Positions 1 to 64,000 of a stretch of 64,000 nt of DNA are shown one piece after another. The stretch is taken from NCBI RefSeq assembly GCF_001487165.1, contig NZ_LN913006.1:2050096-2114095 (forward strand), in the 5' to 3' direction. Numbering within the stretch: the first letter of the stretch is position 1; the number at the start of each line of letters is the position of its first letter. Position numbers and translations under genes: made by a program. Under the pieces are notes generated by a model, which saw nothing but the letters and a program-made list of their open reading frames with translations, was not told the origin of the DNA and did not search any database. Source of the stretch: Blautia massiliensis (ex Durand et al. 2017). Its GTDB lineage: Bacteria > Bacillota > Clostridia > Lachnospirales > Lachnospiraceae.

Positions 1-46
1 GCTCCTGAAATTCTTTTTATTTTTTATCGTTTTATCTTCTATGATC

Positions 47-1201
47 CTATCGAATCTTTACTCCGTCCTTGATCACTGCTTTCAGTTCCAGATCCTGATC
101 CAGCAGTACCACATGAGCTTTTTTACCTGCTTCCAGAGATCCGTACTGTTCTTCCACACCAAGGCTTCTGGCCGGATTTATGGTCGCGCAGGCCACGGCT
201 GTTTCCAGCGGAAGCTCCATCTTTTTAACAACTGTACGCATACAGTCCATCAGATTTGTGGCAGATCCTGCGATCGCACCGTCAGATACCAGCGTGGCAA
301 GTCTTCCCACAACCTTAACATCCAGTCCGCCCAGTGTATACTGACCGTCCGGCATACCGGTAGCTCTCATACTGTCGCTGATCAGGATCATCCTGTCAGC
401 TCCCATCATCTGAAAGGTAGCTCGAACAACAGACGGATGGATATGGATCCCGTCACAGATGATCTCTGCCATAACATCCTTACTATCAAAAACAGCACCT
501 ACGACACCTGGTGCACGATGCGTAAACGTAGGCATTGCGTTATACAGATGGACTGCATGGTTTGCCCCTGCTCTGCATGCTTCCATTGCTGTATCGTAAT
601 CTGCATTGGTATGTGCCAGAGAAACATTGACCCTTTCATGAACTTCTCGGATAAATTCTGCTGCATGCTCACTTTCTTCAGGTGCAATCCCTATAAATTT
701 TACCAGACCTTCCGAGGCCTTTAAAAAACGGTCACAGATTTCCACATTACATGGCAGGATATTCCTCGCGTCCTGTGCCCCTTTTTTCGCCGGGCTGATA
801 AAAGGCCCTTCCATATTGATCCCCAGAAAATCCGCCTTACGGCAGTCCTTTGTTTCTTTTTTATATTCTGCTGCTGTATGGAGGATCTGCTCCAGTTCCT
901 CTACCGGTAAAGTCATAGTAGCCGGCGCGATCGCTGTAACTCCTACCGATGCCTCATATTCCGCGATCCTTCCGATCGCAGCCTTGTCTCCGTCGCAGAA
1001 ATCATCTCCCTTGCATCCATGAAAATGCAGATCGATCAGTCCCGGAATGGCGTAGCAGCCTTTTCCGTCCAGAACATCCCCGTTAAGCTGCGGCGCATCC
1101 TTTTCTTCATAAACCTGTCGGATCTTATCCCCATCCAGGATAATCCCGCCTTTTACAAATGCTTTGTCCGGTGTAAAAACATACACATTATCAATGATCA
1201 T
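47..1201 (-). CDS. nagA: N-acetylglucosamine-6-phosphate deacetylase
   Basis: This amidohydrolase removes the acetyl group from GlcNAc-6-phosphate, giving glucosamine-6-phosphate and acetate in cytosolic amino-sugar catabolism. Visible motifs are the metal HxH in LIDLHFHG, the metal-binding Glu in NMEGPFI, His in SLAHTNADY and HAVHLYNAM, and the catalytic Asp in ILISDSMRATG. The length (384 residues) is normal for NagA. I start at the ATG at 1201 because GGGAGG lies 8 bases upstream; an in-frame start 24 bases further up has no such site. No nagB is in the window. A tRNA gene lies just upstream on the same strand with its own terminator. The family call is firm. Confidence 0.95.
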   Translation of the reverse strand: MIIDNVYVFTPDKAFVKGGIILDGDKIRQVYEEKDAPQLNGDVLDGKGCYAIPGLIDLHFHGCKGDDFCDGDKAAIGRIAEYEASVGVTAIAPATMTLPVEELEQILHTAAEYKKETKDCRKADFLGINMEGPFISPAKKGAQDARNILPCNVEICDRFLKASEGLVKFIGIAPEESEHAAEFIREVHERVNVSLAHTNADYDTAMEACRAGANHAVHLYNAMPTFTHRAPGVVGAVFDSKDVMAEIICDGIHIHPSVVRATFQMMGADRMILISDSMRATGMPDGQYTLGGLDVKVVGRLATLVSDGAIAGSATNLMDCMRTVVKKMELPLETAVACATINPARSLGVEEQYGSLEAGKKAHVVLLDQDLELKAVIKDGVKIR

Positions 1202-1238
1202 AGTAAAACCTCCCAAAATCCCCATTTGTGATCATAAA

Positions 1239-1273
1239 CAAAAAAGCAACCAGAAACATGTTCTGATTGCTTT
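1239..1273 (-). terminator. Terminator downstream of tRNA-Glu
   Basis: An interrupted hairpin pairs AGCAA and CAGAA with TTCTG and TTGCT. On the minus strand it is followed by a run of T. It sits between the tRNA gene and the nagA ribosome site, so it would end the tRNA transcript and separate it from nagA. Confidence 0.7.
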
Positions 1274-1280
1274 CAGTTAA

Positions 1281-1352
1281 TAGCCAGTACGGGAATCGAA
1301 CCCGTGTTTCCGCCGTGAGAGGGCGGCGTCTTAGCCCCTTGACCAACTGGCC
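1281..1352 (-). tRNA. tRNA-Glu (anticodon CUC)
   Basis: A cloverleaf can be drawn. A 7-bp acceptor stem begins GGCCAGT, a D arm has GTC/GAC, and the anticodon stem CCGCC/GGCGG carries the loop CTCTCAC, which gives anticodon CTC. The T arm is ACGGG-TTCGAAT-CCCGT and the discriminator base is A. The body closely resembles Bacillus-type tRNA-Glu(UUC) apart from the anticodon. CCA is not encoded; the genome continues TTAACTG. The CUC isoacceptor reads GAG and is dispensable in some genomes, where UUC reads both codons. Confidence 0.93.
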
Positions 1353-1413
1353 ATATTCTTTTGTTTCTGTCGTTTGATTTCGTTTTTTGTTGTTTCCCTC
1401 AACCGACTTCGTT

Positions 1414-1442
1414 AGTATATAACACTTTCTTTCAAAATGCAA
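1414..1442 (-). promoter_or_regulatory. Promoter of tRNA-Glu
   Basis: On the minus strand, TTGCAT (1437-1442) and TATACT (1414-1419) are separated by 17 bases, which is a good sigma-A-type promoter about 60 bases upstream of the tRNA 5' end. Confidence 0.7.
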
Positions 1443-1524
1443 GTACTTTTTTTAATTTTTTTAAAAAATTTTCATGTTTTTCACGTTTATTCGTTTTTTA
1501 CCCATTTTCCGGTATTTCGTACGC

Positions 1525-1553
1525 TTGACCACTGCTGGTGTAAGTGCTACTAT
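1525..1553 (+). promoter_or_regulatory. Promoter of the SGNH hydrolase / acetyltransferase pair
   Basis: TTGACC (1525-1530) and TACTAT (1548-1553) are separated by exactly 17 bases. A GCGGAT-AATG-ATCCGC hairpin lies between the predicted start of transcription and the ATG at 1624. Confidence 0.65.
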
Positions 1554-1623
1554 CAAAGCACCAATACGAAAATAATCGACTGCGGATAATGATCCGCCCG
1601 GTATAACAGAAAGAAGGAATTGG

Positions 1624-2250
1624 ATGACTCGCATTTTGTGTCTCGGAGACAGTATCACAGATTGCGGACGGCTTTTCTCCGCAGATCCTCTTGGAAAAGG
1701 ATATGTGAAGCAGCTCTCCTGTCTGCTTCATAACACAGATCACCGATTTTCCATTGAAAACAGAGGTATTGATGGTTTCACCCTGGAACGGCTTCTTCAG
1801 AACACAGATTTCTGGCTGGAAAGCTCTGATCCGGATATTGTTACCGTCCTGATCGGGATCAATGATGTGGGGATCATGATGAACACCCGCCGTTCATCTG
1901 CACAACAGCAGGATCTGATGAACAAATTTGTCACCCGTTATGAGCTCCTTGCAAAAAAGCTATCCTGCACAAACTCCCGGAAACGAACGCTCTATTTCCT
2001 GGAACCCTTTGTTTTTCCATGGCCACGCTGCTACGCTTCCTGGGCTCCCCTTCTTTCACAGATGTCCGTACATATTAAAAAGATCAGTCAGGATCATGGC
2101 GCCGTTTTTCTCCCGCTGCAGAACGATCTGGATCAGGAAGCTGCACGATCCGGGCCTGCATCAATAACTTCTGACGGTATCCATCTCACACCACAGGGGC
2201 ATCAGATCCTGGCAGATAAACTTTATAAATTGATCATATCAGAAAGGTAA
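1624..2250 (+). CDS. SGNH/GDSL-family hydrolase
   Basis: This is a probable cytosolic esterase or lipase-like hydrolase of the SGNH fold. Block I is LCLGDSITDCG, with the nucleophile Ser at residue 10. Block III is IGINDVG, supplying the oxyanion Asn. Block V is DGIHLTPQGH, supplying catalytic Asp and His near the C-terminus. At 208 residues it is a complete single-domain member. There is no signal peptide. GAAGGAA lies before the ATG. The acetyltransferase that follows begins 4 bases after the stop, so the two are probably translated from one message. The substrate cannot be read from the sequence; short acyl esters or deacetylation of sugars are typical for the family. Confidence 0.85.
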   Translation: MTRILCLGDSITDCGRLFSADPLGKGYVKQLSCLLHNTDHRFSIENRGIDGFTLERLLQNTDFWLESSDPDIVTVLIGINDVGIMMNTRRSSAQQQDLMNKFVTRYELLAKKLSCTNSRKRTLYFLEPFVFPWPRCYASWAPLLSQMSVHIKKISQDHGAVFLPLQNDLDQEAARSGPASITSDGIHLTPQGHQILADKLYKLIISER

Positions 2251-2254
2251 TACT

Positions 2255-3019
2255 ATGGAAACAACGATCAAAAAAATCGAAGATATGTCACTGAACGCAT
2301 GGCCTTCCCATAAAATGGAACTTTATGACGGATGGATCTTACGTTTTTCTTATTTCTATACGCACAGGACCAACAGTGTGGAACAGTTCGGAACCTCCAC
2401 ACTTCCATGGCGCGAAAAAATCCCCTACTGCGAACAGGTCTATAAGCGTCTGGGAACTCCTGCGATCTTTAAGATCAGCCCCCTTGTATCCCCGGATTTT
2501 GACTATATGCTGGAAAACAGGGGCTATTCCGTTCAGCACATAACAAATGTTATGACTGTAGACCTAGACAATGCCGTTCTGGATGCGTCTGTCACCGATG
2601 TGCTTTTTTCCAATGAAATTCCTGATTTCTGGATCCACAGCCTTTTTGACTTGAAAAGAACTACAAATCCGATCCATCGAAGCGTCGTTCCTTCCATGTA
2701 CCGTGCCATTCTTAAGGAAACTGTCTGCGCTTCCATAACAAAAAACGGCGAGATCATTGCCACAGGTCTTGGAATCCTGGATCGCGACTACATCGGTATC
2801 TATGCCATTCATGTACGTGAAGATTATCGCCGCAGAGGATATGCCCGTCAGATCTGTACCGGTCTTCTCAATGAGGGCAAAAAAAGAGGCGCCAGCCACG
2901 CTTATCTTCAGGTGGTAAAAAACAATACTTCCGCAGAAAAGCTTTACAGCTCTCTTGGATTTCAGTATTCCTATACCTACTGGTTCCGTGTTCAGCCTGT
3001 AGGAACACGTTTTCAGTAA
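2255..3019 (+). CDS. GNAT-family N-acetyltransferase
   Basis: A 254-residue acetyltransferase whose GNAT domain is in the C-terminal half. The acetyl-CoA loop is VREDYRRRGYARQI, near residues 190-203, followed by the late motif AEKLYSSLGFQYSYTYWFR. The N-terminal 120 residues include WPSHKMELYDGWILRFS, a start often seen in two-domain GNAT proteins that act on small molecules. The start lies 4 bases after the hydrolase stop, which implies translational coupling. The acceptor substrate is unknown. Confidence 0.85.
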   Translation: METTIKKIEDMSLNAWPSHKMELYDGWILRFSYFYTHRTNSVEQFGTSTLPWREKIPYCEQVYKRLGTPAIFKISPLVSPDFDYMLENRGYSVQHITNVMTVDLDNAVLDASVTDVLFSNEIPDFWIHSLFDLKRTTNPIHRSVVPSMYRAILKETVCASITKNGEIIATGLGILDRDYIGIYAIHVREDYRRRGYARQICTGLLNEGKKRGASHAYLQVVKNNTSAEKLYSSLGFQYSYTYWFRVQPVGTRFQ

Positions 3020-3065
3020 ATGCATGGATTTTCCGTAAATCCCTGTAGAAATCAAAAAATCTTTT

Positions 3066-3074
3066 TGCTATAAT
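3066..3074 (+). promoter_or_regulatory. Extended -10 promoter before the 66-residue protein gene
   Basis: TGCTATAAT is an extended -10 element (TGn-TATAAT). No convincing -35 is visible. Transcription would begin about 65 bases upstream of the next small gene. Confidence 0.45.
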
Positions 3075-3146
3075 ACCCTTAATATGTATAAAATCTTTCC
3101 TGCCTTCATATACTGATCCTTATCAATCAATAAGGAGACTGATCCG

Positions 3147-3347
3147 ATGAACGATCCGCAGGAAAAAAACACCCAAAATCCCTATCATATTTATTACAAT
3201 AATTATCTGGATACCAATGCCTGTACTGAATGCACGGGTCTGATCAACCATGGAATCGACAGCCGTGAGCAATGGGATTCTTTCCGCCAGATCTTTGACT
3301 TTATACCGGCGTCGGAAACCCATGATCTTACAGATAAACAGGACTGA
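3147..3347 (+). CDS. Small uncharacterised protein (66 residues)
   Basis: I do not recognise this protein. It is acidic and polar, has no membrane segment, contains one CTEC pair, and has a central HGIDSREQWDSFRQIFDF stretch that may be helical. An AAGGAG site lies 9 bases before the ATG and an extended -10 element lies further upstream. The repeat-containing lipoprotein follows 26 bases later with its own site, so the two may share a transcript. The strong ribosome site and operon position make it likely to be a real gene. Confidence 0.6.
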   Translation: MNDPQEKNTQNPYHIYYNNYLDTNACTECTGLINHGIDSREQWDSFRQIFDFIPASETHDLTDKQD

Positions 3348-3373
3348 CCGTTATCCCGGGTCGGAGGACACAA

Positions 3374-4537
3374 ATGAAAAAACTGTCTGCTGCATGTATG
3401 ATTCTCGGCCTTTCCCTTTTTGCGGGAGGCTGCAGCAATGATCAGATCGATGATCATATTATTTCTCTTCAGGATAAAATTTCAGACGTTACTGCTTCAG
3501 ATTCCACAGAACAGGAAGATCAGGAGCCTTCCACGGAAGAACGTGTTTATATAGATGAGCTTACCGGCACACTGCTGGATTTTGACGGTACACACCTGAC
3601 GATTTCCAGCAATGGAGAAACCTATGTATTTGATGTTTCCCAGACAAGGCTTGAATGCAAATACGGCGTTGTATCCAGTGATCAGGTCAGTGTGATCTAC
3701 CAGGGACAGCTTTCCGGAACGGATATCAGCACCATTTCCCCCATCAAAATAACCGACAAATATCATAATGAAACTCCTCTGGAGGACCGCACTTTAAAGG
3801 GCAAAGTGAAATCACTCACATCCAATGCCCTTGTGATAGTTACAGAAAAGGGAAATACCGTAACCTTCCCTGTCACCGGTGTCAGACAATACTACAAAAA
3901 AGGCATCAAGGCCGGCAAGTGGGTCTATGTCCATTTTCGCGGTAAATTCATCAACGAAACACTCGTGGATGACAAACAGTATGACGGCAGTTTCACAAAA
4001 GTGATCAGTGTCTCCGATACGGATCCACTGAAAGTACCTGCAGCAACTCCTACGCCTTCCCCTGAACCGAAGAAAAAAGAACAGCATCTCCGTGCAAAGA
4101 TCGTAAATGTCAGCACCGGCACAATGACTGTCATTCCGCAGACCACAGGATCGGAACTGACTGTTTCACTTTCCTCGGTTCCTGTATATTTCAAAGGAGG
4201 AATGGCTCCGGGATCTTATGTAAACATTATCTATACCGGTAAATTTAATGGTGAATCCACCAGCGGCATGAAGATCCGTGGAATCACCGGGGAGGATCCG
4301 GACATACTTTCAGTACGCAACATTACTTCTACTGTAACCGGCACGATCCTGGGCACAACCGCCAATACCGTGCTGCTCCAGACATACGACGGCGTAAAGA
4401 TCCTCTGCAGCCGTGAAAACGTTCCGGACCTTTCCTCAAGCGGAATGGAAGAAGGTGCCGATCTCCGGGTTACTTTCAACCCTGCGAAATCACGCACCTC
4501 CAATATTTATACCTGTATTAAATTCGAAGACCCGTGA
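3374..4537 (+). CDS. Lipoprotein built from four beta-rich repeats
   Basis: The N-terminus is a lipoprotein signal: positive residues, a hydrophobic stretch and the lipobox FAGGC, with the lipidated Cys near residue 20. An acidic linker follows. Four degenerate repeats of about 75 residues then run roughly 60-135, 140-225, 235-310 and 315-387. Each has a G-x-L/V...L-x-I beta start and a later K-G/P-G-x-x-V-x-V-x-Y-x-G-K-style strand. A Pro/Thr/Lys linker (residues 220-235) splits repeats 2 and 3. GGAGG lies 6 bases before the start. The 3' end overlaps the convergent amidohydrolase by 31 bases. I do not recognise a named family; an extracytoplasmic binding or scaffold role is a guess. Confidence 0.75.
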   Translation: MKKLSAACMILGLSLFAGGCSNDQIDDHIISLQDKISDVTASDSTEQEDQEPSTEERVYIDELTGTLLDFDGTHLTISSNGETYVFDVSQTRLECKYGVVSSDQVSVIYQGQLSGTDISTISPIKITDKYHNETPLEDRTLKGKVKSLTSNALVIVTEKGNTVTFPVTGVRQYYKKGIKAGKWVYVHFRGKFINETLVDDKQYDGSFTKVISVSDTDPLKVPAATPTPSPEPKKKEQHLRAKIVNVSTGTMTVIPQTTGSELTVSLSSVPVYFKGGMAPGSYVNIIYTGKFNGESTSGMKIRGITGEDPDILSVRNITSTVTGTILGTTANTVLLQTYDGVKILCSRENVPDLSSSGMEEGADLRVTFNPAKSRTSNIYTCIKFEDP

Positions 4538-5403
4538 CGGAAGATGGTACGGATCCTTTTTTCTCCATCTTCCATCCAGCTTCGTACTGCCTGCGTATCA
4601 CCCAGTATATCAAAAAAAGCTCTGCTTTCATCCTGTACACCCTGGCCGTGAAGAACCTGATATGCACCGGCATCGCTTCCTACTGCCACATGAACCTTCT
4701 TTTCAAAAGCTTTCTTCAGATTCTGCTCGCCTGTCTTTATAATAGATGCAAGAATCGTATCTTCAAATCTGCCGCAGCCTTTAAGATTCCGCACAGTTAC
4801 AAGTGTCGGAACCCACACGCTTTCGCTGTCTGCCAGCATGGAAATCGTCTCATCATCCATATAGTTCCCATGCTCAATACTGTCAACACCAGCCTCCACT
4901 GCTGCTTGTACGCCATAGCATCCATTTGTATGGCTCATCACGGCAAATCCCTCTTCATGAGCAATATGTACCATTTCTTTCACATCCGTTGCTGAAAGCG
5001 GCGTTCCCGTAATTTTCCCGTGATCTGCAAAATCCAGAAGCCCTGTAGTCATGATCTTGATAAAATCCGCACCTTCAGCGGCAGCTTCCAGAACTCTTCT
5101 GTGATATTCCTTCATGTCTGAAAAGCTTTTTCCAACGATCTTCCCGTAATGCCCCTCTTTATAAATGGCAAAAACCGGTGTGCGATAGTCAATTTCATAT
5201 TCAGGGGCCAGTCTGGCAGCCCGTTTTGACACACCGTAATGATCTCCTCCGTCTCTCACAAAACGGATTCCTCTTTTCCGGTATTCCTCAAAATGAGCAC
5301 GGATCAGTGCATCCCGGGGCCCGTTTTTCTGTGTCTCAACGGCTTTCCGGTAATCATAGCCATTGAGAAATATATGTGCATGACATTCCCCAAACATTTT
5401 CAT
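4507..5403 (-). CDS. Metal-dependent amidohydrolase family protein
   Basis: This is a TIM-barrel amidohydrolase. Metal and active-site motifs are ECHAHIF (HxH near residues 8-10), DFIKIMTTG (possible bridging Lys), MSHTNG, SIEHGNYMDD and VGSDAGAY (catalytic Asp). It is short (298 residues) because the usual N-terminal beta-sandwich is absent and the HxH sits almost at the start. The closest family members I recall are imidazolonepropionase/prolidase-like hydrolases. The ATG at 5403 overlaps the stop of the upstream AlaX gene by one base, so the two are translationally coupled; an adjacent GTG at 5406 is also possible. The substrate is unknown. Confidence 0.82.
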   Translation of the reverse strand: MKMFGECHAHIFLNGYDYRKAVETQKNGPRDALIRAHFEEYRKRGIRFVRDGGDHYGVSKRAARLAPEYEIDYRTPVFAIYKEGHYGKIVGKSFSDMKEYHRRVLEAAAEGADFIKIMTTGLLDFADHGKITGTPLSATDVKEMVHIAHEEGFAVMSHTNGCYGVQAAVEAGVDSIEHGNYMDDETISMLADSESVWVPTLVTVRNLKGCGRFEDTILASIIKTGEQNLKKAFEKKVHVAVGSDAGAYQVLHGQGVQDESRAFFDILGDTQAVRSWMEDGEKRIRTIFRHGSSNLIQV

Positions 5404-6554
5404 CACTGCTCAAAAAAGTTTCGGATCTCTTTCTCAGATGCCTGCACCGACCCCTGTACAAAGAACGGCTTTCCACCTCCGCGTCCGTTTAATTTCGCAT
5501 TCATCTCTTTTGTAAACTGACGGAGATCGCCGTCTTTTTCGCCCATTGCATACTTGTAGCTTCCGTCTGCATTTCCGGAAAATACCGCACAGCAGCCCTG
5601 GCAGGTCTGTGTCACGGCGTCTGCAAGCTTCCGCACACTGTCTGCATCCATTCCATCCATAAAGATGAGAACGCTTCCGCTTCCTGCATAACGCTCTGCC
5701 TCTTTCCGGCACATGTCGTCTACCAGCTGCCCAACCTGTCCTTTCAGTCGGAAATTCTCTTCCTGAAGGCGTTCCACTGCCTGCGCAGTCTTATCCATTT
5801 TTGCGGAAAGCTTTACAGAAATCTGGTGGTTCTGGTCATTGACCATGTTCAGATAATCCAGCACACGTTTTCCGCAGATCATCTCAATACGGACACCTTC
5901 ACGAAATTTTTCCACGGAAAGAAGTTTCACCATTCCGATCTCTCCGGTATGTGTCACATGAGTTCCGCAGCATGCACAGATATCCACCCCTGGAAATTCT
6001 ACGATCCGCACCTGACCGGTGAGCTCTTTTTTGCTTCGGTAGTCGATTTTTTCCAGTTCCTCCGCTGTAGGATATATGATCTTTATCTGCGTATCTTCCC
6101 ATATCTTTTGGTTTGTTTTCCGCTCGATCTCAGCAAGCTGCGCCTCATCCAACGGGCCATTCAGATCTATGGTAATGGTATCGCTTCCCATATGAAAGCC
6201 TACATTATCGTATCCGTAAGCCTCGTGGATCAGTCCGCTCACCATATGCTCACCGGAATGCTGCTGCATCAGATCAAATCTTCTTGCCCAATCGATGCGT
6301 CCCTGTACTTCTGTTCCGACTTCCATCGGCTGATCTGTATAATGAAGAAGTTCTCCCTCCTTTTCATGCACTTCCTTTACTTTCACATCGTTGAGATATC
6401 CGGTATCGCTTGGCTGTCCACCGCCCTCCGGGTAAAAAGCGCTCTCATCCAGAATGATATGAAAACCTTTTTTTGCTTCTCTGCACTCCAGGACTTTGGC
6501 TGTAAATTCTTTTTTATATACATCTTCATAATATAAACGTTTCGTCTCTGTCAT
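5403..6554 (-). CDS. AlaX-type alanyl-tRNA editing protein with DHHA1 domain
   Basis: This is a free-standing relative of the AlaRS editing half, expected to hydrolyse mischarged Ser- or Gly-tRNA(Ala). The tRNA_SAD zinc site is seen as QQHSGEHMVSG (HxxxH) and CACCGTHVTHTGEIG (Cys/His). The N-terminal beta-barrel contains DESAFYPEGGGQPSDTG. The region after about residue 250 has a coiled-coil segment and a DHHA1-like domain ending in NGRGGGKPFFVQGS, making this the long AlaX form (383 residues). I start at 6554 because AAAGGA lies 8 bases upstream; the longer frame has no site. It is coupled to the amidohydrolase. Confidence 0.9.
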   Translation of the reverse strand: MTETKRLYYEDVYKKEFTAKVLECREAKKGFHIILDESAFYPEGGGQPSDTGYLNDVKVKEVHEKEGELLHYTDQPMEVGTEVQGRIDWARRFDLMQQHSGEHMVSGLIHEAYGYDNVGFHMGSDTITIDLNGPLDEAQLAEIERKTNQKIWEDTQIKIIYPTAEELEKIDYRSKKELTGQVRIVEFPGVDICACCGTHVTHTGEIGMVKLLSVEKFREGVRIEMICGKRVLDYLNMVNDQNHQISVKLSAKMDKTAQAVERLQEENFRLKGQVGQLVDDMCRKEAERYAGSGSVLIFMDGMDADSVRKLADAVTQTCQGCCAVFSGNADGSYKYAMGEKDGDLRQFTKEMNAKLNGRGGGKPFFVQGSVQASEKEIRNFFEQ

Positions 6555-6696
6555 TTGTCTCATCCTTTCTGCATCTCTGCTTTGACGACTTATAGTATAG
6601 ACCAAATTTTCTCTCCCCGCTATATAAAAGCGGCATTTATCCAATGATTTACATATTTTTCTATAAAAGCTGAAGGCTTTCCTTCAGATTCCGCGT

Positions 6697-7238
6697 TATA
6701 ATAAATGAAGCGGGAAGAGAAGGGAGCTGATTGCATTACACGGGAAGAATATCTGGAATATCTGATACATACATACCAAAACTTAATATTTTCCATTTGT
6801 CTGAAATCGGTGGGCAATCCCTTTGACGCCGAGGATCTGACACAGGATGTTTTTCTTTCCGCCTACAAAAATCTCTCCCGTTTTGATGGCACCTACGAAA
6901 AAGCCTGGCTCAGCAAGATCGCAGTCAGAAAATGTCTGGATCATCTGAAAGCAGCCGGCAGACGTACCATTCCCACAGAGGACACCTATTTTGAACAGCT
7001 CCATGATAAAGAGTTTTCCCCGGAGGAGGCATTTCTGGACAAAGATTTCAAGGATCGGATCCGGCATTTATGTGTAGCGCTGAAAAGCCCCTACAGGGAG
7101 GTTGCCCTTGAGCATTTCTGCGAAGAAAAAACCGCCGCAGAAATTGCAAAAGCGCAGAATAAAAATATCAAAACAGTCCAGACGCAGATCTACCGGTCCA
7201 GATCTATGCTGAAAGCACTGCTGGAAAGGAGTGATTAG
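6697..7238 (+). CDS. ECF-type RNA polymerase sigma factor
   Basis: Region 2 is seen in NPFDAEDLTQDVFLSAYKN and region 4 in REVALEHFCEEKTAAEIA followed by KNIKTVQTQIYRSR. The length (about 170 residues) fits the ECF group. The anti-sigma gene begins at the base after the stop. The start is unclear. The ATG at 6705 has no ribosome site and lies directly behind a TATAAT (6697-6702), so transcription would begin at or after it. An AAGGGAG site lies 8 bases before an ATT codon at 6735, from which the protein would read (M)TREEYLEYL. I give the TATAAT-inclusive range; the reading frame itself begins at 6705 or 6735. Confidence 0.87.
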
Positions 7239-7733
7239 ATGCACATACCACAGGATGAATTACAGAAATTCCAGGACGGAACCATGAATACGGATGAAAT
7301 GATCCATTTTCTGGAGCATATGGAGCAATGTGACTTCTGTCTGGATGAACTTCTTCAGAATGAGGATGCCGCTTCTGAGTATGCTCCATCCTATCTGCAG
7401 GATGAAATTCTGAAAAAAGCAGCTTCTCCGGAAGTTCAGGCTTCCAGAAAAATACATGAAACTGCTTATTGGATGAAGCTTCTCTGTGCAGGCTTACGGA
7501 CTGCCGTAGGCATGGGTGTTGCGCTGATCATGCTTTTTTCTGTATCTCAGACAGATTTTACGGCTCTTCATCCTTCACCGGAAACAAAAGTTAAGATTTC
7601 TTCATCCCTTGACATTGGTTCCGGCCTAAACCAGCTTTCCATGCAGGTAGGTTCCCAGCTCAGTGAACATTCTCAGAAGATCAGTAATAATCTGAACGAT
7701 CTTACGAATAAAATTATAAACGGAGGCAAGTAA
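7239..7733 (+). CDS. Zinc-type anti-sigma factor, membrane anchored
   Basis: The N-terminal 45 residues carry the anti-sigma zinc signature HMEQCDFC (HxxxCxxC), expected to hold the ECF sigma factor encoded immediately upstream. One membrane segment lies near residues 84-104 (AVGMGVALIMLFSVSQ). The outer part is about 60 polar residues rich in Ser, Asn and Leu and may be helical. There is no intergenic base between the two genes, which is typical for sigma/anti-sigma pairs. The signal that releases the sigma factor cannot be inferred. Confidence 0.8.
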   Translation: MHIPQDELQKFQDGTMNTDEMIHFLEHMEQCDFCLDELLQNEDAASEYAPSYLQDEILKKAASPEVQASRKIHETAYWMKLLCAGLRTAVGMGVALIMLFSVSQTDFTALHPSPETKVKISSSLDIGSGLNQLSMQVGSQLSEHSQKISNNLNDLTNKIINGGK

Positions 7734-7737
7734 ATTT

Positions 7738-8418
7738 ATGAAAAAACAAAAACATGGTTTCTGGGTATTTATCTTTTCCCTGATCCCCGGTGCCGGGGAA
7801 ATGTACATGGGATTTAAAAAACAGGGACTTAGCATTATGCTACTGTTCTGGGGATCGATCGCACTGGCATCCATAACCGGTCTTGGATGGCTGGCCATGT
7901 TTCTCCCGGTGATATGGTTCTATAGTTTTTTTAATGTCCATAATCTGAAATCCCTGTCAGAAGAAGAATTCTACTCTGTAGAGGATAATTACATTCTTCA
8001 CATGGATCAGCTTTCCGGTGATATGGGAAAATTCTTACAAAAGCATCAAAGTGCAGCTGCATGGATCCTGATCCTGTTTGGTATCTGCATCCTGTGGAGT
8101 CGTTTCACAAGTCTTTTGTACTTCATTGTACCGACTAATATGGTCGACTATGTATACAATATCTGCAACAGCCTTCCGCAGATCATCATTGCTGCAGGTA
8201 TCATTGCTGCAGGTATTTATCTTCTTACTCAGCAGAAAAAGAAACTGAAACAGGAAACCGAAACAAAAGAAGAGCATTACTGGGAACCCTATCGTCCATA
8301 TCAGCAGCTGACAGAAAAGCCTGTTCATACTTCTGATAACTCCGACAAAGATACAGCATCTGAAGCTTCTTCCATTTCTGATCCGGAAAATACCGATTCT
8401 AATTCATCCACAAAATAA
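7738..8418 (+). CDS. Multi-pass membrane protein of the sigma/anti-sigma operon
   Basis: I do not recognise a named function. The N-terminus has a TM2-like hairpin (FSLIPGAGEMYMGFKKQG, then two hydrophobic segments up to residue 70). A soluble acidic stretch follows, then two more membrane segments near 103-130 and 145-165, and an acidic Ser/Thr/Asp-rich tail from 175 to 226. It starts 4 bases after the anti-sigma stop, so it is probably in the same operon and may act in the same envelope response. A 15-bp exact tandem duplication (8185-8214) encodes IIAAG twice in the last membrane segment. Confidence 0.7.
   Translation: MKKQKHGFWVFIFSLIPGAGEMYMGFKKQGLSIMLLFWGSIALASITGLGWLAMFLPVIWFYSFFNVHNLKSLSEEEFYSVEDNYILHMDQLSGDMGKFLQKHQSAAAWILILFGICILWSRFTSLLYFIVPTNMVDYVYNICNSLPQIIIAAGIIAAGIYLLTQQKKKLKQETETKEEHYWEPYRPYQQLTEKPVHTSDNSDKDTASEASSISDPENTDSNSSTK
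8185..8214 (+). repeat. 15-bp exact tandem duplication
   Basis: ATCATTGCTGCAGGT occurs twice head to tail inside the membrane protein gene, in frame, duplicating five residues of a membrane helix. Confidence 0.9.
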
Positions 8419-8423
8419 CAGAG

Positions 8424-8465
8424 AAAAAAAGATCCACTGTCAGTTTCCTGACAATGGATCTTTTT
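8424..8465. terminator. Bidirectional terminator between the sigma operon and atp operon
   Basis: The stem GATCCA-C-TGTCAG pairs with CTGACA-A-TGGATC around a TTTC loop. It is flanked by A-run and T-run on either side, so it can stop both the plus-strand membrane protein message and the minus-strand atp message. Confidence 0.88.
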
Positions 8466-8478
8466 ATATGATTTAAAT

Positions 8479-8886
8479 TTACTGCTTATGTGTTACCTTA
8501 AGACGTGTCATCGCTCTCGCAAGTGCCATCTGGTTCATATGATACTCCTGGATGCTCTGTTTCTGACGAAGCTGCTCTTCTGCACGTTCCTTTGCTTCCT
8601 GAGCACGGCGGATATCAATCTCGTCCGGACTCTCTACGCTGAGGCAGAACAGCTTGGCACGGTTATTGATCATCTCAACAAATCCGCTGCTCACAGCAAA
8701 CACATACTCATTACCGTCAGCATCCTCAAAACGCATCTCACCGGGAATGATGGCAGCTACAACATTCGCATGATGGGCAAGAAATCCCTGCTCACCATCC
8801 ACTGCCGGGATAATAAGCTTCTGAGCACGTCCTGCATAAGCCAGTTTATTGCTGGCATATATTTCCAGGCCAAATGTCTCACTCAT
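8479..8886 (-). CDS. atpC: F1 ATP synthase epsilon subunit
   Basis: This is the last gene of the atp operon. The N-terminal beta-sandwich (FGLEIYASNKLAY, then IPAVDGEQGFLAHHANVVA) and the C-terminal helical hairpin (DEIDIRRAQEAKERAEEQLR) match the epsilon subunit, which couples the rotor to F1 and can inhibit ATP hydrolysis. The 135-residue length is normal. It begins 9 bases after atpD and is followed by the shared terminator. Confidence 0.96.
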   Translation of the reverse strand: MSETFGLEIYASNKLAYAGRAQKLIIPAVDGEQGFLAHHANVVAAIIPGEMRFEDADGNEYVFAVSSGFVEMINNRAKLFCLSVESPDEIDIRRAQEAKERAEEQLRQKQSIQEYHMNQMALARAMTRLKVTHKQ

Positions 8887-8895
8887 AGCTGCTCC

Positions 8896-11189
<2,294 letters not shown>

Positions 11190-11197
11190 ATCAACAC

Positions 11198-12706
11198 CTA
11201 CCTGCTCTTATCTCTGAATTCTTCTGCCGCCTTTACGATTTTCTCTACAAGCTCATCAGAGAGCTGCTTTGTAGTCTCGATCTCTTTGCCGATCTCAGGA
11301 TATACATTATCAAAGTACTCCAGAAGATCCTTCTGATATTTCTTGATCTCTTTCTTTTCTACATCTACCATCAGCTTGTGAGTCGCAACGCAGAGAGTAA
11401 TTACCTGCTGATGAAGACTTAACGGGCTGCAGAGCGGCTGTTTCAGAAGCTCCATCAGACAGCTTCCGTATTTCAGCTGTGCAGTTGTAGCCTCATCCAG
11501 ATCTGAACTGAACTGGGTGAACACTTCCATCTCTCTGTACTGTGCCAGGTCGATACGTACACTACCGGAAGCTTTCTTCATAGCCTTGGTCTGTGCAGCA
11601 CCACCAACACGGGATACGGAAAGACCAACATTGACTGCCGGACGCATACCTGAGAAGAACAGATCACTTTCCAGGAAGATCTGACCATCTGTGATGGAAA
11701 TTACGTTTGTAGGAATGTATGCAGATACATCACCGGCCTGTGTCTCGATGATCGGAAGTGCCGTAATGGATCCGCCGCCTGCCTCTTCACTCAGACGGCT
11801 GGAACGCTCCAGAAGTCTGGAATGAAGATAGAATACGTCACCAGGATATGCCTCACGTCCCGGAGAACGCTCAAGCAGAAGTGACAATGCACGATATGCC
11901 ACTGCATGCTTGGAAAGATCATCATATACGATCAGTACGTCTTTACCCTGATACATGAAATACTCTGCAAGAGCAGTACCAGCATAAGGAGCAATATACT
12001 GAAGCGGTGCACAGTCGCTGGCTGTTGCGGAGAATACGGTTGTATACTCCATTGCACCGTATTTTTCAAGATTGGAAACTACCTTTGCAACGGTAGAAGC
12101 TTTCTGTCCAATGGCAACATAGATACAGATCACATCCTTACCTTTCTGGTTGATGATCGTATCGGTTGCGATGGATGTTTTACCTGTCTGTCTGTCGCCG
12201 ATGATCAGCTCTCGCTGTCCACGGCCGATCGGGAACATGGAATCAATGGAAAGGATTCCTGTTTCCAGAGGTACAGTTACAGACTTACGGTCGATGATTC
12301 CAGGAGCCGGGTTCTCGATCGGGCGATATTCCTCTGCCTGGATCTCTCCCTTTCCATCAATAGGCTCACCAAGTGCGTTCACGATTCTTCCGATAAATTT
12401 ATCCCCTACCGGAATACCTGCCTGCTTGCCAGTTCTGGCAACCTTGGTGCCTTCCTTGATTCCTGTATCCTTTCCGAAAAGAATACATCCCATGCTGTTG
12501 GCACGGACATCCTGTACCATACCTTTCAGACCATTCTCGAAGGTCACGACCTCACCGTACATGGCATGATCGATGCCATAAACAGTTGCGATACCATCTC
12601 CCACGGAGATGACAGTGCCTACTTCCTGGTCCTTGCTGATTTCGTCATAGTTCTTTATTTCTTCCTTGAGAATCGAAATGATTTCATCTGGATTTATTGC
12701 ACCCAA
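11198..12706 (-). CDS. atpA: F1 ATP synthase alpha subunit
   Basis: This is the non-catalytic nucleotide-binding subunit, recognised from the P-loop GDRQTGKT and the conserved segments [29 protein letters not shown] and [18 protein letters not shown] (arginine finger Arg). The length is normal at 502 residues. The start appears to be TTG, 10 bases after GGAGG. An ATT two codons earlier, only 4 bases from the site, is less likely. No ATG or GTG is suitably placed, which fits the loose start usage elsewhere in this operon. Confidence 0.95.
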
Positions 12707-12713
12707 TTCAATT

Positions 12714-13217
12714 TCACCTCCGGGTTAATTTCTGTTTCAGTTTCTTATAACGTCCGATGAGGCTCCAGTCGTACTCACGATCTCCTGCCCTGAGAACAAA
12801 TCCACCTACAAGGCTTTTATCCTCTGTAAGGGTAAGTTCCACTTCTCTGGCAGAAAACTGGCTACGGAGAAACTCCTTCATCTTATTTTCCTGCTCTTCG
12901 GCAGGACGTGTTACATAAAGAAGCTCTGCCTTGAGAATTCCTTTCTGTTCCCGGCTGTAAGCATCATAAGCTTCAAGGATCTCTCCGATTCTGTCAATCT
13001 TCTGATACTTACACGTTACTTTAAGAAAACTCTTCATTTCCTGCGGAAAAACCCGCTCTATTACCTGTTCTTTTTCTTTGAGGGAAACAAGTGGATTTTC
13101 AAGCATCTTACCTATCTCAGGTGTATTCTTAAAAATCCTTCCTGTTTCGCAGATTGCCTCCCCCGGGACAGAAAGACCGTATAATGCTTTTGCATAATTA
13201 ATGGACGTCTCTGTCAT
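12714..13217 (-). CDS. atpH: F1 ATP synthase delta subunit
   Basis: This is the peripheral stalk cap. [13 protein letters not shown] at the N-terminus and the C-terminal [20 protein letters not shown] are typical of the OSCP/delta family. The length is 167 residues. I prefer the ATG at 13217, giving the common [12 protein letters not shown] start; a GTG at 13226 is possible. The start lies inside the end of atpF, an overlap of about 20 bases. Confidence 0.93.
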
Positions 13218-13707
13218 GAGGATCACCTGCTCCTTCTAAAAACTGGTCATATAGGGACATATCCTGTGCTTCGTCGTTCTTTTTTCCCATGATTCTGGAT
13301 GCTGCATCCATTGCCAGCTCAGCCACTTTGCCTTCCATCGCTTTCATAGCAGCTTCCTGCTCAGTGCTGATATCTCTTCTTGCTTTCTCAAGAATCTGAC
13401 CAGCCTGATCATTAGCTCTCTTCACGATGCTGTCTGCCTGTACTTTTGCCTCGTCCTTAGCCTGCTCTACAATACTGAAGGATTCCTCCTTCGCAGATTT
13501 CAGTGCATCCTCATACTGTCCTTTCAGCTGGTTTGCTTCAGTAGTTGTCTTCTCTGCTGAAGCAAACTGCTCATCGATCATAGCTTTTCTCTTCTCCATA
13601 ACACCAATGATCGGGCCGAAAAGGAACTTCTTCATTAAAAGATAAAGAACGATCAGGTTTATAATAGTAAAGACAAGGTTGATATCAATTTTAATCACCT
13701 GGTCCAC
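13198..13707 (-). CDS. atpF: Fo ATP synthase b subunit
   Basis: One N-terminal membrane helix (NLVFTIINLIVLYLLMKKFL) is followed by a long charged helix rich in Ala, Glu and Lys, characteristic of the dimeric peripheral stalk. The start is GTG (13707, or a second GTG at 13698) behind an AGAGG-type site. The 3' end overlaps atpH. Confidence 0.93.
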   Translation of the reverse strand: MDQVIKIDINLVFTIINLIVLYLLMKKFLFGPIIGVMEKRKAMIDEQFASAEKTTTEANQLKGQYEDALKSAKEESFSIVEQAKDEAKVQADSIVKRANDQAGQILEKARRDISTEQEAAMKAMEGKVAELAMDAASRIMGKKNDEAQDMSLYDQFLEGAGDPHDRDVH

Positions 13708-13748
13708 CTGCCTCTCTTAATCCTGAATTAGTATCTCGTCTTTACCTA

Positions 13749-13967
13749 TTAGCCAAGCATGATGATGATCAGAAGACCGATTACGAAACCGTAAATAGCT
13801 GTTGCCTCTGCAAGAGCACATCCAAGAAGAAGTGCTTTACTGATCTTGCTCTCTGCCTCTGGCTGTCTTGCGATAGCTTCTACTGCTTTAGATGTTGCAA
13901 GACCGATACCAATACCTGCTCCAATACCTGTAAGAACTGCGATAGCTGCACCAATTGCGATTAACAT
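13749..13967 (-). CDS. atpE: Fo ATP synthase c subunit
   Basis: This is a 72-residue hairpin proteolipid with the polar loop ARQPEA at residues 33-38 and the ion-binding Glu54 in CALAEATAIYG. The family's Na+ signature (Gln in the first helix, Ser after the Glu) is missing: the positions hold Ile21 and Ala55. I infer proton coupling. A GGAGG site precedes the ATG. Confidence 0.96.
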   Translation of the reverse strand: MLIAIGAAIAVLTGIGAGIGIGLATSKAVEAIARQPEAESKISKALLLGCALAEATAIYGFVIGLLIIIMLG

Positions 13968-14004
13968 AGTTTTTTCCTCCTGTAAAATACAATTTTTTTC
14001 ATTT

Positions 14005-14030
14005 TTAGATCAAGCGGATCTTCCGCTTCA
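14005..14030 (-). repeat. AGCGGA/TCCGCT hairpin next to TTGATC
   Basis: Between atpB and atpE lies the inverted repeat AAGCGGA-TCT-TCCGCTT, followed on the minus strand by GATC. It matches the hairpins at 53736-53795 in its stem (GCGGA/TCCGC) and flanks (GTGAA on one side, TTGATC on the other). Confidence 0.5.
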
Positions 14031-14717
14031 CTACTCAATTGCTTCCTTAATGAACAAGGATGTTAAGAATACAAATACATACGCCTGTATGAATCCGTCG
14101 AAGAAATCAAAATACAGGCTGAATGGTATGGGAAGAATGGCCGGACAAACAAACTCCAGCAGCTTCATAACTACGAAGCTTCCCAGAACATTACCGAACA
14201 ACCGCATGCAGAGAGATGTAGGTCTGATCGCTATTTCCAGAATGTTGATCGGAAGCATGATCGGAACCGGCTCCGCAAAGCTTTTCAGGAAACCCTTCAG
14301 TCCCCTTTTATGAAAGCCTGCATACTCGATCAGAATAATGCTCATCAGCGCCAGCGCAATGGTAACATTCATGTCCTTCGTTGGTGGTGTAAAACCAAAT
14401 ACGCCTGCGATATTGGCTATTCCGATGTAAATTACGGTTGACATCAAATAAGGCACATACTGTTTGCCTTCTTCTCCAAGGATACCCATGAAGAAATCCT
14501 GAAGAAAACTTACCCCGGTCTCCAGAAGCAGCTGCTTCTTACCCGGATTTTCCACACTGAGATTCCGAACTAAGATCAGAGACAGAATCACAAGAACCGC
14601 CATGATGACCCATGTGACTACCACGCATTCTGCAATTGGTATTCCACCAAACGCCGGAATGGTAAAGGCTGTCTTACTGTTTAGTTCTTCTGCCAGTGTA
14701 CTTGATAAATCTCCCGT
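14031..14717 (-). CDS. atpB: Fo ATP synthase a subunit, probable ACG start
   Basis: This is the stator channel subunit, recognised from AIRPTSLCMRLFGN with the essential Arg, and from IPIAECVVVTW at the first helix. The only standard start (GTG at 14624) falls inside the first membrane helix and would delete the conserved lead-in TIPAFGGIPIAE. Reading upstream in frame, the reading frame stays open to 14757 but contains no ATG, GTG or TTG. A perfect GGAGG (14725-14729) lies 7 bases before an ACG at 14715-14717; from there the protein is 228 residues, normal for the family. CTG at 14696 is the other candidate, but it is 14 bases or more from a site. First gene of the operon. Confidence 0.85.
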   Translation of the reverse strand, partial: TGDLSSTLAEELNSKTAFTIPAFGGIPIAECVVVTWVIMAVLVILSLILVRNLSVENPGKKQLLLETGVSFLQDFFMGILGEEGKQYVPYLMSTVIYIGIANIAGVFGFTPPTKDMNVTIALALMSIILIEYAGFHKRGLKGFLKSFAEPVPIMLPINILEIAIRPTSLCMRLFGNVLGSFVVMKLLEFVCPAILPIPFSLYFDFFDGFIQAYVFVFLTSLFIKEAIE

Positions 14718-14792
14718 TTTTCTCCCTCCTTTTCTCTTGGCGCTGATCGTATCTTTTTATAATTGGTATGACCACGCCTTGTAGTTGACTTT

Positions 14793-14820
14793 ATTTTACT
14801 CCGCATTTCCAGAATGTCAA
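14793..14820 (-). promoter_or_regulatory. Promoter of the atp operon
   Basis: On the minus strand a consensus TTGACA (14815-14820) and TAAAAT (14793-14798) are separated by 16 bases. The start of transcription would be about 70 bases upstream of atpB. No atpI or atpZ lies between this promoter and birA. Confidence 0.8.
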
Positions 14821-14887
14821 TATTATTTTTGCCTGTTTTGCACAAAAAAGAATCTGTTTTTTATACAAAATATACAATTCATTTCAA

Positions 14888-15868
14888 TTAACCTTGATCC
14901 GACTTCCTGCGTACAGATACTTCTCCATAAGAAAGCAGGGTTTCTGAACCATCCTGTTCTCTCACAAGAAGCCTTCCATCTGGTGCTATGGATTCTGCAT
15001 AAGCTTCCCTTGTACACTGTCCGTCTGTGATCACGATCATGTTTCCAGGAATGATATTATTTTCTGTATATTCTCTGGAAAGTCCCGGAGTCTCCACTTC
15101 CATGAGAAGCTGATTGACGATCTCCGCCACAAGAATACTGCAGTTTATATGCTCTGCGTCATTCCTGTTTTCAAATAATGCTCCAGCCGTTTCCTGTATA
15201 TCTTCAGGAAACCCATCTTCCGGCATATACAGATTCAAACCAATTCCTACAACTGCAAACTCAATGTTCCCGCTTTCAAAGTCTGTAACAGCCTCTGTCA
15301 GTATCCCACACACTTTCTTATTATGAAAATACAGATCATTGACCCATTTGATCCCAAGGTCGATCCCGCAGATTTTCTTCACTGCACGGCACACTGCAGT
15401 TGCCGCCGCTGTAGTGATCAGGAGTCCTTCCTTCAGAGTTCGGTCAGGTCTTAGAACGATACTCATATAAAGTCCTGCATTTTCAGGAGAATAAAAACTT
15501 CGGCCTCTTCGGCCTCTTCCGCTTTTCTGTCTGCGCGCCAGTATCAGTGCACCATGACCTGCTTCTCCTGAAAATGCAGCCTCCTTGGCTGCCCGGTTTG
15601 TAGAATCCAGTTCTCTGTATATTTTTACAGGGACATCCGGATGATCGAGGTAAAGCCGTATTCCTTCTTCCGATAAACGGCTGCCTCCTCGAAGCACATA
15701 GCCTTTGTTTGGTCCAGCTTCTATGGTATATCCCTCTTCACGAAGGGATTTCACAGCTTTCCAGATGGCTGCCCGTGTGCAGTTTAGTTCTGCTGCTGCC
15801 GCCTCTCCGGATATCAGTTCATTCTCGTGCTGCTCCAGAAGCTTCAGCATTCTTGCTTTTACAGTCAT
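14888..15868 (-). CDS. birA: Biotin-protein ligase / biotin repressor
   Basis: This is a bifunctional BirA. The N-terminal winged helix (residues 1-60, ISGEAAAAELNCTRAAIWKA) binds DNA. The ligase core has SGRGRRGRSFYSP, IKWVNDLYF (catalytic Lys and Asp) and CGILTEA, and a C-terminal SH3-like domain follows. It attaches biotin to AccB, encoded here at 49.1-49.7 kb, and may repress biotin genes, none of which is in the window. A TATAAT at 15931-15936 (minus) lies upstream. The 326-residue length is normal. Confidence 0.95.
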   Translation of the reverse strand: MTVKARMLKLLEQHENELISGEAAAAELNCTRAAIWKAVKSLREEGYTIEAGPNKGYVLRGGSRLSEEGIRLYLDHPDVPVKIYRELDSTNRAAKEAAFSGEAGHGALILARRQKSGRGRRGRSFYSPENAGLYMSIVLRPDRTLKEGLLITTAAATAVCRAVKKICGIDLGIKWVNDLYFHNKKVCGILTEAVTDFESGNIEFAVVGIGLNLYMPEDGFPEDIQETAGALFENRNDAEHINCSILVAEIVNQLLMEVETPGLSREYTENNIIPGNMIVITDGQCTREAYAESIAPDGRLLVREQDGSETLLSYGEVSVRRKSDQG

Positions 15869-16144
15869 ATCTTCACCGTCCGTAATCTGCCTGAAATGGC
15901 AAAATTTATTCCCTCCTAAGAGTCGAAAGCATTATAGCACTTAAGCATCGCGATGTCTATTATCTTTTTTATATATGCTATCTATATTATTTTTATATTT
16001 CAGATGCAGCTATTATATGATTTTTCTCATTTTTGTCTGTTTTCATTTATTTTTTTATATATTATTTCTGTTGAAAACCTGCAGACTCAGGAGCGAATTT
16101 TCCTGAATCTTTATTATATACAGATTTTCTTTATCATATATTTA

Positions 16145-17131
16145 TCATTTGTAATTAGAAAGACTTTTCTCAAGAAATTCCCGGTACTTATCGCGAACCT
16201 CATCCGGTGACGCGATCACCGCATCCGGGCCAAGACTGGCTATCCAGCCAAAGAACTGGTCACTGATATTTACACGAACCAGTGTTTTGAAATGTTCAGG
16301 ATCCTTCCTGTGTATCATAATATCTCTGCCAAACCGATCCAGCACCACCCCGACCAAGCGGTTATGTGCTTCCAGACATATGGTTACTTCTCTGCCGCCA
16401 AACATCCCGAAGGTCCTGGATGTCAGCTCCCCTATATCATAATTCTCAAAAAATTCTCTGCCGCGTCGCACCTCCTTCTCTATACGGATCTGCTGGAGCT
16501 TATCTACCTGATACTGCTTAACCCTTCCACACTTCTCGTCGTAAGTGATCAGATAATATTCCTCATTCTGCCATACAAGTCCCCAGGGACTGACCGAATA
16601 TCGTTCTCCCTCATTCTCCGGACGCAGCTTCTTCTCCACAGTCCATTCACAATATTGAAAAGAAATCTGCCTGTCCTCAGTTAATGCACGCTGGATCATA
16701 TCAATACTGTAATACACATTCTCGTTTATAGTCCGGATACGGTTCTCTGCAAATCCCTGTCGCCGCAGCTGTCTGGACTCATAAACACTGGCAAGGCTCT
16801 CCAGCTTCCTGATCAGCTGTCGGGATTTCCCATTGGTGATACATCTGGAGGACTGTACTGCATCCACCAGAAGTCTCAGCTCCGGAAGCTCAAATTCCCG
16901 ACTGGCAAGATAAAAACCGGCCGGGTGCTCCCGCCGGTTCAGGATATCCATTCCAAAATTCCGCAGGGTTTCAATATCATCATAGACAGTCTTACGCTCT
17001 GCACTGATCCCCAGACTATTCAGATAGGCGATCAGCTCCTTCACAGACATCGGATGCTCTTCGTCCGTCTGCTCCAGAAAAATGCGCATCAGATATAAAA
17101 TTTTAATCTTCTGGTTAAAGACCCTTGGCAT
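16145..17131 (-). CDS. WYL-domain transcriptional regulator
   Basis: An N-terminal winged helix (residues 1-65, MSVKELIAYLNSLGISAERKTVYDDI) is joined to a WYL domain (about 140-215; VSPWGLVWQNEEYYLITYD) and a C-terminal WCX extension. Such proteins sense a nucleic-acid or nucleotide-like ligand and often control DNA-damage or stress genes. It lies 18 bases downstream of a small membrane protein gene and is probably co-transcribed with it from the operator-rich promoter near 17480, which suggests autoregulation. The actual target is not known. Confidence 0.88.
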   Translation of the reverse strand: MPRVFNQKIKILYLMRIFLEQTDEEHPMSVKELIAYLNSLGISAERKTVYDDIETLRNFGMDILNRREHPAGFYLASREFELPELRLLVDAVQSSRCITNGKSRQLIRKLESLASVYESRQLRRQGFAENRIRTINENVYYSIDMIQRALTEDRQISFQYCEWTVEKKLRPENEGERYSVSPWGLVWQNEEYYLITYDEKCGRVKQYQVDKLQQIRIEKEVRRGREFFENYDIGELTSRTFGMFGGREVTICLEAHNRLVGVVLDRFGRDIMIHRKDPEHFKTLVRVNISDQFFGWIASLGPDAVIASPDEVRDKYREFLEKSLSNYK

Positions 17132-17149
17132 CCTTTCTCCTCCGTTCTG

Positions 17150-17404
17150 CTACTTGTCTGTCAGTGATGCTACCACTGCAAAATATAATACCATGAATGA
17201 CAATACAACAGCAACGATATCTGCTCCGCGGAAATCAAAATTAAACAGCATCGCCCCGCCAAGCATGATCTCCATTGTAAGAAGTGCGCCCAGTACCATT
17301 GCCATTCCTGAGGAAAGCTTCTGTCTGCCGCAATGTCCGTTCTCAGCTTCCACATATCTTCCTTCTGCCAATACTGCCTTCCTGCTGCTCTCTGTATTCC
17401 ACAT
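17150..17404 (-). CDS. Small two-helix membrane protein upstream of the WYL regulator
   Basis: I do not recognise this 84-residue protein. A polar N-terminus of about 30 residues precedes two membrane helices (MAMVLGALLTMEIMLGGAML and ADIVAVVLSFMVLYFAVVA). I start at 17404 because GGGAGG is 9 bases upstream; the ATG at 17413 touches the site. The regulator follows closely, so the pair may form a small sensing or stress operon. Confidence 0.65.
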   Translation of the reverse strand: MWNTESSRKAVLAEGRYVEAENGHCGRQKLSSGMAMVLGALLTMEIMLGGAMLFNFDFRGADIVAVVLSFMVLYFAVVASLTDK

Positions 17405-17424
17405 AAGATCCATCCTCCCTGTCC

Positions 17425-17565
17425 TATGTTCGTCTCACGATTTATCGAACATATTTTCCAAACATATTTTCTGTATGTTTGCATTATAGCTCATTTTTAG
17501 TCCAATAAAACGGTACAAATATGGTTTTTTCGAACATTTGTTTATTTTATACAAAAATATGTTCG
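17425..17565 (-). promoter_or_regulatory. Promoter with six TATGTTCG-type half-sites
   Basis: A TATAAT on the minus strand (17483-17488) is surrounded by half-sites. On the plus strand these are TATGTTCG at 17425 and 17558, CGAACATA at 17446, CAAACATA at 17459, TATGTTTG at 17474 and CGAACATT at 17531. They form three inverted pairs, one of which (17459/17474) lies over the predicted start of transcription. This is the pattern of a repressor binding its own promoter; the WYL regulator encoded downstream is the natural candidate. Confidence 0.6.
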
Positions 17566-17579
17566 TCTTTAATATCCAC

Positions 17580-17629
17580 AAAAAAGAATGCTGCCTGCCG
17601 GTCACTCCGACAAACAGCATTCTTTTTTT
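17580..17629. terminator. Hairpin terminator, A-run/T-run on both sides
   Basis: AAAAAAGAATGCTG pairs with CAGCATTCTTTTTT across a 21-base loop. It could end transcription in either direction. No intact gene lies directly upstream on either strand; 17630-17820 holds no gene that I can support. Confidence 0.7.
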
Positions 17630-17820
17630 ATCCGCAATCGCTATTTATTTTAGCACACCACTGTCAGCCAGTCCCCACTTACAGGTCAGAATATAAATTC
17701 GATGGACGCGTCTTATATCCCCATAGCTGAAGCAAGGGGTTTTACGACGCATTGGAAAAAAGCGTTGCTGTTCACTCCGTTCTCAGTAACACGCTCCGCG
17801 GGATATTACCAACGAACAAC

Positions 17821-17849
17821 AAAAAAAGCCTGCCGTAAACGACAGACTT
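17821..17849 (-). terminator. Terminator of lrgAB
   Basis: On the minus strand, AGTCTG and CAGGCT pair around a short CG-capped loop and are followed by seven T. It lies about 50 bases past the lrgB stop. Confidence 0.6.
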
Positions 17850-17899
17850 GTAAAATGTGACACTTTGAAAGGGCATTTGAAATCCTATGATATCTGCTT

Positions 17900-18592
17900 T
17901 TACATCATTCCCGCAAACACAGACGCTCCTACAACCGTAAGCAATCCGGCTACGGCAATGGCAAGGCTGCTCATAGCTCCTTCTACCGGGCCAAGCTCCA
18001 TGGCTTTGGCAGTTCCGATGGCATGGGCAGATGTTCCAAGTCCAAGGCCTCTTGCGATCGGCTCCTCGATCTTTGCGATCTTGTAGACAACCTCTGCAAT
18101 CATATTTCCCAGAACTCCTGTGATGATGATCACGGCAACGGTGATGGTCACGATACCGCCAAGCTCCTCGGAAACACCCATTCCGATAGCAGTTGTGATA
18201 GACTTCGGAAGCATGGTGACATATTCCTGATGATCAAAGCCAAACAATTTCGCCATAAGCAGAATGCTGCAAAGCCCGGCCAGCGTTCCGGAAAAGATCC
18301 CGGCAACCACTGCCTTGAGATTTTTTTTCAGCAGATGGATCTGCTCATAAAGGGGCACTGCCAGACAGACTGTTGCCGGGGTCAGCAGATAGCTGATATA
18401 TTTTCCACCTTCATTGTAATCATCATAATCAATATGGAAGATCAAAAGAACACCGATAACACAGATGATCGAGATCAAAAGCGGATTAAAGATTGCCATT
18501 TTAAACTTCTTTTTCAGGATCAGACCGATCTCATAGGCGATCAGACTTATCATTGCTCCGAAAAATGCGGAGTTTTTTATGAATTCCATCAT
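17900..18592 (-). CDS. lrgB: LrgB/CidB-family membrane protein
   Basis: This is a 230-residue multi-pass protein of the LrgB family. Conserved segments are LPKSITTAIGMGVSEELGG and GTSAHAIGTAKAMELG, ending with a glycine-rich last helix. LrgA/LrgB pairs are known as holin-antiholin-like proteins, and in Bacillus the related PftAB acts as a pyruvate transporter. The start overlaps the lrgA stop (ATGATG containing TGA), so they are translationally coupled. A terminator follows. Confidence 0.9.
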   Translation of the reverse strand: MMEFIKNSAFFGAMISLIAYEIGLILKKKFKMAIFNPLLISIICVIGVLLIFHIDYDDYNEGGKYISYLLTPATVCLAVPLYEQIHLLKKNLKAVVAGIFSGTLAGLCSILLMAKLFGFDHQEYVTMLPKSITTAIGMGVSEELGGIVTITVAVIIITGVLGNMIAEVVYKIAKIEEPIARGLGLGTSAHAIGTAKAMELGPVEGAMSSLAIAVAGLLTVVGASVFAGMM

Positions 18593-18951
18593 TTTTCAGT
18601 TCCTCTCTTTCCCATACGGATCACTCCCTGTGTTACTTTTCCTGTTACGACCATTACGATCACCGTGCTGATAAACGTCATGATGAGAACCGGTACACAG
18701 ATCGGTTTCAGAGTACTCCAGGCTGTGATCAGTCCCGCACCAGCCGGCACAAACATCACCGGCATGATCTCAACCAGAAAATCTGCCGCACCTTTGACCT
18801 GATCCAGCTTCAGAATACCTGTGAGCAAAGCCACCAGCATAATGATCAATCCATAGACACTGGCCGGTACCGGAAGTGGAAGAAAAGTTTTCAGTAATTC
18901 TCCAATGACGGAAATCAACAGGATGATGCTGAACTGCTGCACATGCTTCAT
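18589..18951 (-). CDS. lrgA: LrgA/CidA-family membrane protein
   Basis: This is a 120-residue protein with four membrane segments and the family motif LPLPVPASVYGLIIM near the N-terminus. It is the partner of lrgB. The start at 18951 is chosen because AGGAGG lies 8 bases upstream. Its leader contains a structured element (18981-19076) resembling one in front of an ABC importer operon at 34 kb. Confidence 0.9.
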   Translation of the reverse strand: MKHVQQFSIILLISVIGELLKTFLPLPVPASVYGLIIMLVALLTGILKLDQVKGAADFLVEIMPVMFVPAGAGLITAWSTLKPICVPVLIMTFISTVIVMVVTGKVTQGVIRMGKRGTEK

Positions 18952-18980
18952 GTTGCATCCCTCCTGATTCATGTAAAGCG

Positions 18981-19076
18981 CATATTCACATTTTGCTTTA
19001 CTGCATACTCATGAACGCAGCTGCGTTCAAATTCTGCGCTCAAACGAATTTTTCAAAAGTGGTAAGACCACTTTTG
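18981..19076 (-). promoter_or_regulatory. Structured leader element A upstream of lrgA
   Basis: In 5'-3' order on the minus strand: a 10-bp hairpin CAAAAGTGGT/ACCACTTTTG (19054-19076), an A/T-rich linker, a 16-bp perfect palindrome starting GAACGCAG (19013-19028), and a 36-base box (18981-19016). The box is 29/36 identical to one at 34039-34074, and all but one of the differences are transitions. It lies between the predicted promoter and the lrgA ribosome site, so it would be in the 5' leader. Confidence 0.55.
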
Positions 19077-19092
19077 TTTTAAACGTTTTTTA

Positions 19093-19120
19093 ATTATACG
19101 CTACAAATCCAAAATTACAA
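19093..19120 (-). promoter_or_regulatory. Promoter of lrgAB
   Basis: On the minus strand, TTGTAA (19115-19120) and TATAAT (19093-19098) are separated by 16 bases. The leader would be about 135 bases and would contain element A. Confidence 0.6.
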
Positions 19121-19141
19121 GGATTGTATCCAATAAAATAC

Positions 19142-19205
19142 AAAAAATCCTTTTATGCATCAGCGTATTCCAGTAATCTACAGAAACGGATCTGCATAAA
19201 AGGAT
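19142..19205 (-). terminator. Terminator of the YfcE phosphodiesterase gene
   Basis: ATCCTTTTATGCA and TGCATAAAAGGAT are perfect inverted repeats separated by 33 bases, followed on the minus strand by a T-run. Confidence 0.75.
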
Positions 19206-19223
19206 CTATAAACAGGGTTATGA

Positions 19224-19691
19224 TTATTTCCTGAAATTTTCCGCCAAAATGATTTTTTCCACCTGATATTTGCCATCCTCCACAGTCATCACCGCCATGG
19301 TAACCTCTCCGCCAAAGCGGCTTCTTCCACAGCTTCCCGGATTCAGCCACAGTCTGCCATCGATCATCTTCTCAAAATATTTGTGAGTATGTCCGAAAAT
19401 GACCACCTGTGTGTCCCCCAGCTCCCACGCAGCGTCTTTTTTGTTATGGACCATAAAAAATTTCACGCCGCCAATGGTAAAGCTTAGACTGGTGCGGAGA
19501 TTTTCCGCCCAGTCTTTATCATTATTTCCACGGACCACATAGAGATTTCCCATGGAACGCAGTACATCCAGGATCTCGTCTTTATTGACATCTCCGGCAT
19601 GAAGAATGTATTTGCAGTCTTTTAAGATTTCCAGTACCTCCGGCCGCAGAAGGCCGTGAGTGTCTGATATGATGCCGATTTTTTCTTTCAT
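19224..19691 (-). CDS. YfcE/MJ0936-family metallophosphodiesterase
   Basis: This is a cytosolic calcineurin-like phosphoesterase. All metal motifs are present: GIISDTHG, HAGDVNKD, VRGNNDK, MVHNKKD and FGHTHKY. At 155 residues it is a normal YfcE-type enzyme, a family that cleaves phosphodiesters in vitro. I start at 19691, where AGGA lies 8 bases upstream. It is downstream of the EndoQ-like gene, about 190 bases away. Confidence 0.88.
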   Translation of the reverse strand: MKEKIGIISDTHGLLRPEVLEILKDCKYILHAGDVNKDEILDVLRSMGNLYVVRGNNDKDWAENLRTSLSFTIGGVKFFMVHNKKDAAWELGDTQVVIFGHTHKYFEKMIDGRLWLNPGSCGRSRFGGEVTMAVMTVEDGKYQVEKIILAENFRK

Positions 19692-19877
19692 GATCTCTAT
19701 CCTGCTCCAATCCTTTATCATTATCGCCTTTTACCTTTTGCAGTTCACGCTATGACCGGCAATACTCTTCACAATACATAAATATTTAACAGCTGCTTCT
19801 TTTCACACCATTTCAGAAATTTTCTTAATTGGATCAAGCCGATATTCGCACCCCCGCAGAGGACTTACCTGATTCGG

Positions 19878-21110
19878 TTAAAACAATTCTATTTTTCCAT
19901 ATTCTCCGTCAGATCCCGGTTTCCGCACCACTTCTCCTGCACGGAGCCGCCGGATGCCTTCCGCCAGAACTTCTCCGCCGGCTTTTCGGATATCTTCCGG
20001 CGGAACCTCTCTCAATATGGTAAATTCCGCACCCAGTCTTTCAAGCAGCGCCTCGTACTGTCCCTGAACTTTTTTGCTTGCCGTGGAAAATCCCACGCAG
20101 GCGGAGATCACCTCCGGTAGCGGCATCAGGCTTTCATAAGGACGGCCGCTTTCCGGCATGGCCACTGAACTCTCGTCACGATCTGATAACTGCAGGATCC
20201 TGTGATCCACACCCATGGTCAGCTTCTTTCCGCAGACCGGGCAAATACCGTTATACCTCTCTGCCTCTTTCGGACTCAGGCACACGCCGCACTTCCGATG
20301 CCCGTCAAAATGATATTTTCCTTCTTCCGGAAAAAATTCAATCGTCCCTTCAAGCCCCTTACCTTTCTGCACTGCATTCCAAAGTCCCTGATAGGAAAGC
20401 TCTATATCCAGAAGATCCGCTTCCCTTCCCAGCTTCGACGGTGAATGTGCATCCGAATGGGACACCAGCTGATAGCCATCCAGCGCCGAGATCTGCCAGT
20501 TCATCGCCGGATCTGAAGAAAGTCCTGTCTCCAGGGCATGGATGTAAGGTGTCAGTTCTTCAAAGCATTCTTCTATGGTATCAAATCCGGACTTCGCCCC
20601 GAACAGAGAAAAATGTGGGGTCCAGATATGCGCGGGGATATAGATACCCTCCTCACTGACCTCCAGCATCATTTCCAGAAGATCATGACAGGGCAGCCCC
20701 AAAATAGGACGTCCGTCTGAATGGATATTTCCGATCTTTTCCAGCCTTGCGGCAAAAGCATCTGCCTCATTGAATCCCGGAAGCAGGATCAGGCTGTGCA
20801 CCTTCCTGGTTTTTCCGCCTTTTTTATAGATGGAACTGATCTCACCGGACAGTACGAACCTGGGTGCTTTTCCAGGATAGCGTGACGCCTCCGGCAAAAC
20901 ATATTCCTCTTTCAGCCGGAACAGTCCCTGTTCCGCAGGGATCAGCTTATCCTTCAGCTCCTGCCGCCAGATGGGATGTGTCATATCTCCGGTTCCAAGG
21001 AGTGTGATCCCTTTTTTCCGCGCCCAGAGATCCAGCATCTCCGGCGTGCCATCTTTACTGGTTGCCATGGAATATCTGGAATGTATGTGCAGGTCTGCGA
21101 TCTGTTTCAA
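19878..21110 (-). CDS. PHP-domain DNA repair endonuclease, EndoQ family
   Basis: The N-terminal PHP metal site is DLHIHSRYSMATSKDGTP, with further ligands in GLPCHDLLEM and VSHSDAHSPSKLGRE. The middle carries a zinc knuckle, CGVCLSPKE...CPVCGKK. The C-terminal part contains PLPEVISACVG. This is the EndoQ arrangement; characterised members cut DNA 5' of deaminated bases (hypoxanthine, uracil, xanthine) and of abasic sites. The start is TTG at 21110 because AGGAGG lies 7 bases upstream; the in-frame GTG at 21146 has no site. The length is 410 residues. Confidence 0.82.
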   Translation of the reverse strand: MKQIADLHIHSRYSMATSKDGTPEMLDLWARKKGITLLGTGDMTHPIWRQELKDKLIPAEQGLFRLKEEYVLPEASRYPGKAPRFVLSGEISSIYKKGGKTRKVHSLILLPGFNEADAFAARLEKIGNIHSDGRPILGLPCHDLLEMMLEVSEEGIYIPAHIWTPHFSLFGAKSGFDTIEECFEELTPYIHALETGLSSDPAMNWQISALDGYQLVSHSDAHSPSKLGREADLLDIELSYQGLWNAVQKGKGLEGTIEFFPEEGKYHFDGHRKCGVCLSPKEAERYNGICPVCGKKLTMGVDHRILQLSDRDESSVAMPESGRPYESLMPLPEVISACVGFSTASKKVQGQYEALLERLGAEFTILREVPPEDIRKAGGEVLAEGIRRLRAGEVVRKPGSDGEYGKIELF

Positions 21111-21258
21111 AATTTTTCCTCCTGTATCATCTTTTCCTCTGTCCACATGTACATCCTGTCTTTTTTAACAAAAACGCAAACAAAGAAATTACCGTCTTCT
21201 TTGTCTGCCTGAATGACCGGATCGTATATAACTCACCAGAAATCCATCTGTAACATGA

Positions 21259-22599
21259 TCAGATATCTTTATAATACGATGGTGATATCACATCATACTC
21301 CCTGCAGGAGCATCCGTTCTCATAGCTGTCACAGCAGTCACAGTTGGAACAATACATATGCGCGTCATTAATATAAAATAAACCGCCGTACTGCATGGAA
21401 GTGCGCTGATTCTTGGATTTCTTCTTGCTGTTGTCGTAGTAGGCTCCGTTGGGGATCATCATATTCTCCGGGGAGAAGCTGCTGAAATCAAAGAAATGGG
21501 ATTCCGTACCATGATGTGGTACCTTGATACACCAGTAATGCTCATGAAGCGGAATCCTCCCATCATAGTTTTCTGCGATCATCCTCATGTACTGTGGCTG
21601 TACATCTCCGGTAAACAGAAGATTCAGCTCTCCGTCGCCGGTATTCTGAAATGCCAGACTGATCTTGTGGCGGAACTGACGCAGAAAATGCCCCTGTTTT
21701 TCCGCACTTTCCAGAAGTGCCTGAAATTCTCCGGTTGCCTGTAATTCACGGAATTTCTTTTCCAGCTTTTCCGGTTTAAGGCGACGTGCTTTCTCTTTTT
21801 CGGCTTCTTCCGGAGCCTCTGCTGTATCCTCAGCTGCTGCGCCTATATCTTCCATTATAAGCTCCAGCTTCTCCTGCGTATATCCTTCGTTTTCCCCACC
21901 AGGCTCTGTCTGTCCTGTCAAAGAGCGCTCGGATTCCTCTGTATCCTCTTCCACCAAAGATGCCTCAGACAGTGGAGCAGATTTCTGCTCTGCTTCCGTC
22001 ATCTCCTCTGTCATAGACAGGAACAGCTGACGTACCTCCTCCGCAATGTTCACAAGCTCGGTCATTGCATTTTCATGATTCTCGATCAGGGAATTAAATA
22101 CGTCCTCCGTTTCCCGGCTGACTTCCCTGAGATCTGGCCAGAGCGCTGTATATTTCCCCTCAAACTCTGAGCCTCTGGATAAAAGGTCGATCTTTACCCT
22201 TCTGGCGCAAAGAGCTTCTGCAAGGGCAAAGAGGCTGACACGTCTTCCGGGAAGGCTGGCCTTTTTTGTCACATCCGCAAGGAGCAGAAGCGCCAGTGTG
22301 TATTTCATTTCCGGACCGGAAAATACATCCGGAAGATAGATCTTTTCAAATTCGTAGGCATCTCTTCGGTAACGCATCATATAAAGCAATCCGGAAACAT
22401 GGTCCGGATGAAAATGTGTCAGAAGCAGATTTTTTTTGCGGATAGTGGTAAGGTCTGAGATGATCACATCAAAGACCTCTCTCCGTGGCCGCCCTTCGAT
22501 CTTGCTGTTGGCTGCCCCGAAATCCACAAGCAGGCTGCTTTTTCTGTCACGGATACAGAAACAATCCCCGAACCCTACATTGTACATTCGTATTCTCAT
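21259..22599 (-). CDS. Metallo-beta-lactamase-fold hydrolase with Cys-rich tail
   Basis: The ComEC/Rec2-like MBL core is seen in VGFGDCFCIRDR, LLVDFGAANSK, the metal motif LLTHFHPDHVSG, FTGDVQPQYM and KVPHHGTESHFF. An acidic, low-complexity insertion of about 90 residues (195-285, rich in Glu, Ala and Thr) splits the core. The last 30 residues hold a Cys cluster (CxxCxCC, then CxC) that may bind metal. There is no signal peptide. The function is unknown; MBL proteins of this branch act on nucleic acids or small esters. Confidence 0.75.
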   Translation of the reverse strand: MRIRMYNVGFGDCFCIRDRKSSLLVDFGAANSKIEGRPRREVFDVIISDLTTIRKKNLLLTHFHPDHVSGLLYMMRYRRDAYEFEKIYLPDVFSGPEMKYTLALLLLADVTKKASLPGRRVSLFALAEALCARRVKIDLLSRGSEFEGKYTALWPDLREVSRETEDVFNSLIENHENAMTELVNIAEEVRQLFLSMTEEMTEAEQKSAPLSEASLVEEDTEESERSLTGQTEPGGENEGYTQEKLELIMEDIGAAAEDTAEAPEEAEKEKARRLKPEKLEKKFRELQATGEFQALLESAEKQGHFLRQFRHKISLAFQNTGDGELNLLFTGDVQPQYMRMIAENYDGRIPLHEHYWCIKVPHHGTESHFFDFSSFSPENMMIPNGAYYDNSKKKSKNQRTSMQYGGLFYINDAHMYCSNCDCCDSYENGCSCREYDVISPSYYKDI

Positions 22600-22683
22600 T
22601 TATTTTTCCTCTGGTTTCTTATTCAGCTGACCTTTGTTTCTGCAGCTGACTCTTCTTTTTTCTTCTGTTACTGTCTTCATTTC

Positions 22684-23178
22684 TCAGAACCAGATCTGCA
22701 TATCATACCAGATTGCTCCGCCATGACAGGAATCTGCCACACCCAGCTTCTTCAGTCCGTGGCTCTCATAGAATGGGATCATATGCTCCTTGCAGGTAAG
22801 GATCAGAGCTTTTTTTCCGCGCTCTTTCGCAAGCTCCTTGAAATATTCCACAAGCTCTCCTGCGATCCCCTGATGACGGTATTCCGGGATCACATTCAGT
22901 CCGAATACCGTCTGGATCTCCCCGTCCTTTCTGTGAAGCGTGATATCATGATAAAATTCATCCGGGAGTACTGGTTTATCTGTGGTTCCTCCGTTGATAA
23001 AGCCTACGATCTGCTCATCCTTTACTGCTACAACGAAATTCTCCGGGAATGCTCCCATACGCTTCACAACTTCCTCATGACTTGCTGCCTCCGCAGGTGG
23101 AAAACAGATTGCCTCGATCTCTGCCAGACGATCCGCCTCACCGGGATCTGCCAGTCTGATCTGTAAATTTTCTGCCAT
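22684..23178 (-). CDS. GNAT-family N-acetyltransferase
   Basis: A complete 164-residue GNAT protein. The acetyl-CoA loop lies in VIPEYRHQGIAGELVEYF. The start RLADPGEADRLAEIEAICFP and the segment LILTCKEHMIPFYESHGL resemble arylalkylamine N-acetyltransferase-like members that act on amines or amino acids. The substrate is unknown. Confidence 0.85.
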   Translation of the reverse strand: MAENLQIRLADPGEADRLAEIEAICFPPAEAASHEEVVKRMGAFPENFVVAVKDEQIVGFINGGTTDKPVLPDEFYHDITLHRKDGEIQTVFGLNVIPEYRHQGIAGELVEYFKELAKERGKKALILTCKEHMIPFYESHGLKKLGVADSCHGGAIWYDMQIWF

Positions 23179-23274
23179 TTTTCGTGGTCTCCTCTATATT
23201 TATTCCGTTTTCATCCGGTTTCGATTCTTTTTTAATTATATCGGGTGAGGGAAAATGCGTCAACGTGTAACCTG

Positions 23275-23309
23275 CAAAAAAGCCCTCAGTATTCGCACTA
23301 CTGAGGGCT
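23275..23309 (-). terminator. Terminator of ABC importer system 1
   Basis: AGCCCTCAGTA and TACTGAGGGCT form an 11-bp perfect stem, with six T following on the minus strand, just past the stop of the last ATPase gene. Confidence 0.88.
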
Positions 23310-23336
23310 TCGCTCTTTTGTTTTTGTCTGTCATTA

Positions 23337-24095
23337 TCACAGCACCGACCGGATCAGCTGCTCCGTATACTCTGTCTTCGGATGCTCAATGATCTCTTCC
23401 GGTGTCCCTTCCTCTTCCACATGTCCGTCATGCATCACGATCACCCGGTCGCAGAACAGCTGGACAAGGGCCAGGTCATGGCAGATAAAAAGAAAGGACA
23501 GCTGGTTTTCTTTTTTTAACTTCTGAAGCAGCTCCATGATCTGTTTCTGCACAGTCACATCCAGGGCGCTGGTTGCTTCATCACAGATCAGCACTCTGGG
23601 TTCCACAGCCAGGGCTCTGGCAATAGCCGCTCTCTGGCACTCCCCTCCGCTGACCTGATGGGGATACCGATCTGCATATTCCGGAGTCAATCCGCAGGTA
23701 AGCAGAAGCTTTTCCACACGGTTCCTGGTTTCCTTCTTACTTATCCCCATATTCCGGAGACTTTCCCCGATTCCGTCCCCGAGGGTACATCTGGGATCAA
23801 AAGATCCTGCCGGTGTCTGAAAAACCATCTGAAGTTCCCGGTAAGTTTCCCGGAGAGCTTTTCCCTTCACATGTGTGATATCTTTTCCCATGAAAAAAAT
23901 CTTTCCATCTGTAATATCCGTCAGATGGGTGATCATTTTTGCCACTGTACTTTTTCCGGAACCGGATTCCCCTACGATTCCAAGAACTTCTCCTGCGTTC
24001 AGAAAAAAGCTCACATCTTCCACAGCTGTGAAGGATTTTTTCCCGGATAAAAATGTCTTTTTCAGATTCTGCACTTCCAGGATTTTTTCTGCCAT
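23337..24095 (-). CDS. ABC importer ATPase, DppF/OppF type (system 1)
   Basis: This is a cytosolic ATPase of an oligopeptide/nickel-type importer. Walker A is GESGSGKST, the signature is VSGGECQRAAIARAL, Walker B is RVLICDEATSALD and the switch His is in FICHDLALV. The start at 24095 overlaps the upstream ATPase stop; GGAGG precedes it by 6 bases. It is the last gene of the system 1 operon and is followed by a strong terminator. Confidence 0.92.
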   Translation of the reverse strand: MAEKILEVQNLKKTFLSGKKSFTAVEDVSFFLNAGEVLGIVGESGSGKSTVAKMITHLTDITDGKIFFMGKDITHVKGKALRETYRELQMVFQTPAGSFDPRCTLGDGIGESLRNMGISKKETRNRVEKLLLTCGLTPEYADRYPHQVSGGECQRAAIARALAVEPRVLICDEATSALDVTVQKQIMELLQKLKKENQLSFLFICHDLALVQLFCDRVIVMHDGHVEEEGTPEEIIEHPKTEYTEQLIRSVL

Positions 24096-24898
24096 CATCT
24101 GCCTCCATTTCCGGTGCCTGTACGTTTCAGGCGAAGTACCGAACTCATAAGTTCTTTTGTATAAGAATCTTTCGAGGCTGTCAGGATCTGAGCTGTTTTT
24201 CCGTATTCTTTCACTTCTCCGTTTTTCAGGACCAGAACCTGGTCTGCCATTTTTTCTACTACACCAATATTGTGTGTGACAACGATCATGGCAGTTCCAT
24301 ACTCCTGACGCATCAGCAACATTTCCTCAACTACCTGTTTCTGCACTGTTACATCCAAAGCGCTGGTAGGCTCATCTGCCAGAAGAAGCGACGGATTCTG
24401 CAGCATGGAAATACAGATTCCCACACGCTGATTCATGCCGCCGGACAATTCAAAGGGATAGCTTTGCAAAACACGTTCCCCATCCTTGAGGCCAATCTTA
24501 GCCATCATCCGGACGGCGCGCTCTGCGCACTCTTTACGGCTGATCCTTTCATGCTCCCGCATACTCTCATAAATCTGATCGCCCACGGTGCGGATGGGAC
24601 AAAGGGCTGCTCCTGAATCCTGAAAGACCATGGCGATCTCAGGACCCAGAAGTCTGCGTAATTCTTTTTCCGGCATATCCACCACATTTTTTCCTTTGTA
24701 CCAGATATCCCCTTCTGTCACCATACCTTCATTTCCCAGAAGTCCCATGATTGCCTTGATGATGGTACTTTTTCCGCTTCCGGATTCGCCTACCACCCCC
24801 AGGATCTCCCCTTTATTCAGTTCCAGATCCACATCATGTACAACCGGTTCTCCGTTGTAGCAGATCGTCACATGCTCAAGTTTCAACAATGATTCCAT
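24095..24898 (-). CDS. ABC importer ATPase, DppD/OppD type (system 1)
   Basis: This is the partner ATPase. Walker A is GESGSGKST, the signature LSGGMNQRVGICISML and Walker B SLLLADEPTSALD. It has 267 residues, shorter than many OppD proteins, and lacks the long C-terminal Cys-rich iron-sulfur tail. It lies 1 base after the binding-protein stop. Confidence 0.92.
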   Translation of the reverse strand: MESLLKLEHVTICYNGEPVVHDVDLELNKGEILGVVGESGSGKSTIIKAIMGLLGNEGMVTEGDIWYKGKNVVDMPEKELRRLLGPEIAMVFQDSGAALCPIRTVGDQIYESMREHERISRKECAERAVRMMAKIGLKDGERVLQSYPFELSGGMNQRVGICISMLQNPSLLLADEPTSALDVTVQKQVVEEMLLMRQEYGTAMIVVTHNIGVVEKMADQVLVLKNGEVKEYGKTAQILTASKDSYTKELMSSVLRLKRTGTGNGGR

Positions 24899-24899
24899 C

Positions 24900-26456
24900 T
24901 TATTTCACTTCCAGATCTGCCGTGATCTCGTAATAATCACATGGGTGAGCAGTCAGCCCTGATACATTTGACTTTGACACAAGTCCCATATTCAAATGAG
25001 AAACAAAGAAATACGCATCATCATCCAGAATGGTCTGCTGTGCTTCCACAGCAAGCTTGCCTCTCTCATCTGTATCAAAGGTCTCATGCAGCTTCGCTAC
25101 GATATCATCAAGATCCGAATTGCTGTATTTGCCATAATTTTTGGCAGCATCAGATACAACTGTACTTGTGAAGAAATATTCCGGATCACCGGTAGGTGCA
25201 GTTGTAAGCGAGCTTACATATACATCAAATTCTCCATTCTTTGCATACGTCGCATGGTCTGCTGTATTGTTGACATCGACCTCAATTCCGATGTCCTTTA
25301 AAGTGGACTGTGCATATTCTGCAAGCTTAGGCTGTTCCAGACGGGTTGGATAGGTCAGCCATGTGATGGACAGCTTCTTTCCGTCCTTATCTGCATAGCC
25401 ATCTCCATCCGTATCTGTCCATCCGGATTCTTCCAGAAGCTTTTTCGCCTCTTCCGGATCATAGGACGGTGCCTTTACTGCATCGTTTCCATAGGAAAAG
25501 CTGCTTGGGAAGGCTCCCACTGCCGGAACACCTCGTCCCTCCATGATCACACTGCAGAAACCATCCTTATCGATTCCCATCTCAATGGCTTTTCTCACAT
25601 TCTGATCCTGCATCAGTTCAGACTTCATATTAAACTGTCCGAAGAAGCATCGGCTTGTTGCTACAGAGCTGATCTGATAGTCCGGATTTCCGTCAAAAAG
25701 CGCATAGTTATCATACTGAAGTCCATAGGTTCCCTGTATATCGCCTGTCTGTAATGCTGCTGTCAGGGCACTTCCGTCTGAGAAGGATTTTACGATAACG
25801 TTGTCTACCTTTACATCTCCGCCCCAGTAATCCTCATTTTTTACCAGCTTGATCTCTGTTGGAGATACCTCTGTTGCAACATAAGGGCCTGTTCCTGCCA
25901 CATTTGCAGAGCCGCCCTCTCCCTGTACGCCATAATCCATATCAATGATGGCACCATACGGGTCACCGAGATAATTGATCAGTGCCGGACATGGTTCGGA
26001 AGTATGGATCGTTACTGTCATTCCATCTGCTTCGATCTTATCGATCTTCATATCGTAAGGTGCACGGTCATGGTTTGCGATCAGATCTTCCAGACATTCC
26101 TTTACCGCTTCTCCGTCCATGGTTCTTCCGCTGGAAAATTTCACACCGTCACGAAGGGTGATCTTTACTGTATTATCGTCTGTAAATTCATAGTCTGTAG
26201 CAAGCCATGGCTCTACCTCCATGTTGTCATTGTACTTAAACAATGTTTCTCCTACACCATAACGCAGACAGCTCCATCCGGAATAATTGTCGTGAGGGTT
26301 TAATCCTGCATCTCCCATTTCTTCACTGTATCCGGTAGTTCCGTAAACAAAGGTAGTTCCTTCACTCTTTTCTTTGCTTTTTGCTGCTGCCGGAACTCCC
26401 GTCATGCTCATGACCATTGACGCAGCAAGCACTGCTGCCAGAATCTTTTTCTTCAT
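24900..26456 (-). CDS. Family 5 extracellular solute-binding protein (system 1)
   Basis: This is a secreted SBP_bac_5 protein that would capture a peptide-like, nickel-chelate or metallophore-like ligand. The mature part begins FVYGTTGYSEEMGDAGLNP and has the family features LKDGVKF-like (ITLRDGVKFSSGR), NVAGTGPYV and KAIEMGIDKDGF. The signal peptide ends GVPAAAKS without a Cys, so there is no lipobox; this is unusual for a Gram-positive binding protein. I start at 26456 (KKKILAAVLA) behind GCGGAG. Ligand identity is not readable. Confidence 0.9.
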   Translation of the reverse strand: MKKKILAAVLAASMVMSMTGVPAAAKSKEKSEGTTFVYGTTGYSEEMGDAGLNPHDNYSGWSCLRYGVGETLFKYNDNMEVEPWLATDYEFTDDNTVKITLRDGVKFSSGRTMDGEAVKECLEDLIANHDRAPYDMKIDKIEADGMTVTIHTSEPCPALINYLGDPYGAIIDMDYGVQGEGGSANVAGTGPYVATEVSPTEIKLVKNEDYWGGDVKVDNVIVKSFSDGSALTAALQTGDIQGTYGLQYDNYALFDGNPDYQISSVATSRCFFGQFNMKSELMQDQNVRKAIEMGIDKDGFCSVIMEGRGVPAVGAFPSSFSYGNDAVKAPSYDPEEAKKLLEESGWTDTDGDGYADKDGKKLSITWLTYPTRLEQPKLAEYAQSTLKDIGIEVDVNNTADHATYAKNGEFDVYVSSLTTAPTGDPEYFFTSTVVSDAAKNYGKYSNSDLDDIVAKLHETFDTDERGKLAVEAQQTILDDDAYFFVSHLNMGLVSKSNVSGLTAHPCDYYEITADLEVK

Positions 26457-26502
26457 AATCTCCGCTCTCACTTTCTGTGTTATATTTATTTATAAGTGCC
26501 TG

Positions 26503-27372
26503 TTATCCTTTTCTCCTGTTTCGTTCCTTCGGATCCATATAATCCCGGATCGTATCTCCCAGAAGATTAAAGATCATTACCGTAATAAAAATCGCCATTC
26601 CCGGCGCAAGTACCATCCACGGTGAAATCTGCAGCATACTTCTTCCATCGTTGATCATACTTCCCCATTCTGCCATTGGAGGCTTTACACCAAGTCCGAG
26701 AAAGGAAAGTCCTGCCAGCTCCATCATCATGGTTCCGATATCAAGAACTGACGTAACAAGTATGGGGCCTGCAATATTTGGAAGGATATGTTTGAGCAGA
26801 AGCTTTCCTGTACTGCTCCCGGAAAGCTTTGCCGCCATAAGATATGCAGAGTCCTTCTGAGTCAGGGTAAGCCCTCTGGCAAGTCTTGCAAACTTCGGCC
26901 AGCTGATCACCGCCAGAGCAATAATGGCATTTTGGATACCGCCTCCCAGAACACCTGCTACTGCCAGGGCAAATACCAGTCCCGGAAAAGCCAGGAACAG
27001 ATCGGAGATACGCATCAGAACGGTATCGGCTTTGCCGCCCTTCCAGCCACAGAAAATACCAATAGCCGTTCCCACCACCGTGATCACCGCAACCAGGAGC
27101 AGTGTTGCATAAATACTGGTCGTACTTCCTATGATCACACGGGAAAGCATATCTCTTCCATAACGGTCTGTCCCGAGCAGATGCTCCGGTCCCGGCGGTT
27201 TCTGAGCAAGTGCCAGATCCTGGGCATAAGGATCATAAGGGCAGAGATATTTTGCAAATGCCGCTACAAACAGAAGCAATGCTGTAAGCACAAGAAAAAA
27301 GACAAGTTTTGCTTTTGTATGAGTTTTCCGGATCTTCTGTTTCCGGACTGTGATATTATTTTTTCCGCTCAT
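26503..27372 (-). CDS. ABC importer permease, DppC/OppC type (system 1)
   Basis: An N-terminal cytosolic segment and one membrane helix are followed by the permease core, with the EAA-type loop KLSGSSTGKLLLKHILPNIA and the usual LGTDRYGRDMLSRVI motif. The length is 289 residues. The start overlaps the stop of the other permease gene by 4 bases. Confidence 0.92.
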   Translation of the reverse strand: MSGKNNITVRKQKIRKTHTKAKLVFFLVLTALLLFVAAFAKYLCPYDPYAQDLALAQKPPGPEHLLGTDRYGRDMLSRVIIGSTTSIYATLLLVAVITVVGTAIGIFCGWKGGKADTVLMRISDLFLAFPGLVFALAVAGVLGGGIQNAIIALAVISWPKFARLARGLTLTQKDSAYLMAAKLSGSSTGKLLLKHILPNIAGPILVTSVLDIGTMMMELAGLSFLGLGVKPPMAEWGSMINDGRSMLQISPWMVLAPGMAIFITVMIFNLLGDTIRDYMDPKERNRRKG

Positions 27373-28313
27373 GCTCTGTCACCTCCAAGTCGTACTCTCG
27401 GATCCAGATAGTGGTAAATAATATCTGTCACCAGATTTACCAGAACATAAATAACCGCCATCCATGCCACATAAGCCTGGATGATCGGATAGTCACGCAT
27501 GGTGATCGCATCTACCGCCAGTTTTCCGACACCATCCCACATAAAGATATTTTCCACAATGGCAGTTCCTCCCAGAAGATTGCCGATGGACAGAGCCAGC
27601 AGTGTGATGATCGTCAGCATGGAAGCCTTCATTACACTCTTCCAGATGATCACACGACTGCGGATCCCTCTTGCCCGGGCTCCGGTCACATAATCCTTAT
27701 TCAGTTCTTCCAGAACCGTGGCACGCACCTGTCTGGTATATTTTGCAGCCATGGAGATCGCCAGTGTCAGTGTCGGCAGAATAATACTCTGTCCGAGATC
27801 TGTATTTGTGACTACCGGTAAAACGCCCAGCCTGATGGGCAGAAAATACATCAGGACCATGGCAGCAAAAAAATTCGGCATGGAATTGCCGATAAAGCTT
27901 AAAAATCTTATCAGATAATCTACCCATTTGTTGTGCTTTACTGCTGACAGGATTCCCAACGGGATCGCAAGAACAATCGTAAGAAGGATCGATGACAGAG
28001 TCAGCATCATCGTTGCCGGAAGCTTTGAAATAAAGGTTTCATAGACATCTCTGTGAGACACATAGCTCTCTCCCATATCTCCGGTTGCCATTCCCGCAAA
28101 CCAGGCAGCATATTGTACAAGGAATGGTTTATCAAGGCCATATTCTGCCTTTGCCTTATCAATGACCTCCTGGGATACTGCAGAGCCTGCATTTTCATAC
28201 ATATAAGTTACTGCATCTCCGCCGGCAAGCCGCATCATGGCAAAAGAAAGAAATGTGATCCCGATCAGGACCGGGATCAGCTGCAGCAACCGTTTTATTA
28301 TATATTTTCCCAT
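27369..28313 (-). CDS. ABC importer permease, DppB/OppB type (system 1)
   Basis: This is the first gene of system 1. The N-terminal KRLLQLIPVLIGITFLSF helix and the EAA loop ARGIRSRVIIWKSVMK are typical of OppB/NikB permeases. GGAGAGG lies before the ATG. The promoter is at 28358-28386 and carries the shared CCCC/GGGG element. Confidence 0.92.
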   Translation of the reverse strand: MGKYIIKRLLQLIPVLIGITFLSFAMMRLAGGDAVTYMYENAGSAVSQEVIDKAKAEYGLDKPFLVQYAAWFAGMATGDMGESYVSHRDVYETFISKLPATMMLTLSSILLTIVLAIPLGILSAVKHNKWVDYLIRFLSFIGNSMPNFFAAMVLMYFLPIRLGVLPVVTNTDLGQSIILPTLTLAISMAAKYTRQVRATVLEELNKDYVTGARARGIRSRVIIWKSVMKASMLTIITLLALSIGNLLGGTAIVENIFMWDGVGKLAVDAITMRDYPIIQAYVAWMAVIYVLVNLVTDIIYHYLDPRVRLGGDRA

Positions 28314-28357
28314 ATTTTCCTCTCCGCACTTTGTTTCTCAGTATTTCGAATAACAAA

Positions 28358-28401
28358 AGTTTAACAACACGGCTGTTCTGCCACAACCCCGGCGGGGGGA
28401 T
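28358..28401 (-). promoter_or_regulatory. Promoter of importer system 1 with shared CCCC/GGGG element (site 1)
   Basis: On the minus strand -35 TTGTGG (28381-28386) and -10 TAAACT (28358-28363) are separated by 17 bases. A 19-base element, ATCCCC-N5-GGGG-TTGT (28383-28401), runs into the -35 box. Two TGGAAT hexamers lie further upstream (28409-28414 and 28432-28437). The same arrangement occurs at 34.3 kb and 37.87 kb. Confidence 0.6.
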
Positions 28402-28445
28402 TTTTCATATTCCATTTTGTCATGCATATGTATTCCATTATGCTC

Positions 28446-30410
28446 TTATATTCTCACACAGTGACATGCGGATAATTCTTTCCAGCCCTCTCCCAGAGAC
28501 TGTGGCTCTTCATACTCGATCAGCCTTCGTTTTCTCTCTTCCAGCGGATCCGGGATATGGATCGCAGAAAGCAGGGACTGTGTATAAGGATGCTGCGGAT
28601 TTTCAAAAAGCTCTTTTGTAGGTGCCATTTCTACCAGCTTTCCGTTTTTCATTACACCGGTTGTATCACTTAAAAAACGTACCATTGACAGATCATGGGC
28701 AATAAAAAGAAAAGAAAATCTTTTTTCCTGCTGAAGCTTTTTAAAAAGCATGACGATCTGTGCCTGGATAGAAATGTCCAACGATGCGATCGGTTCATCT
28801 GCAATGATAAGACGTGGTTCCATGAGAAGGCTTCTTCCTATGGCAACTCTCTGTCTCTGTCCGCCGGAAAGCTCTCCCGGCTTTTTCGACAGAATGCTTT
28901 CATCCAGTCCTGTCTCCTTCAGGATTTCCCGAAGCCTGTTCTCCAACATTTCTCTGTCACGGATCCTGCGGCTGATCTTTACAGGCTCCAGCATGATCTG
29001 CCGTATGCTCATTCGGGGATTCAGTGCAGCGCCCGAATCCTGAAAGATCATCTGGATCTCTGTCTGCATTTTCTTCCGCATTCCGAAAGGATCCTTTTTA
29101 TCCGGCACTCTTGCTCCCTGATAAAAGATCTCCCCACCTGTAGGCCGGTAGATTCCTGCAAGCGTTCTGGCTGTCGTGGATTTTCCGCAGCCGGTCTCTC
29201 CCACCAGTGCCATGATCTCACCTTCCCGGATACGGAAGGAAACATCATCCACTGCATGGATCGTATAATCGGAACGGATACGGAAATGCTGCTTCAGATT
29301 TCTGGCTTCGATCAGTACAGGCGCCTGTTTCTGTTCTGTTTTCTGTAAAAATGACGCTTCCTTTTTATCCGGTTTCTGTTTACGGCCGCTGTTTTCCTGT
29401 AATCTGTCCTTCAAAATGGCGGGCTTTTCTATTTTCGGAGCTCTTTCATCCAGAAGCCATGTGGCTGCATAATGCGTATCACTGACTTTAAACATCGGAG
29501 GAGTCTGTTCATAATCGATTGCCAGCGCCTGGGGATTTCGAACGGCAAATGCATCTCCCGGCGGAGGATTCAAAAGAGAGGGCGGCATTCCGGGGATCGG
29601 ATTCAGCTCCCCTTTTTCACCTGCAAATACAGGCAGTGAAGACAGAAGTCCCCAGGTATAAGGATGCCGGGGATCATAATAAACCTCTTCCGCTGTCCCG
29701 ATCTCAATGATCTTTCCTGCATACATAACTGCAACTCTGTCTGCGATCCTTGCAACAGCTCCCAGATCATGAGATATGAACACAATACTGATCCCTGTTT
29801 TTTCTCTCAGCTCAAGAAGCAGATCCAGAATCTTTGCTTCCACGGTTGCATCCAGTGCCGTAGTCGCCTCATCGGCAAATAATATTTCCGGATCACAGGC
29901 CAGTGCAATAGCCAGCACACAACGCTGACGCATTCCTCCGGAAAAAAAATGAGGCTGCAGTCCATAGCGCTGTTCTGCATCCGGAATCCCTACCAGCTTC
30001 AGCATTTCCACAGCTCTTTTTTTCGCCTCATCCCCGGATACTTTCTGATTTTTGATAATAGCCTCTGTGATCTGTTTGCCAACAGGGATCGTCGGATTCA
30101 GCGTCAGCATAGGATCCTGGAACACCATGCTTACCTTACTTCCGCACAGCTTTTCCATTTTTTTTCTTTTATAGGCTGTGATATTCTCTCCGCAGAGACT
30201 GATCTCTCCGCTTTTTACATGTGCATTCGGTGGCAGAAGCTTCATCACGCTACGGCACATAACGGTTTTTCCACATCCGGACTCACCTACGATACAAAGT
30301 ATCTCTCCTTTTTTTACCGTGAGATCAACATTCCGGACGGCCTGTACCTCGCCGTCCGGTGTGTCAAAGCTTACCGAATAGTTTTTTAATTCCAAAACGG
30401 TTTCCTGCAT
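28446..30410 (-). CDS. Fused double ABC ATPase (DppD-DppF) of importer system 2
   Basis: Two ATPase domains lie in one 654-residue chain. The first has Walker A GESGCGKT, signature FSGGMRQRCVLAIAL and Walker B EILFADEATTALD, then the oligopeptide C-terminal extension (NPIPGMPPSLLNPPPG). A charged linker of about 60 residues (KPDKKEASFLQKTEQK) follows. The second has Walker A GETGCGKST, signature LSGGQRQRVAIGRSL and Walker B LIIADEPIASLD. System 1 keeps these as two genes. I start at 30410 behind AAGGA. It is followed by 130 bases that contain the system 1 promoter and no clear terminator. Confidence 0.92.
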   Translation of the reverse strand: MQETVLELKNYSVSFDTPDGEVQAVRNVDLTVKKGEILCIVGESGCGKTVMCRSVMKLLPPNAHVKSGEISLCGENITAYKRKKMEKLCGSKVSMVFQDPMLTLNPTIPVGKQITEAIIKNQKVSGDEAKKRAVEMLKLVGIPDAEQRYGLQPHFFSGGMRQRCVLAIALACDPEILFADEATTALDATVEAKILDLLLELREKTGISIVFISHDLGAVARIADRVAVMYAGKIIEIGTAEEVYYDPRHPYTWGLLSSLPVFAGEKGELNPIPGMPPSLLNPPPGDAFAVRNPQALAIDYEQTPPMFKVSDTHYAATWLLDERAPKIEKPAILKDRLQENSGRKQKPDKKEASFLQKTEQKQAPVLIEARNLKQHFRIRSDYTIHAVDDVSFRIREGEIMALVGETGCGKSTTARTLAGIYRPTGGEIFYQGARVPDKKDPFGMRKKMQTEIQMIFQDSGAALNPRMSIRQIMLEPVKISRRIRDREMLENRLREILKETGLDESILSKKPGELSGGQRQRVAIGRSLLMEPRLIIADEPIASLDISIQAQIVMLFKKLQQEKRFSFLFIAHDLSMVRFLSDTTGVMKNGKLVEMAPTKELFENPQHPYTQSLLSAIHIPDPLEERKRRLIEYEEPQSLGEGWKELSACHCVRI

Positions 30411-30420
30411 GATCTTTTCC

Positions 30421-32007
30421 TTATTTTGTAATGGTCCAGTCTTCAATATTCCACATAACACCTACGGAATGATGTCCCAGAACACGTGTGGTATCCAGTC
30501 CGTCAAGTCCGGAAACGCCTACATAATCTCCCTGAAGATAAGCAACCAGAAGGATTCCAGGTGCCTTGGCATATGCCTTTTCGAATTCACTATATGCTTC
30601 TTTTCTGGCTTCCTCAGTCTCACCGTGACGGCCTTCCTCAAGATATTTATCCACATCTGCATTGGAATAATGCATGTTGTTTCCACTTGCGTCGGTTACA
30701 AAGTTTACATATGCCATATCCGGGTCAAACTGTGTTGCATAGCCGGCAAGAAATCCATTGTATCCTGCATCCCAATCAAATTTGGTAACAAGCTTTACTT
30801 CCATTTCCACACCAGCCTGCTTCAGCATATCAGACATGACATTGGCAATATCCACACGCTCTTCTTCGTAATCACGTACCTGGATGGTAAAGTGGAATTT
30901 CTGTCCGTTTCTCTCATAGATCCCATCATCACCTTTTTTCCATCCCAGCTCTTCCATCTTCTTTGCAAAGGTGTCCAGATCATAGGAGTAGATATTGGCT
31001 TCCTTATCTGTTCCGAGAGGGTTTCTCTGGATCGGGCTGTATGCCGCCTCTCCCTGTCCTGCAAGAACACCTGCAATAATGGACTCCTTATCCAGCGCAT
31101 AATTCAGAACGCCGATGGAATCTCCGTTTTCCTTCCAGAAATCTGTACTCATATCCATGGCAGCTCCACGGTAATCTGCTGTGGTAAACTCCCAGTAATT
31201 ATATCCGTCCTTATCCTTGAACTGAGAAGCATAGTTGGAATTCAGCCATGCAAGATCCGCCTCACCAGACTGGAGCATGGTTGCCTTTGTAGTCTCATCC
31301 GACACTGTACGGTATACAACGGTTTCAATATTCGGAACCTTTCCGTAATAATCTTCATTTCGTTTCAGTGTGATCATTCCGCCGGTAGCATCCCAGTCTT
31401 CAAATTTATAACGGCCTGTTCCCACCGGATTCTGGTTAAAGGATGTAGTATTTATGTCCTCCCCTTCCAGAAGATGCTCTGGAAGGATTCCCATGGTAAA
31501 GTAATCCAGCATGGCAGCATCATACTGATCCAGTGTAAAGATCACAGTCTGATCATCCGGTGCCTCAATACTTGTAATGTCCTGATAGTTGCTGGTGATG
31601 CTGGCTCCCAGGGTTTCATCCTCTGTAAGCTCCTTATAGGTGTATACAACATCCTCTGCATTGAAATCTTCTCCATCATGCCACTTAACACCATCTCGAA
31701 GTTTAAAAGTATAGGTATTGGTATCCTTGTCAAAGGTATAACTCTCTGCAAGATCCTCTACCGGCTTTCCATTGGCATCATATTTCATCAGTCCTGAAAA
31801 AATAAGATCCGGAAGTTCATCATGGTTATTCAGAAGGGGATTAATTGTACTTTCTGACTCACCTGCATATACCAGAGTTTTGTTTTCTTCTGCCGCAGCT
31901 ACGGTTACCGCACTGCCTGCAGCTGCTCCTGTACATGCTGCGGTCACTACTGCCAGTGTTATCGCCGCATATTTTCTGCCATAGTTGATTCCTGTTCTCT
32001 TTTTCAT
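30421..32007 (-). CDS. Family 5 extracellular solute-binding protein (system 2)
   Basis: This is an SBP_bac_5 protein of 528 residues with the family motifs YTFKLRDGVKWHDGEDF, NPVGTGRYKF and LNYALDKESI. The signal region contains VTAACTG, a poor lipobox, followed by a likely type I cleavage region ending in VAAAEEN, so anchoring is uncertain. I start at 32007 (KKRTGINYGRKYAA) behind GAGG. It differs clearly in sequence from the system 1 protein, so the two are not a recent duplication. Ligand unknown. Confidence 0.9.
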   Translation of the reverse strand: MKKRTGINYGRKYAAITLAVVTAACTGAAAGSAVTVAAAEENKTLVYAGESESTINPLLNNHDELPDLIFSGLMKYDANGKPVEDLAESYTFDKDTNTYTFKLRDGVKWHDGEDFNAEDVVYTYKELTEDETLGASITSNYQDITSIEAPDDQTVIFTLDQYDAAMLDYFTMGILPEHLLEGEDINTTSFNQNPVGTGRYKFEDWDATGGMITLKRNEDYYGKVPNIETVVYRTVSDETTKATMLQSGEADLAWLNSNYASQFKDKDGYNYWEFTTADYRGAAMDMSTDFWKENGDSIGVLNYALDKESIIAGVLAGQGEAAYSPIQRNPLGTDKEANIYSYDLDTFAKKMEELGWKKGDDGIYERNGQKFHFTIQVRDYEEERVDIANVMSDMLKQAGVEMEVKLVTKFDWDAGYNGFLAGYATQFDPDMAYVNFVTDASGNNMHYSNADVDKYLEEGRHGETEEARKEAYSEFEKAYAKAPGILLVAYLQGDYVGVSGLDGLDTTRVLGHHSVGVMWNIEDWTITK

Positions 32008-32098
32008 TCTGTTTTCCTCATCTTTCCTTATTTTCAAACCGGTTATCTACACTTCGGAATGCTTCATCACGGTTTGTATTCAAATATTTTTGACTGCA

Positions 32099-33016
32099 TC
32101 AGAGATTGCTGTAATGGTTATTTACCTCACTTCTCACAAAGCTTCCCATACTGGTAATGCACATTAAAGTAATGACCAGAAAAACTCCTGGGATCACGAT
32201 CACCCACCAGGTATTCATGATCAGTGCTTTATTTGCCAGTGAGAGCATACTTCCCCAGGAGACTACATTTGCCGGAAGCCCGAGGCCAAGAAAGCTTAAT
32301 GTAGATTCCATGGTAATACAGCTGCTTATCGAAGAGATCACCACAAACATGATCGCCGAAACAAAATTCGGGATCAGATGGTGATACATCACATATCCAA
32401 AACTTCCTCCGCAGAGTCTTGCATACATCACATAATCACTGTTCCTTATCTGCCGCACTTCACTTCTTACAATACGTGCCAGTGCAAACCACCCGGTAAT
32501 ACCGATGATCACAGATATGCTGATCATATCATTGGCCTGAAGGACCGCAGACAGGATCAGGATCAGCAGAAGGGTCGGAATACTTCCGCACATTTCCGTA
32601 AACCGCATCAGAACTGAATCCACCTTTGGACCTGCTGTTCCGCTGATGCATCCGTAGGTAACACCGATCACAGTAATGATCGCAGCTCCCAGAAGCCCGA
32701 TCACCAGAGAAACCCGTCCGCCATACCAGATCAGTGAATAAATATCTCTTCCAAGCGAATCCGTTCCAAAGATAAATTCCTTTCCCGGCGGTGTATTCAG
32801 ATTCTGGAGATAAAAACCTGAGGGATCATGATTTGCAACAACATTTGCAAATACACAGCCCAAAACGATCAGAAAAAGCAGGAACATGGAAAATACCGGT
32901 TTCCCCTTCAGCTTTTCCTGAAATGTTTTTTTTCGTTTTTCAGATTCATGCTGCTTCCACCCGGCACCAACTACCTGAAAAAGCTCAACTTCTGAAAGCT
33001 TCCGGTCAACTACCAT
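32099..33016 (-). CDS. ABC importer permease, DppC/OppC type (system 2)
   Basis: A 305-residue permease with LNTPPGKEFIFGTDSLGRDI near the N-terminus, EAA-type loop RLCGGSFGYVMYHHLIPN, and LSFLGLGLPANVVSWGSM near the end. The start overlaps the upstream permease stop by 7 bases. Confidence 0.92.
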   Translation of the reverse strand: MVVDRKLSEVELFQVVGAGWKQHESEKRKKTFQEKLKGKPVFSMFLLFLIVLGCVFANVVANHDPSGFYLQNLNTPPGKEFIFGTDSLGRDIYSLIWYGGRVSLVIGLLGAAIITVIGVTYGCISGTAGPKVDSVLMRFTEMCGSIPTLLLILILSAVLQANDMISISVIIGITGWFALARIVRSEVRQIRNSDYVMYARLCGGSFGYVMYHHLIPNFVSAIMFVVISSISSCITMESTLSFLGLGLPANVVSWGSMLSLANKALIMNTWWVIVIPGVFLVITLMCITSMGSFVRSEVNNHYSNL

Positions 33017-34002
33017 ACCCTCACCTCCGAATCCTTCATTCTTGGATCGATCTCTTCATTGACAGTCTGTGCAACAAAGCTGCTTAAAAATACGATAAAT
33101 CCCGTGATCAGCACATCGATCATCAGCAGATTATAATCATGATATTTTGCAGATTCCACTGCAAGGTTTCCAATTCCCGCATAATTGAAAACAGCTTCCA
33201 CAGTTACAGTCCCACCGGTTACATGGGGTACCGAAACTGCCATGATACTCACGATCGTCGGCATTACATTTCGAAGACAATGCTTCCACAGGATCTTTCT
33301 TTTGGAAAGTCCCTTGGATCTGGCAAGAAGTACATAATCCTTCCGCACCTCATCCAGAAATTTGTTACGTATCATATATGCGTAATACCAAAGATGGCTG
33401 AAGATCATTACTACCAGCGGAAGGATCATATGCTTCATACGATTGCCGATACTATCTGCCATTCCTACATCATAGGCACCGCTGCTTGGGAACCATCCAA
33501 GATTTACACTGAAGATCAGGATCAGTACCACACCAAGCCAGAAAGCCGGCACATAATAGGCTGCTGTTCCGATCTTGCAGATCAGCCGGTCGATCCACTG
33601 ATCCTCATGGAGCGTACAGAATATGGCAATCAGAACTGCCAGTATAAAGATCACAATATAAGCAATTCCTCCCAGCACCAAAGTATTTCCGATCAGCGGT
33701 TTGATCACATTCATAACCGGCTGCCTGTATTTCAGCGACAATCCGAAATCACCATGGACTACATTGGTAAACCACCTTACATACTGTACCCCGATCCCCT
33801 GATCCAGACCCAGTCTCGTTCTGGCCGCAGCCACTTCCTCGCTGGTCATCATTTCCAGGGAATCTCCGTAAAAGGACTGCAGGGGATCTCCCGGTGCCAG
33901 TCTCGCCAGCCAGAACACCACCACAGACAGAAGAAACATAACCACAGCAAGCAGAAGGATCCGCTTCAGGATCCGGATGACCAGTTTATTTTCTTTGTTC
34001 AT
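33010..34002 (-). CDS. ABC importer permease, DppB/OppB type (system 2)
   Basis: This is the first gene of system 2. It has the typical RILKRILLLAVVMFLLSVVV N-terminal helix, LARLAPGDPL, and EAA loop ARSKGLSKRKILWKHCLR. I start at the ATG at 34002 because AAAGGA lies just upstream. The frame is open for a further 99 bases, but that stretch is the conserved box and a hairpin of leader element B, so I treat it as leader rather than protein. Confidence 0.9.
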   Translation of the reverse strand: MNKENKLVIRILKRILLLAVVMFLLSVVVFWLARLAPGDPLQSFYGDSLEMMTSEEVAAARTRLGLDQGIGVQYVRWFTNVVHGDFGLSLKYRQPVMNVIKPLIGNTLVLGGIAYIVIFILAVLIAIFCTLHEDQWIDRLICKIGTAAYYVPAFWLGVVLILIFSVNLGWFPSSGAYDVGMADSIGNRMKHMILPLVVMIFSHLWYYAYMIRNKFLDEVRKDYVLLARSKGLSKRKILWKHCLRNVMPTIVSIMAVSVPHVTGGTVTVEAVFNYAGIGNLAVESAKYHDYNLLMIDVLITGFIVFLSSFVAQTVNEEIDPRMKDSEVRVW

Positions 34003-34038
34003 AATTTTCCTTTCCCACTGCCCTTTACAGTTCAGACA

Positions 34039-34147
34039 GACATTCGCATTCCGCTCTGCTGCATGCTCATGAACACAAATCGTGGAGCGATTTGTGTTCA
34101 TATTTCAAAAGCAGTTATGGCATCCAAAACCATAACTGCTTTTGAAA
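34039..34147 (-). promoter_or_regulatory. Structured leader element B upstream of importer system 2
   Basis: In 5'-3' order on the minus strand: an 18-bp perfect stem TTTCAAAAGCAGTTATGG with a 9-base loop (34103-34147), then a 12-bp perfect stem GAACACAAATCG (34071-34099), then a 36-base box (34039-34074) similar to the one before lrgA. Element A at 18981-19076 has the same order of parts with different stem sequences. It lies in the predicted 250-base leader of the system 2 operon. Confidence 0.55.
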
Positions 34148-34257
34148 GGGTCGTGTTATTATTCGACAAAACATTTGTATGCACAAATAGGAGTGCGCGG
34201 AGGTTATGTGCATCACAGTGTTTTTATATTCAGCACGCGGAGTGTGCTGCTGATATT
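34148..34257 (-). other. Upstream part of the system 2 leader, no gene
   Basis: No protein gene is supported in 34003-34418. This part has one more hairpin (CAGCAC/GTGCTG near 34232-34250). A plus-strand open frame of 113 codons crosses the promoter and the start of the LysR 3' end and has no homology that I recognise. Confidence 0.4.
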
Positions 34258-34300
34258 ATTTTATCATTTAACAGCTTTCGGACAACCCCGGTACGGGGAT
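34258..34300 (-). promoter_or_regulatory. Promoter of importer system 2 with shared element (site 2)
   Basis: On the minus strand -35 TTGTCC (34280-34285) and -10 TAAAAT (34258-34263) are separated by 16 bases. The 19-base element ATCCCC-N5-GGGG-TTGT (34282-34300) abuts and includes the start of the -35 box. A TGGAAT lies at 34331-34336 within ATGGAATACACAT, which is very similar to the matching stretch at site 1. Confidence 0.6.
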
Positions 34301-34418
34301 ATTGGACAGTCGGTTTTAGCATGGATGTGTATTCCATATAAAAAACGGGACTTTTCTGTATCAGGAACCTGTGTCCCGTGCAGAAAAATCCCGTCTGGTC
34401 TTTTGCTTTATTCTTTTA

Positions 34419-35327
34419 TCACTTTCCGGAAATCTGAAGTCTTTCCTTCACGAATCCCAGAAAATCCTTTCCCTGTTCACTGAGCTCTTCACCTCTCCGG
34501 CAGATGCACCCGTAAACAAGTTTCTGGCCTTCTCCCGGAAATGTATATTTCACGGAGGAATATCCCGGATCACGGCCGGAAAGATCCGCACCACTGATAT
34601 TACACAACTCTCCGGACCCAAGAAGACGTTCCACGATATAATCACTGTTTGTTACGACTACAGTCTCTGCCTCCACTGCGGAATGACCGTTTTCCTCTAC
34701 AAGGTTCCGGTAATTATCCGGGGAAAATTCATCGGGAAATCTCTGGATCAGCCTGAGCTGGGACATATTAAAATCTCCCTCATCTGCTTTCCCTTTCCCG
34801 GTATAAATATTTACCTCGGTTTCCGTCAGCAGCTCAAATTCCAGGTAATTCCGGGAAAGAAAATACTGGAACGCCGCCAGCTGATTCTGCATCACATAGG
34901 CGAATCCCATATCATCCTGTCTGCCTTTCACACGTTTTATGATCTCATGGGTATCTGCTGCGTAAACCTGATAATGAAGATCATCGCACTTATGTGCTTC
35001 ATAATACGTTACGAAGATATCCGCAAACCAGGAGCTGGGATGAAAGCATACACACAGGCTGCTTTTTGCAAGTGGCTGTGCCTGCATTTCCAGTTCATCT
35101 ATATTTTCCAGGATCCTCTGCACATGGATATATGCACGCTCTCCTTCCAGTGTCAGCTCTATGCCCTTTGCATGACGGACAAACAGCTGGGTACGCATAT
35201 CGTCTTCCATGGAACGGATCACCTTGCTTACATTTGACTGCGTGGTAAAAAGCAGCTCTGCTGCCTGGCTGAAGGAGCCTGTTTTGGCACAGGCCGCAAA
35301 ATACTGTATCTGTTTTATATTCAGCAT
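34419..35327 (-). CDS. LysR-family regulator of the importer/methyltransferase locus
   Basis: The N-terminal winged helix is clear: FAACAKTGSFSQAAELLFTT then QSNVSKVIRSMEDDMRTQLF. The rest is a ligand-binding domain of the usual size (302 residues in all). I start at 35327 (MLNIKQIQYF); a longer frame would overlap the upstream gene by 20 bases. It lies 4 bases downstream of the fusion enzyme gene, so the two are co-transcribed. The position suggests that it senses the ligand or product handled by this locus and acts on the three promoters that share the CCCC/GGGG element. Confidence 0.92.
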   Translation of the reverse strand: MLNIKQIQYFAACAKTGSFSQAAELLFTTQSNVSKVIRSMEDDMRTQLFVRHAKGIELTLEGERAYIHVQRILENIDELEMQAQPLAKSSLCVCFHPSSWFADIFVTYYEAHKCDDLHYQVYAADTHEIIKRVKGRQDDMGFAYVMQNQLAAFQYFLSRNYLEFELLTETEVNIYTGKGKADEGDFNMSQLRLIQRFPDEFSPDNYRNLVEENGHSAVEAETVVVTNSDYIVERLLGSGELCNISGADLSGRDPGYSSVKYTFPGEGQKLVYGCICRRGEELSEQGKDFLGFVKERLQISGK

Positions 35328-35331
35328 GATC

Positions 35332-37773
35332 CTACCTCTGTTTCTTTGCAAAGATCAAAAACATCGGGGTCGGATTGTAAAACTCGTCTTTTTCTGTATA
35401 AATACGTTTGCTGATACCAAGGTCAAAGGAAAATTCTTCCACACCTATACGGCTCAGCGTTTCCAGATCCCATGCCGGACGCAGAAAAGAACTGATGGGC
35501 AGCTGCCGCTTGATATCCTCGCATTCCTGCATCAGCTCATCCTGGATCTGATGATGAGCATGATTCTCCGGAAGATCCGCAGTGTCCGCAAAGTCTGCTG
35601 CTCCGTAGTTTGCATCCAGATTTATCATCACTCCGCCCGGTTTCAGTACGCGGAACCATTCCTGATAAGCATGCTCCGCGTCCGGAAGTGTCCAGGTAAG
35701 GTTTCGTGATACGATCACATCAAATTCCTCATCCGGAAAATCCGGAGCTTCTGCATCCATCACCATAAACCGGCAGTCTGCTTTTTCTTCCTCCGCCAGC
35801 TCCTTTGCATGAGTGATCATATCCGGCGTCAGATCGATCCCGGTTACCTGATGGCCTTCCTTTGCAAGAAGAATGGTAAAAAATCCGGTTCCGCAGCCTA
35901 CATCCAGGATCCGGAGATTCTTTTTCTCAGGCAGATACTTCTTAAGCTCAGCCATCCAGCGGCCTGCAAGTGCACTGTGAAGCTCTGCTCTTCTCTGTTC
36001 CAGAAAGCTGTCGCTGCGCCTGGTCCAGTACTGGGCGATCCTTGTTTTCCGCTCGTCTTTTTCTCTTACGATATTTCCGTAGGTGATCACAGGGCCGCCT
36101 TCCACAACCTGAAGGCTTGATACCTGATAAAGGATCACACCATCCATGTCTGCACGACAGATTTCCTGTACATTTCCCTCATAATCACGGATCTCTCCAA
36201 GATACTCATCCTGATGAACGATATCGCCTGGTTTCTTCACCGGATACCAGAGACCGTTGACACTGGCGCACTGATAACGCACATCATCCATTTTCAGCGG
36301 ATAGTACGTACTGTGGGAACGGATTCCGTTATAGGCTCCGATGCTGCAGAGGATATTTCTTACATCTCTTCGCATGGAATCCACTTCCTCCCGTTCCCAG
36401 GTTCCCATACAGCCGCGTTCCAGAAGGACCGCCGGAATATGGAAGGTACTTGCCGCATAATTGTAGGCGCCGCCTGTACTCACATTTGACTGTACCATAT
36501 ATGGGACATCAACCTGCTCTGCCATTTTTCGGGAAGCTTCCACGATCTCCGGCTTTGCCACGCCTGCAAAATATACATACGGAGTCAGTTCCTCATAATC
36601 ATCACCGCCGTGAAGATCGATATAATAATCTGCCTTCCGGATCAGGGATTCTGTGATGGCCGCTGCCAGTCGTTCCATTTTTGTGCCATCTTTTCTGCCA
36701 GGGAAAACACGGTTCAGATTTTTTCCGTCTTCCCAGCTGATGCTGCCTGCACGCTTCTCAAAGTCTTCCCGGTTCAGCACCTTTACCAGAACCAGCTGAC
36801 CCTTTACCTTTTCCGGCTTCAGCCGCTTCGACAGCTCGATCAGAGTCTGGATCCCCACATACTCTCCTGCATGAAGACCTGCTGTGACGAGAACGGTTTT
36901 TCCAGGATCTTTTCCACGGATGATGGTTGCAGGAAGGACAAATTCTCCATCTCCGAGCTCAAGAAAGCCTTCTGTTTTTTCTCCTACCGCAACCGGAAGA
37001 TTCAGGAAATGATCCGGCTTTACACCAGTTACCATAAACATTGGTGTGGACTGATAATTTAATCTCTCCTCCTCACTCCAGACCGTTTTCCATATTTCTG
37101 TGTCTGTGCGGATTCCAAGAAGTCCTGCTTCTCGGAGAGTTTTTACATCCCACTGGGGACGATTGATCTTTGACAGCGGTACCTGGAGGGCGATCCGCTC
37201 CATGCGCTCAATATCCGTACAGAGATAGTGATCATCCAGGCTGTTGTTTTCCACATTTTTCCGGTCGTTTTCGTAGGCCTTACGCTGCTCTTCCTCATAA
37301 AGATAACCGTACCAGTTGGCATCAAAATTCAGAAGTCTTCCTCCTACCTTCAGTACACGGACCCACTCTCTATAAGCAACATCAGGATGCTCCAGATTCC
37401 AGGTAAGATTTCGGGAAATGACCACGTCAAAGGTATTATCCTCAAAATCCAACTTCTGTGCATCCATCCTCAAAAAGCGGATATTCCGGCAAAGGTCTCC
37501 TGCATTTTCCTTTGCCTTTTCCAGCATTCCTTCCGTATAATCCACTGCATCTACATGATATCCGGCTTCTGCCAGGATCACAGGAAAAAATCCGGGGCCT
37601 GTTCCGATATCCAGGATACGGATCTCTTCCTTGGGTTTGTCCGGAAACTGACTGGTCAGCACCTTAAGCCATGCGTTTTTCTGCGTTCCTGCAAGCTCTT
37701 TATGATTCACTTCGGAGTACCCTTCTGTACGGGTGCTCCAGTAAGATTCGATTTCATCGAGAAGTTTTTCCAC
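35332..37773 (-). CDS. Methyltransferase / AstE-AspA deacylase / methyltransferase fusion
   Basis: An 813-residue, three-domain cytosolic enzyme. Residues 1-245 are a class I SAM methyltransferase (motif I RILDIGTGPGFF, then DVVISRNLTWNLEHPD). Residues about 255-570 are an AstE/AspA (M14-like) zinc deacylase, with GLHAGEYVG (HxxE) and YYIDLHGGDD as metal sites and LLERGCMG late. Residues about 575-813 are a second methyltransferase (RILDVGCGTGFF, DVIVSRNLTWTLPDAE) clearly related to the first. Family enzymes cleave N-acyl amino acids; the methyltransferases would then alkylate the same or a related molecule. It is the first gene of a unit with the LysR regulator. The substrate is unknown. Confidence 0.88.
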   Translation of the reverse strand: MEKLLDEIESYWSTRTEGYSEVNHKELAGTQKNAWLKVLTSQFPDKPKEEIRILDIGTGPGFFPVILAEAGYHVDAVDYTEGMLEKAKENAGDLCRNIRFLRMDAQKLDFEDNTFDVVISRNLTWNLEHPDVAYREWVRVLKVGGRLLNFDANWYGYLYEEEQRKAYENDRKNVENNSLDDHYLCTDIERMERIALQVPLSKINRPQWDVKTLREAGLLGIRTDTEIWKTVWSEEERLNYQSTPMFMVTGVKPDHFLNLPVAVGEKTEGFLELGDGEFVLPATIIRGKDPGKTVLVTAGLHAGEYVGIQTLIELSKRLKPEKVKGQLVLVKVLNREDFEKRAGSISWEDGKNLNRVFPGRKDGTKMERLAAAITESLIRKADYYIDLHGGDDYEELTPYVYFAGVAKPEIVEASRKMAEQVDVPYMVQSNVSTGGAYNYAASTFHIPAVLLERGCMGTWEREEVDSMRRDVRNILCSIGAYNGIRSHSTYYPLKMDDVRYQCASVNGLWYPVKKPGDIVHQDEYLGEIRDYEGNVQEICRADMDGVILYQVSSLQVVEGGPVITYGNIVREKDERKTRIAQYWTRRSDSFLEQRRAELHSALAGRWMAELKKYLPEKKNLRILDVGCGTGFFTILLAKEGHQVTGIDLTPDMITHAKELAEEEKADCRFMVMDAEAPDFPDEEFDVIVSRNLTWTLPDAEHAYQEWFRVLKPGGVMINLDANYGAADFADTADLPENHAHHQIQDELMQECEDIKRQLPISSFLRPAWDLETLSRIGVEEFSFDLGISKRIYTEKDEFYNPTPMFLIFAKKQR

Positions 37774-37801
37774 GTTGATTCCTCCGCACTTTTCTATTCA
37801 C

Positions 37802-37824
37802 GTGAGGGAGATCAGGTCCCTCAC
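37802..37824 (-). promoter_or_regulatory. Hairpin in the leader of the fusion enzyme gene
   Basis: GTGAGGGA and TCCCTCAC form a perfect 8-bp stem with a 7-base loop, just downstream of the predicted start of transcription and about 30 bases before the ATG. It may be a leader structure or an operator; nothing decides between them. Confidence 0.5.
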
Positions 37825-37835
37825 AGGTCACGTTT

Positions 37836-37879
37836 AATGTACCAAATTGTCAGGGTATTAACAAGCCCCTGGGGGGGAT
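37836..37879 (-). promoter_or_regulatory. Promoter of the fusion enzyme / LysR unit with shared element (site 3)
   Basis: On the minus strand -35 TTGTTA (37859-37864) and -10 TACATT (37836-37841) are separated by 17 bases. The element ATCCCC-N4-GGGGC-TTGT (37861-37879) is the same 19-base length as sites 1 and 2 and likewise runs into the -35 box. TGGAAT occurs upstream at 37904-37909. Confidence 0.55.
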
Positions 37880-38028
37880 TCCCAAAATTGCTCTGCTGAT
37901 AAAATTCCAAATGCCACACACTGCTTCTGTACTCCTGTCCACCTTGTAATTCTCCGAATGCTGTGGTATCATCCTGGCTGTAGTAATTCAGTAATATAAC
38001 CGAAATTGAAAGGATGGTTCATATACAA

Positions 38029-38664
38029 ATGACAACACAGGAACTGGCCTATGAAGTTATCAGCCGTTTAAAAAAGGAATATCCGGATGCAGACTGTACA
38101 CTGGATTATGATGATGCCTGGAAGCTTCTTGTAAGTGTCCGTCTGGCAGCTCAGTGCACCGATGCCCGGGTCAATGTAGTTGTTCAGGATCTCTATGCAA
38201 AATACCCGGATGTGGCAGCCCTGGCAGCAGCAGAGCCGGAAGCAATCGAAGCCATTGTACGTCCCTGCGGCCTTGGAAAAAGCAAAGCCCGGGACATCAG
38301 CGCCTGTATGCGCATTCTCCACGAACAGTATCACGACAAGGTGCCGGAAGACTTTAACGCACTTCTGAAGCTTCCCGGTGTGGGCCGAAAAAGCGCAAAC
38401 CTGATCATGGGGGACGTATTCGGCAAGCCCGCCATTGTAACAGATACTCACTGTATCCGCCTTTCCAACCGCATCGGCCTTGTCCATGACATGAAGGATC
38501 CGAAAAAGGTGGAAATGGCTCTCTGGAAGATCATCCCTCCGGAAGAAGGCAATGATCTCTGCCACCGTCTTGTCAATCATGGAAGAGAAGTCTGTACAGC
38601 GCGGACAAAGCCTTACTGTGACCGCTGCTGTCTCAATGATATCTGCGAAAAAAATGGGATCTGA
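38029..38664 (+). CDS. nth: Endonuclease III
   Basis: This is a DNA glycosylase/AP lyase for oxidised pyrimidines. The helix-hairpin-helix is KLPGVGRKSANLIMG with the catalytic Lys, and the catalytic Asp is in VTDTHCIRLSNRIG. The C-terminal iron-sulfur loop is CTARTKPYC-DRC-CLNDIC, spaced C-x7-C-x2-C-x5-C; E. coli Nth has x6 in the first gap. I take the ATG at 38029; an in-frame ATG at 38014 touches the GAAAGG site. It is divergent from the fusion enzyme gene. Confidence 0.95.
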   Translation: MTTQELAYEVISRLKKEYPDADCTLDYDDAWKLLVSVRLAAQCTDARVNVVVQDLYAKYPDVAALAAAEPEAIEAIVRPCGLGKSKARDISACMRILHEQYHDKVPEDFNALLKLPGVGRKSANLIMGDVFGKPAIVTDTHCIRLSNRIGLVHDMKDPKKVEMALWKIIPPEEGNDLCHRLVNHGREVCTARTKPYCDRCCLNDICEKNGI

Positions 38665-38711
38665 ATGTATGCAGTTCAATAAACCTTCAGACCTCGGAAA
38701 GGAAAAACATA

Positions 38712-39245
38712 ATGAATTTCAAAAAACTGGAAAATAATCTCCTGGATATGATCCAGGAACAACAAGTAAAGATCGGATACATGAGCGGAGTTACCCGTTT
38801 TTATTATCCGCTGCAGTCTCTGAACCGCCTTCTTGGCACAGAGCTTACGGAAGAAGAAATGCAGCATGCAATGGAAAAATTCTCAGATCATGCCTGTGAC
38901 CGTCTTGGAAAAGTAACGGCTTCTTCCAAAAACGGGCGTTTCTGCATCACCCTGCCGCCTCAGGCCTCGGACTACGTTCACGAAAACCGGAAGCCGAGTG
39001 AATTTCTGGTACGCTTTATAGGCACGGTTGCCCGTCATGGCTGTACTCTGGATGAAGTGATGGACGTTTTTCATGCTTATTCCGACCATGTACACATGGA
39101 AAAAACAACCGGAACCGGATTTGATTATCTTGTATATTTCGAAGACGGGATTCCGGATGACTACCGGTATTGTCTGTCCCTGGAGGGTGAGCATATGATC
39201 TATCATAAGTTCACACCTGAGGACTATGAGGACTTCGGATTCTGA
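38712..39245 (+). CDS. Uncharacterised 177-residue protein downstream of nth
   Basis: A soluble, acidic, mixed alpha/beta protein without signal peptide or membrane segment. Recognisable stretches are RFYYPLQSLNRLLG, SSKNGRFCITLPPQASDYVHE and FHAYSDHVHMEKTTGTGFDY. It may belong to DUF3877, but I cannot confirm this from the sequence alone. It lies 47 bases after nth behind a GGAAAGGA-type site, so co-transcription is likely. A strong terminator follows. The function is unknown. Confidence 0.7.
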   Translation: MNFKKLENNLLDMIQEQQVKIGYMSGVTRFYYPLQSLNRLLGTELTEEEMQHAMEKFSDHACDRLGKVTASSKNGRFCITLPPQASDYVHENRKPSEFLVRFIGTVARHGCTLDEVMDVFHAYSDHVHMEKTTGTGFDYLVYFEDGIPDDYRYCLSLEGEHMIYHKFTPEDYEDFGF

Positions 39246-39323
39246 TCTCCGAACACCGGGCAAGTTTTCCCCTCTGCTTATTGCTTTTCGCAGCTCTGCA
39301 GGGAACTTCCTTTATTTGCTAAA

Positions 39324-39387
39324 CAACCGCCGGTCTGCAGACAGATCTTCAAAAAGTCCTCTGCAGATCGACGGTTGTTTTTATTTT
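39324..39387. terminator. Bidirectional terminator
   Basis: An 18-base inverted repeat with two mismatches (CAACCG...TCTGCAGA against its complement) encloses about 18 bases, with T-rich sequence following on the plus strand. It lies between the nth operon and the convergent acyltransferase gene. Confidence 0.75.
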
Positions 39388-41199
39388 CTATGCACGGAAT
39401 TTCTTCTGCATCTCCCGCACCATATCTTTCCTCTTAAACAGGAACAGCCATACCAGCATCAGAAAGCTGACGCATATACAGATCAGCGACGGATACAGCA
39501 CCGTTACCACACCGGCAGCCAGCAGGATCACAGGGATCACTCCTCCGAAAGCTCCTGCTTCCAGAAGATAGATCATATATTCCGCCACCTCCAGCTTCTG
39601 TACCGCAGTGATCACCCACATGGAGCAGATCACAGCAAGCGAAGCCAGAGGAAGCAGATAATCCACAGACCAGCCACGCCAACCGGTAAACACATCCCAA
39701 AGCACTCCTGCAACAGCTGCGATCACCAGCTGCCACATCTCATTCTTCAGAAGATTCCGCCGCTTCACATAAGCCACTGAAACCATCAGCCAGGTGCAGA
39801 ACGCCCCTGCAGTCACAAACCAGGCCCAGCCTATATGACTATCCAGCAGATAATCGATCAGATTACATACCACAGCCAGCACAATACACAGAAATGTAAA
39901 GCTCTCAAAAAGCTTCATCTGCTGTTTCTGCTCCTCTTTTTGTCCCGGAAGATCATTCTCCCGAATTTTACAGGATACCTGCTCATTTTTCAGTCTCTCC
40001 ACAAAATTCCGCTCAATATTTCCATTGGGGATCTTGGACGTAAAGCTTAAAACCATCTCATCTCCAAAAGAACAGGAACACAGCTGCAGACTGTCCGTGC
40101 TTGCAAAAAGTCCGAATCTCTGAATATATTTCCGATATTCCTCCGGCATCCGGATGATCCCCACATTGGAATAGATCGCCGTGATAGACCTCCCTCCGAG
40201 AGTTGTCCCGGCAAGAAGGAACGGGGTTTTGATCTCCAGTGGTACCAGACGCAGGATCGGATTTTTCTCCAGGCTTACCAAATCATTCAGCTTTGCTTCG
40301 ATCACGTCCTTACTCAGTTCCTTTGCAAACTGCTCCTTTACGGAGCTCAGAATATCCTCAAAGGCTGTATCAGGCTGAAAATAACAGCTGATCTCGATCC
40401 ATCCGAAAAAATTTGCCATAGACCGGGACGGAAAATAATTTCTCAAATTTACCGGGATCATCAGACCAATGGGCTTTTTCGCCTGATTCTGAGGTACTTC
40501 TTCATGGATCGCCCAGATAAGTGCTGCCGTAAGGAAAACCGTGATCGATACACCGGCCGCTTTTGCACGGGCGTGGATCTCTTTTACCGGAACACAGACT
40601 TCCGTGATATTCATATCCTCCTGCCTGAGCTTCTCGCCTTTTAACTGGAAAGCAGGCTTCTTGGACTCTCTCTTTCTTGGCGCATCGGAGGAATAATACT
40701 GGGAAAAGCTGTCCTCCTCCATATCCCTGCCCGTAATGTTTTCATCCGAAAAAAGCTCCGGAAGCTCTGCGGATGGGTGCGTCTCCTGAAGATAATTTTT
40801 CACCAGCTCCATCAGAAAATGCATGGCTCCCGTTCCATCCGTCAGCGCATGAAATACCTCGAAATTAATCCTGTTCTTATAATAGCTCACCCGAAAAAGA
40901 AGCGTTTTTTTGTCCGGAATATAAAGTCCGCTGCAGGGTGCACCTGCTTCTTTCTTTACCACTGCCGGAATATCACGTCTCTCCAGATAAAACCAGAACA
41001 GTCCCTTTCTTAAAACTGCACGGAAAAGAGGATATTTTTCCAGTGTCCTCTCCAGGGCTTCCTGCAGGTTTTCTTCTTTTATCTCTTCTTTAAGTTCACA
41101 GTAAAAACGAAATACCCTGGTGTCATTCTTTCCTGTCACCGCCGGGAACGCCAGCGCCGCATTGTCAAGTTTTCTCCACTGTGCATATTCGTTCTTCAT
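39388..41199 (-). CDS. Condensation-fold acyltransferase fused to a membrane domain
   Basis: Residues 1-420 have the fold and motif of the BAHD/condensation/alcohol-acetyltransferase superfamily: NFEVFHALTDGTGAMHF contains HxxxD, and FFGWIEISCYFQPD lies later. Residues about 435-603 form a hydrophobic domain with five or six helices and no catalytic motif that I recognise, possibly DUF6320. Such a protein may transfer an acyl group at the membrane. Its start lies 35 bases inside the upstream hydrolase gene (AAGGAAAG before the ATG), so the two are coupled. Product and substrates are unknown. Confidence 0.75.
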   Translation of the reverse strand: MKNEYAQWRKLDNAALAFPAVTGKNDTRVFRFYCELKEEIKEENLQEALERTLEKYPLFRAVLRKGLFWFYLERRDIPAVVKKEAGAPCSGLYIPDKKTLLFRVSYYKNRINFEVFHALTDGTGAMHFLMELVKNYLQETHPSAELPELFSDENITGRDMEEDSFSQYYSSDAPRKRESKKPAFQLKGEKLRQEDMNITEVCVPVKEIHARAKAAGVSITVFLTAALIWAIHEEVPQNQAKKPIGLMIPVNLRNYFPSRSMANFFGWIEISCYFQPDTAFEDILSSVKEQFAKELSKDVIEAKLNDLVSLEKNPILRLVPLEIKTPFLLAGTTLGGRSITAIYSNVGIIRMPEEYRKYIQRFGLFASTDSLQLCSCSFGDEMVLSFTSKIPNGNIERNFVERLKNEQVSCKIRENDLPGQKEEQKQQMKLFESFTFLCIVLAVVCNLIDYLLDSHIGWAWFVTAGAFCTWLMVSVAYVKRRNLLKNEMWQLVIAAVAGVLWDVFTGWRGWSVDYLLPLASLAVICSMWVITAVQKLEVAEYMIYLLEAGAFGGVIPVILLAAGVVTVLYPSLICICVSFLMLVWLFLFKRKDMVREMQKKFRA

Positions 41200-42454
41200 G
41201 ATGCTTTCCTTCTTCCTGTTCCTCTGTTTCCAGAAAACGATTTACATATGCAAAGCTCTCCTGCACATGCAGAAATTTGATCCCCAGTGCAAAATACCCG
41301 TGAAACGCACCTGCGATCCTGTGCACTTCCACACGATTTCCCGCTTCCTTCAGTTTTTCACCAAATGCCTCACCTTCATCCCGAAGAGGATCGAACTCAG
41401 CGGTAAGTATCAGTGTATCCGGCATATTTCGAAAATTCTTCTCCAGGATCGGCGCAAAATAGGGATTCCTCCTGTCTTCCGGACAACTCTCATAGAATTT
41501 CAGATAATCTTCCATCTTCTCCGCTGTGAGAAGATAACCGGTTCCATTTGTTTTTACGGATTCAAAAGGAGAGTCTTCCGTATAACAGTTGTTCAGTGCC
41601 GGATAAATAAGGATCTGTTTTTTGGGAAAAAAATCTCCGCGGTCTCTGGCCATCATACATACAGCCGCTGCCAGATTTCCGCCTGCACTATCTCCCATAA
41701 TGGTGATACGATCCGGATCCGTATTCAGAAGAAAACGATTGGTGTAAAAAGTCTTCGCAGCTGCATAACAATCCATCAGTCCCACCGGGAAACGGTATTC
41801 CGGTGCCAGCCTGTATTCAACAGACGCCACGATCTGACCGGTAGACTGTGCCATTCTGGCACAAACCCGCTGATAATTCTCTACACTTTCCGTAACCCAG
41901 CCACCGCCATGGAAAAACAGGATCACCGGTGGTTTTTTTCCGGAGGCGGCACCGTTTTCCATGTCCTCTTCTGTTGGAAAAAACAGACGGATCGGCACTT
42001 TATAGTCTCCGTTATAAACTTCCGCATCCAGTGTCCTGTAAAAGATCCTCATAGGATCCATCTTCTTAAGATCTGCCAGCTTTCTGGAAGCCTCCACTTC
42101 GATCCCGCCATAGGAAAGAGCATGGAGCACTGTCCGCACGGCACGTGGCATAGCCGCTTCTCTCCCGGTCGGAATGCCCGGAACTATGACTGGGCGGCTT
42201 CTTCTGTTTTCTTTTCTTGTATAGATATATTTTGTTTCTGTTTCGTATCTTCCAGGAATGCAGACTTGTTTCACGCAGGTACGCCTGTAGGCAATCCTCT
42301 TCAGGATCTCATGATCTGTACGGATGATCACTTCCGTTCCCTTATAGCCCCGGATATAATATCTGTTTTCTTTCTTTTTTATACGTGGTTGTCTCAATCG
42401 CAGTAAATATTTTTTGATTACTTTTTCCTCCGTGGATTTTTCCTTTATTTTCAC
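41165..42454 (-). CDS. Alpha/beta hydrolase, hormone-sensitive-lipase type
   Basis: The HSL oxyanion motif is FFHGGGWVTES, the nucleophile elbow MGDSAGGNLAAAV, the acid TAEFDPLRDEG and the His GAFHGYFALG. An N-terminal extension of about 130 basic residues precedes the catalytic domain and has no signal peptide. At 429 residues it is longer than a simple esterase (about 310). It is co-translated with the acyltransferase downstream, so one enzyme may make and the other hydrolyse the same kind of ester. Confidence 0.87.
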   Translation of the reverse strand: MKIKEKSTEEKVIKKYLLRLRQPRIKKKENRYYIRGYKGTEVIIRTDHEILKRIAYRRTCVKQVCIPGRYETETKYIYTRKENRRSRPVIVPGIPTGREAAMPRAVRTVLHALSYGGIEVEASRKLADLKKMDPMRIFYRTLDAEVYNGDYKVPIRLFFPTEEDMENGAASGKKPPVILFFHGGGWVTESVENYQRVCARMAQSTGQIVASVEYRLAPEYRFPVGLMDCYAAAKTFYTNRFLLNTDPDRITIMGDSAGGNLAAAVCMMARDRGDFFPKKQILIYPALNNCYTEDSPFESVKTNGTGYLLTAEKMEDYLKFYESCPEDRRNPYFAPILEKNFRNMPDTLILTAEFDPLRDEGEAFGEKLKEAGNRVEVHRIAGAFHGYFALGIKFLHVQESFAYVNRFLETEEQEEGKHHEERICTVEKT

Positions 42455-42473
42455 CTATGATAGCATCCGCAGT

Positions 42474-43280
42474 CTATGAGTACAAGTCATAGTAAAAAAT
42501 ATACTGCTGCATGATCCCACGCATTCCTCTGTATCTGCGGTTGGGAAATCCTCTTTTGTAATGCACGTCCATGACCTGACGGATGTGGGTATCTATGGGA
42601 AAAGCATCCATATGATGCAGTGCAAACAGGCAGATACACTCAGCTACCTTTTCTCCCACACCACAAAGCTTCATCAGCTCCTTCTTTGCCTGATGGTAAC
42701 GCATATCATAGATTTTTTCCAGAGAGATCTGGCCGGATGCAATGGTCCTGGCCGTTACTGCGATATATTTTGCCCGGTATCCCAGGCCGCATCCTCTTAA
42801 CTCCTCTTCCGTTGCCTGACTCAGCGCCTCTACAGTCGGAAAAGCGTAGTATTCCACACCTGCAGATGAATTTTTTCGCTCTCCGTACTTCCGGCAGATG
42901 GTTTCGATACATTTGCGGATACGCTTGATATTGTTCTGCTGAGATATCAGAAACGTAACGATCATTTCCCAGAGATCCTGTCTTAATATCCGTATCCCGT
43001 CTCCTGCCTTTATTGCGGCACCCAGATATTTATCCCGTGGATTAGCCGCATTCATGTAAGCTTCATAATCCGTATCCAGATCAAAATAAAGCACCCAGTA
43101 ACAGATAAACTCCTCCTGAGAGCAGCAAAAATCCACCACTCCGTCTTTCTGATGCATTTCCAGATACTGGTCTCCCGCCACCATGGAAAAATGTCCGTCT
43201 CCAAGCTTTTTCATCCGGAAACACTGTCCGGAATCGCATATTTTATCAAGGCTGAAATGTTCCAGTTCTACTGTGATCAT
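42474..43280 (-). CDS. 8-oxoguanine DNA glycosylase, OGG family
   Basis: The OGG N-domain (FSLDKICDSGQCFRMKKL) is followed by the HhH-GPD domain with QQNNIKRIRK, KLCGVGEKVAECICLF (catalytic Lys) and FPIDTHIRQVMDVHY (catalytic Asp). It excises oxidised guanine opposite C. The length is 268 residues. The ATG overlaps the stop of the AraC fragment by 4 bases, with GAGGA just before it. Confidence 0.92.
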   Translation of the reverse strand: MITVELEHFSLDKICDSGQCFRMKKLGDGHFSMVAGDQYLEMHQKDGVVDFCCSQEEFICYWVLYFDLDTDYEAYMNAANPRDKYLGAAIKAGDGIRILRQDLWEMIVTFLISQQNNIKRIRKCIETICRKYGERKNSSAGVEYYAFPTVEALSQATEEELRGCGLGYRAKYIAVTARTIASGQISLEKIYDMRYHQAKKELMKLCGVGEKVAECICLFALHHMDAFPIDTHIRQVMDVHYKRGFPNRRYRGMRGIMQQYIFYYDLYS

Positions 43281-43504
43281 GTCTGTTCCTCTCGTAAATA
43301 TTTTTCCTTATATAATATTCTGTATTCTCTTGGTGTCATCCGGTACCGTTCCCGGAATACCCGGTTAAAAGTCCTCTGACTTTCAAATCCCGCATTCATA
43401 CAGATATCCGTAATACTTTCATCACTACATTCCAGATGAATCGTTACATAATTCAGTCGCTGCTCATTGAGAAACTGATTGAACATGGATTTTTCTCTCC
43501 ACAA
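43277..43504 (-). pseudogene. C-terminal fragment of an AraC-family regulator
   Basis: The 70-odd residues match the second half of an AraC DNA-binding domain: FNQFLNEQRLNYV, then SITDICMNAGFESQRTFNRVF and RMTPREYRILYK. The first helix-turn-helix and any sensing domain are missing, and the frame upstream runs into a stop without AraC-like sequence. It is either a remnant kept because its end supplies the ribosome site and coupling for the OGG gene, or a functional half-domain protein. The start could be TTG at 43504 or ATG at 43486. Confidence 0.65.
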
Positions 43505-43556
43505 TATTTGACTACTTTTTCTGTGTTTTTGGCACGTAATATTTCCGAGAGTTTAT

Positions 43557-43562
43557 TATAAT
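43557..43562 (+). promoter_or_regulatory. TATAAT before the microprotein gene
   Basis: A consensus -10 hexamer about 37 bases before the microprotein ATG. TTGGCA lies too far upstream for a normal spacer, so the -35 is unclear. Confidence 0.4.
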
Positions 43563-43598
43563 GCATTTGTAAGTTAAAGAAAAGAGGAGGAAAATAAA

Positions 43599-43679
43599 AT
43601 GAAAAAAATCATAGAATTTATCAAATATGCGATCAAATGCTACATAGAGATCAATGCAAGAAATCCATACTTCCACTAA
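43599..43679 (+). CDS. 26-residue microprotein
   Basis: A very short gene with an unusually good ribosome site (AGAGGAGG, 8 bases before ATG), a TATAAT upstream and a long hairpin downstream. The peptide starts MKKIIEFIKYAIKCYIEI and ends ARNPYFH. It would form an amphipathic helix with basic, aromatic and aliphatic sides and has one Cys. This could be a membrane-surface peptide, signal or regulator; I recognise no family. It is divergent from the AraC fragment/OGG pair. Confidence 0.55.
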   Translation: MKKIIEFIKYAIKCYIEINARNPYFH

Positions 43680-43682
43680 GAA

Positions 43683-43725
43683 GATCCACAATAATATCTG
43701 AGGTCACGGATATTTTGTGTGGATC
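43683..43725 (+). terminator. Hairpin behind the microprotein gene
   Basis: GATCCACA pairs with TGTGTGGATC and an inner ATATC/GATAT extends the stem. It has no good T-run on the plus strand, so termination efficiency is uncertain. Confidence 0.5.
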
Positions 43726-43779
43726 ATGCGCATGAAAAAACTGAATAAAAGTCAATAAATGACTTGTGCGAAAATAATA

Positions 43780-44223
43780 TCACCTGGCATCATGAAGTAT
43801 CTCCAAAGCCCGTTTATATCTTCCATGCAGCCGTGATATCTGTTCAGCAGACATATTTTCGCAGTCAGAAAGACGTGTTACATCAGAATTGTGGAGCAGA
43901 TCAGCCTGCTTCACTTTTTTTGCGATTGCATTCTTCCGGAGCTTCCGGATATAATCGAAATAATTCATATTCTTATCTCTTGTAAGACAACGTAAGGCCT
44001 CCACAACCTCTTCCGGAAATTCTCCGGTAAGATCCTCAAATGTGATCTCTGTATCTTCTATCACATCGTGCAGAAGTGCCGTACATACACTGAGTTCATC
44101 ATCCATCTGCTCCGCTACGTGAAATGGATGAAAGATATAAGGTGTCCCGCTTCGATCTGTCTGTCCATGATGTGCCTCGTACGCCACCTTCATAGCTTTT
44201 TTCGTCAAAGCTGTATAAATCAT
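43780..44223 (-). CDS. Small HD-domain protein, (p)ppGpp hydrolase-like
   Basis: This is the size of a small alarmone hydrolase. Motifs are AYEAHHGQTDRSGTPYIFHP, the HD motif LLHDVIEDTEITFEDL, and KQADLLHNSD near the end. The synthetase domain of full RelA/SpoT proteins is absent. It would hydrolyse (p)ppGpp or a related nucleotide. I start at 44223 because GGGAGG lies 7 bases upstream; the upstream frame has no such site. A substrate other than ppGpp cannot be excluded. Confidence 0.8.
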   Translation of the reverse strand: MIYTALTKKAMKVAYEAHHGQTDRSGTPYIFHPFHVAEQMDDELSVCTALLHDVIEDTEITFEDLTGEFPEEVVEALRCLTRDKNMNYFDYIRKLRKNAIAKKVKQADLLHNSDVTRLSDCENMSAEQISRLHGRYKRALEILHDAR

Positions 44224-44420
44224 AGCTGTGCCTCCCGTCAGGTCTTTCGAACCCCCGTTCATACTCTGTATTACACAGTATAGCATCTATATTTCCTACA
44301 TACAAGGATAAAAAGTTTTATATATCTATCATTTTTACTTATATACGACAATTTTCTGATTATAGCATCCCAAAAACTCTGCTGTTCTTATTTAGATCTT
44401 TCATTGGATCATGAACTCGC

Positions 44421-44465
44421 TTGCCCTCATTCTGAAATTGGTATATACTTACCTTGGTCAGGTAA
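44421..44465 (+). promoter_or_regulatory. Promoter of the HicB-like gene with overlapping operator dyad
   Basis: -35 TTGCCC (44421-44426) and -10 TATACT (44444-44449) are separated by 17 bases. The perfect dyad TTACCT-TGGTC-AGGTAA (44449-44465) begins at the end of the -10 and covers the start of transcription, as expected for a repressor site. Confidence 0.55.
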
Positions 44466-44528
44466 AACTATCCATATTCGTAGTATTACACGGATCACTT
44501 CATTTTAAAAAAGAAAGGAATCTTACCT

Positions 44529-44807
44529 ATGAAATTTATATATCCCGCAGTTTTCCGTCCCACAGAGGACAAAAAATACAATGCTTTTTTTCCGGATCTT
44601 GCCTGCTGTGAAGCCAACGGTGACACGCTGGATGATGCCATCGAAAATGCCAATGCAGCTGCATACGACTGGATCTACACAGAGCTTATGGAATTTGAGG
44701 GAAAGCTTCCTCCGGTTTCCGATGAGAGCGATCTGGAGCTTCAGGAGGGAGACGTTGTCCGCAATATCTCTGTAAATATCCGCTTCCAGGATGGCTGGGA
44801 CGAATAA
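44529..44807 (+). CDS. Orphan HicB-like protein
   Basis: A 92-residue protein with the HicB partial RNase-H-like fold: YPAVFRPTEDKKYNAFFPDL, CCEANGDTLDDAIENANAAA and EFEGKLPPVSDE. Normal HicB antitoxins add a C-terminal DNA-binding domain; here the chain ends after the fold. No HicA toxin gene (about 60 codons) is present on either side. It may be a solitary HicB regulator. AAAGGAA lies before the ATG and a strong terminator follows. Confidence 0.78.
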   Translation: MKFIYPAVFRPTEDKKYNAFFPDLACCEANGDTLDDAIENANAAAYDWIYTELMEFEGKLPPVSDESDLELQEGDVVRNISVNIRFQDGWDE

Positions 44808-44885
44808 ACTCTCGTACCACAAAAACAAAGGCGACATTTAATATCATTTTCAATAAATGTCCGTGTCGAAAATACCTGTTATGCA

Positions 44886-44936
44886 AAAAGCATCCGGATC
44901 GGTAATTGTCCTTTATTACCGATCCGGATGCTTTTA
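44886..44936. terminator. Bidirectional terminator between hicB-like gene and fabT
   Basis: A perfect 21-bp stem (AAAAGCATCCGG...CCGGATGCTTTT) with an 8-base loop and A/T-rich ends on both sides. It serves both the hicB-like message and the end of the fatty-acid operon. Confidence 0.93.
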
Positions 44937-44948
44937 TTATACGTTTCT

Positions 44949-45389
44949 TTATTGTTCATGATACTGTCTGAAAAATTTACGCAGTCCGTCCAGTGCTTTT
45001 ACCAGCACTTCTGTCTCATTCTCATTCAGCTCTGCGATCACCGCTTCTGTCATCTGCCTGTGAAACTCCGCATGATGATGATATGCCATACGTCCCTTAT
45101 TTGTAAGCTGAATAAATACCACACGCCGGTCCTTCTCACTTCGTTCTCTCTTCACATAGCCTTTTTTTACAAGACTGTTCATAGATGTTGTGAGGGAGCC
45201 TACGGTGATCTTAAGCTTGGCTGCAATGGAGGACATGTTCCCCCCTCCAAGACCTACAGCCTCGATAATGTGCATATCATTGTTGGAAATATCTTTATAT
45301 TTATCTGTGATGATGGCTTCCTCCTCCAGTCGGAGGATCTCATTGAACAGATTCACCAGCACGTCATTTATAACTTCCCGATTGTCCAC
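44949..45389 (-). CDS. fabT: MarR-family repressor of fatty-acid synthesis
   Basis: This is a winged-helix MarR protein: NNDMHIIEAVGLGGGNMSSIA, then LKITVGSLTTSMNSLVKKGY and RSEKDRRVVFIQLT. In streptococci FabT represses the fab operon, with long-chain acyl-ACP as corepressor. The start is GTG at 45389, 8 bases after AGGAG; a longer frame has no site. The gene is last in the operon rather than first as in streptococci, 135 bases after accDA. A FabT operator is present at the fabH promoter, which supports the assignment. Confidence 0.88.
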   Translation of the reverse strand: MDNREVINDVLVNLFNEILRLEEEAIITDKYKDISNNDMHIIEAVGLGGGNMSSIAAKLKITVGSLTTSMNSLVKKGYVKRERSEKDRRVVFIQLTNKGRMAYHHHAEFHRQMTEAVIAELNENETEVLVKALDGLRKFFRQYHEQ

Positions 45390-45524
45390 TCTACCCGCTC
45401 CTGTTTCTCCGGAGCAAAAAGGCTTCTCCGGTTCTCTGTTTATGAAGCCATCGTAACATAAATATGGCATTTTTTCCACTGGATTTTTACTTTGCGGGCT
45501 ACAAAATCACTGCACTTATTGCTT

Positions 45525-47279
45525 CTACATTTTCCGGAAACGTTCATAGCGATGTTCCAGAAGCTTCTCCGGCTCTTCTTCGCCATATTTCTCAAGAAAA
45601 TCCGCAATTCCGTTTTCCAGATAACCTGCGATATCATTTATGTTCTCACGGCTTACAGGCTCTGCTTCCGGAATCACATGCTCGATCATCCCCATCTGGT
45701 AAAGGTCTGCAGCTGTGAGCTTCATCACTGCTGCTGCTTCCTTTGCCTTTTTGCTGTCTTTCCAGAGAATGGAGGCAAAGCCCTCCGGGGACAGGATGGA
45801 ATAAACGGAATGCTCCAGCATCCATACCTCATCTGCCACCGCCAAGGCAAGGGCACCTCCGCTTCCGCCTTCACCGATCACAACGGAAAGCACCGGCACT
45901 GTGAGACCTGCCAGTGTATAGAGATTTTTTGCAATGGCTTCACCCTGTCCACGTTCCTCTGCTTCCAGCCCGCAGAATGCGCCTGGTGTATCTACAAGGC
46001 AGATCACCGGACGGTGAAATTTCTCTGCCTGCTGCATCAGGCGCAGGGATTTCCAGTACCCCTCCGGAGATACCATTCCGAAATTCCGGGTAATGTTTTC
46101 CTTTGTACCCTCTCCTTTTTCCTGTGCAAGGACAGTTACCGGCTGTCCGTGGAAAAATGCCACACCACCGATCACTGCCGGATCATCCCCGCAGTGACGG
46201 TCTCCGTGAAATTCCATGAAATCGTCAAAAAGCGCTTCGATGTAGTCCTTTCCTGTAGGACGTGTTTTGGCTCTGGCAAGCTGAACATGTTCCCAGGGAG
46301 TGAAATCTCCGGATGGAACGAAGTCCGGCCAGATCCTATTATCTTCCTCAACAGTTTTCATCGATTCCTGATTGTCAGACTTGAACCCATTTTTAATGTC
46401 CGTATTATTGGACTGTACATTATTCAGGACTTTATCCTGATGTAATCTCAGAATATCCGCCAATACGATCCTCTGCTCCTCACGCTTTACGATCTTGTCC
46501 ACAAAGCCGTGTTCCAGAAGAAATTCCGCTCTCTGGAAGCCTTTGGGAAGCTTTTGCCCGATGGTCTGTTCGATCACTCTGGGACCTGCAAAACCGATCA
46601 GCGCTTTCGGCTCTGCCAGGATAATATCTCCCAGCATAGCAAAGCTTGCCGTCACGCCGCCTGTTGTCGGGTCTGTGAGGACCGGCACATAAAGAAGTCC
46701 AGCATCGCTGTGCTTCCGGATGGCCATACTGGTTTTTGCCATCTGCATCAGGGAAACCAGGCCCTCCTGCATTCTGGCACCGCCGGAACAGATATAGAGG
46801 ATTACCGGCAGCTTCTCCTCTGTGGCACGTTCAAAAGCCCGCGTGATCTTTTCCCCCACGACTTCTCCCATACTGGACATCATGAAACGACAGTCACAGA
46901 CACCAAGTGCCACAGGTGTCCCTTTTATAGTACACTTTCCGGTAACTACAGCCTCATCAAGCCCTGTCTTTTCACGAAGCCCCTGGAGCTTTTCTTCGTA
47001 GCCTCTGTACTGAAGGGGATTCTGTTCTTCCATGTGAGCATCCCACTCTACAAAACTCTTTCTATCTGCGATCAGTTTGATCCGACGGTAAGCGGGTACA
47101 TGGAAATAATTTCCGCAGTGGGGACAGATGTATTGATTCTGCTTTACCTCGTCTACAAAAACCGCCGCTTTGCAGGCGTTGCATTTACGCATCAGGTTAT
47201 CCGGCACCTCCGGAATGTTTTCCTGTTCTTCACCCCGGATATCCCTGACTGTTTTTTTGAACATGTGCTTAATTCTCAT
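45525..47279 (-). CDS. accDA: Fused acetyl-CoA carboxylase carboxyltransferase, AccD-AccA
   Basis: The beta subunit comes first (about residues 1-285), with its zinc knuckle MRKCNACK...ICPHCGNYF and crotonase-like core CSGGARMQEGLVSLMQMAKT. A Lys/Asn/Asp-rich linker (about 285-320) leads into the alpha subunit (WEHVQLARAKTRPTGKDYIE, FHGDRHCGDD, LVDTPGAFCGLEAEERGQGE). The two are separate genes in E. coli and streptococci. It transfers carboxyl from carboxybiotin to acetyl-CoA. The ATG lies within the end of accC (11-base overlap), 9 bases after GGGAG. Confidence 0.93.
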   Translation of the reverse strand: MRIKHMFKKTVRDIRGEEQENIPEVPDNLMRKCNACKAAVFVDEVKQNQYICPHCGNYFHVPAYRRIKLIADRKSFVEWDAHMEEQNPLQYRGYEEKLQGLREKTGLDEAVVTGKCTIKGTPVALGVCDCRFMMSSMGEVVGEKITRAFERATEEKLPVILYICSGGARMQEGLVSLMQMAKTSMAIRKHSDAGLLYVPVLTDPTTGGVTASFAMLGDIILAEPKALIGFAGPRVIEQTIGQKLPKGFQRAEFLLEHGFVDKIVKREEQRIVLADILRLHQDKVLNNVQSNNTDIKNGFKSDNQESMKTVEEDNRIWPDFVPSGDFTPWEHVQLARAKTRPTGKDYIEALFDDFMEFHGDRHCGDDPAVIGGVAFFHGQPVTVLAQEKGEGTKENITRNFGMVSPEGYWKSLRLMQQAEKFHRPVICLVDTPGAFCGLEAEERGQGEAIAKNLYTLAGLTVPVLSVVIGEGGSGGALALAVADEVWMLEHSVYSILSPEGFASILWKDSKKAKEAAAVMKLTAADLYQMGMIEHVIPEAEPVSRENINDIAGYLENGIADFLEKYGEEEPEKLLEHRYERFRKM

Positions 47280-48633
47280 TGATCTTCACTCCCGCAATGA
47301 TATGGCTGGCAAGAAAGCCAGTGTCAAAATTTCCGGACTGATAATCCTCATCTTTCAGGATTTCGTACTGATAGTCAATATTTGTATCGATTCCGTCAAT
47401 GATCACCTCACCAAGAGCACTCTGCATTTTTGCAATGGCTTCTTTCCGGTTACCTGCATGAACGATCAGCTTCGCAAGCATGGAATCATAATATGGCGGG
47501 ATCTTACAGCCGTTATACACACAGGTATCCACACGGATCCCGTTTCCTCCCGGAAAATGCGCTCCCTGGATAGTTCCCGGCGAAGGGCGGAAATTTTTCT
47601 GGGGATTTTCAGCATTGATCCTGCACTCAATGGCGTGTCCCTGGATCCGGACATCCTCCTGAGCGATCTCAAGAGGCATTCCGGAAGCGATCTTCAGCTG
47701 CTCCTTTACAAGATCGATACCTGTTACCCACTCTGTCACCGGATGCTCCACCTGGATCCTTGTATTCATTTCCATAAACCAGAATTTTCCATCCGGTTCC
47801 AGAAGAAATTCGATCGTTCCCGCATTTACATAACCGGCTGCTTTCGCCGCCGTCACCGCCGCATGCCCCATTTTTTCTCTTAATTCCGGAGAAACTGCAG
47901 CACTTGGAGATTCCTCGATCATCTTCTGATGATTTCTCTGGATGGAGCAGTCACGCTCTCCCAGATGGATCACATTTCCGAAGCTGTCTGCAAGGATCTG
48001 AAACTCAATATGTCTCGGATTTACCACGAAATGTTCAATATACATGGTACCGTCGCCAAAAGCGATCTCAGACTCTTTTCTGGCGGTTGCATAGGCTTCC
48101 GGAAATTCCTCCGGTGTGTTTGCCACACGCATGCCTTTTCCGCCACCGCCAAGAGCTGCCTTGATGATCACCGGATAACCGATTCTCTCAGCTTCCTTAA
48201 GACCGGTTTCAATATCCTCCACATCCCCTTCGCTGCCCGGAACTACCGGAACACCAGCTGCGATCATGGTGCTTCTTGCAATTTTTTTATTGCCCAGCAT
48301 ACGGATGACCTTTGATGGAGGACCCACAAATGTGATCCCGCATTTTTCACAGAGCTCCGCAAATCTGGCATTTTCAGAAAGAAAGCCAAATCCCGGATGA
48401 ATGGCATCCGCACCGGAAACCATGGTTGCACTGATGATCTGTTCCATATTCAGATAGCTCTGTGCAGATGGCCCCGGTCCGATACAGATTGCTTCGTCCG
48501 CCAGCTGTGTGTGAAGGCTTTCCTCATCTGCCTCAGAATAAACCGCCACTGTGGCAATTCCCATTTCTCTGCAGGCACGGATAATACGCACCGCGATCTC
48601 GCCTCTGTTGGCGATCAGTAACTTTCGAATCAT
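47269..48633 (-). CDS. accC: Biotin carboxylase subunit of acetyl-CoA carboxylase
   Basis: An ATP-grasp enzyme that carboxylates the biotin on AccB. Motifs are KLLIANRGEIAVRIIRACRE, the glycine loop KAALGGGGKGMRV and the active site EMNTRIQVEHPVTEW. It is full length (454 residues) and lies 9 bases downstream of fabZ. Confidence 0.97.
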   Translation of the reverse strand: MIRKLLIANRGEIAVRIIRACREMGIATVAVYSEADEESLHTQLADEAICIGPGPSAQSYLNMEQIISATMVSGADAIHPGFGFLSENARFAELCEKCGITFVGPPSKVIRMLGNKKIARSTMIAAGVPVVPGSEGDVEDIETGLKEAERIGYPVIIKAALGGGGKGMRVANTPEEFPEAYATARKESEIAFGDGTMYIEHFVVNPRHIEFQILADSFGNVIHLGERDCSIQRNHQKMIEESPSAAVSPELREKMGHAAVTAAKAAGYVNAGTIEFLLEPDGKFWFMEMNTRIQVEHPVTEWVTGIDLVKEQLKIASGMPLEIAQEDVRIQGHAIECRINAENPQKNFRPSPGTIQGAHFPGGNGIRVDTCVYNGCKIPPYYDSMLAKLIVHAGNRKEAIAKMQSALGEVIIDGIDTNIDYQYEILKDEDYQSGNFDTGFLASHIIAGVKINEN

Positions 48634-48642
48634 ACAATCACC

Positions 48643-49071
48643 TTACCCGATCATAAATGTAAGCTCAGCCTCTACGGCAACCTCGCCATCCACAGATGCC
48701 ACTGCAGAACCAATGCCTACAGGACCCTTTCTGCGGATGATCTTTGTTTCAAGACGGAGCTTGTCTCCCGGAGCTACCTTTCTGCGGAATTTACACTTGT
48801 TGATGCCTCCGAAATAAGCGGTTTTTCCCTTCATGTCCTCCAGGGAAAGAATGGCTACCGCACCCACCTGTGCCAGCGCTTCTACCATCAGAACACCCGG
48901 CATTACCGGCTCCTGGGGAAAATGTCCCCGAAAAAAATCCTCGCGGAAGGTCACACATTTATATCCGACAGCAAATTCACCCGGCTCATAATCTTCAATA
49001 TAGTCCACAAGCAGAAACGGATGTCTGTGTGGAATGATCTCCTCGATCTGTTTTACATCAAGATGCTTCAT
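48643..49071 (-). CDS. fabZ: 3-hydroxyacyl-ACP dehydratase
   Basis: A hot-dog fold dehydratase of FASII. The catalytic His is in [13 protein letters not shown] and the catalytic Glu in [15 protein letters not shown]. It has 142 residues and is complete. It has no FabM or FabN neighbour, so the source of unsaturated fatty acids is not explained by this operon. Confidence 0.96.
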
Positions 49072-49128
49072 TCTCTATCCTCCTGAAACAATAATTTTTC
49101 TTATTCTCTGATTCTGATCTGAAGGTAC

Positions 49129-49710
49129 TTATCGGATACGGAAAAGCTTCTGACCGTATTCTACCGGCTGTCCGTTCTCCACATAGATCTCTGCGATCTC
49201 GCCGTCAAAATCACTTTCGATCTCATTCATCAGCTTCATAGCTTCCACGATTGCAAGAACCTGTCCTTTTTTTACCTTGTCTCCCACCTGAACGTAAGGC
49301 GGAAGATCCTGGGACGGTGCAGCATAGAAGGTTCCTACCAGCGGAGATGTTACCAGGCTGCCTGTCTGATCTTCCCCGCTCTGTGGTACGGTTTCCGACT
49401 GCTCAGTACCTTTCACTCCCTGTGCTTCTGCCACAGTTTTTCCTGTCACTGTCACTGCCATTTCATCTGTTGAAGCCGGTACCACAGGATCTTTGCCTGC
49501 CACCGGTGCTGTATTCACTGCCCTGCGGACTTTTCCACCGGTCATTCCTACTGCCGGAATGTTTTCCACAGTTTCTCCCATAACCCCCTGGATGATCTGT
49601 GGCTTTCCATGCTCCATACTTAAGGTCAGATCTGCTGTCTCATATGTAAAGGCAGTAAGCTCTGATGCAGATACGTGATCGATCAGTTCAAGAATCTGGT
49701 TAAATTCCAT
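49129..49710 (-). CDS. accB: Biotin carboxyl carrier protein
   Basis: The biotin attachment motif VEAMKLMNEIESD is at the C-terminal domain, after a Pro/Val/Thr/Ser linker that is long for the family (about residues 60-115). It is modified by BirA, encoded at 14.9-15.9 kb. I start at 49710 (MEFNQILELI) because GGAGG lies 9 bases upstream. It begins 4 bases after fabF. Confidence 0.95.
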   Translation of the reverse strand: MEFNQILELIDHVSASELTAFTYETADLTLSMEHGKPQIIQGVMGETVENIPAVGMTGGKVRRAVNTAPVAGKDPVVPASTDEMAVTVTGKTVAEAQGVKGTEQSETVPQSGEDQTGSLVTSPLVGTFYAAPSQDLPPYVQVGDKVKKGQVLAIVEAMKLMNEIESDFDGEIAEIYVENGQPVEYGQKLFRIR

Positions 49711-49714
49711 AGCT

Positions 49715-50956
49715 TCAGTCCTCCTCATACTTCTTTACAAGCAATGTTCCGTTGTGTCCTCCAAATCCAAGGGAATTGCTCATTGCATAACGAACTTCCT
49801 GTTTTGCCGGAGCGCCGATCATATAGTTCAGATCAAGCTCCTCCTCTGTTTCTGTTGTTCCCACTGTCTGATGGATAAATCCGTCCAAAATGGATTTTAC
49901 GCATACGATAAACTCAACAGCTCCTGCTGCGCCAAGAAGATGGCCCACCATGGATTTTGTGGAATTGATCTTTACATCCTTGGCAGCGTCCTTAAACGCA
50001 AGCTTGATAGCTCTTGTTTCAAACAGGTCATTGTGATGTGTTCCGGTTCCGTGTGCATTGATATAATCTACCTGCGCCGGTGCAACACCTGCTTCCTTCA
50101 TGGCATTTTCCATAGCACGTGCGGCGCCGCTTCCGTCCTCGGCCGGAGATGTGATATGGAAAGCATCTGCAGTTGCACCGTATCCCACAACCTCTGCCAG
50201 GATATTGGCATTTCTCTTTTTGGCATGCTCAAGCTCTTCCAGAACAACCACACCTGCACCCTCGCCCATAACAAAACCGCCTCTGTCTTTATCAAACGGA
50301 ATGGATGCACGCAGCGGATCCTCACTTGTGCTCAGTGCAGTAAGGCTTGCAAAGCCTGCGATACCGATAGGGCAAACAGCTCCCTCTGTACCACCGGCAA
50401 GCATTACATCTGCATCACCATACTGAATGGCACGGAAAGCATCTCCGATACAATGTGTTCCTGTCGCACATGCCGTTACCACGTTGGTGCATTTTCCTTT
50501 TGCGCCGGTAGCGATAGAAACATTTCCGGCTGCCATATTTGTGATCATCTTCGGAACAAGAAGCGGATCCACTCTTGAAGGACCTTTTTCCATAAGCTTC
50601 TTCTCATTGGTCTCGGTAGCCTGAAGACTTCCCACACCGGAGCCGATGATAACGCCTACCATGTACGGATCTTCCTCTTCCATCTTAAGCCCGGAATTTT
50701 CCACTGCTTCCAGTGCAGCTGCTACCGCATACTGGGAAAAAGGCTCCATTCTTCTTGCAGTTCTCGGATCCATGCGATCCTTTGCCACAAAATCTTTAAG
50801 CTCTGCTGCCAGTGTTGCCTTGTATCCGGTCGTATCAAAACGGGTGATCGGTCCGATCCCCACCTTTCCTTCTTTTACTCCGTTCCAGAAACTTTCCACA
50901 TCATTTCCGATCGGTGTTACTGCTCCAAGTCCTGTTACTACTACTCGTCTTTTCAT
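49715..50956 (-). CDS. fabF: 3-oxoacyl-ACP synthase II
   Basis: A condensing enzyme with catalytic Cys in VVTACATGTHC and His in NAHGTGTHHND and MVGHLLGAAGA. The length is 413 residues. I use the ATG at 50956, 8 bases after AGGAGG; a TTG one codon earlier is the other option. Confidence 0.96.
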   Translation of the reverse strand: MKRRVVVTGLGAVTPIGNDVESFWNGVKEGKVGIGPITRFDTTGYKATLAAELKDFVAKDRMDPRTARRMEPFSQYAVAAALEAVENSGLKMEEEDPYMVGVIIGSGVGSLQATETNEKKLMEKGPSRVDPLLVPKMITNMAAGNVSIATGAKGKCTNVVTACATGTHCIGDAFRAIQYGDADVMLAGGTEGAVCPIGIAGFASLTALSTSEDPLRASIPFDKDRGGFVMGEGAGVVVLEELEHAKKRNANILAEVVGYGATADAFHITSPAEDGSGAARAMENAMKEAGVAPAQVDYINAHGTGTHHNDLFETRAIKLAFKDAAKDVKINSTKSMVGHLLGAAGAVEFIVCVKSILDGFIHQTVGTTETEEELDLNYMIGAPAKQEVRYAMSNSLGFGGHNGTLLVKKYEED

Positions 50957-50988
50957 CAATCTATCCTCCTGACTCCGGGGAGCCTTCT

Positions 50989-51729
50989 TTACATTGCCAT
51001 TCCGCCGTCTACGCGAAGTACCTGTCCTGTGATGTAACGTGCACCGTCTGATGCCAGAAATGCAGCTGCCTTTGCCACGTCTTCTGTTGTTCCCATGCTT
51101 CCCATGGGGATAGATGCCGCAATATTTTCTTTTACTTTGTCAGAAAGCACGTCCGTCATGTCTGTTTTGATAAATCCCGGTGCAATGGCGTTGACCGTGA
51201 TCCCTCTGGATGCCAGCTCCTTTGCAGCGGATTTTGTAAGACCGATGATCCCGGCTTTGGATGCCGCATAATTGGCCTGTCCAGCATTTCCACGAAGGCC
51301 TACCACCGATGAAAGGCTGATGATCCGGCCGCTTCTCTGCTTCAGCATCATTCTGGACACATGACGGATGCAGTTGAAGGTTCCTTTCAGATTGATGTCA
51401 ACAACTCTGGAAAAATCTTCCTCACTCATTTTCATGAGAAGTCCGTCCTTCGTAACTCCGGCATTATTTACCAGGATATCAACACGTCCGTATTTCTCTG
51501 CAACAGCTTTGAAAAAAGCTTCACATGCATCAAAATCTGCCACATTGCACTGCAGGATATCTGCCTGGCCGCCGGCTGCCTCGATCTCTGCTTTTGTTTC
51601 CCGGGCTTTTTCTTCTGAGCCGTTATAATTGATCACTACAAGGTTTCCTGCTTTTGCAAGCTCCAGGGCGATGGCTTTCCCGATCCCACGTGCACCGCCT
51701 GTTACAACTGCGATTTTTTTCTCTGACAT
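50989..51729 (-). CDS. fabG: 3-oxoacyl-ACP reductase
   Basis: A short-chain dehydrogenase: TGGARGIGKAIA for NADPH, NNAGVTKDGLLMKM, and the catalytic Ser...Tyr-x3-Lys in SLSSVVGLRGNAGQANYAAS. It has 246 residues. A 115-base gap separates it from fabD and contains an imperfect GCGG hairpin (51749-51771). Confidence 0.95.
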   Translation of the reverse strand: MSEKKIAVVTGGARGIGKAIALELAKAGNLVVINYNGSEEKARETKAEIEAAGGQADILQCNVADFDACEAFFKAVAEKYGRVDILVNNAGVTKDGLLMKMSEEDFSRVVDINLKGTFNCIRHVSRMMLKQRSGRIISLSSVVGLRGNAGQANYAASKAGIIGLTKSAAKELASRGITVNAIAPGFIKTDMTDVLSDKVKENIAASIPMGSMGTTEDVAKAAAFLASDGARYITGQVLRVDGGMAM

Positions 51730-51748
51730 ATGAATTCCTTTCTGATGT

Positions 51749-51771
51749 TATGCGGTCATCCGTGATCCGCA
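51749..51771 (-). repeat. Imperfect ATGCGG/CCGCAT hairpin in the fabD-fabG gap
   Basis: ATGCGG-TCA and TGA-T-CCGCAT pair with one bulge. It is a relative of the other GCGGAT hairpins in the window and may stabilise or attenuate the message. Confidence 0.4.
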
Positions 51772-51844
51772 TTTGTTACCTGGCATTTCTGTCTGCTGCA
51801 CTATGCCTGCTTTATTTTTGATTCTTTATCTTTTTTTCCAATAT

Positions 51845-52765
51845 TTATACCAGTTCCTGGCAGACCTTCTCTGCATCTTCTACGGTCTGGATGTTATATA
51901 CTTTTACATTTCTGTCGATCTTTCTCATAAATCCGGCAAGGGTTCTTCCCGGTCCGATCTCAATAAATGTATCTACTCCCTGACGGATCATATTTTCCAC
52001 ACTCTGCTGCCAACGCACGGAAGAAGAAATCTGTTTTTCCAGAAGTGCTTTTGTTTCCGCCGGATCTTCCACATACTCTGCGGTCACGTTTGTCACATAC
52101 GGGATTTTAAGTTCATGAAGTGTGACACCCTCCAGAACCTTTCCCAGTTCTTTTCCTGCAGTGGCAAGCATTGCGGAGTGGAACGGTCCGCTGACATTTA
52201 ACGGGATCACTCTTCTTCCTCCGGCTGCCTTCAGCTTTTCAGAGGCTTCCGCAACTGCCTCCGCAAGGCCTGTGATCACGATCTGGCCGGGACAGTTGTA
52301 GTTTGCAATGCTTACATCTGCAATGTCTGCAAGCACTTCCTCGATCTTCTCTGTCTCCATTCCCATAACTGCTGCCATGCTTCCCTTACCTGCCGGAACT
52401 GCCTGCTCCATAAGGATTCCCCTTTTTCTCACGGTAGTAACAGCATCCTTCAGCTCCATGCCGCCGGCAGCTTCAATAGCGCAGTACTCGCCAAGGCTTA
52501 ATCCTGCAGTTACATCTGGATGAAGTCCCATCTCCTCTACCACCTTCTCCATGGCAAGACAGGTAGTGACCAGTGCAGCCTGTGTATATTCAGTCAGGTC
52601 AAGCCTGTCATTTTCTTCAAAGCAAAGTGCTTTCATATCCAGATCCAGCCACTCACCGGCAGAGGCGAAAACATCCTTTGCTGTATCGTATTTCTCATAA
52701 AAATCTTTTCCCATTCCGGCCTTCTGTGCACCCTGGCCCGGAAAGATGAATGCTGTTTTTCCCAT
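51845..52765 (-). CDS. fabD: Malonyl-CoA:ACP transacylase
   Basis: FIFPGQGAQKAGMG at the N-terminus, the active-site Ser in AGLSLGEYCAIEAAG (Leu where E. coli has His before the Ser) and the catalytic His in VSGPFHSAM. It has 306 residues. It begins 3 bases after fabK and uses GGAGG. Confidence 0.95.
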   Translation of the reverse strand: MGKTAFIFPGQGAQKAGMGKDFYEKYDTAKDVFASAGEWLDLDMKALCFEENDRLDLTEYTQAALVTTCLAMEKVVEEMGLHPDVTAGLSLGEYCAIEAAGGMELKDAVTTVRKRGILMEQAVPAGKGSMAAVMGMETEKIEEVLADIADVSIANYNCPGQIVITGLAEAVAEASEKLKAAGGRRVIPLNVSGPFHSAMLATAGKELGKVLEGVTLHELKIPYVTNVTAEYVEDPAETKALLEKQISSSVRWQQSVENMIRQGVDTFIEIGPGRTLAGFMRKIDRNVKVYNIQTVEDAEKVCQELV

Positions 52766-52768
52766 TTA

Positions 52769-53713
52769 TTATTCCTCCACAAGAAAACTGTTTTTCTTTA
52801 CAGTCTCTTTTGTCTCTCTGATCAGTCTTGCCATCAGCTCCTTACAGGTCGGTACATCCTTTACCATACCTGCGATCTGTCCGGACATAACGCTTCCGGT
52901 TTTTACATCGCCGTCAACAACAGCCTTCCTGAGGCCACCAAGTGTCAGCATTTCCAGTTCTTCAAAGGATGCACCTGCAGCTTCTTTCTCCAGATATTCC
53001 TTTGTCATAGGGTTTCTTAAGGTACGGACTGGATGACCTGTGGTACGGCCGGTTACTCTTGTGTCGATATCCCTAGCTTTCAGAAGGAATTGTTTGTAAT
53101 TCTCATGTACGTGACATTCCTCTGTTGCCACAAATCGGGTTCCCATCTGTACGGCTTCTGCACCCAGCATGAAGGCTGCCGCGATCCCACGACCGTCTGC
53201 AATTCCACCTGCTGCAATTACCGGGATCTTTACTGCATCCACGACCTGCGGTACCAGCGCCATAGTGGTTGTCTCACCGATATGTCCGCCAGACTCGGTT
53301 CCCTCTGCTACCACTGCATCTGCGCCACAGCGCTCCATTCTTCTTGCAAGAGCTACAGATGCAACAACCGGGATCACCTTTACTCCGGCTGCTTTCCATG
53401 CTTCCATGTATTTTTCCGGGCTTCCGGCGCCGGTTGTTACTACCTTGATCCCTTCTTCTACTACGATCTTCGCAACCTCATCGGCACTTGGACTCATCAG
53501 CATGATGTTTACACCAAAAGTCTTATCTGTCAGTTTTTTCGCCTCACGGATCTGCTCACGCACCCACTCTGCCGGTGCGTTTGCCGCTGCGATCAGTCCC
53601 AGGCCGCCTGCCTCGGATACTGCTGCCGCAATGTGATGATCTGCCACCCAGGCCATACCGCCCTGGATGATGGGATATTCAATACCAAGTAATTCTGTAA
53701 CTCTTGTTTTCAT
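52769..53713 (-). CDS. fabK: Enoyl-ACP reductase II (flavoprotein)
   Basis: An FMN TIM-barrel reductase of the FabK/nitronate monooxygenase family: YPIIQGGMAWVADHHIAAAV, GVNIMLMSPSADE, EGTESGGHIGETTTM and GGIADGRGIAAAFMLGAEAV. The fatty-acid operon context supports FabK over nitronate monooxygenase. FabK enzymes are insensitive to triclosan. No fabI is present. Confidence 0.92.
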   Translation of the reverse strand: MKTRVTELLGIEYPIIQGGMAWVADHHIAAAVSEAGGLGLIAAANAPAEWVREQIREAKKLTDKTFGVNIMLMSPSADEVAKIVVEEGIKVVTTGAGSPEKYMEAWKAAGVKVIPVVASVALARRMERCGADAVVAEGTESGGHIGETTTMALVPQVVDAVKIPVIAAGGIADGRGIAAAFMLGAEAVQMGTRFVATEECHVHENYKQFLLKARDIDTRVTGRTTGHPVRTLRNPMTKEYLEKEAAGASFEELEMLTLGGLRKAVVDGDVKTGSVMSGQIAGMVKDVPTCKELMARLIRETKETVKKNSFLVEE

Positions 53714-53735
53714 CTTTTACCTCCGGAAAATTAAA

Positions 53736-53795
53736 TCAAGCGGATAAAAGCATCCGCGGTTTATTTGGATCAAGCGGATAAAAACATCCGCATTC
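53736..53795 (-). repeat. Tandem pair of GCGGAT hairpins in the fabH-fabK gap
   Basis: Two copies of ATCAAGCGGATAAAA-x-CATCCGC, 34 bases apart, occupy the place where acpP usually lies. Each forms a 6-bp GCGGAT/ATCCGC stem. The right copy is flanked by GGATCAAG and ATTCAC. The gap (53714-53834) is too short for acpP and holds no other gene. Confidence 0.75.
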
Positions 53796-53834
53796 ACTAC
53801 ATAGCCTTATTTTAACAATTCATTAACAGGGGCT

Positions 53835-54800
53835 TTAATACTCGATCAGGCTTGCTCCGTACGTCAGTCCGCCGCCGAAGCCTGCAAGGACCATTCTGTC
53901 ACCCCGCTGCAGTTTTCCACTTTTTTTCATCTCATCCAGGAGGATAAGAAGACTTGCGGAAGAAGTATTGCCGTATCTGTCCATATTCATAGGGAACTTG
54001 GAAATGTCTTCGCCCAGCCGCCTTGCTGCGGAACGGATGATCCGCTCATTTGCCTGGTGGAGAAGATAATAACTGATATCTTCACAGGAAACCTGCTCTC
54101 GGGAAAGAAGCTCCTTCACAGCCTCCGGTACCTTGCTCACGGCAAAGCTGAACACTTCCTTTCCGTTCATCTGTATGTAAGTTTCCTTTGCCTTCGGATC
54201 ATTTTCATAACGGATCTGATTTCTGCTCTGTAAGGTAAGTGCACCGCCTTTTTTTCCAATGGAATGGGTTACCTGTGCATAGCTTCCACCCTCTTCTGCT
54301 CTCAGCACGACTGCTCCCGCACCATCCCCGAAAAGAATGCAGGTGCCACGATCTGTCCAGTCCGTTAAACCGGATAGTTTTTCCGCTCCGATCACAAGGG
54401 CATTCCTATATATTCCCTGGGCCAGGTATGCCTGCGCAGTGTTCAGTGCCAGAAGAGATCCTGTGCAGGCGCCGTTCAGATCAAAGCAGGTAGCCTTTTC
54501 CGCTCCGAGCCGCTCCTGCACCCCACATGCCACACAGGGCATGATCTCTGTTGGAGAAATGGTTGCCACAAGGATCAGATCGATTTCTTCTGCCTTCATT
54601 TCTGCGTCTTCCAGAGCTTTTAATGCTGCCCCCGCTGCCATCGTCACAGTATCTTCGTCCTCTTTTGCAATATGTCTCTGTACCACACCGGTTCTTTCCC
54701 GAATCCACTGATCACTGGTTTCCACCATCTTTGCCAGATCGTTGTTATCCCACACTCTGTCCGGTGCCCACGAACCGGTTCCACATATTTTACCTGTCAT
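53835..54800 (-). CDS. fabH: 3-oxoacyl-ACP synthase III
   Basis: This enzyme starts fatty-acid synthesis from acyl-CoA and malonyl-ACP. The active site is Cys in LNGACTGSLLAL, His in LLHQANERII and Asn in RYGNTSSAS. It has 321 residues. I prefer the ATG at 54800 behind GGAG; an ATG at 54812 has only a weak site. First gene of the FASII operon. Confidence 0.95.
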   Translation of the reverse strand: MTGKICGTGSWAPDRVWDNNDLAKMVETSDQWIRERTGVVQRHIAKEDEDTVTMAAGAALKALEDAEMKAEEIDLILVATISPTEIMPCVACGVQERLGAEKATCFDLNGACTGSLLALNTAQAYLAQGIYRNALVIGAEKLSGLTDWTDRGTCILFGDGAGAVVLRAEEGGSYAQVTHSIGKKGGALTLQSRNQIRYENDPKAKETYIQMNGKEVFSFAVSKVPEAVKELLSREQVSCEDISYYLLHQANERIIRSAARRLGEDISKFPMNMDRYGNTSSASLLILLDEMKKSGKLQRGDRMVLAGFGGGLTYGASLIEY

Positions 54801-54881
54801 ATTTTTCTCCATGATATCTGTCTTAAATCAGTCTGTATAAATCTGTACTGCTGTTCTCTGAATTATCTTTTATCTTAAAAT

Positions 54882-54923
54882 ATTTTGATTATCAAATTAT
54901 ATCATCATAAAAGTATTTGTCAA
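54882..54923 (-). promoter_or_regulatory. FabT operator and promoter of the fatty-acid operon
   Basis: On the minus strand a consensus TTGACA (54918-54923) and TATAAT (54896-54901) are separated by 16 bases. The 17-base sequence ATTTTGATTATCAAATT (54882-54898) overlaps the -10 and covers the start of transcription. It matches the streptococcal FabT consensus ANTTTGATTATCAAATT at every defined position. Repression by the fabT product encoded at the operon's end is the natural reading. Confidence 0.88.
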
Positions 54924-54946
54924 GAAGGAATTTTTGAGCATCCTTT

Positions 54947-55022
54947 TATGAAAAAAATAACAGCTGCCCCAGGCGTGGAGTATTGGTCTCTCCTCTGTCC
55001 TGTGACAGCTGTCTTATTTTTT
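54947..55022 (-). terminator. Terminator of the DUF1294 gene
   Basis: AACAGCTG and CAGCTGT arms about 45 bases apart are followed on the minus strand by a run of seven T, upstream of the fabH promoter. Confidence 0.6.
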
Positions 55023-55077
55023 TCAGACAGGTATTGTATTTATGGTTATTGCATTTATAGTTATTGCCTTCATAGTT

Positions 55078-55350
55078 TTACTTCATCACCCACTGTACCA
55101 GGCACACCACACCAATCTGCACCAGCAGTATCACCGGTACACCAATTGCAAATCTGGCTTTTCGGGTTTTGTGGTGAAAAAATCTCATGCCAAGGATCGC
55201 CCCGACGCTGCCACCGATGACAGCACTTAAGATCAAGGTCTTCTCCGGGATCCGCCATTTATTACGACGGGCTTTCTGCTTGTCAACTCCGAAAAGCACA
55301 AAGGCCAGGATATTGACTGCAAGCAGATAATAATATATGTAATCATTCAT
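55078..55350 (-). CDS. DUF1294-family membrane protein
   Basis: A 90-residue protein with three or four membrane helices and the family motif FGVDKQKARRNKWRIPE, then LGMRFFHHKTRKARF. The function of DUF1294 is unknown; the family is widespread, sometimes fused to a cold-shock domain, which is absent here. Confidence 0.88.
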   Translation of the reverse strand: MNDYIYYYLLAVNILAFVLFGVDKQKARRNKWRIPEKTLILSAVIGGSVGAILGMRFFHHKTRKARFAIGVPVILLVQIGVVCLVQWVMK

Positions 55351-55405
55351 GATAGCTCCCTCCGGCTCTGTGTCCTGTATTTCGGACAGTAACCGATTTA
55401 TGTAT

Positions 55406-55972
55406 TCATTGCAGTTTGATGATCAGCACCGGTATGGGCGGATCATTAGGCCGGTTTGCATATTCCGACAGGATCACCAGATATTTATGAGGATCCAGCT
55501 GACGGATAAACGCAAGCATCTCATCCCGTTCCTGATATCCCGTATCCCCGCCACTGTAAATGCAAAGTGTCATAAGTCCGCCTTTTTTCAGAAGCTTAAG
55601 TCCGCTTTCTACCGCTCTTTTGCTGCTGTCTGCTCTGGTCGCCACCGAATGGTCTCCGCCGGGAAGATATCCCAGATTAAAGGTGATGCAGGACACGGTT
55701 TCTTCTTCTGCATAAACATCCATATTCTCATGAGACTCCAGAAGAAGCTGATAATTTTCCGGACAGTTATCTCTTTTCAGTCGCTCCTTCGTATGTTCCA
55801 GTGCCTGCTTCTGAATGTCAAAAGCCAGAACCCGTCCTCTTTTTCCTGCAAGCTGGCTTAACAGAGCCGTGTCATTGCCATTTCCCATTGTTGCATCGAT
55901 ACAGATGTCTCCCGGCATGACCTGCTGCCGTATAAAATGCTGCATGTATGCAGTGATCTGAAGATTTTTCAT
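55406..55972 (-). CDS. mnmM: tRNA wobble-uridine methyltransferase, MnmM (YtqB) family
   Basis: A class I SAM methyltransferase with DATMGNGNDTALLSQ (motif I), DIQKQALEHT and the family-specific FNLGYLPGGDH. The YtqB/MnmM family methylates 5-aminomethyl-2-thiouridine at position 34 of certain tRNAs. The length is 188 residues. Downstream lies the DUF1294 gene about 55 bases away; upstream is an acetyltransferase remnant. Confidence 0.85.
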   Translation of the reverse strand: MKNLQITAYMQHFIRQQVMPGDICIDATMGNGNDTALLSQLAGKRGRVLAFDIQKQALEHTKERLKRDNCPENYQLLLESHENMDVYAEEETVSCITFNLGYLPGGDHSVATRADSSKRAVESGLKLLKKGGLMTLCIYSGGDTGYQERDEMLAFIRQLDPHKYLVILSEYANRPNDPPIPVLIIKLQ

Positions 55973-55995
55973 TTAAAAATCCTTTCAAAATTCTC

Positions 55996-56106
55996 TTACA
56001 GTTCATGATAATACGGACAGATATCCTCATAATGTCCATCCTTCATACGGAACCCCTTCGGGATCACGCCAAGCTGGGTAAATCCAAGTCTCTCATGATG
56101 ATCTTC
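55996..56106 (-). pseudogene. C-terminal remnant of a GNAT acetyltransferase
   Basis: Translation of the minus strand before a TAA at 55996-55998 gives HERLGFTQLGVIPKGFRMKD followed by a stretch ending in CPYYHEL. This is the recognisable end of a GNAT protein, with no acetyl-CoA loop and no room for the rest: the Crp/Fnr gene ends at 56108. It is a deletion remnant of about 37 codons. Confidence 0.7.
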
Positions 56107-56107
56107 T

Positions 56108-56746
56108 TTATTTAAGCAGCTCCACATTCCGTCCGTTTCTTCGGATCACACCCTCATCCGAAAGATTTTTGATCTCCCGCATCATGGCACTACGGTCCAC
56201 ACTTAAGTACTGGGCCAGTGCGGTATAGGACATGGGCAGCTTGAATTTCCCGGCATTTTTTTCCGCAGCCAGAGAATGCAGATAGGCTATCAGCTTCTTT
56301 CTGGTGGAGGATCGTGAAAGCATGTATATCCGATCCGTCTGCTGCCTGGAACGGAGGGCTGTCATCTGCAGAAGATTACTGACCATCTGGCTGTGATGAT
56401 GACAGGCATTTTCACAGCGCTTGATCACATGCTCATAATCAATAAACAGCACCTTCGTCACGGTAGTAGCACATACATAATAATGCTGGGAATCTGACGG
56501 AAGCAGAAACGGTTCGCCAAATACACTGTCCCTATTCAGTTCATCGATGACATACTCATTTCCATCCTCGTCACAGCAGTAGAGAACTGCTCTTCCCTCC
56601 TGGATCAGACCGATCTTTTTCATGGAGCTGGAATATTCCATGATGGTTTCTCCATTCTGAAAAACTTTCTCCCGGACTTTAAAGCAGACACGCATTCTTT
56701 CCTGTTCTTCGGGCAAAATATCCGTAAATAAAGTGATATGCTCCAT
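56108..56746 (-). CDS. Crp/Fnr-family regulator
   Basis: A cNMP-type sensor domain (about residues 10-125; GETIMEYSSSMKKIGLIQEG, VFGEPFLLPSDS) and a C-terminal winged helix (MSYTALAQYLSVDRSAMMREI) make up 212 residues. No Cys cluster for an Fnr iron-sulfur centre is visible, and the effector is unknown. I start at 56746 because GGGAGG lies 7 bases upstream. It is divergent from the flavodiiron gene, whose promoter carries a dyad at the class II activator position. Confidence 0.9.
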   Translation of the reverse strand: MEHITLFTDILPEEQERMRVCFKVREKVFQNGETIMEYSSSMKKIGLIQEGRAVLYCCDEDGNEYVIDELNRDSVFGEPFLLPSDSQHYYVCATTVTKVLFIDYEHVIKRCENACHHHSQMVSNLLQMTALRSRQQTDRIYMLSRSSTRKKLIAYLHSLAAEKNAGKFKLPMSYTALAQYLSVDRSAMMREIKNLSDEGVIRRNGRNVELLK

Positions 56747-56917
56747 AAATTTTCCTCCCACCGGCAAAATACTCTTCCGCATATCTGTACTTTCCTCTTT
56801 GTATACAAGACTATGTAAGAGGACTCTCAAAGCAACTATCCGCATTTTATTTTGCTGCATGTTTCTGATTTTATACCAGCACGAAAAAAATGTAAAGTCT
56901 GGAAATTTTTCCTGTTT

Positions 56918-56960
56918 TGTTGTATTTGCAACAGTTTTTGCCATCAATTTCTGTTATATT
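56918..56960 (+). promoter_or_regulatory. Crp/Fnr-type site and -10 of the flavodiiron gene
   Basis: The perfect dyad TGTTG-N6-CAACA (56918-56933) is centred at 56925.5. A TATATT (56955-56960) predicts transcription from about 56967, which puts the dyad at -41.5. No good -35 is visible, which fits an activator-dependent promoter. Confidence 0.6.
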
Positions 56961-57037
56961 TTTATCAAAGTTAAGAAACAAACAAATCACTGAAGCATAT
57001 AAATAAATCCACCATAGAAAGAAAAGAGGAATCGCTC

Positions 57038-58831
57038 ATGAAAATCACAGATACCATCAAATATGTAGGCGTTAATGATCATCAGGTTGACCTTTTTGAG
57101 GGCCAGTACAAAGTGCCGAACGGCATGTCCTACAACTCCTATGTGATCCTGGACGAAAAAATTGCGGTTATGGATACGGTAGATGCAAATTTTACTCACG
57201 AATGGCTTGATAATATCCAGAAAGTTCTGGGCGACCGGAAACCGGATTATCTGATCGTACAGCATATGGAACCGGATCACGCAGCCAACATCGCAAACTT
57301 CCTGAAGGCTTATCCGGACACCATCGTTGTTTCCAACAAAAAAGCCTTCGCCATGATGCAGAACTTCTTTGACCTGGATCTGGAAGGTCATCAGATCATC
57401 GTAGATAACGGCGGAACCCTTTCCCTTGGAAAACACGATCTGACTTTTGTATTTGCACCGATGGTTCACTGGCCGGAGGTTATGGTCACTTATGACAGCA
57501 CAGAAAAGGTTCTTTTTTCCGCAGACGGCTTCGGAAAATTCGGCGCCCTGGATGCAGAGGAACCATGGGACGATGAGGCAAGAAGATACTATATCGGCAT
57601 CGTTGGAAAATATGGTGTGCAGGTGCAGAATCTTCTGAAAGTAGCCGCAGCTCTGGATATCCAGACCATCTGCCCACTCCACGGACCGGTTCTTACTGAA
57701 GATCTTGGACATTATATTAGCCTCTATGATACCTGGTCTTCCTACACACCGGAGGATGACGGAATCGTGATCGCCTACACTTCTGTATACGGTCATACAA
57801 AAATGGCCGTTCAGCAGTTGGCCGATAAATTCCGCAGCAAAGGATGTCCAAACGTTGTTGTCTATGATCTTGCAAGAGACGATATGTCCCAGGCACTGAG
57901 CGATGCTTTCCGTTACTCCAAGCTGGTTCTCGCAACCACCACATATAATGCAGGCATCTATCCGTTTATGAACGACTTTATTACCCGTCTGACAGAGCAC
58001 AACTTCCAGAACCGCACGGTAGGACTGATTGAAAACGGAACCTGGGCACCGCTGGCAGCGAAGGTTATGAAAGAAATGCTTTCCAAATGCAAAAAGATCA
58101 GCTGGCTGAATACCACAGTTAAGATCATGTCTGCAGTAAATGAAGAAAACCGCAGGCAGATGGAAGCTATGGCTGATGAGCTCTGCCAGGAATACATTGC
58201 AAAAAGCGATGATCTTGCCAACAAGAATGATATGACTGCTCTGTTCCGCATCGGTTACGGCCTCTATGTGGTAACCTCCAACGATGGCAAAAAGGACAAC
58301 GGTCTGATCGTCAATACCGTTACACAGCTTACCGACAACCCATATCGCGTGGCTGTCAACATCAACAAGGCAAACTACTCTCACCACGTGATCCAGCAGA
58401 CCGGTATCATGAACGTAAACTGCCTGTCCACAGATGCTCCGTTCTCTGTTTTTGAGCAGTTCGGCTTCCAGTCCGGCAGAAACACCGATAAATTTGCCGG
58501 ACAGAAAGTAAACCACTCCGACAACGGCCTGGTATTCCTGGACAAATATATCAATGCTTTCATGTCCCTGAATGTAGAAAACTATGTGGATCTCGGCACT
58601 CACGGAATGTTCATCTGCAGCGTCACAGAGGCCCGTGTCATGAGCGATCAGGATACCATGACTTACACCTACTACCAGAAACATGTAAAGCCAAAGCCAC
58701 AGACCGAAGGCAAAAAAGGCTGGGTATGCAAAGTCTGCGGATACATCTATGAAGGCGATGAACTTCCGGAAGATATCATCTGCCCGCTGTGCAAGCATGG
58801 CGCTGTGGATTTTGAGCCGATCGAAGGATAA
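57038..58831 (+). CDS. Flavodiiron protein fused to flavin reductase and rubredoxin
   Basis: A 597-residue O2- or NO-reducing enzyme with all modules in one chain. Residues 1-250 are the diiron metallo-beta-lactamase core with HMEPDHAAN and CPLHGPVL. Residues about 252-395 form a flavodoxin domain (VIAYTSVYGHTKMAV, TTTYNAGIYP). Residues about 405-540 form a flavin-reductase-like domain (ALFRIGYGLYVVTSNDG). The C-terminal rubredoxin has WVCKVCGYIYEG and CPLCKHG. Joining the electron-donor modules lets it take electrons with fewer partners. It protects anaerobes against oxygen or nitric oxide. Confidence 0.93.
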   Translation: MKITDTIKYVGVNDHQVDLFEGQYKVPNGMSYNSYVILDEKIAVMDTVDANFTHEWLDNIQKVLGDRKPDYLIVQHMEPDHAANIANFLKAYPDTIVVSNKKAFAMMQNFFDLDLEGHQIIVDNGGTLSLGKHDLTFVFAPMVHWPEVMVTYDSTEKVLFSADGFGKFGALDAEEPWDDEARRYYIGIVGKYGVQVQNLLKVAAALDIQTICPLHGPVLTEDLGHYISLYDTWSSYTPEDDGIVIAYTSVYGHTKMAVQQLADKFRSKGCPNVVVYDLARDDMSQALSDAFRYSKLVLATTTYNAGIYPFMNDFITRLTEHNFQNRTVGLIENGTWAPLAAKVMKEMLSKCKKISWLNTTVKIMSAVNEENRRQMEAMADELCQEYIAKSDDLANKNDMTALFRIGYGLYVVTSNDGKKDNGLIVNTVTQLTDNPYRVAVNINKANYSHHVIQQTGIMNVNCLSTDAPFSVFEQFGFQSGRNTDKFAGQKVNHSDNGLVFLDKYINAFMSLNVENYVDLGTHGMFICSVTEARVMSDQDTMTYTYYQKHVKPKPQTEGKKGWVCKVCGYIYEGDELPEDIICPLCKHGAVDFEPIEG

Positions 58832-58898
58832 GACTGAAATCCCCATAAATTGATTTAATCCGGTTACAGCTCCCTTATTTTTACAAATTATAAACCAC

Positions 58899-58934
58899 AA
58901 AAAAGACAGGCTTCTGAGGTGGCCTGTCTTTTTT
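58899..58934. terminator. Terminator of the flavodiiron gene
   Basis: AAAAAAGACAGGC and GCCTGTCTTTTTT form a perfect 13-bp stem around a 10-base loop. Confidence 0.92.
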
Positions 58935-59053
58935 GTATTATCATCCAATGTCTTCTCAACGTCTTTCACCAAATTTATTCTTACAGCAGATCAGACACTC
59001 ACGCTCTGTATTTCTGCAGGAATCCTGAAATTTACGGATCATATGCCTTTTAT

Positions 59054-60184
59054 TTATTTCATCAGTCTGATAACCTGCTCTGCAGTATCTGCCAGATTCT
59101 GCTTGGCATTCTCATTTTTCATGGCCTCCTCCAGAGTTACCACTCCGCGGAGGATCGGGAAAAAGGCATCAATCCCTGCATCGTTGCAGGCTCTTGCGTC
59201 ACGCTGTACGGCACCTGCAAAGGCGATCACTTTTTTGCCATATTTCTTTGCAAGCTTTGCAACACCTACCGGCGCTTTTCCCATGGCTGTCTGTCCATCC
59301 ATACGTCCCTCACCTGTGATCACAAGATCCGCGTCTTTGATGTAGTCCTCAAGTTTTGTCTCATCCAGCACGATGTTGATCCCGGATTCCAGAACTGCAT
59401 CGGTAAAGGTCAGGAATGCAAATCCCATTCCGCCGGCAGCACCTGTTCCCGGATACTTTGCATCTGCTTTCGGAAAACGCTCCTTTGCAAGCTCTGCGTA
59501 AGCACCCAGCCACTGATCCATGTCCTGGATCATCTCCGGTGTAGCACCCTTCTGCGGTCCGTAGATGGCACTGCATCCAAGCTCTCCGCAAAGAGGATTT
59601 GTGACATCGCAGGCAACACGAAATTTACATTCTGCAAGCTCCGGGATCACATAGGCATCTGTGATCTCTGTGATGTCTTTCAGGCCTCTTGCTCCCGGAA
59701 GGACCTGCTTTCCGTCTTTATCCAGAAATGCATAGCCAAGTGCCTGAAGCATTCCCACACCACCGTCATTGGTGGCGCTTCCGCCGATACCCACAATAAA
59801 TCTGCGGCAGCCTTTTTCGATGGCGTCCTTGATCACCTCACCGACACCGTAGGTTGTGGTATAAAGAGGATTTCTTTTTTCGTCCGGCACCTGCGTGATC
59901 CCTGCTGCACCAGCCATTTCGATCACTGCGGTCTTTGTGCTTTCGATGATGCCATACTCACAGATCACCGGCTCGCCAAGAGGCCCCGTAACCTTTACGT
60001 GCTCTGTTTTTCCGTTCATTCCTGCGACAAGGGCTTCCACGGTTCCCTCTCCACCGTCTGCCAGTGGTCTTACCTGAACTTCTGCGTCCGCATCCACACG
60101 ATGGATACCTTCAGCAGCTGCAAAACCTGCCTCCATGGATGTCATACTGCCCTTAAAAGAATCGATCGCTGTTACTACCTTCAT
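59054..60184 (-). CDS. Glycerate 2-kinase
   Basis: GarK/GlxK-family kinase of 376 residues. Conserved segments are DSFKGSMTSMEAGFAAAEGI, PLADGGEGTVEAL, the nucleotide loop VGIGGSATNDGGVGMLQALG, and ITGEGRMDGQTAMGKAPVGV. It phosphorylates D-glycerate to 2-phosphoglycerate. No glyoxylate or glucarate genes lie next to it. Confidence 0.95.
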   Translation of the reverse strand: MKVVTAIDSFKGSMTSMEAGFAAAEGIHRVDADAEVQVRPLADGGEGTVEALVAGMNGKTEHVKVTGPLGEPVICEYGIIESTKTAVIEMAGAAGITQVPDEKRNPLYTTTYGVGEVIKDAIEKGCRRFIVGIGGSATNDGGVGMLQALGYAFLDKDGKQVLPGARGLKDITEITDAYVIPELAECKFRVACDVTNPLCGELGCSAIYGPQKGATPEMIQDMDQWLGAYAELAKERFPKADAKYPGTGAAGGMGFAFLTFTDAVLESGINIVLDETKLEDYIKDADLVITGEGRMDGQTAMGKAPVGVAKLAKKYGKKVIAFAGAVQRDARACNDAGIDAFFPILRGVVTLEEAMKNENAKQNLADTAEQVIRLMK

Positions 60185-60451
60185 TTTATTTTCCTCCTGT
60201 ATGATTTTTATGTAAAGCTGATATCCGTACTCTCCGTTCTATCATTCCGTGTACCGGAAACGTGAAATGTTCATTTACGTGTCAGGCGGATATTTTCTGC
60301 GCAGCTCTGCAGCCAAATAACTGTTCTGCTGTTTGGTTATCAGCTGTCCCCGGATGAAAAGAACCTTCTGTGAACTTATTTTTCCCTGGAAATGTCTCTG
60401 GCTGATGCCGCAGAGAAGCTTTTTCTCCACAAAAATACTCTTCAATATAAA
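60185..60451. other. Intergenic region upstream of glycerate kinase, no gene
   Basis: No open frame with a ribosome site. A/T-rich with a few weak hairpins (for example CTGCG/CGCAG near 60297-60310). I see no clear promoter. Confidence 0.5.
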
Positions 60452-60480
60452 TTAAACCACATTTATAAAAAATGTGGTCT
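60452..60480 (-). terminator. Terminator of the acylphosphatase gene
   Basis: ACCACATT and AATGTGGT form an 8-bp stem with a T-rich tail on the minus strand, about 70 bases past the acylphosphatase stop. Confidence 0.6.
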
Positions 60481-60551
60481 CAATCCCCGAAAATTCCGGG
60501 ACGCTGTTCTGTTGTATCTGGCACTGGAGCTGGAATGAACCGGCTATTTCA

Positions 60552-60824
60552 CTATTCTCTCACATGAAAGCCAAACTCCTCCTCCAGTGGGATTTCCCTT
60601 GCTTCAATCCCCTCGATCTCCACAAAGCTCTGCTGAGAAAGGCGTTCTACCATCTCCCGGATTTCTTCTCTGGTTCCCTGTACTTCCATTTCCACACGAT
60701 CATCCCAGAGATTCCGTACCCAGCCGGTCAGTCCCATGGACTGTGCAATATAATAGGAGCGGTAACGAAAGCCTACTCCCTGTACTCTTCCTGAAAAATA
60801 AAAATGTTTCCGAATCTTTTCCAT
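60552..60824 (-). CDS. Acylphosphatase
   Basis: A 90-residue enzyme with both catalytic signatures: GRVQGVGFRYR (phosphate-loop Arg) and GLTGWVRNLWDDRVE (catalytic Asn). It hydrolyses acyl phosphates. I start at 60824, where GAGG lies 6 bases upstream; the longer frame is unsupported. Confidence 0.95.
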   Translation of the reverse strand: MEKIRKHFYFSGRVQGVGFRYRSYYIAQSMGLTGWVRNLWDDRVEMEVQGTREEIREMVERLSQQSFVEIEGIEAREIPLEEEFGFHVRE

Positions 60825-60962
60825 CTGGCACCTCATATTTTCTGTCTTAACTATTCTGTCTCTGTATCTCCACCCGAAATTCTCCCGCATCCGCCGCAGG
60901 AATATCATAACCAGATTATATAATATTTCTTTATAAATTGTAAAGTTATATCCTTCTATCTA

Positions 60963-60991
60963 TTGGAAACTATAATCATCTGCGTTATAAT
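60963..60991 (+). promoter_or_regulatory. Promoter of the nitroreductase gene
   Basis: TTGGAA (60963-60968) and TATAAT (60986-60991) are separated by exactly 17 bases. Confidence 0.8.
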
Positions 60992-61073
60992 GGTTTTTAT
61001 CAGAATAAAAAGAAATTTACTTTCTTTTGCAGAAAATATTTTCAACAAAATTTAACATCAGGAGGTAATGATC

Positions 61074-61592
61074 ATGAATGAAAGCATCAAAAACCTGTTA
61101 GAACGCAGAAGCATCCGCGCCTACAAAAAAGAGCTTGTTCCGAAAGAAACTCTGGATACGATCCTGGAGGCGGGAGAATATTCCCCCAGCGGCATGGGAC
61201 AGCAGAGCACTCTTATGGTAGTGACACAGGATCCGGAGCTGGTTGCAAGGCTTTCCAAAATGAACGCAGCTGTTATGGGCAGCACCTCAGATCCGTTCTA
61301 CGGCGCCCCAACTGTGATCATTGTCTTTTCCGACAGCAAAATGGGCACCTGTGTGGAAAACGGAAGTCTTGTGATGGGAAATCTCATGAATGCCGCACAT
61401 GCTCTCGGCGTGGACTCCTGCTGGATTCACCGTGCAAGAGAAGTTTTTGACTCCGAGGAAGGAAAAGAGCTGAAGAAGCAGTGGGGTGTTCCGGAGGAAT
61501 ATATCGGCGTGGGCCACTGTGTTCTTGGATACCGTGACTGTGAGTATCCAACAGCCAAACCGCGTAAAGATGGTTTTGTGATCCGTGTGTGA
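61074..61592 (+). CDS. Nitroreductase-family flavoprotein
   Basis: A 172-residue FMN-binding protein: ERRSIRAYKKELVPKETLD with the phosphate-binding Arg/Ser, then GEYSPSGMGQQ, and VGHCVLGYRDCEYPTAKPRK near the end. Such enzymes reduce nitro compounds, quinones or flavins. I start at 61074, 8 bases after AGGAGG. It is convergent with a LysR gene across a structured intergenic region. Confidence 0.9.
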   Translation: MNESIKNLLERRSIRAYKKELVPKETLDTILEAGEYSPSGMGQQSTLMVVTQDPELVARLSKMNAAVMGSTSDPFYGAPTVIIVFSDSKMGTCVENGSLVMGNLMNAAHALGVDSCWIHRAREVFDSEEGKELKKQWGVPEEYIGVGHCVLGYRDCEYPTAKPRKDGFVIRV

Positions 61593-61643
61593 TCGGCTTG
61601 CAGAATAAAATTTCCACTGCCAAAAACTTTTAATGTAAATAAA

Positions 61644-61770
61644 GATCTGACAGATTCCTGCATGATACGCATCGCTACGTATCTGAGAATACACAGGGAA
61701 ACAACCCTCCGGTATCATAAATACCAGAAGCTTTTCCCGTCTTCTCCGGCAGTGATCTGTCAGATTTTAT
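61644..61770 (+). other. Large inverted-repeat-bounded structured region
   Basis: ATCTGACAGAT (61645-61655) and ATCTGTCAGAT (61755-61765) are perfect complements 99 bases apart and are followed by TTTTATTTT on the plus strand. Inside lie GATACG/CGTATC, GGG/CCC and GGTAT/ATACC hairpins. It could be a compound terminator of the nitroreductase message or a small structured RNA. Confidence 0.45.
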
Positions 61771-61776
61771 TTTCTC

Positions 61777-62688
61777 TTATTTCAGTGCTTTATCCTTATA
61801 TCTAGAAATCTCCTCCAGATATTTTTTCCCAAGGGCACTGATGTTAACACCCTTTCTGGCAACATAACCGATTGTCATGATCTCATCGGAATCCAGCTTC
61901 ACAGCACAGTAATCGGAACCATTAAGATCCTCACAGATAATACCGGAGCATAAGGTATATCCATTCAGTCCTACCATCAGGTTCAGCATAGTAGCCCTGT
62001 CATCGGCTTTGATCAGCCGTTTGTATTCATAGGTGCTCAAAACCTCCTCAGCAAAATAAAAAGAGTTATTTCCTCCCTGTTCAAAGGACAGACACGGATA
62101 TTCCTTCAGTTCTTCCAGCGTGATCTTCTCACGCTTCGCCAGAGGATGCCCCTTCCACATATAAACGTAGATCCGACAGTTGAGAAGTTCGTGAAACTCC
62201 AGACCATACTCGTGAAACATTTTTGTAAGTACCTTACGGTTAAAATCATTTACGTAGAGGATCCCGATCTCACTCTTGAAATTACGGACATCCTCGATGA
62301 CCTGATGCGTCTTGGTCTCGTGGACCGCAAATTCGTACTCATCCATGCCGAATTGCTTTACCAGCTCCACAAAGGCATTAACTGCAAAGGTATAATGCTG
62401 CATGGAAACACTGAATTTTTTGCGTGACTGTTCCTTGGAAATATATTTGGCTTCCATCAGTTCGTACTGTTCCACCACCTGCCTTGCATACCCCAGAAAT
62501 TCTTCGCCTGCAGGCGTTACGGCGATTCCTCGGTTCGTTCTTCGGAAGATCTCAACACCGGTTTCTGCTTCCAGCTCCCGGATTGCCGTGGAAAGACTGG
62601 GCTGAGAAATATAAAGGCTTTTTGCTGCCTCGTTCATAGATCCGGCTTTTGCAATTGCTATGGTATATCTGAGCTGTGCCAGAGTCAT
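61777..62688 (-). CDS. LysR-family regulator
   Basis: The N-terminal winged helix is clear (TIAIAKAGSMNEAAKSLYIS, QPSLSTAIRELEAETGVEIF). The ligand-binding domain of about 210 residues contains CLSFEQGGNNSFYF. It has 303 residues, complete. Its targets are not evident: the neighbours are the convergent nitroreductase and the SH3 protein gene upstream on the same strand. Confidence 0.93.
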   Translation of the reverse strand: MTLAQLRYTIAIAKAGSMNEAAKSLYISQPSLSTAIRELEAETGVEIFRRTNRGIAVTPAGEEFLGYARQVVEQYELMEAKYISKEQSRKKFSVSMQHYTFAVNAFVELVKQFGMDEYEFAVHETKTHQVIEDVRNFKSEIGILYVNDFNRKVLTKMFHEYGLEFHELLNCRIYVYMWKGHPLAKREKITLEELKEYPCLSFEQGGNNSFYFAEEVLSTYEYKRLIKADDRATMLNLMVGLNGYTLCSGIICEDLNGSDYCAVKLDSDEIMTIGYVARKGVNISALGKKYLEEISRYKDKALK

Positions 62689-62765
62689 CTTTCTGCCTCC
62701 CCGTTTCTTGTTCCGGCTTTCTGTTCCTCTTCAGGCAGATCCGGCAACAAGCATCCTTTATCTTT

Positions 62766-63719
62766 TTATTTAAGGTAGTTCTTATCTACATATCCTTCTT
62801 TTCCAAGCTTCGGAACATATACATACCAGTAAGTACTGTCTTTCTTCTCAATGACTTCTACCGTATCTCCGTTATTCAGCTGGGCGATCTCATTGTCCTT
62901 GTCATACGCCTTTGTACTGCGCAGAGCCAGATAGCCGCTTTCCACTTTAACAGTCATGGATGGAGTTGTCGTACCTGAGCCTCCGGTAAGATAGTTCCTG
63001 TCAACATAACCGGTCTTATCCAGCTGCGGAACATATACATACCAGTACTGATCGTTGCTGGTGTCCTTCACCTGAACCGTGTCACCGGTATTCAGCTGTC
63101 CGATCTCATTGCTTTCATTATAGGCTGCCTTATTGCGAAGGGCAAGATAACCAGTTTCTACTTTAACTGTCCACAGACCACTGTTGTAAATATACCGGTT
63201 ATCCACATATCCGGATTTATCAAGCCCCGGAGCATATACGTACCAGTAAGTAGAATCACTGCTGTCCTTTACAAGAACGACATCTCCGGTATTCAGACGT
63301 CCGATCTCGTTACTGTCATTGTAAGCTGCGGTACTTCGAAGAGCCAGATAGCCTTTTTTTACCTTTACTGTCCAGGAATCGTTGGAAGCTGTGGCGTTCT
63401 CTACTATCTGGATATAGTTTTTGTCCAGATATCCGGATTTATCCAGTCTTGGCACGTATGCATACCAGTAGGTAGCGTCCTTCCGATTTGTAACTTCCAC
63501 AAGATCTCCTGTATTCAGCTGTCCGATCTCATTGCCTTTGTCAAAAGCCTTCTCACTCCGGAGAGCCAGGTATCCATCTGTGACTTTGACTTTAAAAGTG
63601 GTTCCTGCTGCTGCCTTTGCCTCCCGGATCGTCGCCGGAAAAGCTGCTGCCAGTATAAGTGTCAGAAGTACCAGCCTTTTTACTGCCTTTATATGGGACA
63701 GAAGAGTTCTTTTTCTCAT
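62766..63719 (-). CDS. Secreted protein with four SH3-like repeats
   Basis: A signal peptide (basic start, hydrophobic LVLLTLILAAAFPA, cleavage near AKA-AA) is followed by four bacterial SH3 repeats of about 65 residues (roughly 40-105, 115-180, 182-247, 254-317). Each begins with V-K-V...GYLALR and ends YWYVYVP-x-L-x-K-x-GYVD. There is no catalytic domain and no anchor. It probably binds the cell wall or a surface ligand. A GGAGG-type site precedes the ATG. Confidence 0.88.
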   Translation of the reverse strand: MRKRTLLSHIKAVKRLVLLTLILAAAFPATIREAKAAAGTTFKVKVTDGYLALRSEKAFDKGNEIGQLNTGDLVEVTNRKDATYWYAYVPRLDKSGYLDKNYIQIVENATASNDSWTVKVKKGYLALRSTAAYNDSNEIGRLNTGDVVLVKDSSDSTYWYVYAPGLDKSGYVDNRYIYNSGLWTVKVETGYLALRNKAAYNESNEIGQLNTGDTVQVKDTSNDQYWYVYVPQLDKTGYVDRNYLTGGSGTTTPSMTVKVESGYLALRSTKAYDKDNEIAQLNNGDTVEVIEKKDSTYWYVYVPKLGKEGYVDKNYLK

Positions 63720-63897
63720 ATTATACGCCTCCTTTTCTTTTTTGGATCTTTCTCTGATCTGCGGCTCTCTCTGTTTTTTATTTACTGAGCAGACCGCACC
63801 GGAATTTATGGTAGTATTATATCATATTTTCAGCTGATAGCTGTAAGAATCACATCTCTTATTGCAGTCCAAAATGTTCTTTTCCACAATGCAGGTA

Positions 63898-63973
63898 TTG
63901 ACACTTTTAATTAGCAGTGTTATATTACATATAGAACAGGATAAAAGTAATGCCCCCGGGATTTTTCCCGGGG
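63898..63973 (+). ncRNA. Promoter followed by terminator-like hairpin: short transcript
   Basis: A consensus TTGACA (63898-63903) and TATATT (63921-63926) with a 17-base spacer predict transcription from about 63933. About 20 bases later the perfect stem CCCCGGGA/TCCCGGGG (63954-63973) is followed by AATTTTAT. Either it makes a very short RNA, or it is an attenuated leader for a gene beyond the window edge. Confidence 0.4.
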
Positions 63974-64000
63974 AATTTTATACGCATACGTTCAATATAT

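Follow-up and report, generated by a model that had tools for sequence, protein, structure and literature searches.

What a single chain with two methyltransferases and a deacylase does, and on which molecule, is the question raised by the gene at 35332..37773 (minus strand) of the window, the whole stretch of 64,000 nucleotides from the genus Blautia that was analysed here and from whose first letter all positions are counted. The reading frame runs intact from 37773 to 35332 and encodes 813 amino acids. Profile searches confirmed the domain order that had been read from the letters alone: an N-terminal SAM methyltransferase domain of the N-type clade (residues 1-250; 37024..37773), an AstE/AspA zinc deacylase domain (residues 257-570; 36064..37005), and a C-terminal SAM methyltransferase domain of the C-type clade (residues 575-813; 35335..36051), all on the minus strand. 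The class I SAM methyltransferase profile PF08241 scored 173.7 bits in two stretches (cut-off 21.2), and the AstE/AspA catalytic domain PF24827 scored 81.2 bits at residues 290-475 (cut-off 25). The three-domain chain belongs to no named family, as no NCBIfam model scored above its cut-off on the deacylase or on either methyltransferase, in keeping with the earlier remark that no characterised enzyme of this order was known. One cluster of homologues comprised 12,026 member sequences.

In the deacylase, H301xxE304, NLNR 352-355, H388, and E452 were invariant across 26 aligned sequences. Of these, H301, E304, H388, and E452 aligned with the H-x-x-E, D-x-H, and Glu of DoeB, and we take the first three to be the zinc ligands and the last to be the catalytic glutamate of the AstE/AspA deacylase. 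Residues of the D-x-G-x-G-x-G SAM motif were conserved at 0.98-1.0 in the N and C clades. The two methyltransferase domains share a signature composed of an N-terminal YW-x2-R, RN-x-T-W, D-A, and RP-x-WD, in line with their proposed relationship to each other; conservation of the arginine, asparagine, and tryptophan of RN-x-T-W is 1.00 across 91 N-type rows and likewise across 66 C-type rows. A dN/dS of 0.03-0.14 per domain in all seven pairs compared corresponds to purifying selection on all three domains; with the catalytic motifs intact, nothing in the sequence suggests a dead domain. Two proteins from metagenomes (P0055 and P0005), whose domain sequences are odd or mixed and which are probably assembly chimeras, were excluded from the modelling alignment. 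Regarding structure, the closest folds of the methyltransferase domains included phosphoethanolamine N-methyltransferase (PMT), CouO/NovO, and UbiG, which do not indicate a substrate, while the deacylase was closest to the N-acetyl-diaminobutyrate deacetylase DoeB and also matched CphZ, beta-Asp-Arg dipeptide hydrolase. The fused protein begins directly with its methyltransferase domain and has no visible leader peptide, so that it probably works in the cytoplasm, after import.

Upstream of the gene (37774..37874, minus strand), two blocks recur in conserved form in Blautia luti and B. schinkii, and the ribosome-binding site CGGAGGAATCAAC falls in the second of them. About 50 bases at 37825-37874, starting with CCCCAGGGGCTTGTTAA, are near-identical in both species and constitute a likely candidate promoter or operator; in the same comparison, the adjoining stretch differs by an insertion. 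On the other side, the enzyme gene is directly followed by a gene for a LysR-type regulator (34419..35351, minus strand; start codon uncertain).

The origin of this architecture was reconstructed from 80 named loci, which are the top 80 among the 354 relatives that two N-methyltransferase patterns retrieved. The full fusion is present in 24 of them, at 56-96% identity over the best segment, while 16 carry the deacylase fused to the C-type methyltransferase (A-Mc) with an N-type methyltransferase gene (Mn) in the same locus, one has a methyltransferase pair without a deacylase, and 39 have separate genes. Thus, a gene split at the domain borders in relatives, which the sequence-only reading had regarded as a possible sign of an artefact, does occur as Mn plus A-Mc, but given the number and divergence of the fused loci it looks like a natural variant. 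In the deacylase tree, a branch with 100/100 support divides all 41 fused rows (25 full fusions including that of the window, and 16 A-Mc proteins) from the 10 deacylases encoded on their own. This is compatible with a single origin of A-Mc; the deacylase and the C-type methyltransferase were apparently fused once. The N-type methyltransferase unit underwent at least six gains or losses on the same tree. The N and C labels of separate genes were given by the best BLAST match to the domains of the window, and the trees were built later from the sequences. In the methyltransferase tree, the fused N-type domains group with separate N-type genes and the C-type domains with C-type genes, the N clade having an SH-aLRT support of 83 in the larger tree and 99/94 in a careful tree of 53 rows. 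Constraining both fused methyltransferase domains to join cost 512 log units (p-AU 4.4e-38), and the internal duplication around an inserted deacylase that had been suggested earlier was consequently rejected. The two methyltransferases are, to judge from these trees, older paralogues, each of which is also encoded on its own elsewhere, and their grouping with separate genes of their own type argues that neighbouring genes were fused. Other arrangements of the units were observed as well: A-Mc is followed by Mn in L076:9932-12647 and L077:1829-4401, Mn and Mc are fused directly, without a deacylase, in L083:9983-11530, and in each of L198, L199, and L157 a single protein combines two methyltransferase domains of the family but lacks the deacylase.

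Behind the enzyme gene and the LysR gene, two complete Opp/Nik-type ABC importers extend from 34101 to 23337, with all genes on the minus strand. The first is composed of permease B (33010..34101), permease C (32099..33016), the substrate-binding protein SBP_1 (30421..32037), and one chain with two ATPase domains (28446..30461). The second consists of permease B (27369..28313), permease C (26503..27372; assigned by similarity to reference permeases), the substrate-binding protein SBP_2 (24900..26471), and two ATPases (24095..24898 and 23337..24098). The search found five SBP_bac_5 proteins in this genome. Four are encoded in clusters that also contain these enzymes, which amounts to three separate enzyme-importer systems. 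In addition to the fused enzyme with its two importers, a lone deacylase stands ahead of a third Opp/Nik-type importer (L009), and two separate methyltransferases are situated at the end of the operon of a fourth (L010). The fifth SBP_bac_5 protein (L160) has none of these enzymes in its neighbourhood. The occurrence of a lone deacylase or of methyltransferases with an importer of their own suggests that the units act as a tool kit, with different ligands calling for different members.

The same association extends well beyond this genome. A complete importer (permease B, permease C, and substrate-binding protein) was present in 59 of the 80 named loci and in 24 of 40 loci of a class-wide sample, compared with 1 of 40 controls, with p values of 4e-15 and 7e-9 that overstate independence because the loci share ancestry. 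Homologues encoded by separate, adjacent genes were indeed seen next to ABC importers, an arrangement that the sequence-only reading had proposed to survey. For the class-wide draw, 391 genomes were searched with at most two candidates scored per genome, and the 36 that matched are a lower bound; of the places listed outside the window's own genome, all were taken except for those of the weakest three genomes (G116, G170, and G216). The 40 controls were hand-chosen regions of the same genomes (30 from the class sample and 10 from the genus) that held none of the enzymes. Among the 24 fused loci, the next labelled genes were LysR and then permease B in 11, and a permease B or a substrate-binding protein in seven (gaps of 2-1513 bp); LysR lay at most 45 bp behind the enzyme gene in 11. 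In three further fused loci, the next labelled genes encode an ATPase/CbiQ/CbiM-type Ni/Co ECF transporter, on the same strand and 157 bp off in L042, and on the opposite strand in L057 and L059, while in L070 the contig edge was reached after LysR alone. No permease B, permease C, or substrate-binding protein was found within 6 kb in 17 of the 80 named loci, nor an importer in the stretch in 16 of the 40 class-sample loci, some of which are cut by contig ends. The remaining two of the 24 fused loci have neither an importer nor such an ECF transporter: around the fused gene of Blautia wexlerae (L043, 9965-12505), the stretch lacks both importers and recognised metal genes, and that of a Clostridia metagenome-assembled genome (L046, 10001-12442) has no importer in 14 kb; the latter locus carries a CbiZ corrinoid gene (753-1856) 8 kb from the fused gene. 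In both L043 and L046, the fused gene is followed by a gene for a Cell Wall Hydrolase (PF07486).

Regarding the nature of the cargo, the best solved relatives of SBP_2 are 3t66, SaNikA (4ofj), and NikA, and its three best NCBIfam models, all below their cut-offs, are Opp5A_nikA (the best, at 348.4 bits against 600), NikA, and CntA. Against the NikA equivalog TIGR02294 (cut-off 393), SBP_1 scored 140.6 bits and SBP_2 196.1 bits, both too low for assignment. The closest solved chains of SBP_1 are 8efz and 4oet, presumably the nickel proteins CcNikZ-II and CjNikZ, respectively, and a C-terminal LGHH motif is common to all three. No histidine of SBP_2 aligned with that of the VPSHAD motif of E. 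coli NikA, which we take to be the nickel ligand H416. One report, in which C. jejuni NikZ is named, describes the ability to bind Ni(II)-(L-His)2 as a seemingly shared property of these proteins (PMC5140060). Permease B of the second importer passed the cut-off of the Opp2B "nickel ABC transporter permease" model (363.5 bits against 350) and that of the first did not (251.2 bits), while the two-domain ATPase scored 404.9 and 379.7 bits with NikD/NikE, nominally above the cut-offs, each score being the sum of two stretches.

At least one gene for CbiM, a metal P-type ATPase, CsoR, ArsR, FecCD, or Peripla_BP_2 was found in 21 of the 80 named loci compared with 2 of 40 controls, an excess that is biased upwards, as these references were chosen after recurring near the enzymes in named and genus loci. 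The class sample is the sole fresh test of this link because the references were picked from loci that include the named set; here one or more of the six types occurred in nine of the 40 loci, compared with two of the 40 controls (p 0.024). Taken singly, the excess of the metal families was mostly not significant, and the loci are not independent. CbiM adjoins these genes in three genomes of the genus (G016, G012, and G023). Searches of the loci for a NiCo riboswitch were negative. The link with importers is strong and wide, and that with metal genes is weaker. We regard a metal complex as the likely cargo of the enzyme-linked importers.

Several further loci carry metal or transport genes beside members of these enzyme families. 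Separate deacylases lie near heavy-metal P-type ATPase genes in L140, L145, L146, L148, and L170 (the ATPase being identified as such in L148 and L170 and by clustering in the other three), and an ArsR-like regulator is present in L140, L145, L146, and L148. Methyltransferases of the family stand beside siderophore-type FecCD and Peripla_BP_2 importers in L187 and L189, the latter with an additional pair of exporter-fold ABC proteins. In L194-L197, a remote N-type methyltransferase (33-36%) is located among double ATPases, an ABC pair, and a MATE pump; in L195, the double ATPases are CbiO/ECF-like and the ABC pair is of the exporter fold.

The explanation that we tentatively prefer, one that we hold to be quite possible, is that the fused enzyme is a cytoplasmic processor of an organic ligand imported together with nickel, cobalt, or zinc. 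Opp/Nik-type importers would take up the ligand together with a transition metal (Ni, Co, or Zn). The deacylase in the centre of the chain would then cleave an N-acyl linkage in the ligand, either an amide or an isopeptide; zinc hydrolases of its family, with DoeB and CphZ among the fold matches, cut such bonds. The donor atoms exposed by this step (N, S, or O) would next be methylated by the two methyltransferase domains, which might each act on a different atom or work in succession, so that two atoms are capped or a single atom is methylated twice. In this manner the chelate would be broken up and its metal set free, and the altered ligand would no longer rebind it. The metal cargo, the action of the enzyme on this cargo, the bonds and atoms that are changed, and the direction of dismantling are what we infer. 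To our knowledge, metal release by deacylating and methylating a ligand is known from no siderophore or nickelophore system. The sequence-only reading had supposed that one small molecule is deacylated and alkylated, perhaps twice; the importer context offers a candidate substrate class for it, namely the ligand of a metal complex.

A precedent for methylating the donor atoms of a chelator may be found in the bis-thiomethyltransferase GtmA/TmtA, which is among the fold matches. One report describes SAM-dependent double methylation of a zinc-chelating dithiol, GtmA bis-thiomethylating the zinc chelator dithiol gliotoxin (PMC10500201). Unlike our bacterial fused protein, GtmA is a fungal enzyme acting on gliotoxin. 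We know of no importer or deacylase partner of GtmA. Other known systems resemble the locus in part. The deacylase scored 102.5 bits against the 402.7 required by the equivalog of DoeB/EutE, the N2-acetyl-L-2,4-diaminobutanoate deacetylase (TIGR02994; PDB 6twm), a separate enzyme of ectoine catabolism without methyltransferase domains, the solved chains of which have 330-337 residues. Phosphoethanolamine N-methyltransferases (Arabidopsis PMT, 5wp5; nematode PMT-2, 4krh/4ine) likewise combine two class I SAM domains in one chain, a likeness that possibly extends to successive methylations. However, they have no deacylase between the domains, the fused enzyme does not classify as a two-domain PMT, and the similarity is that of the general methyltransferase fold. 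The neighbouring importers are of the same type as NikABCDE/NikZ, with one permease (27369..28313) above the Opp2B cut-off and substrate-binding proteins that are closest to nickel-binding chains yet both below the NikA cut-off; we know of no Nik operon with these enzymes. In the Cnt/staphylopine system, a metal-ligand importer of the same superfamily stands beside SAM-using enzymes, the cnt enzymes being a nicotianamine-synthase-like aminobutyrate transferase and an opine dehydrogenase. In contrast to Cnt systems, no opine dehydrogenase (PF10100) above cut-off was found in any of the 61 related genomes, including that of the window.

Three other explanations were weighed against import and dismantling of a metal ligand. 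The enzyme may make or finish a small secreted metallophore, deacylating a precursor and then methylating it, with a MATE pump as the exporter and the Nik-type importer retrieving the loaded form. Genes for metallophore synthesis and uptake often cluster, as in the cnt systems. A MATE gene lies on the same strand within 200 bp of the enzyme, the importer, or another ABC ATPase in 6 of the 80 named and 9 of the 40 class-sample loci (15 of 120), and anywhere in the locus in 18 of 80 and 10 of 40, respectively, against 3 of 40 controls (p 0.033 each). However, MATE exporters, the only exporters in this count, are absent from 62 of the named and 30 of the class-sample loci, and the lack of a staphylopine-type opine dehydrogenase among the 61 genomes also argues against this route. 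Genes for a PapA/AATase-like acyltransferase with a DUF6320 tail (39388..41199, minus strand) and an esterase (41165..42454, minus strand), located 1.6-4.7 kb upstream of the enzyme on the same strand, would suit biosynthesis, and the pair recurs in L040, L041, and L156. Nevertheless, two opposite-strand genes separate the pair from the enzyme, and with four loci it falls outside the widely recurring neighbours. On balance, we consider biosynthesis unlikely.

Alternatively, the cargo may contain no metal and consist of N-acylated peptides or amines that the enzyme breaks down or detoxifies by deacylating and then methylating them, either to inactivate them or to dispose of methyl groups. Members of the SBP_bac_5/Opp superfamily bind mainly peptides, and also opines and sugars, the deacylase resembles DoeB and CphZ in fold, and metal genes are less strongly associated with the enzymes than importers are. 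Such a cargo would leave unexplained that the solved relatives bear nickel names, that NikA-type models rank first for SBP_2, and that CbiM/CbiQ, heavy-metal ATPases, CsoR, and siderophore-type permeases adjoin the same genes. The neighbours linked to amino acids that were noticed, judged largely by eye among 22 neighbour clusters, were DAP dehydrogenase in five loci, RidA-like proteins in four, and NlpA/MetQ-type lipoproteins in four. This explanation appears rather unlikely to us. The lipoprotein genes lie within 5 kb of the enzymes in L085, L086, L088, and L091, and their products could feed methionine for SAM. Finally, the three domains may run separate reactions, fused merely for co-expression and without a shared substrate, as might be concluded from the deacylase and methyltransferases that occur apart with their own importers in L009 and L010. 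We hold this to be very unlikely, since the A-Mc fusion is retained in all 41 rows of one clade while the N unit joined or left repeatedly, all three domains are conserved together, and L076, L077, and L083 combine these units in different arrangements.

The domains of the fused enzyme are known singly, their combination has no named family, and the Nik-type importer context is the main new point; no description linking this enzyme set to Nik-type importers was found among the literature matches listed. If the link with metals fails, the protein is still a widespread enzyme of gut bacteria without a named family, and its natural fused and split forms are usable for ordering its steps. The native nickelophore of NikABCDE systems is an acknowledged gap, as stated in one report (PMC11091072), and the enzyme set gives a biochemical way into it, by finding which ligand of the importers is changed. 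A bolder and somewhat improbable proposal is that gut and environmental Clostridia possess a hitherto unrecognised class of metal-ligand uptake systems, in which the fused enzyme and its relatives encoded by separate genes carry out the intracellular processing. If this is true, the substrate of the enzyme would be the missing native nickelophore, or a cobalt or zinc ligand, of Nik-type importers.
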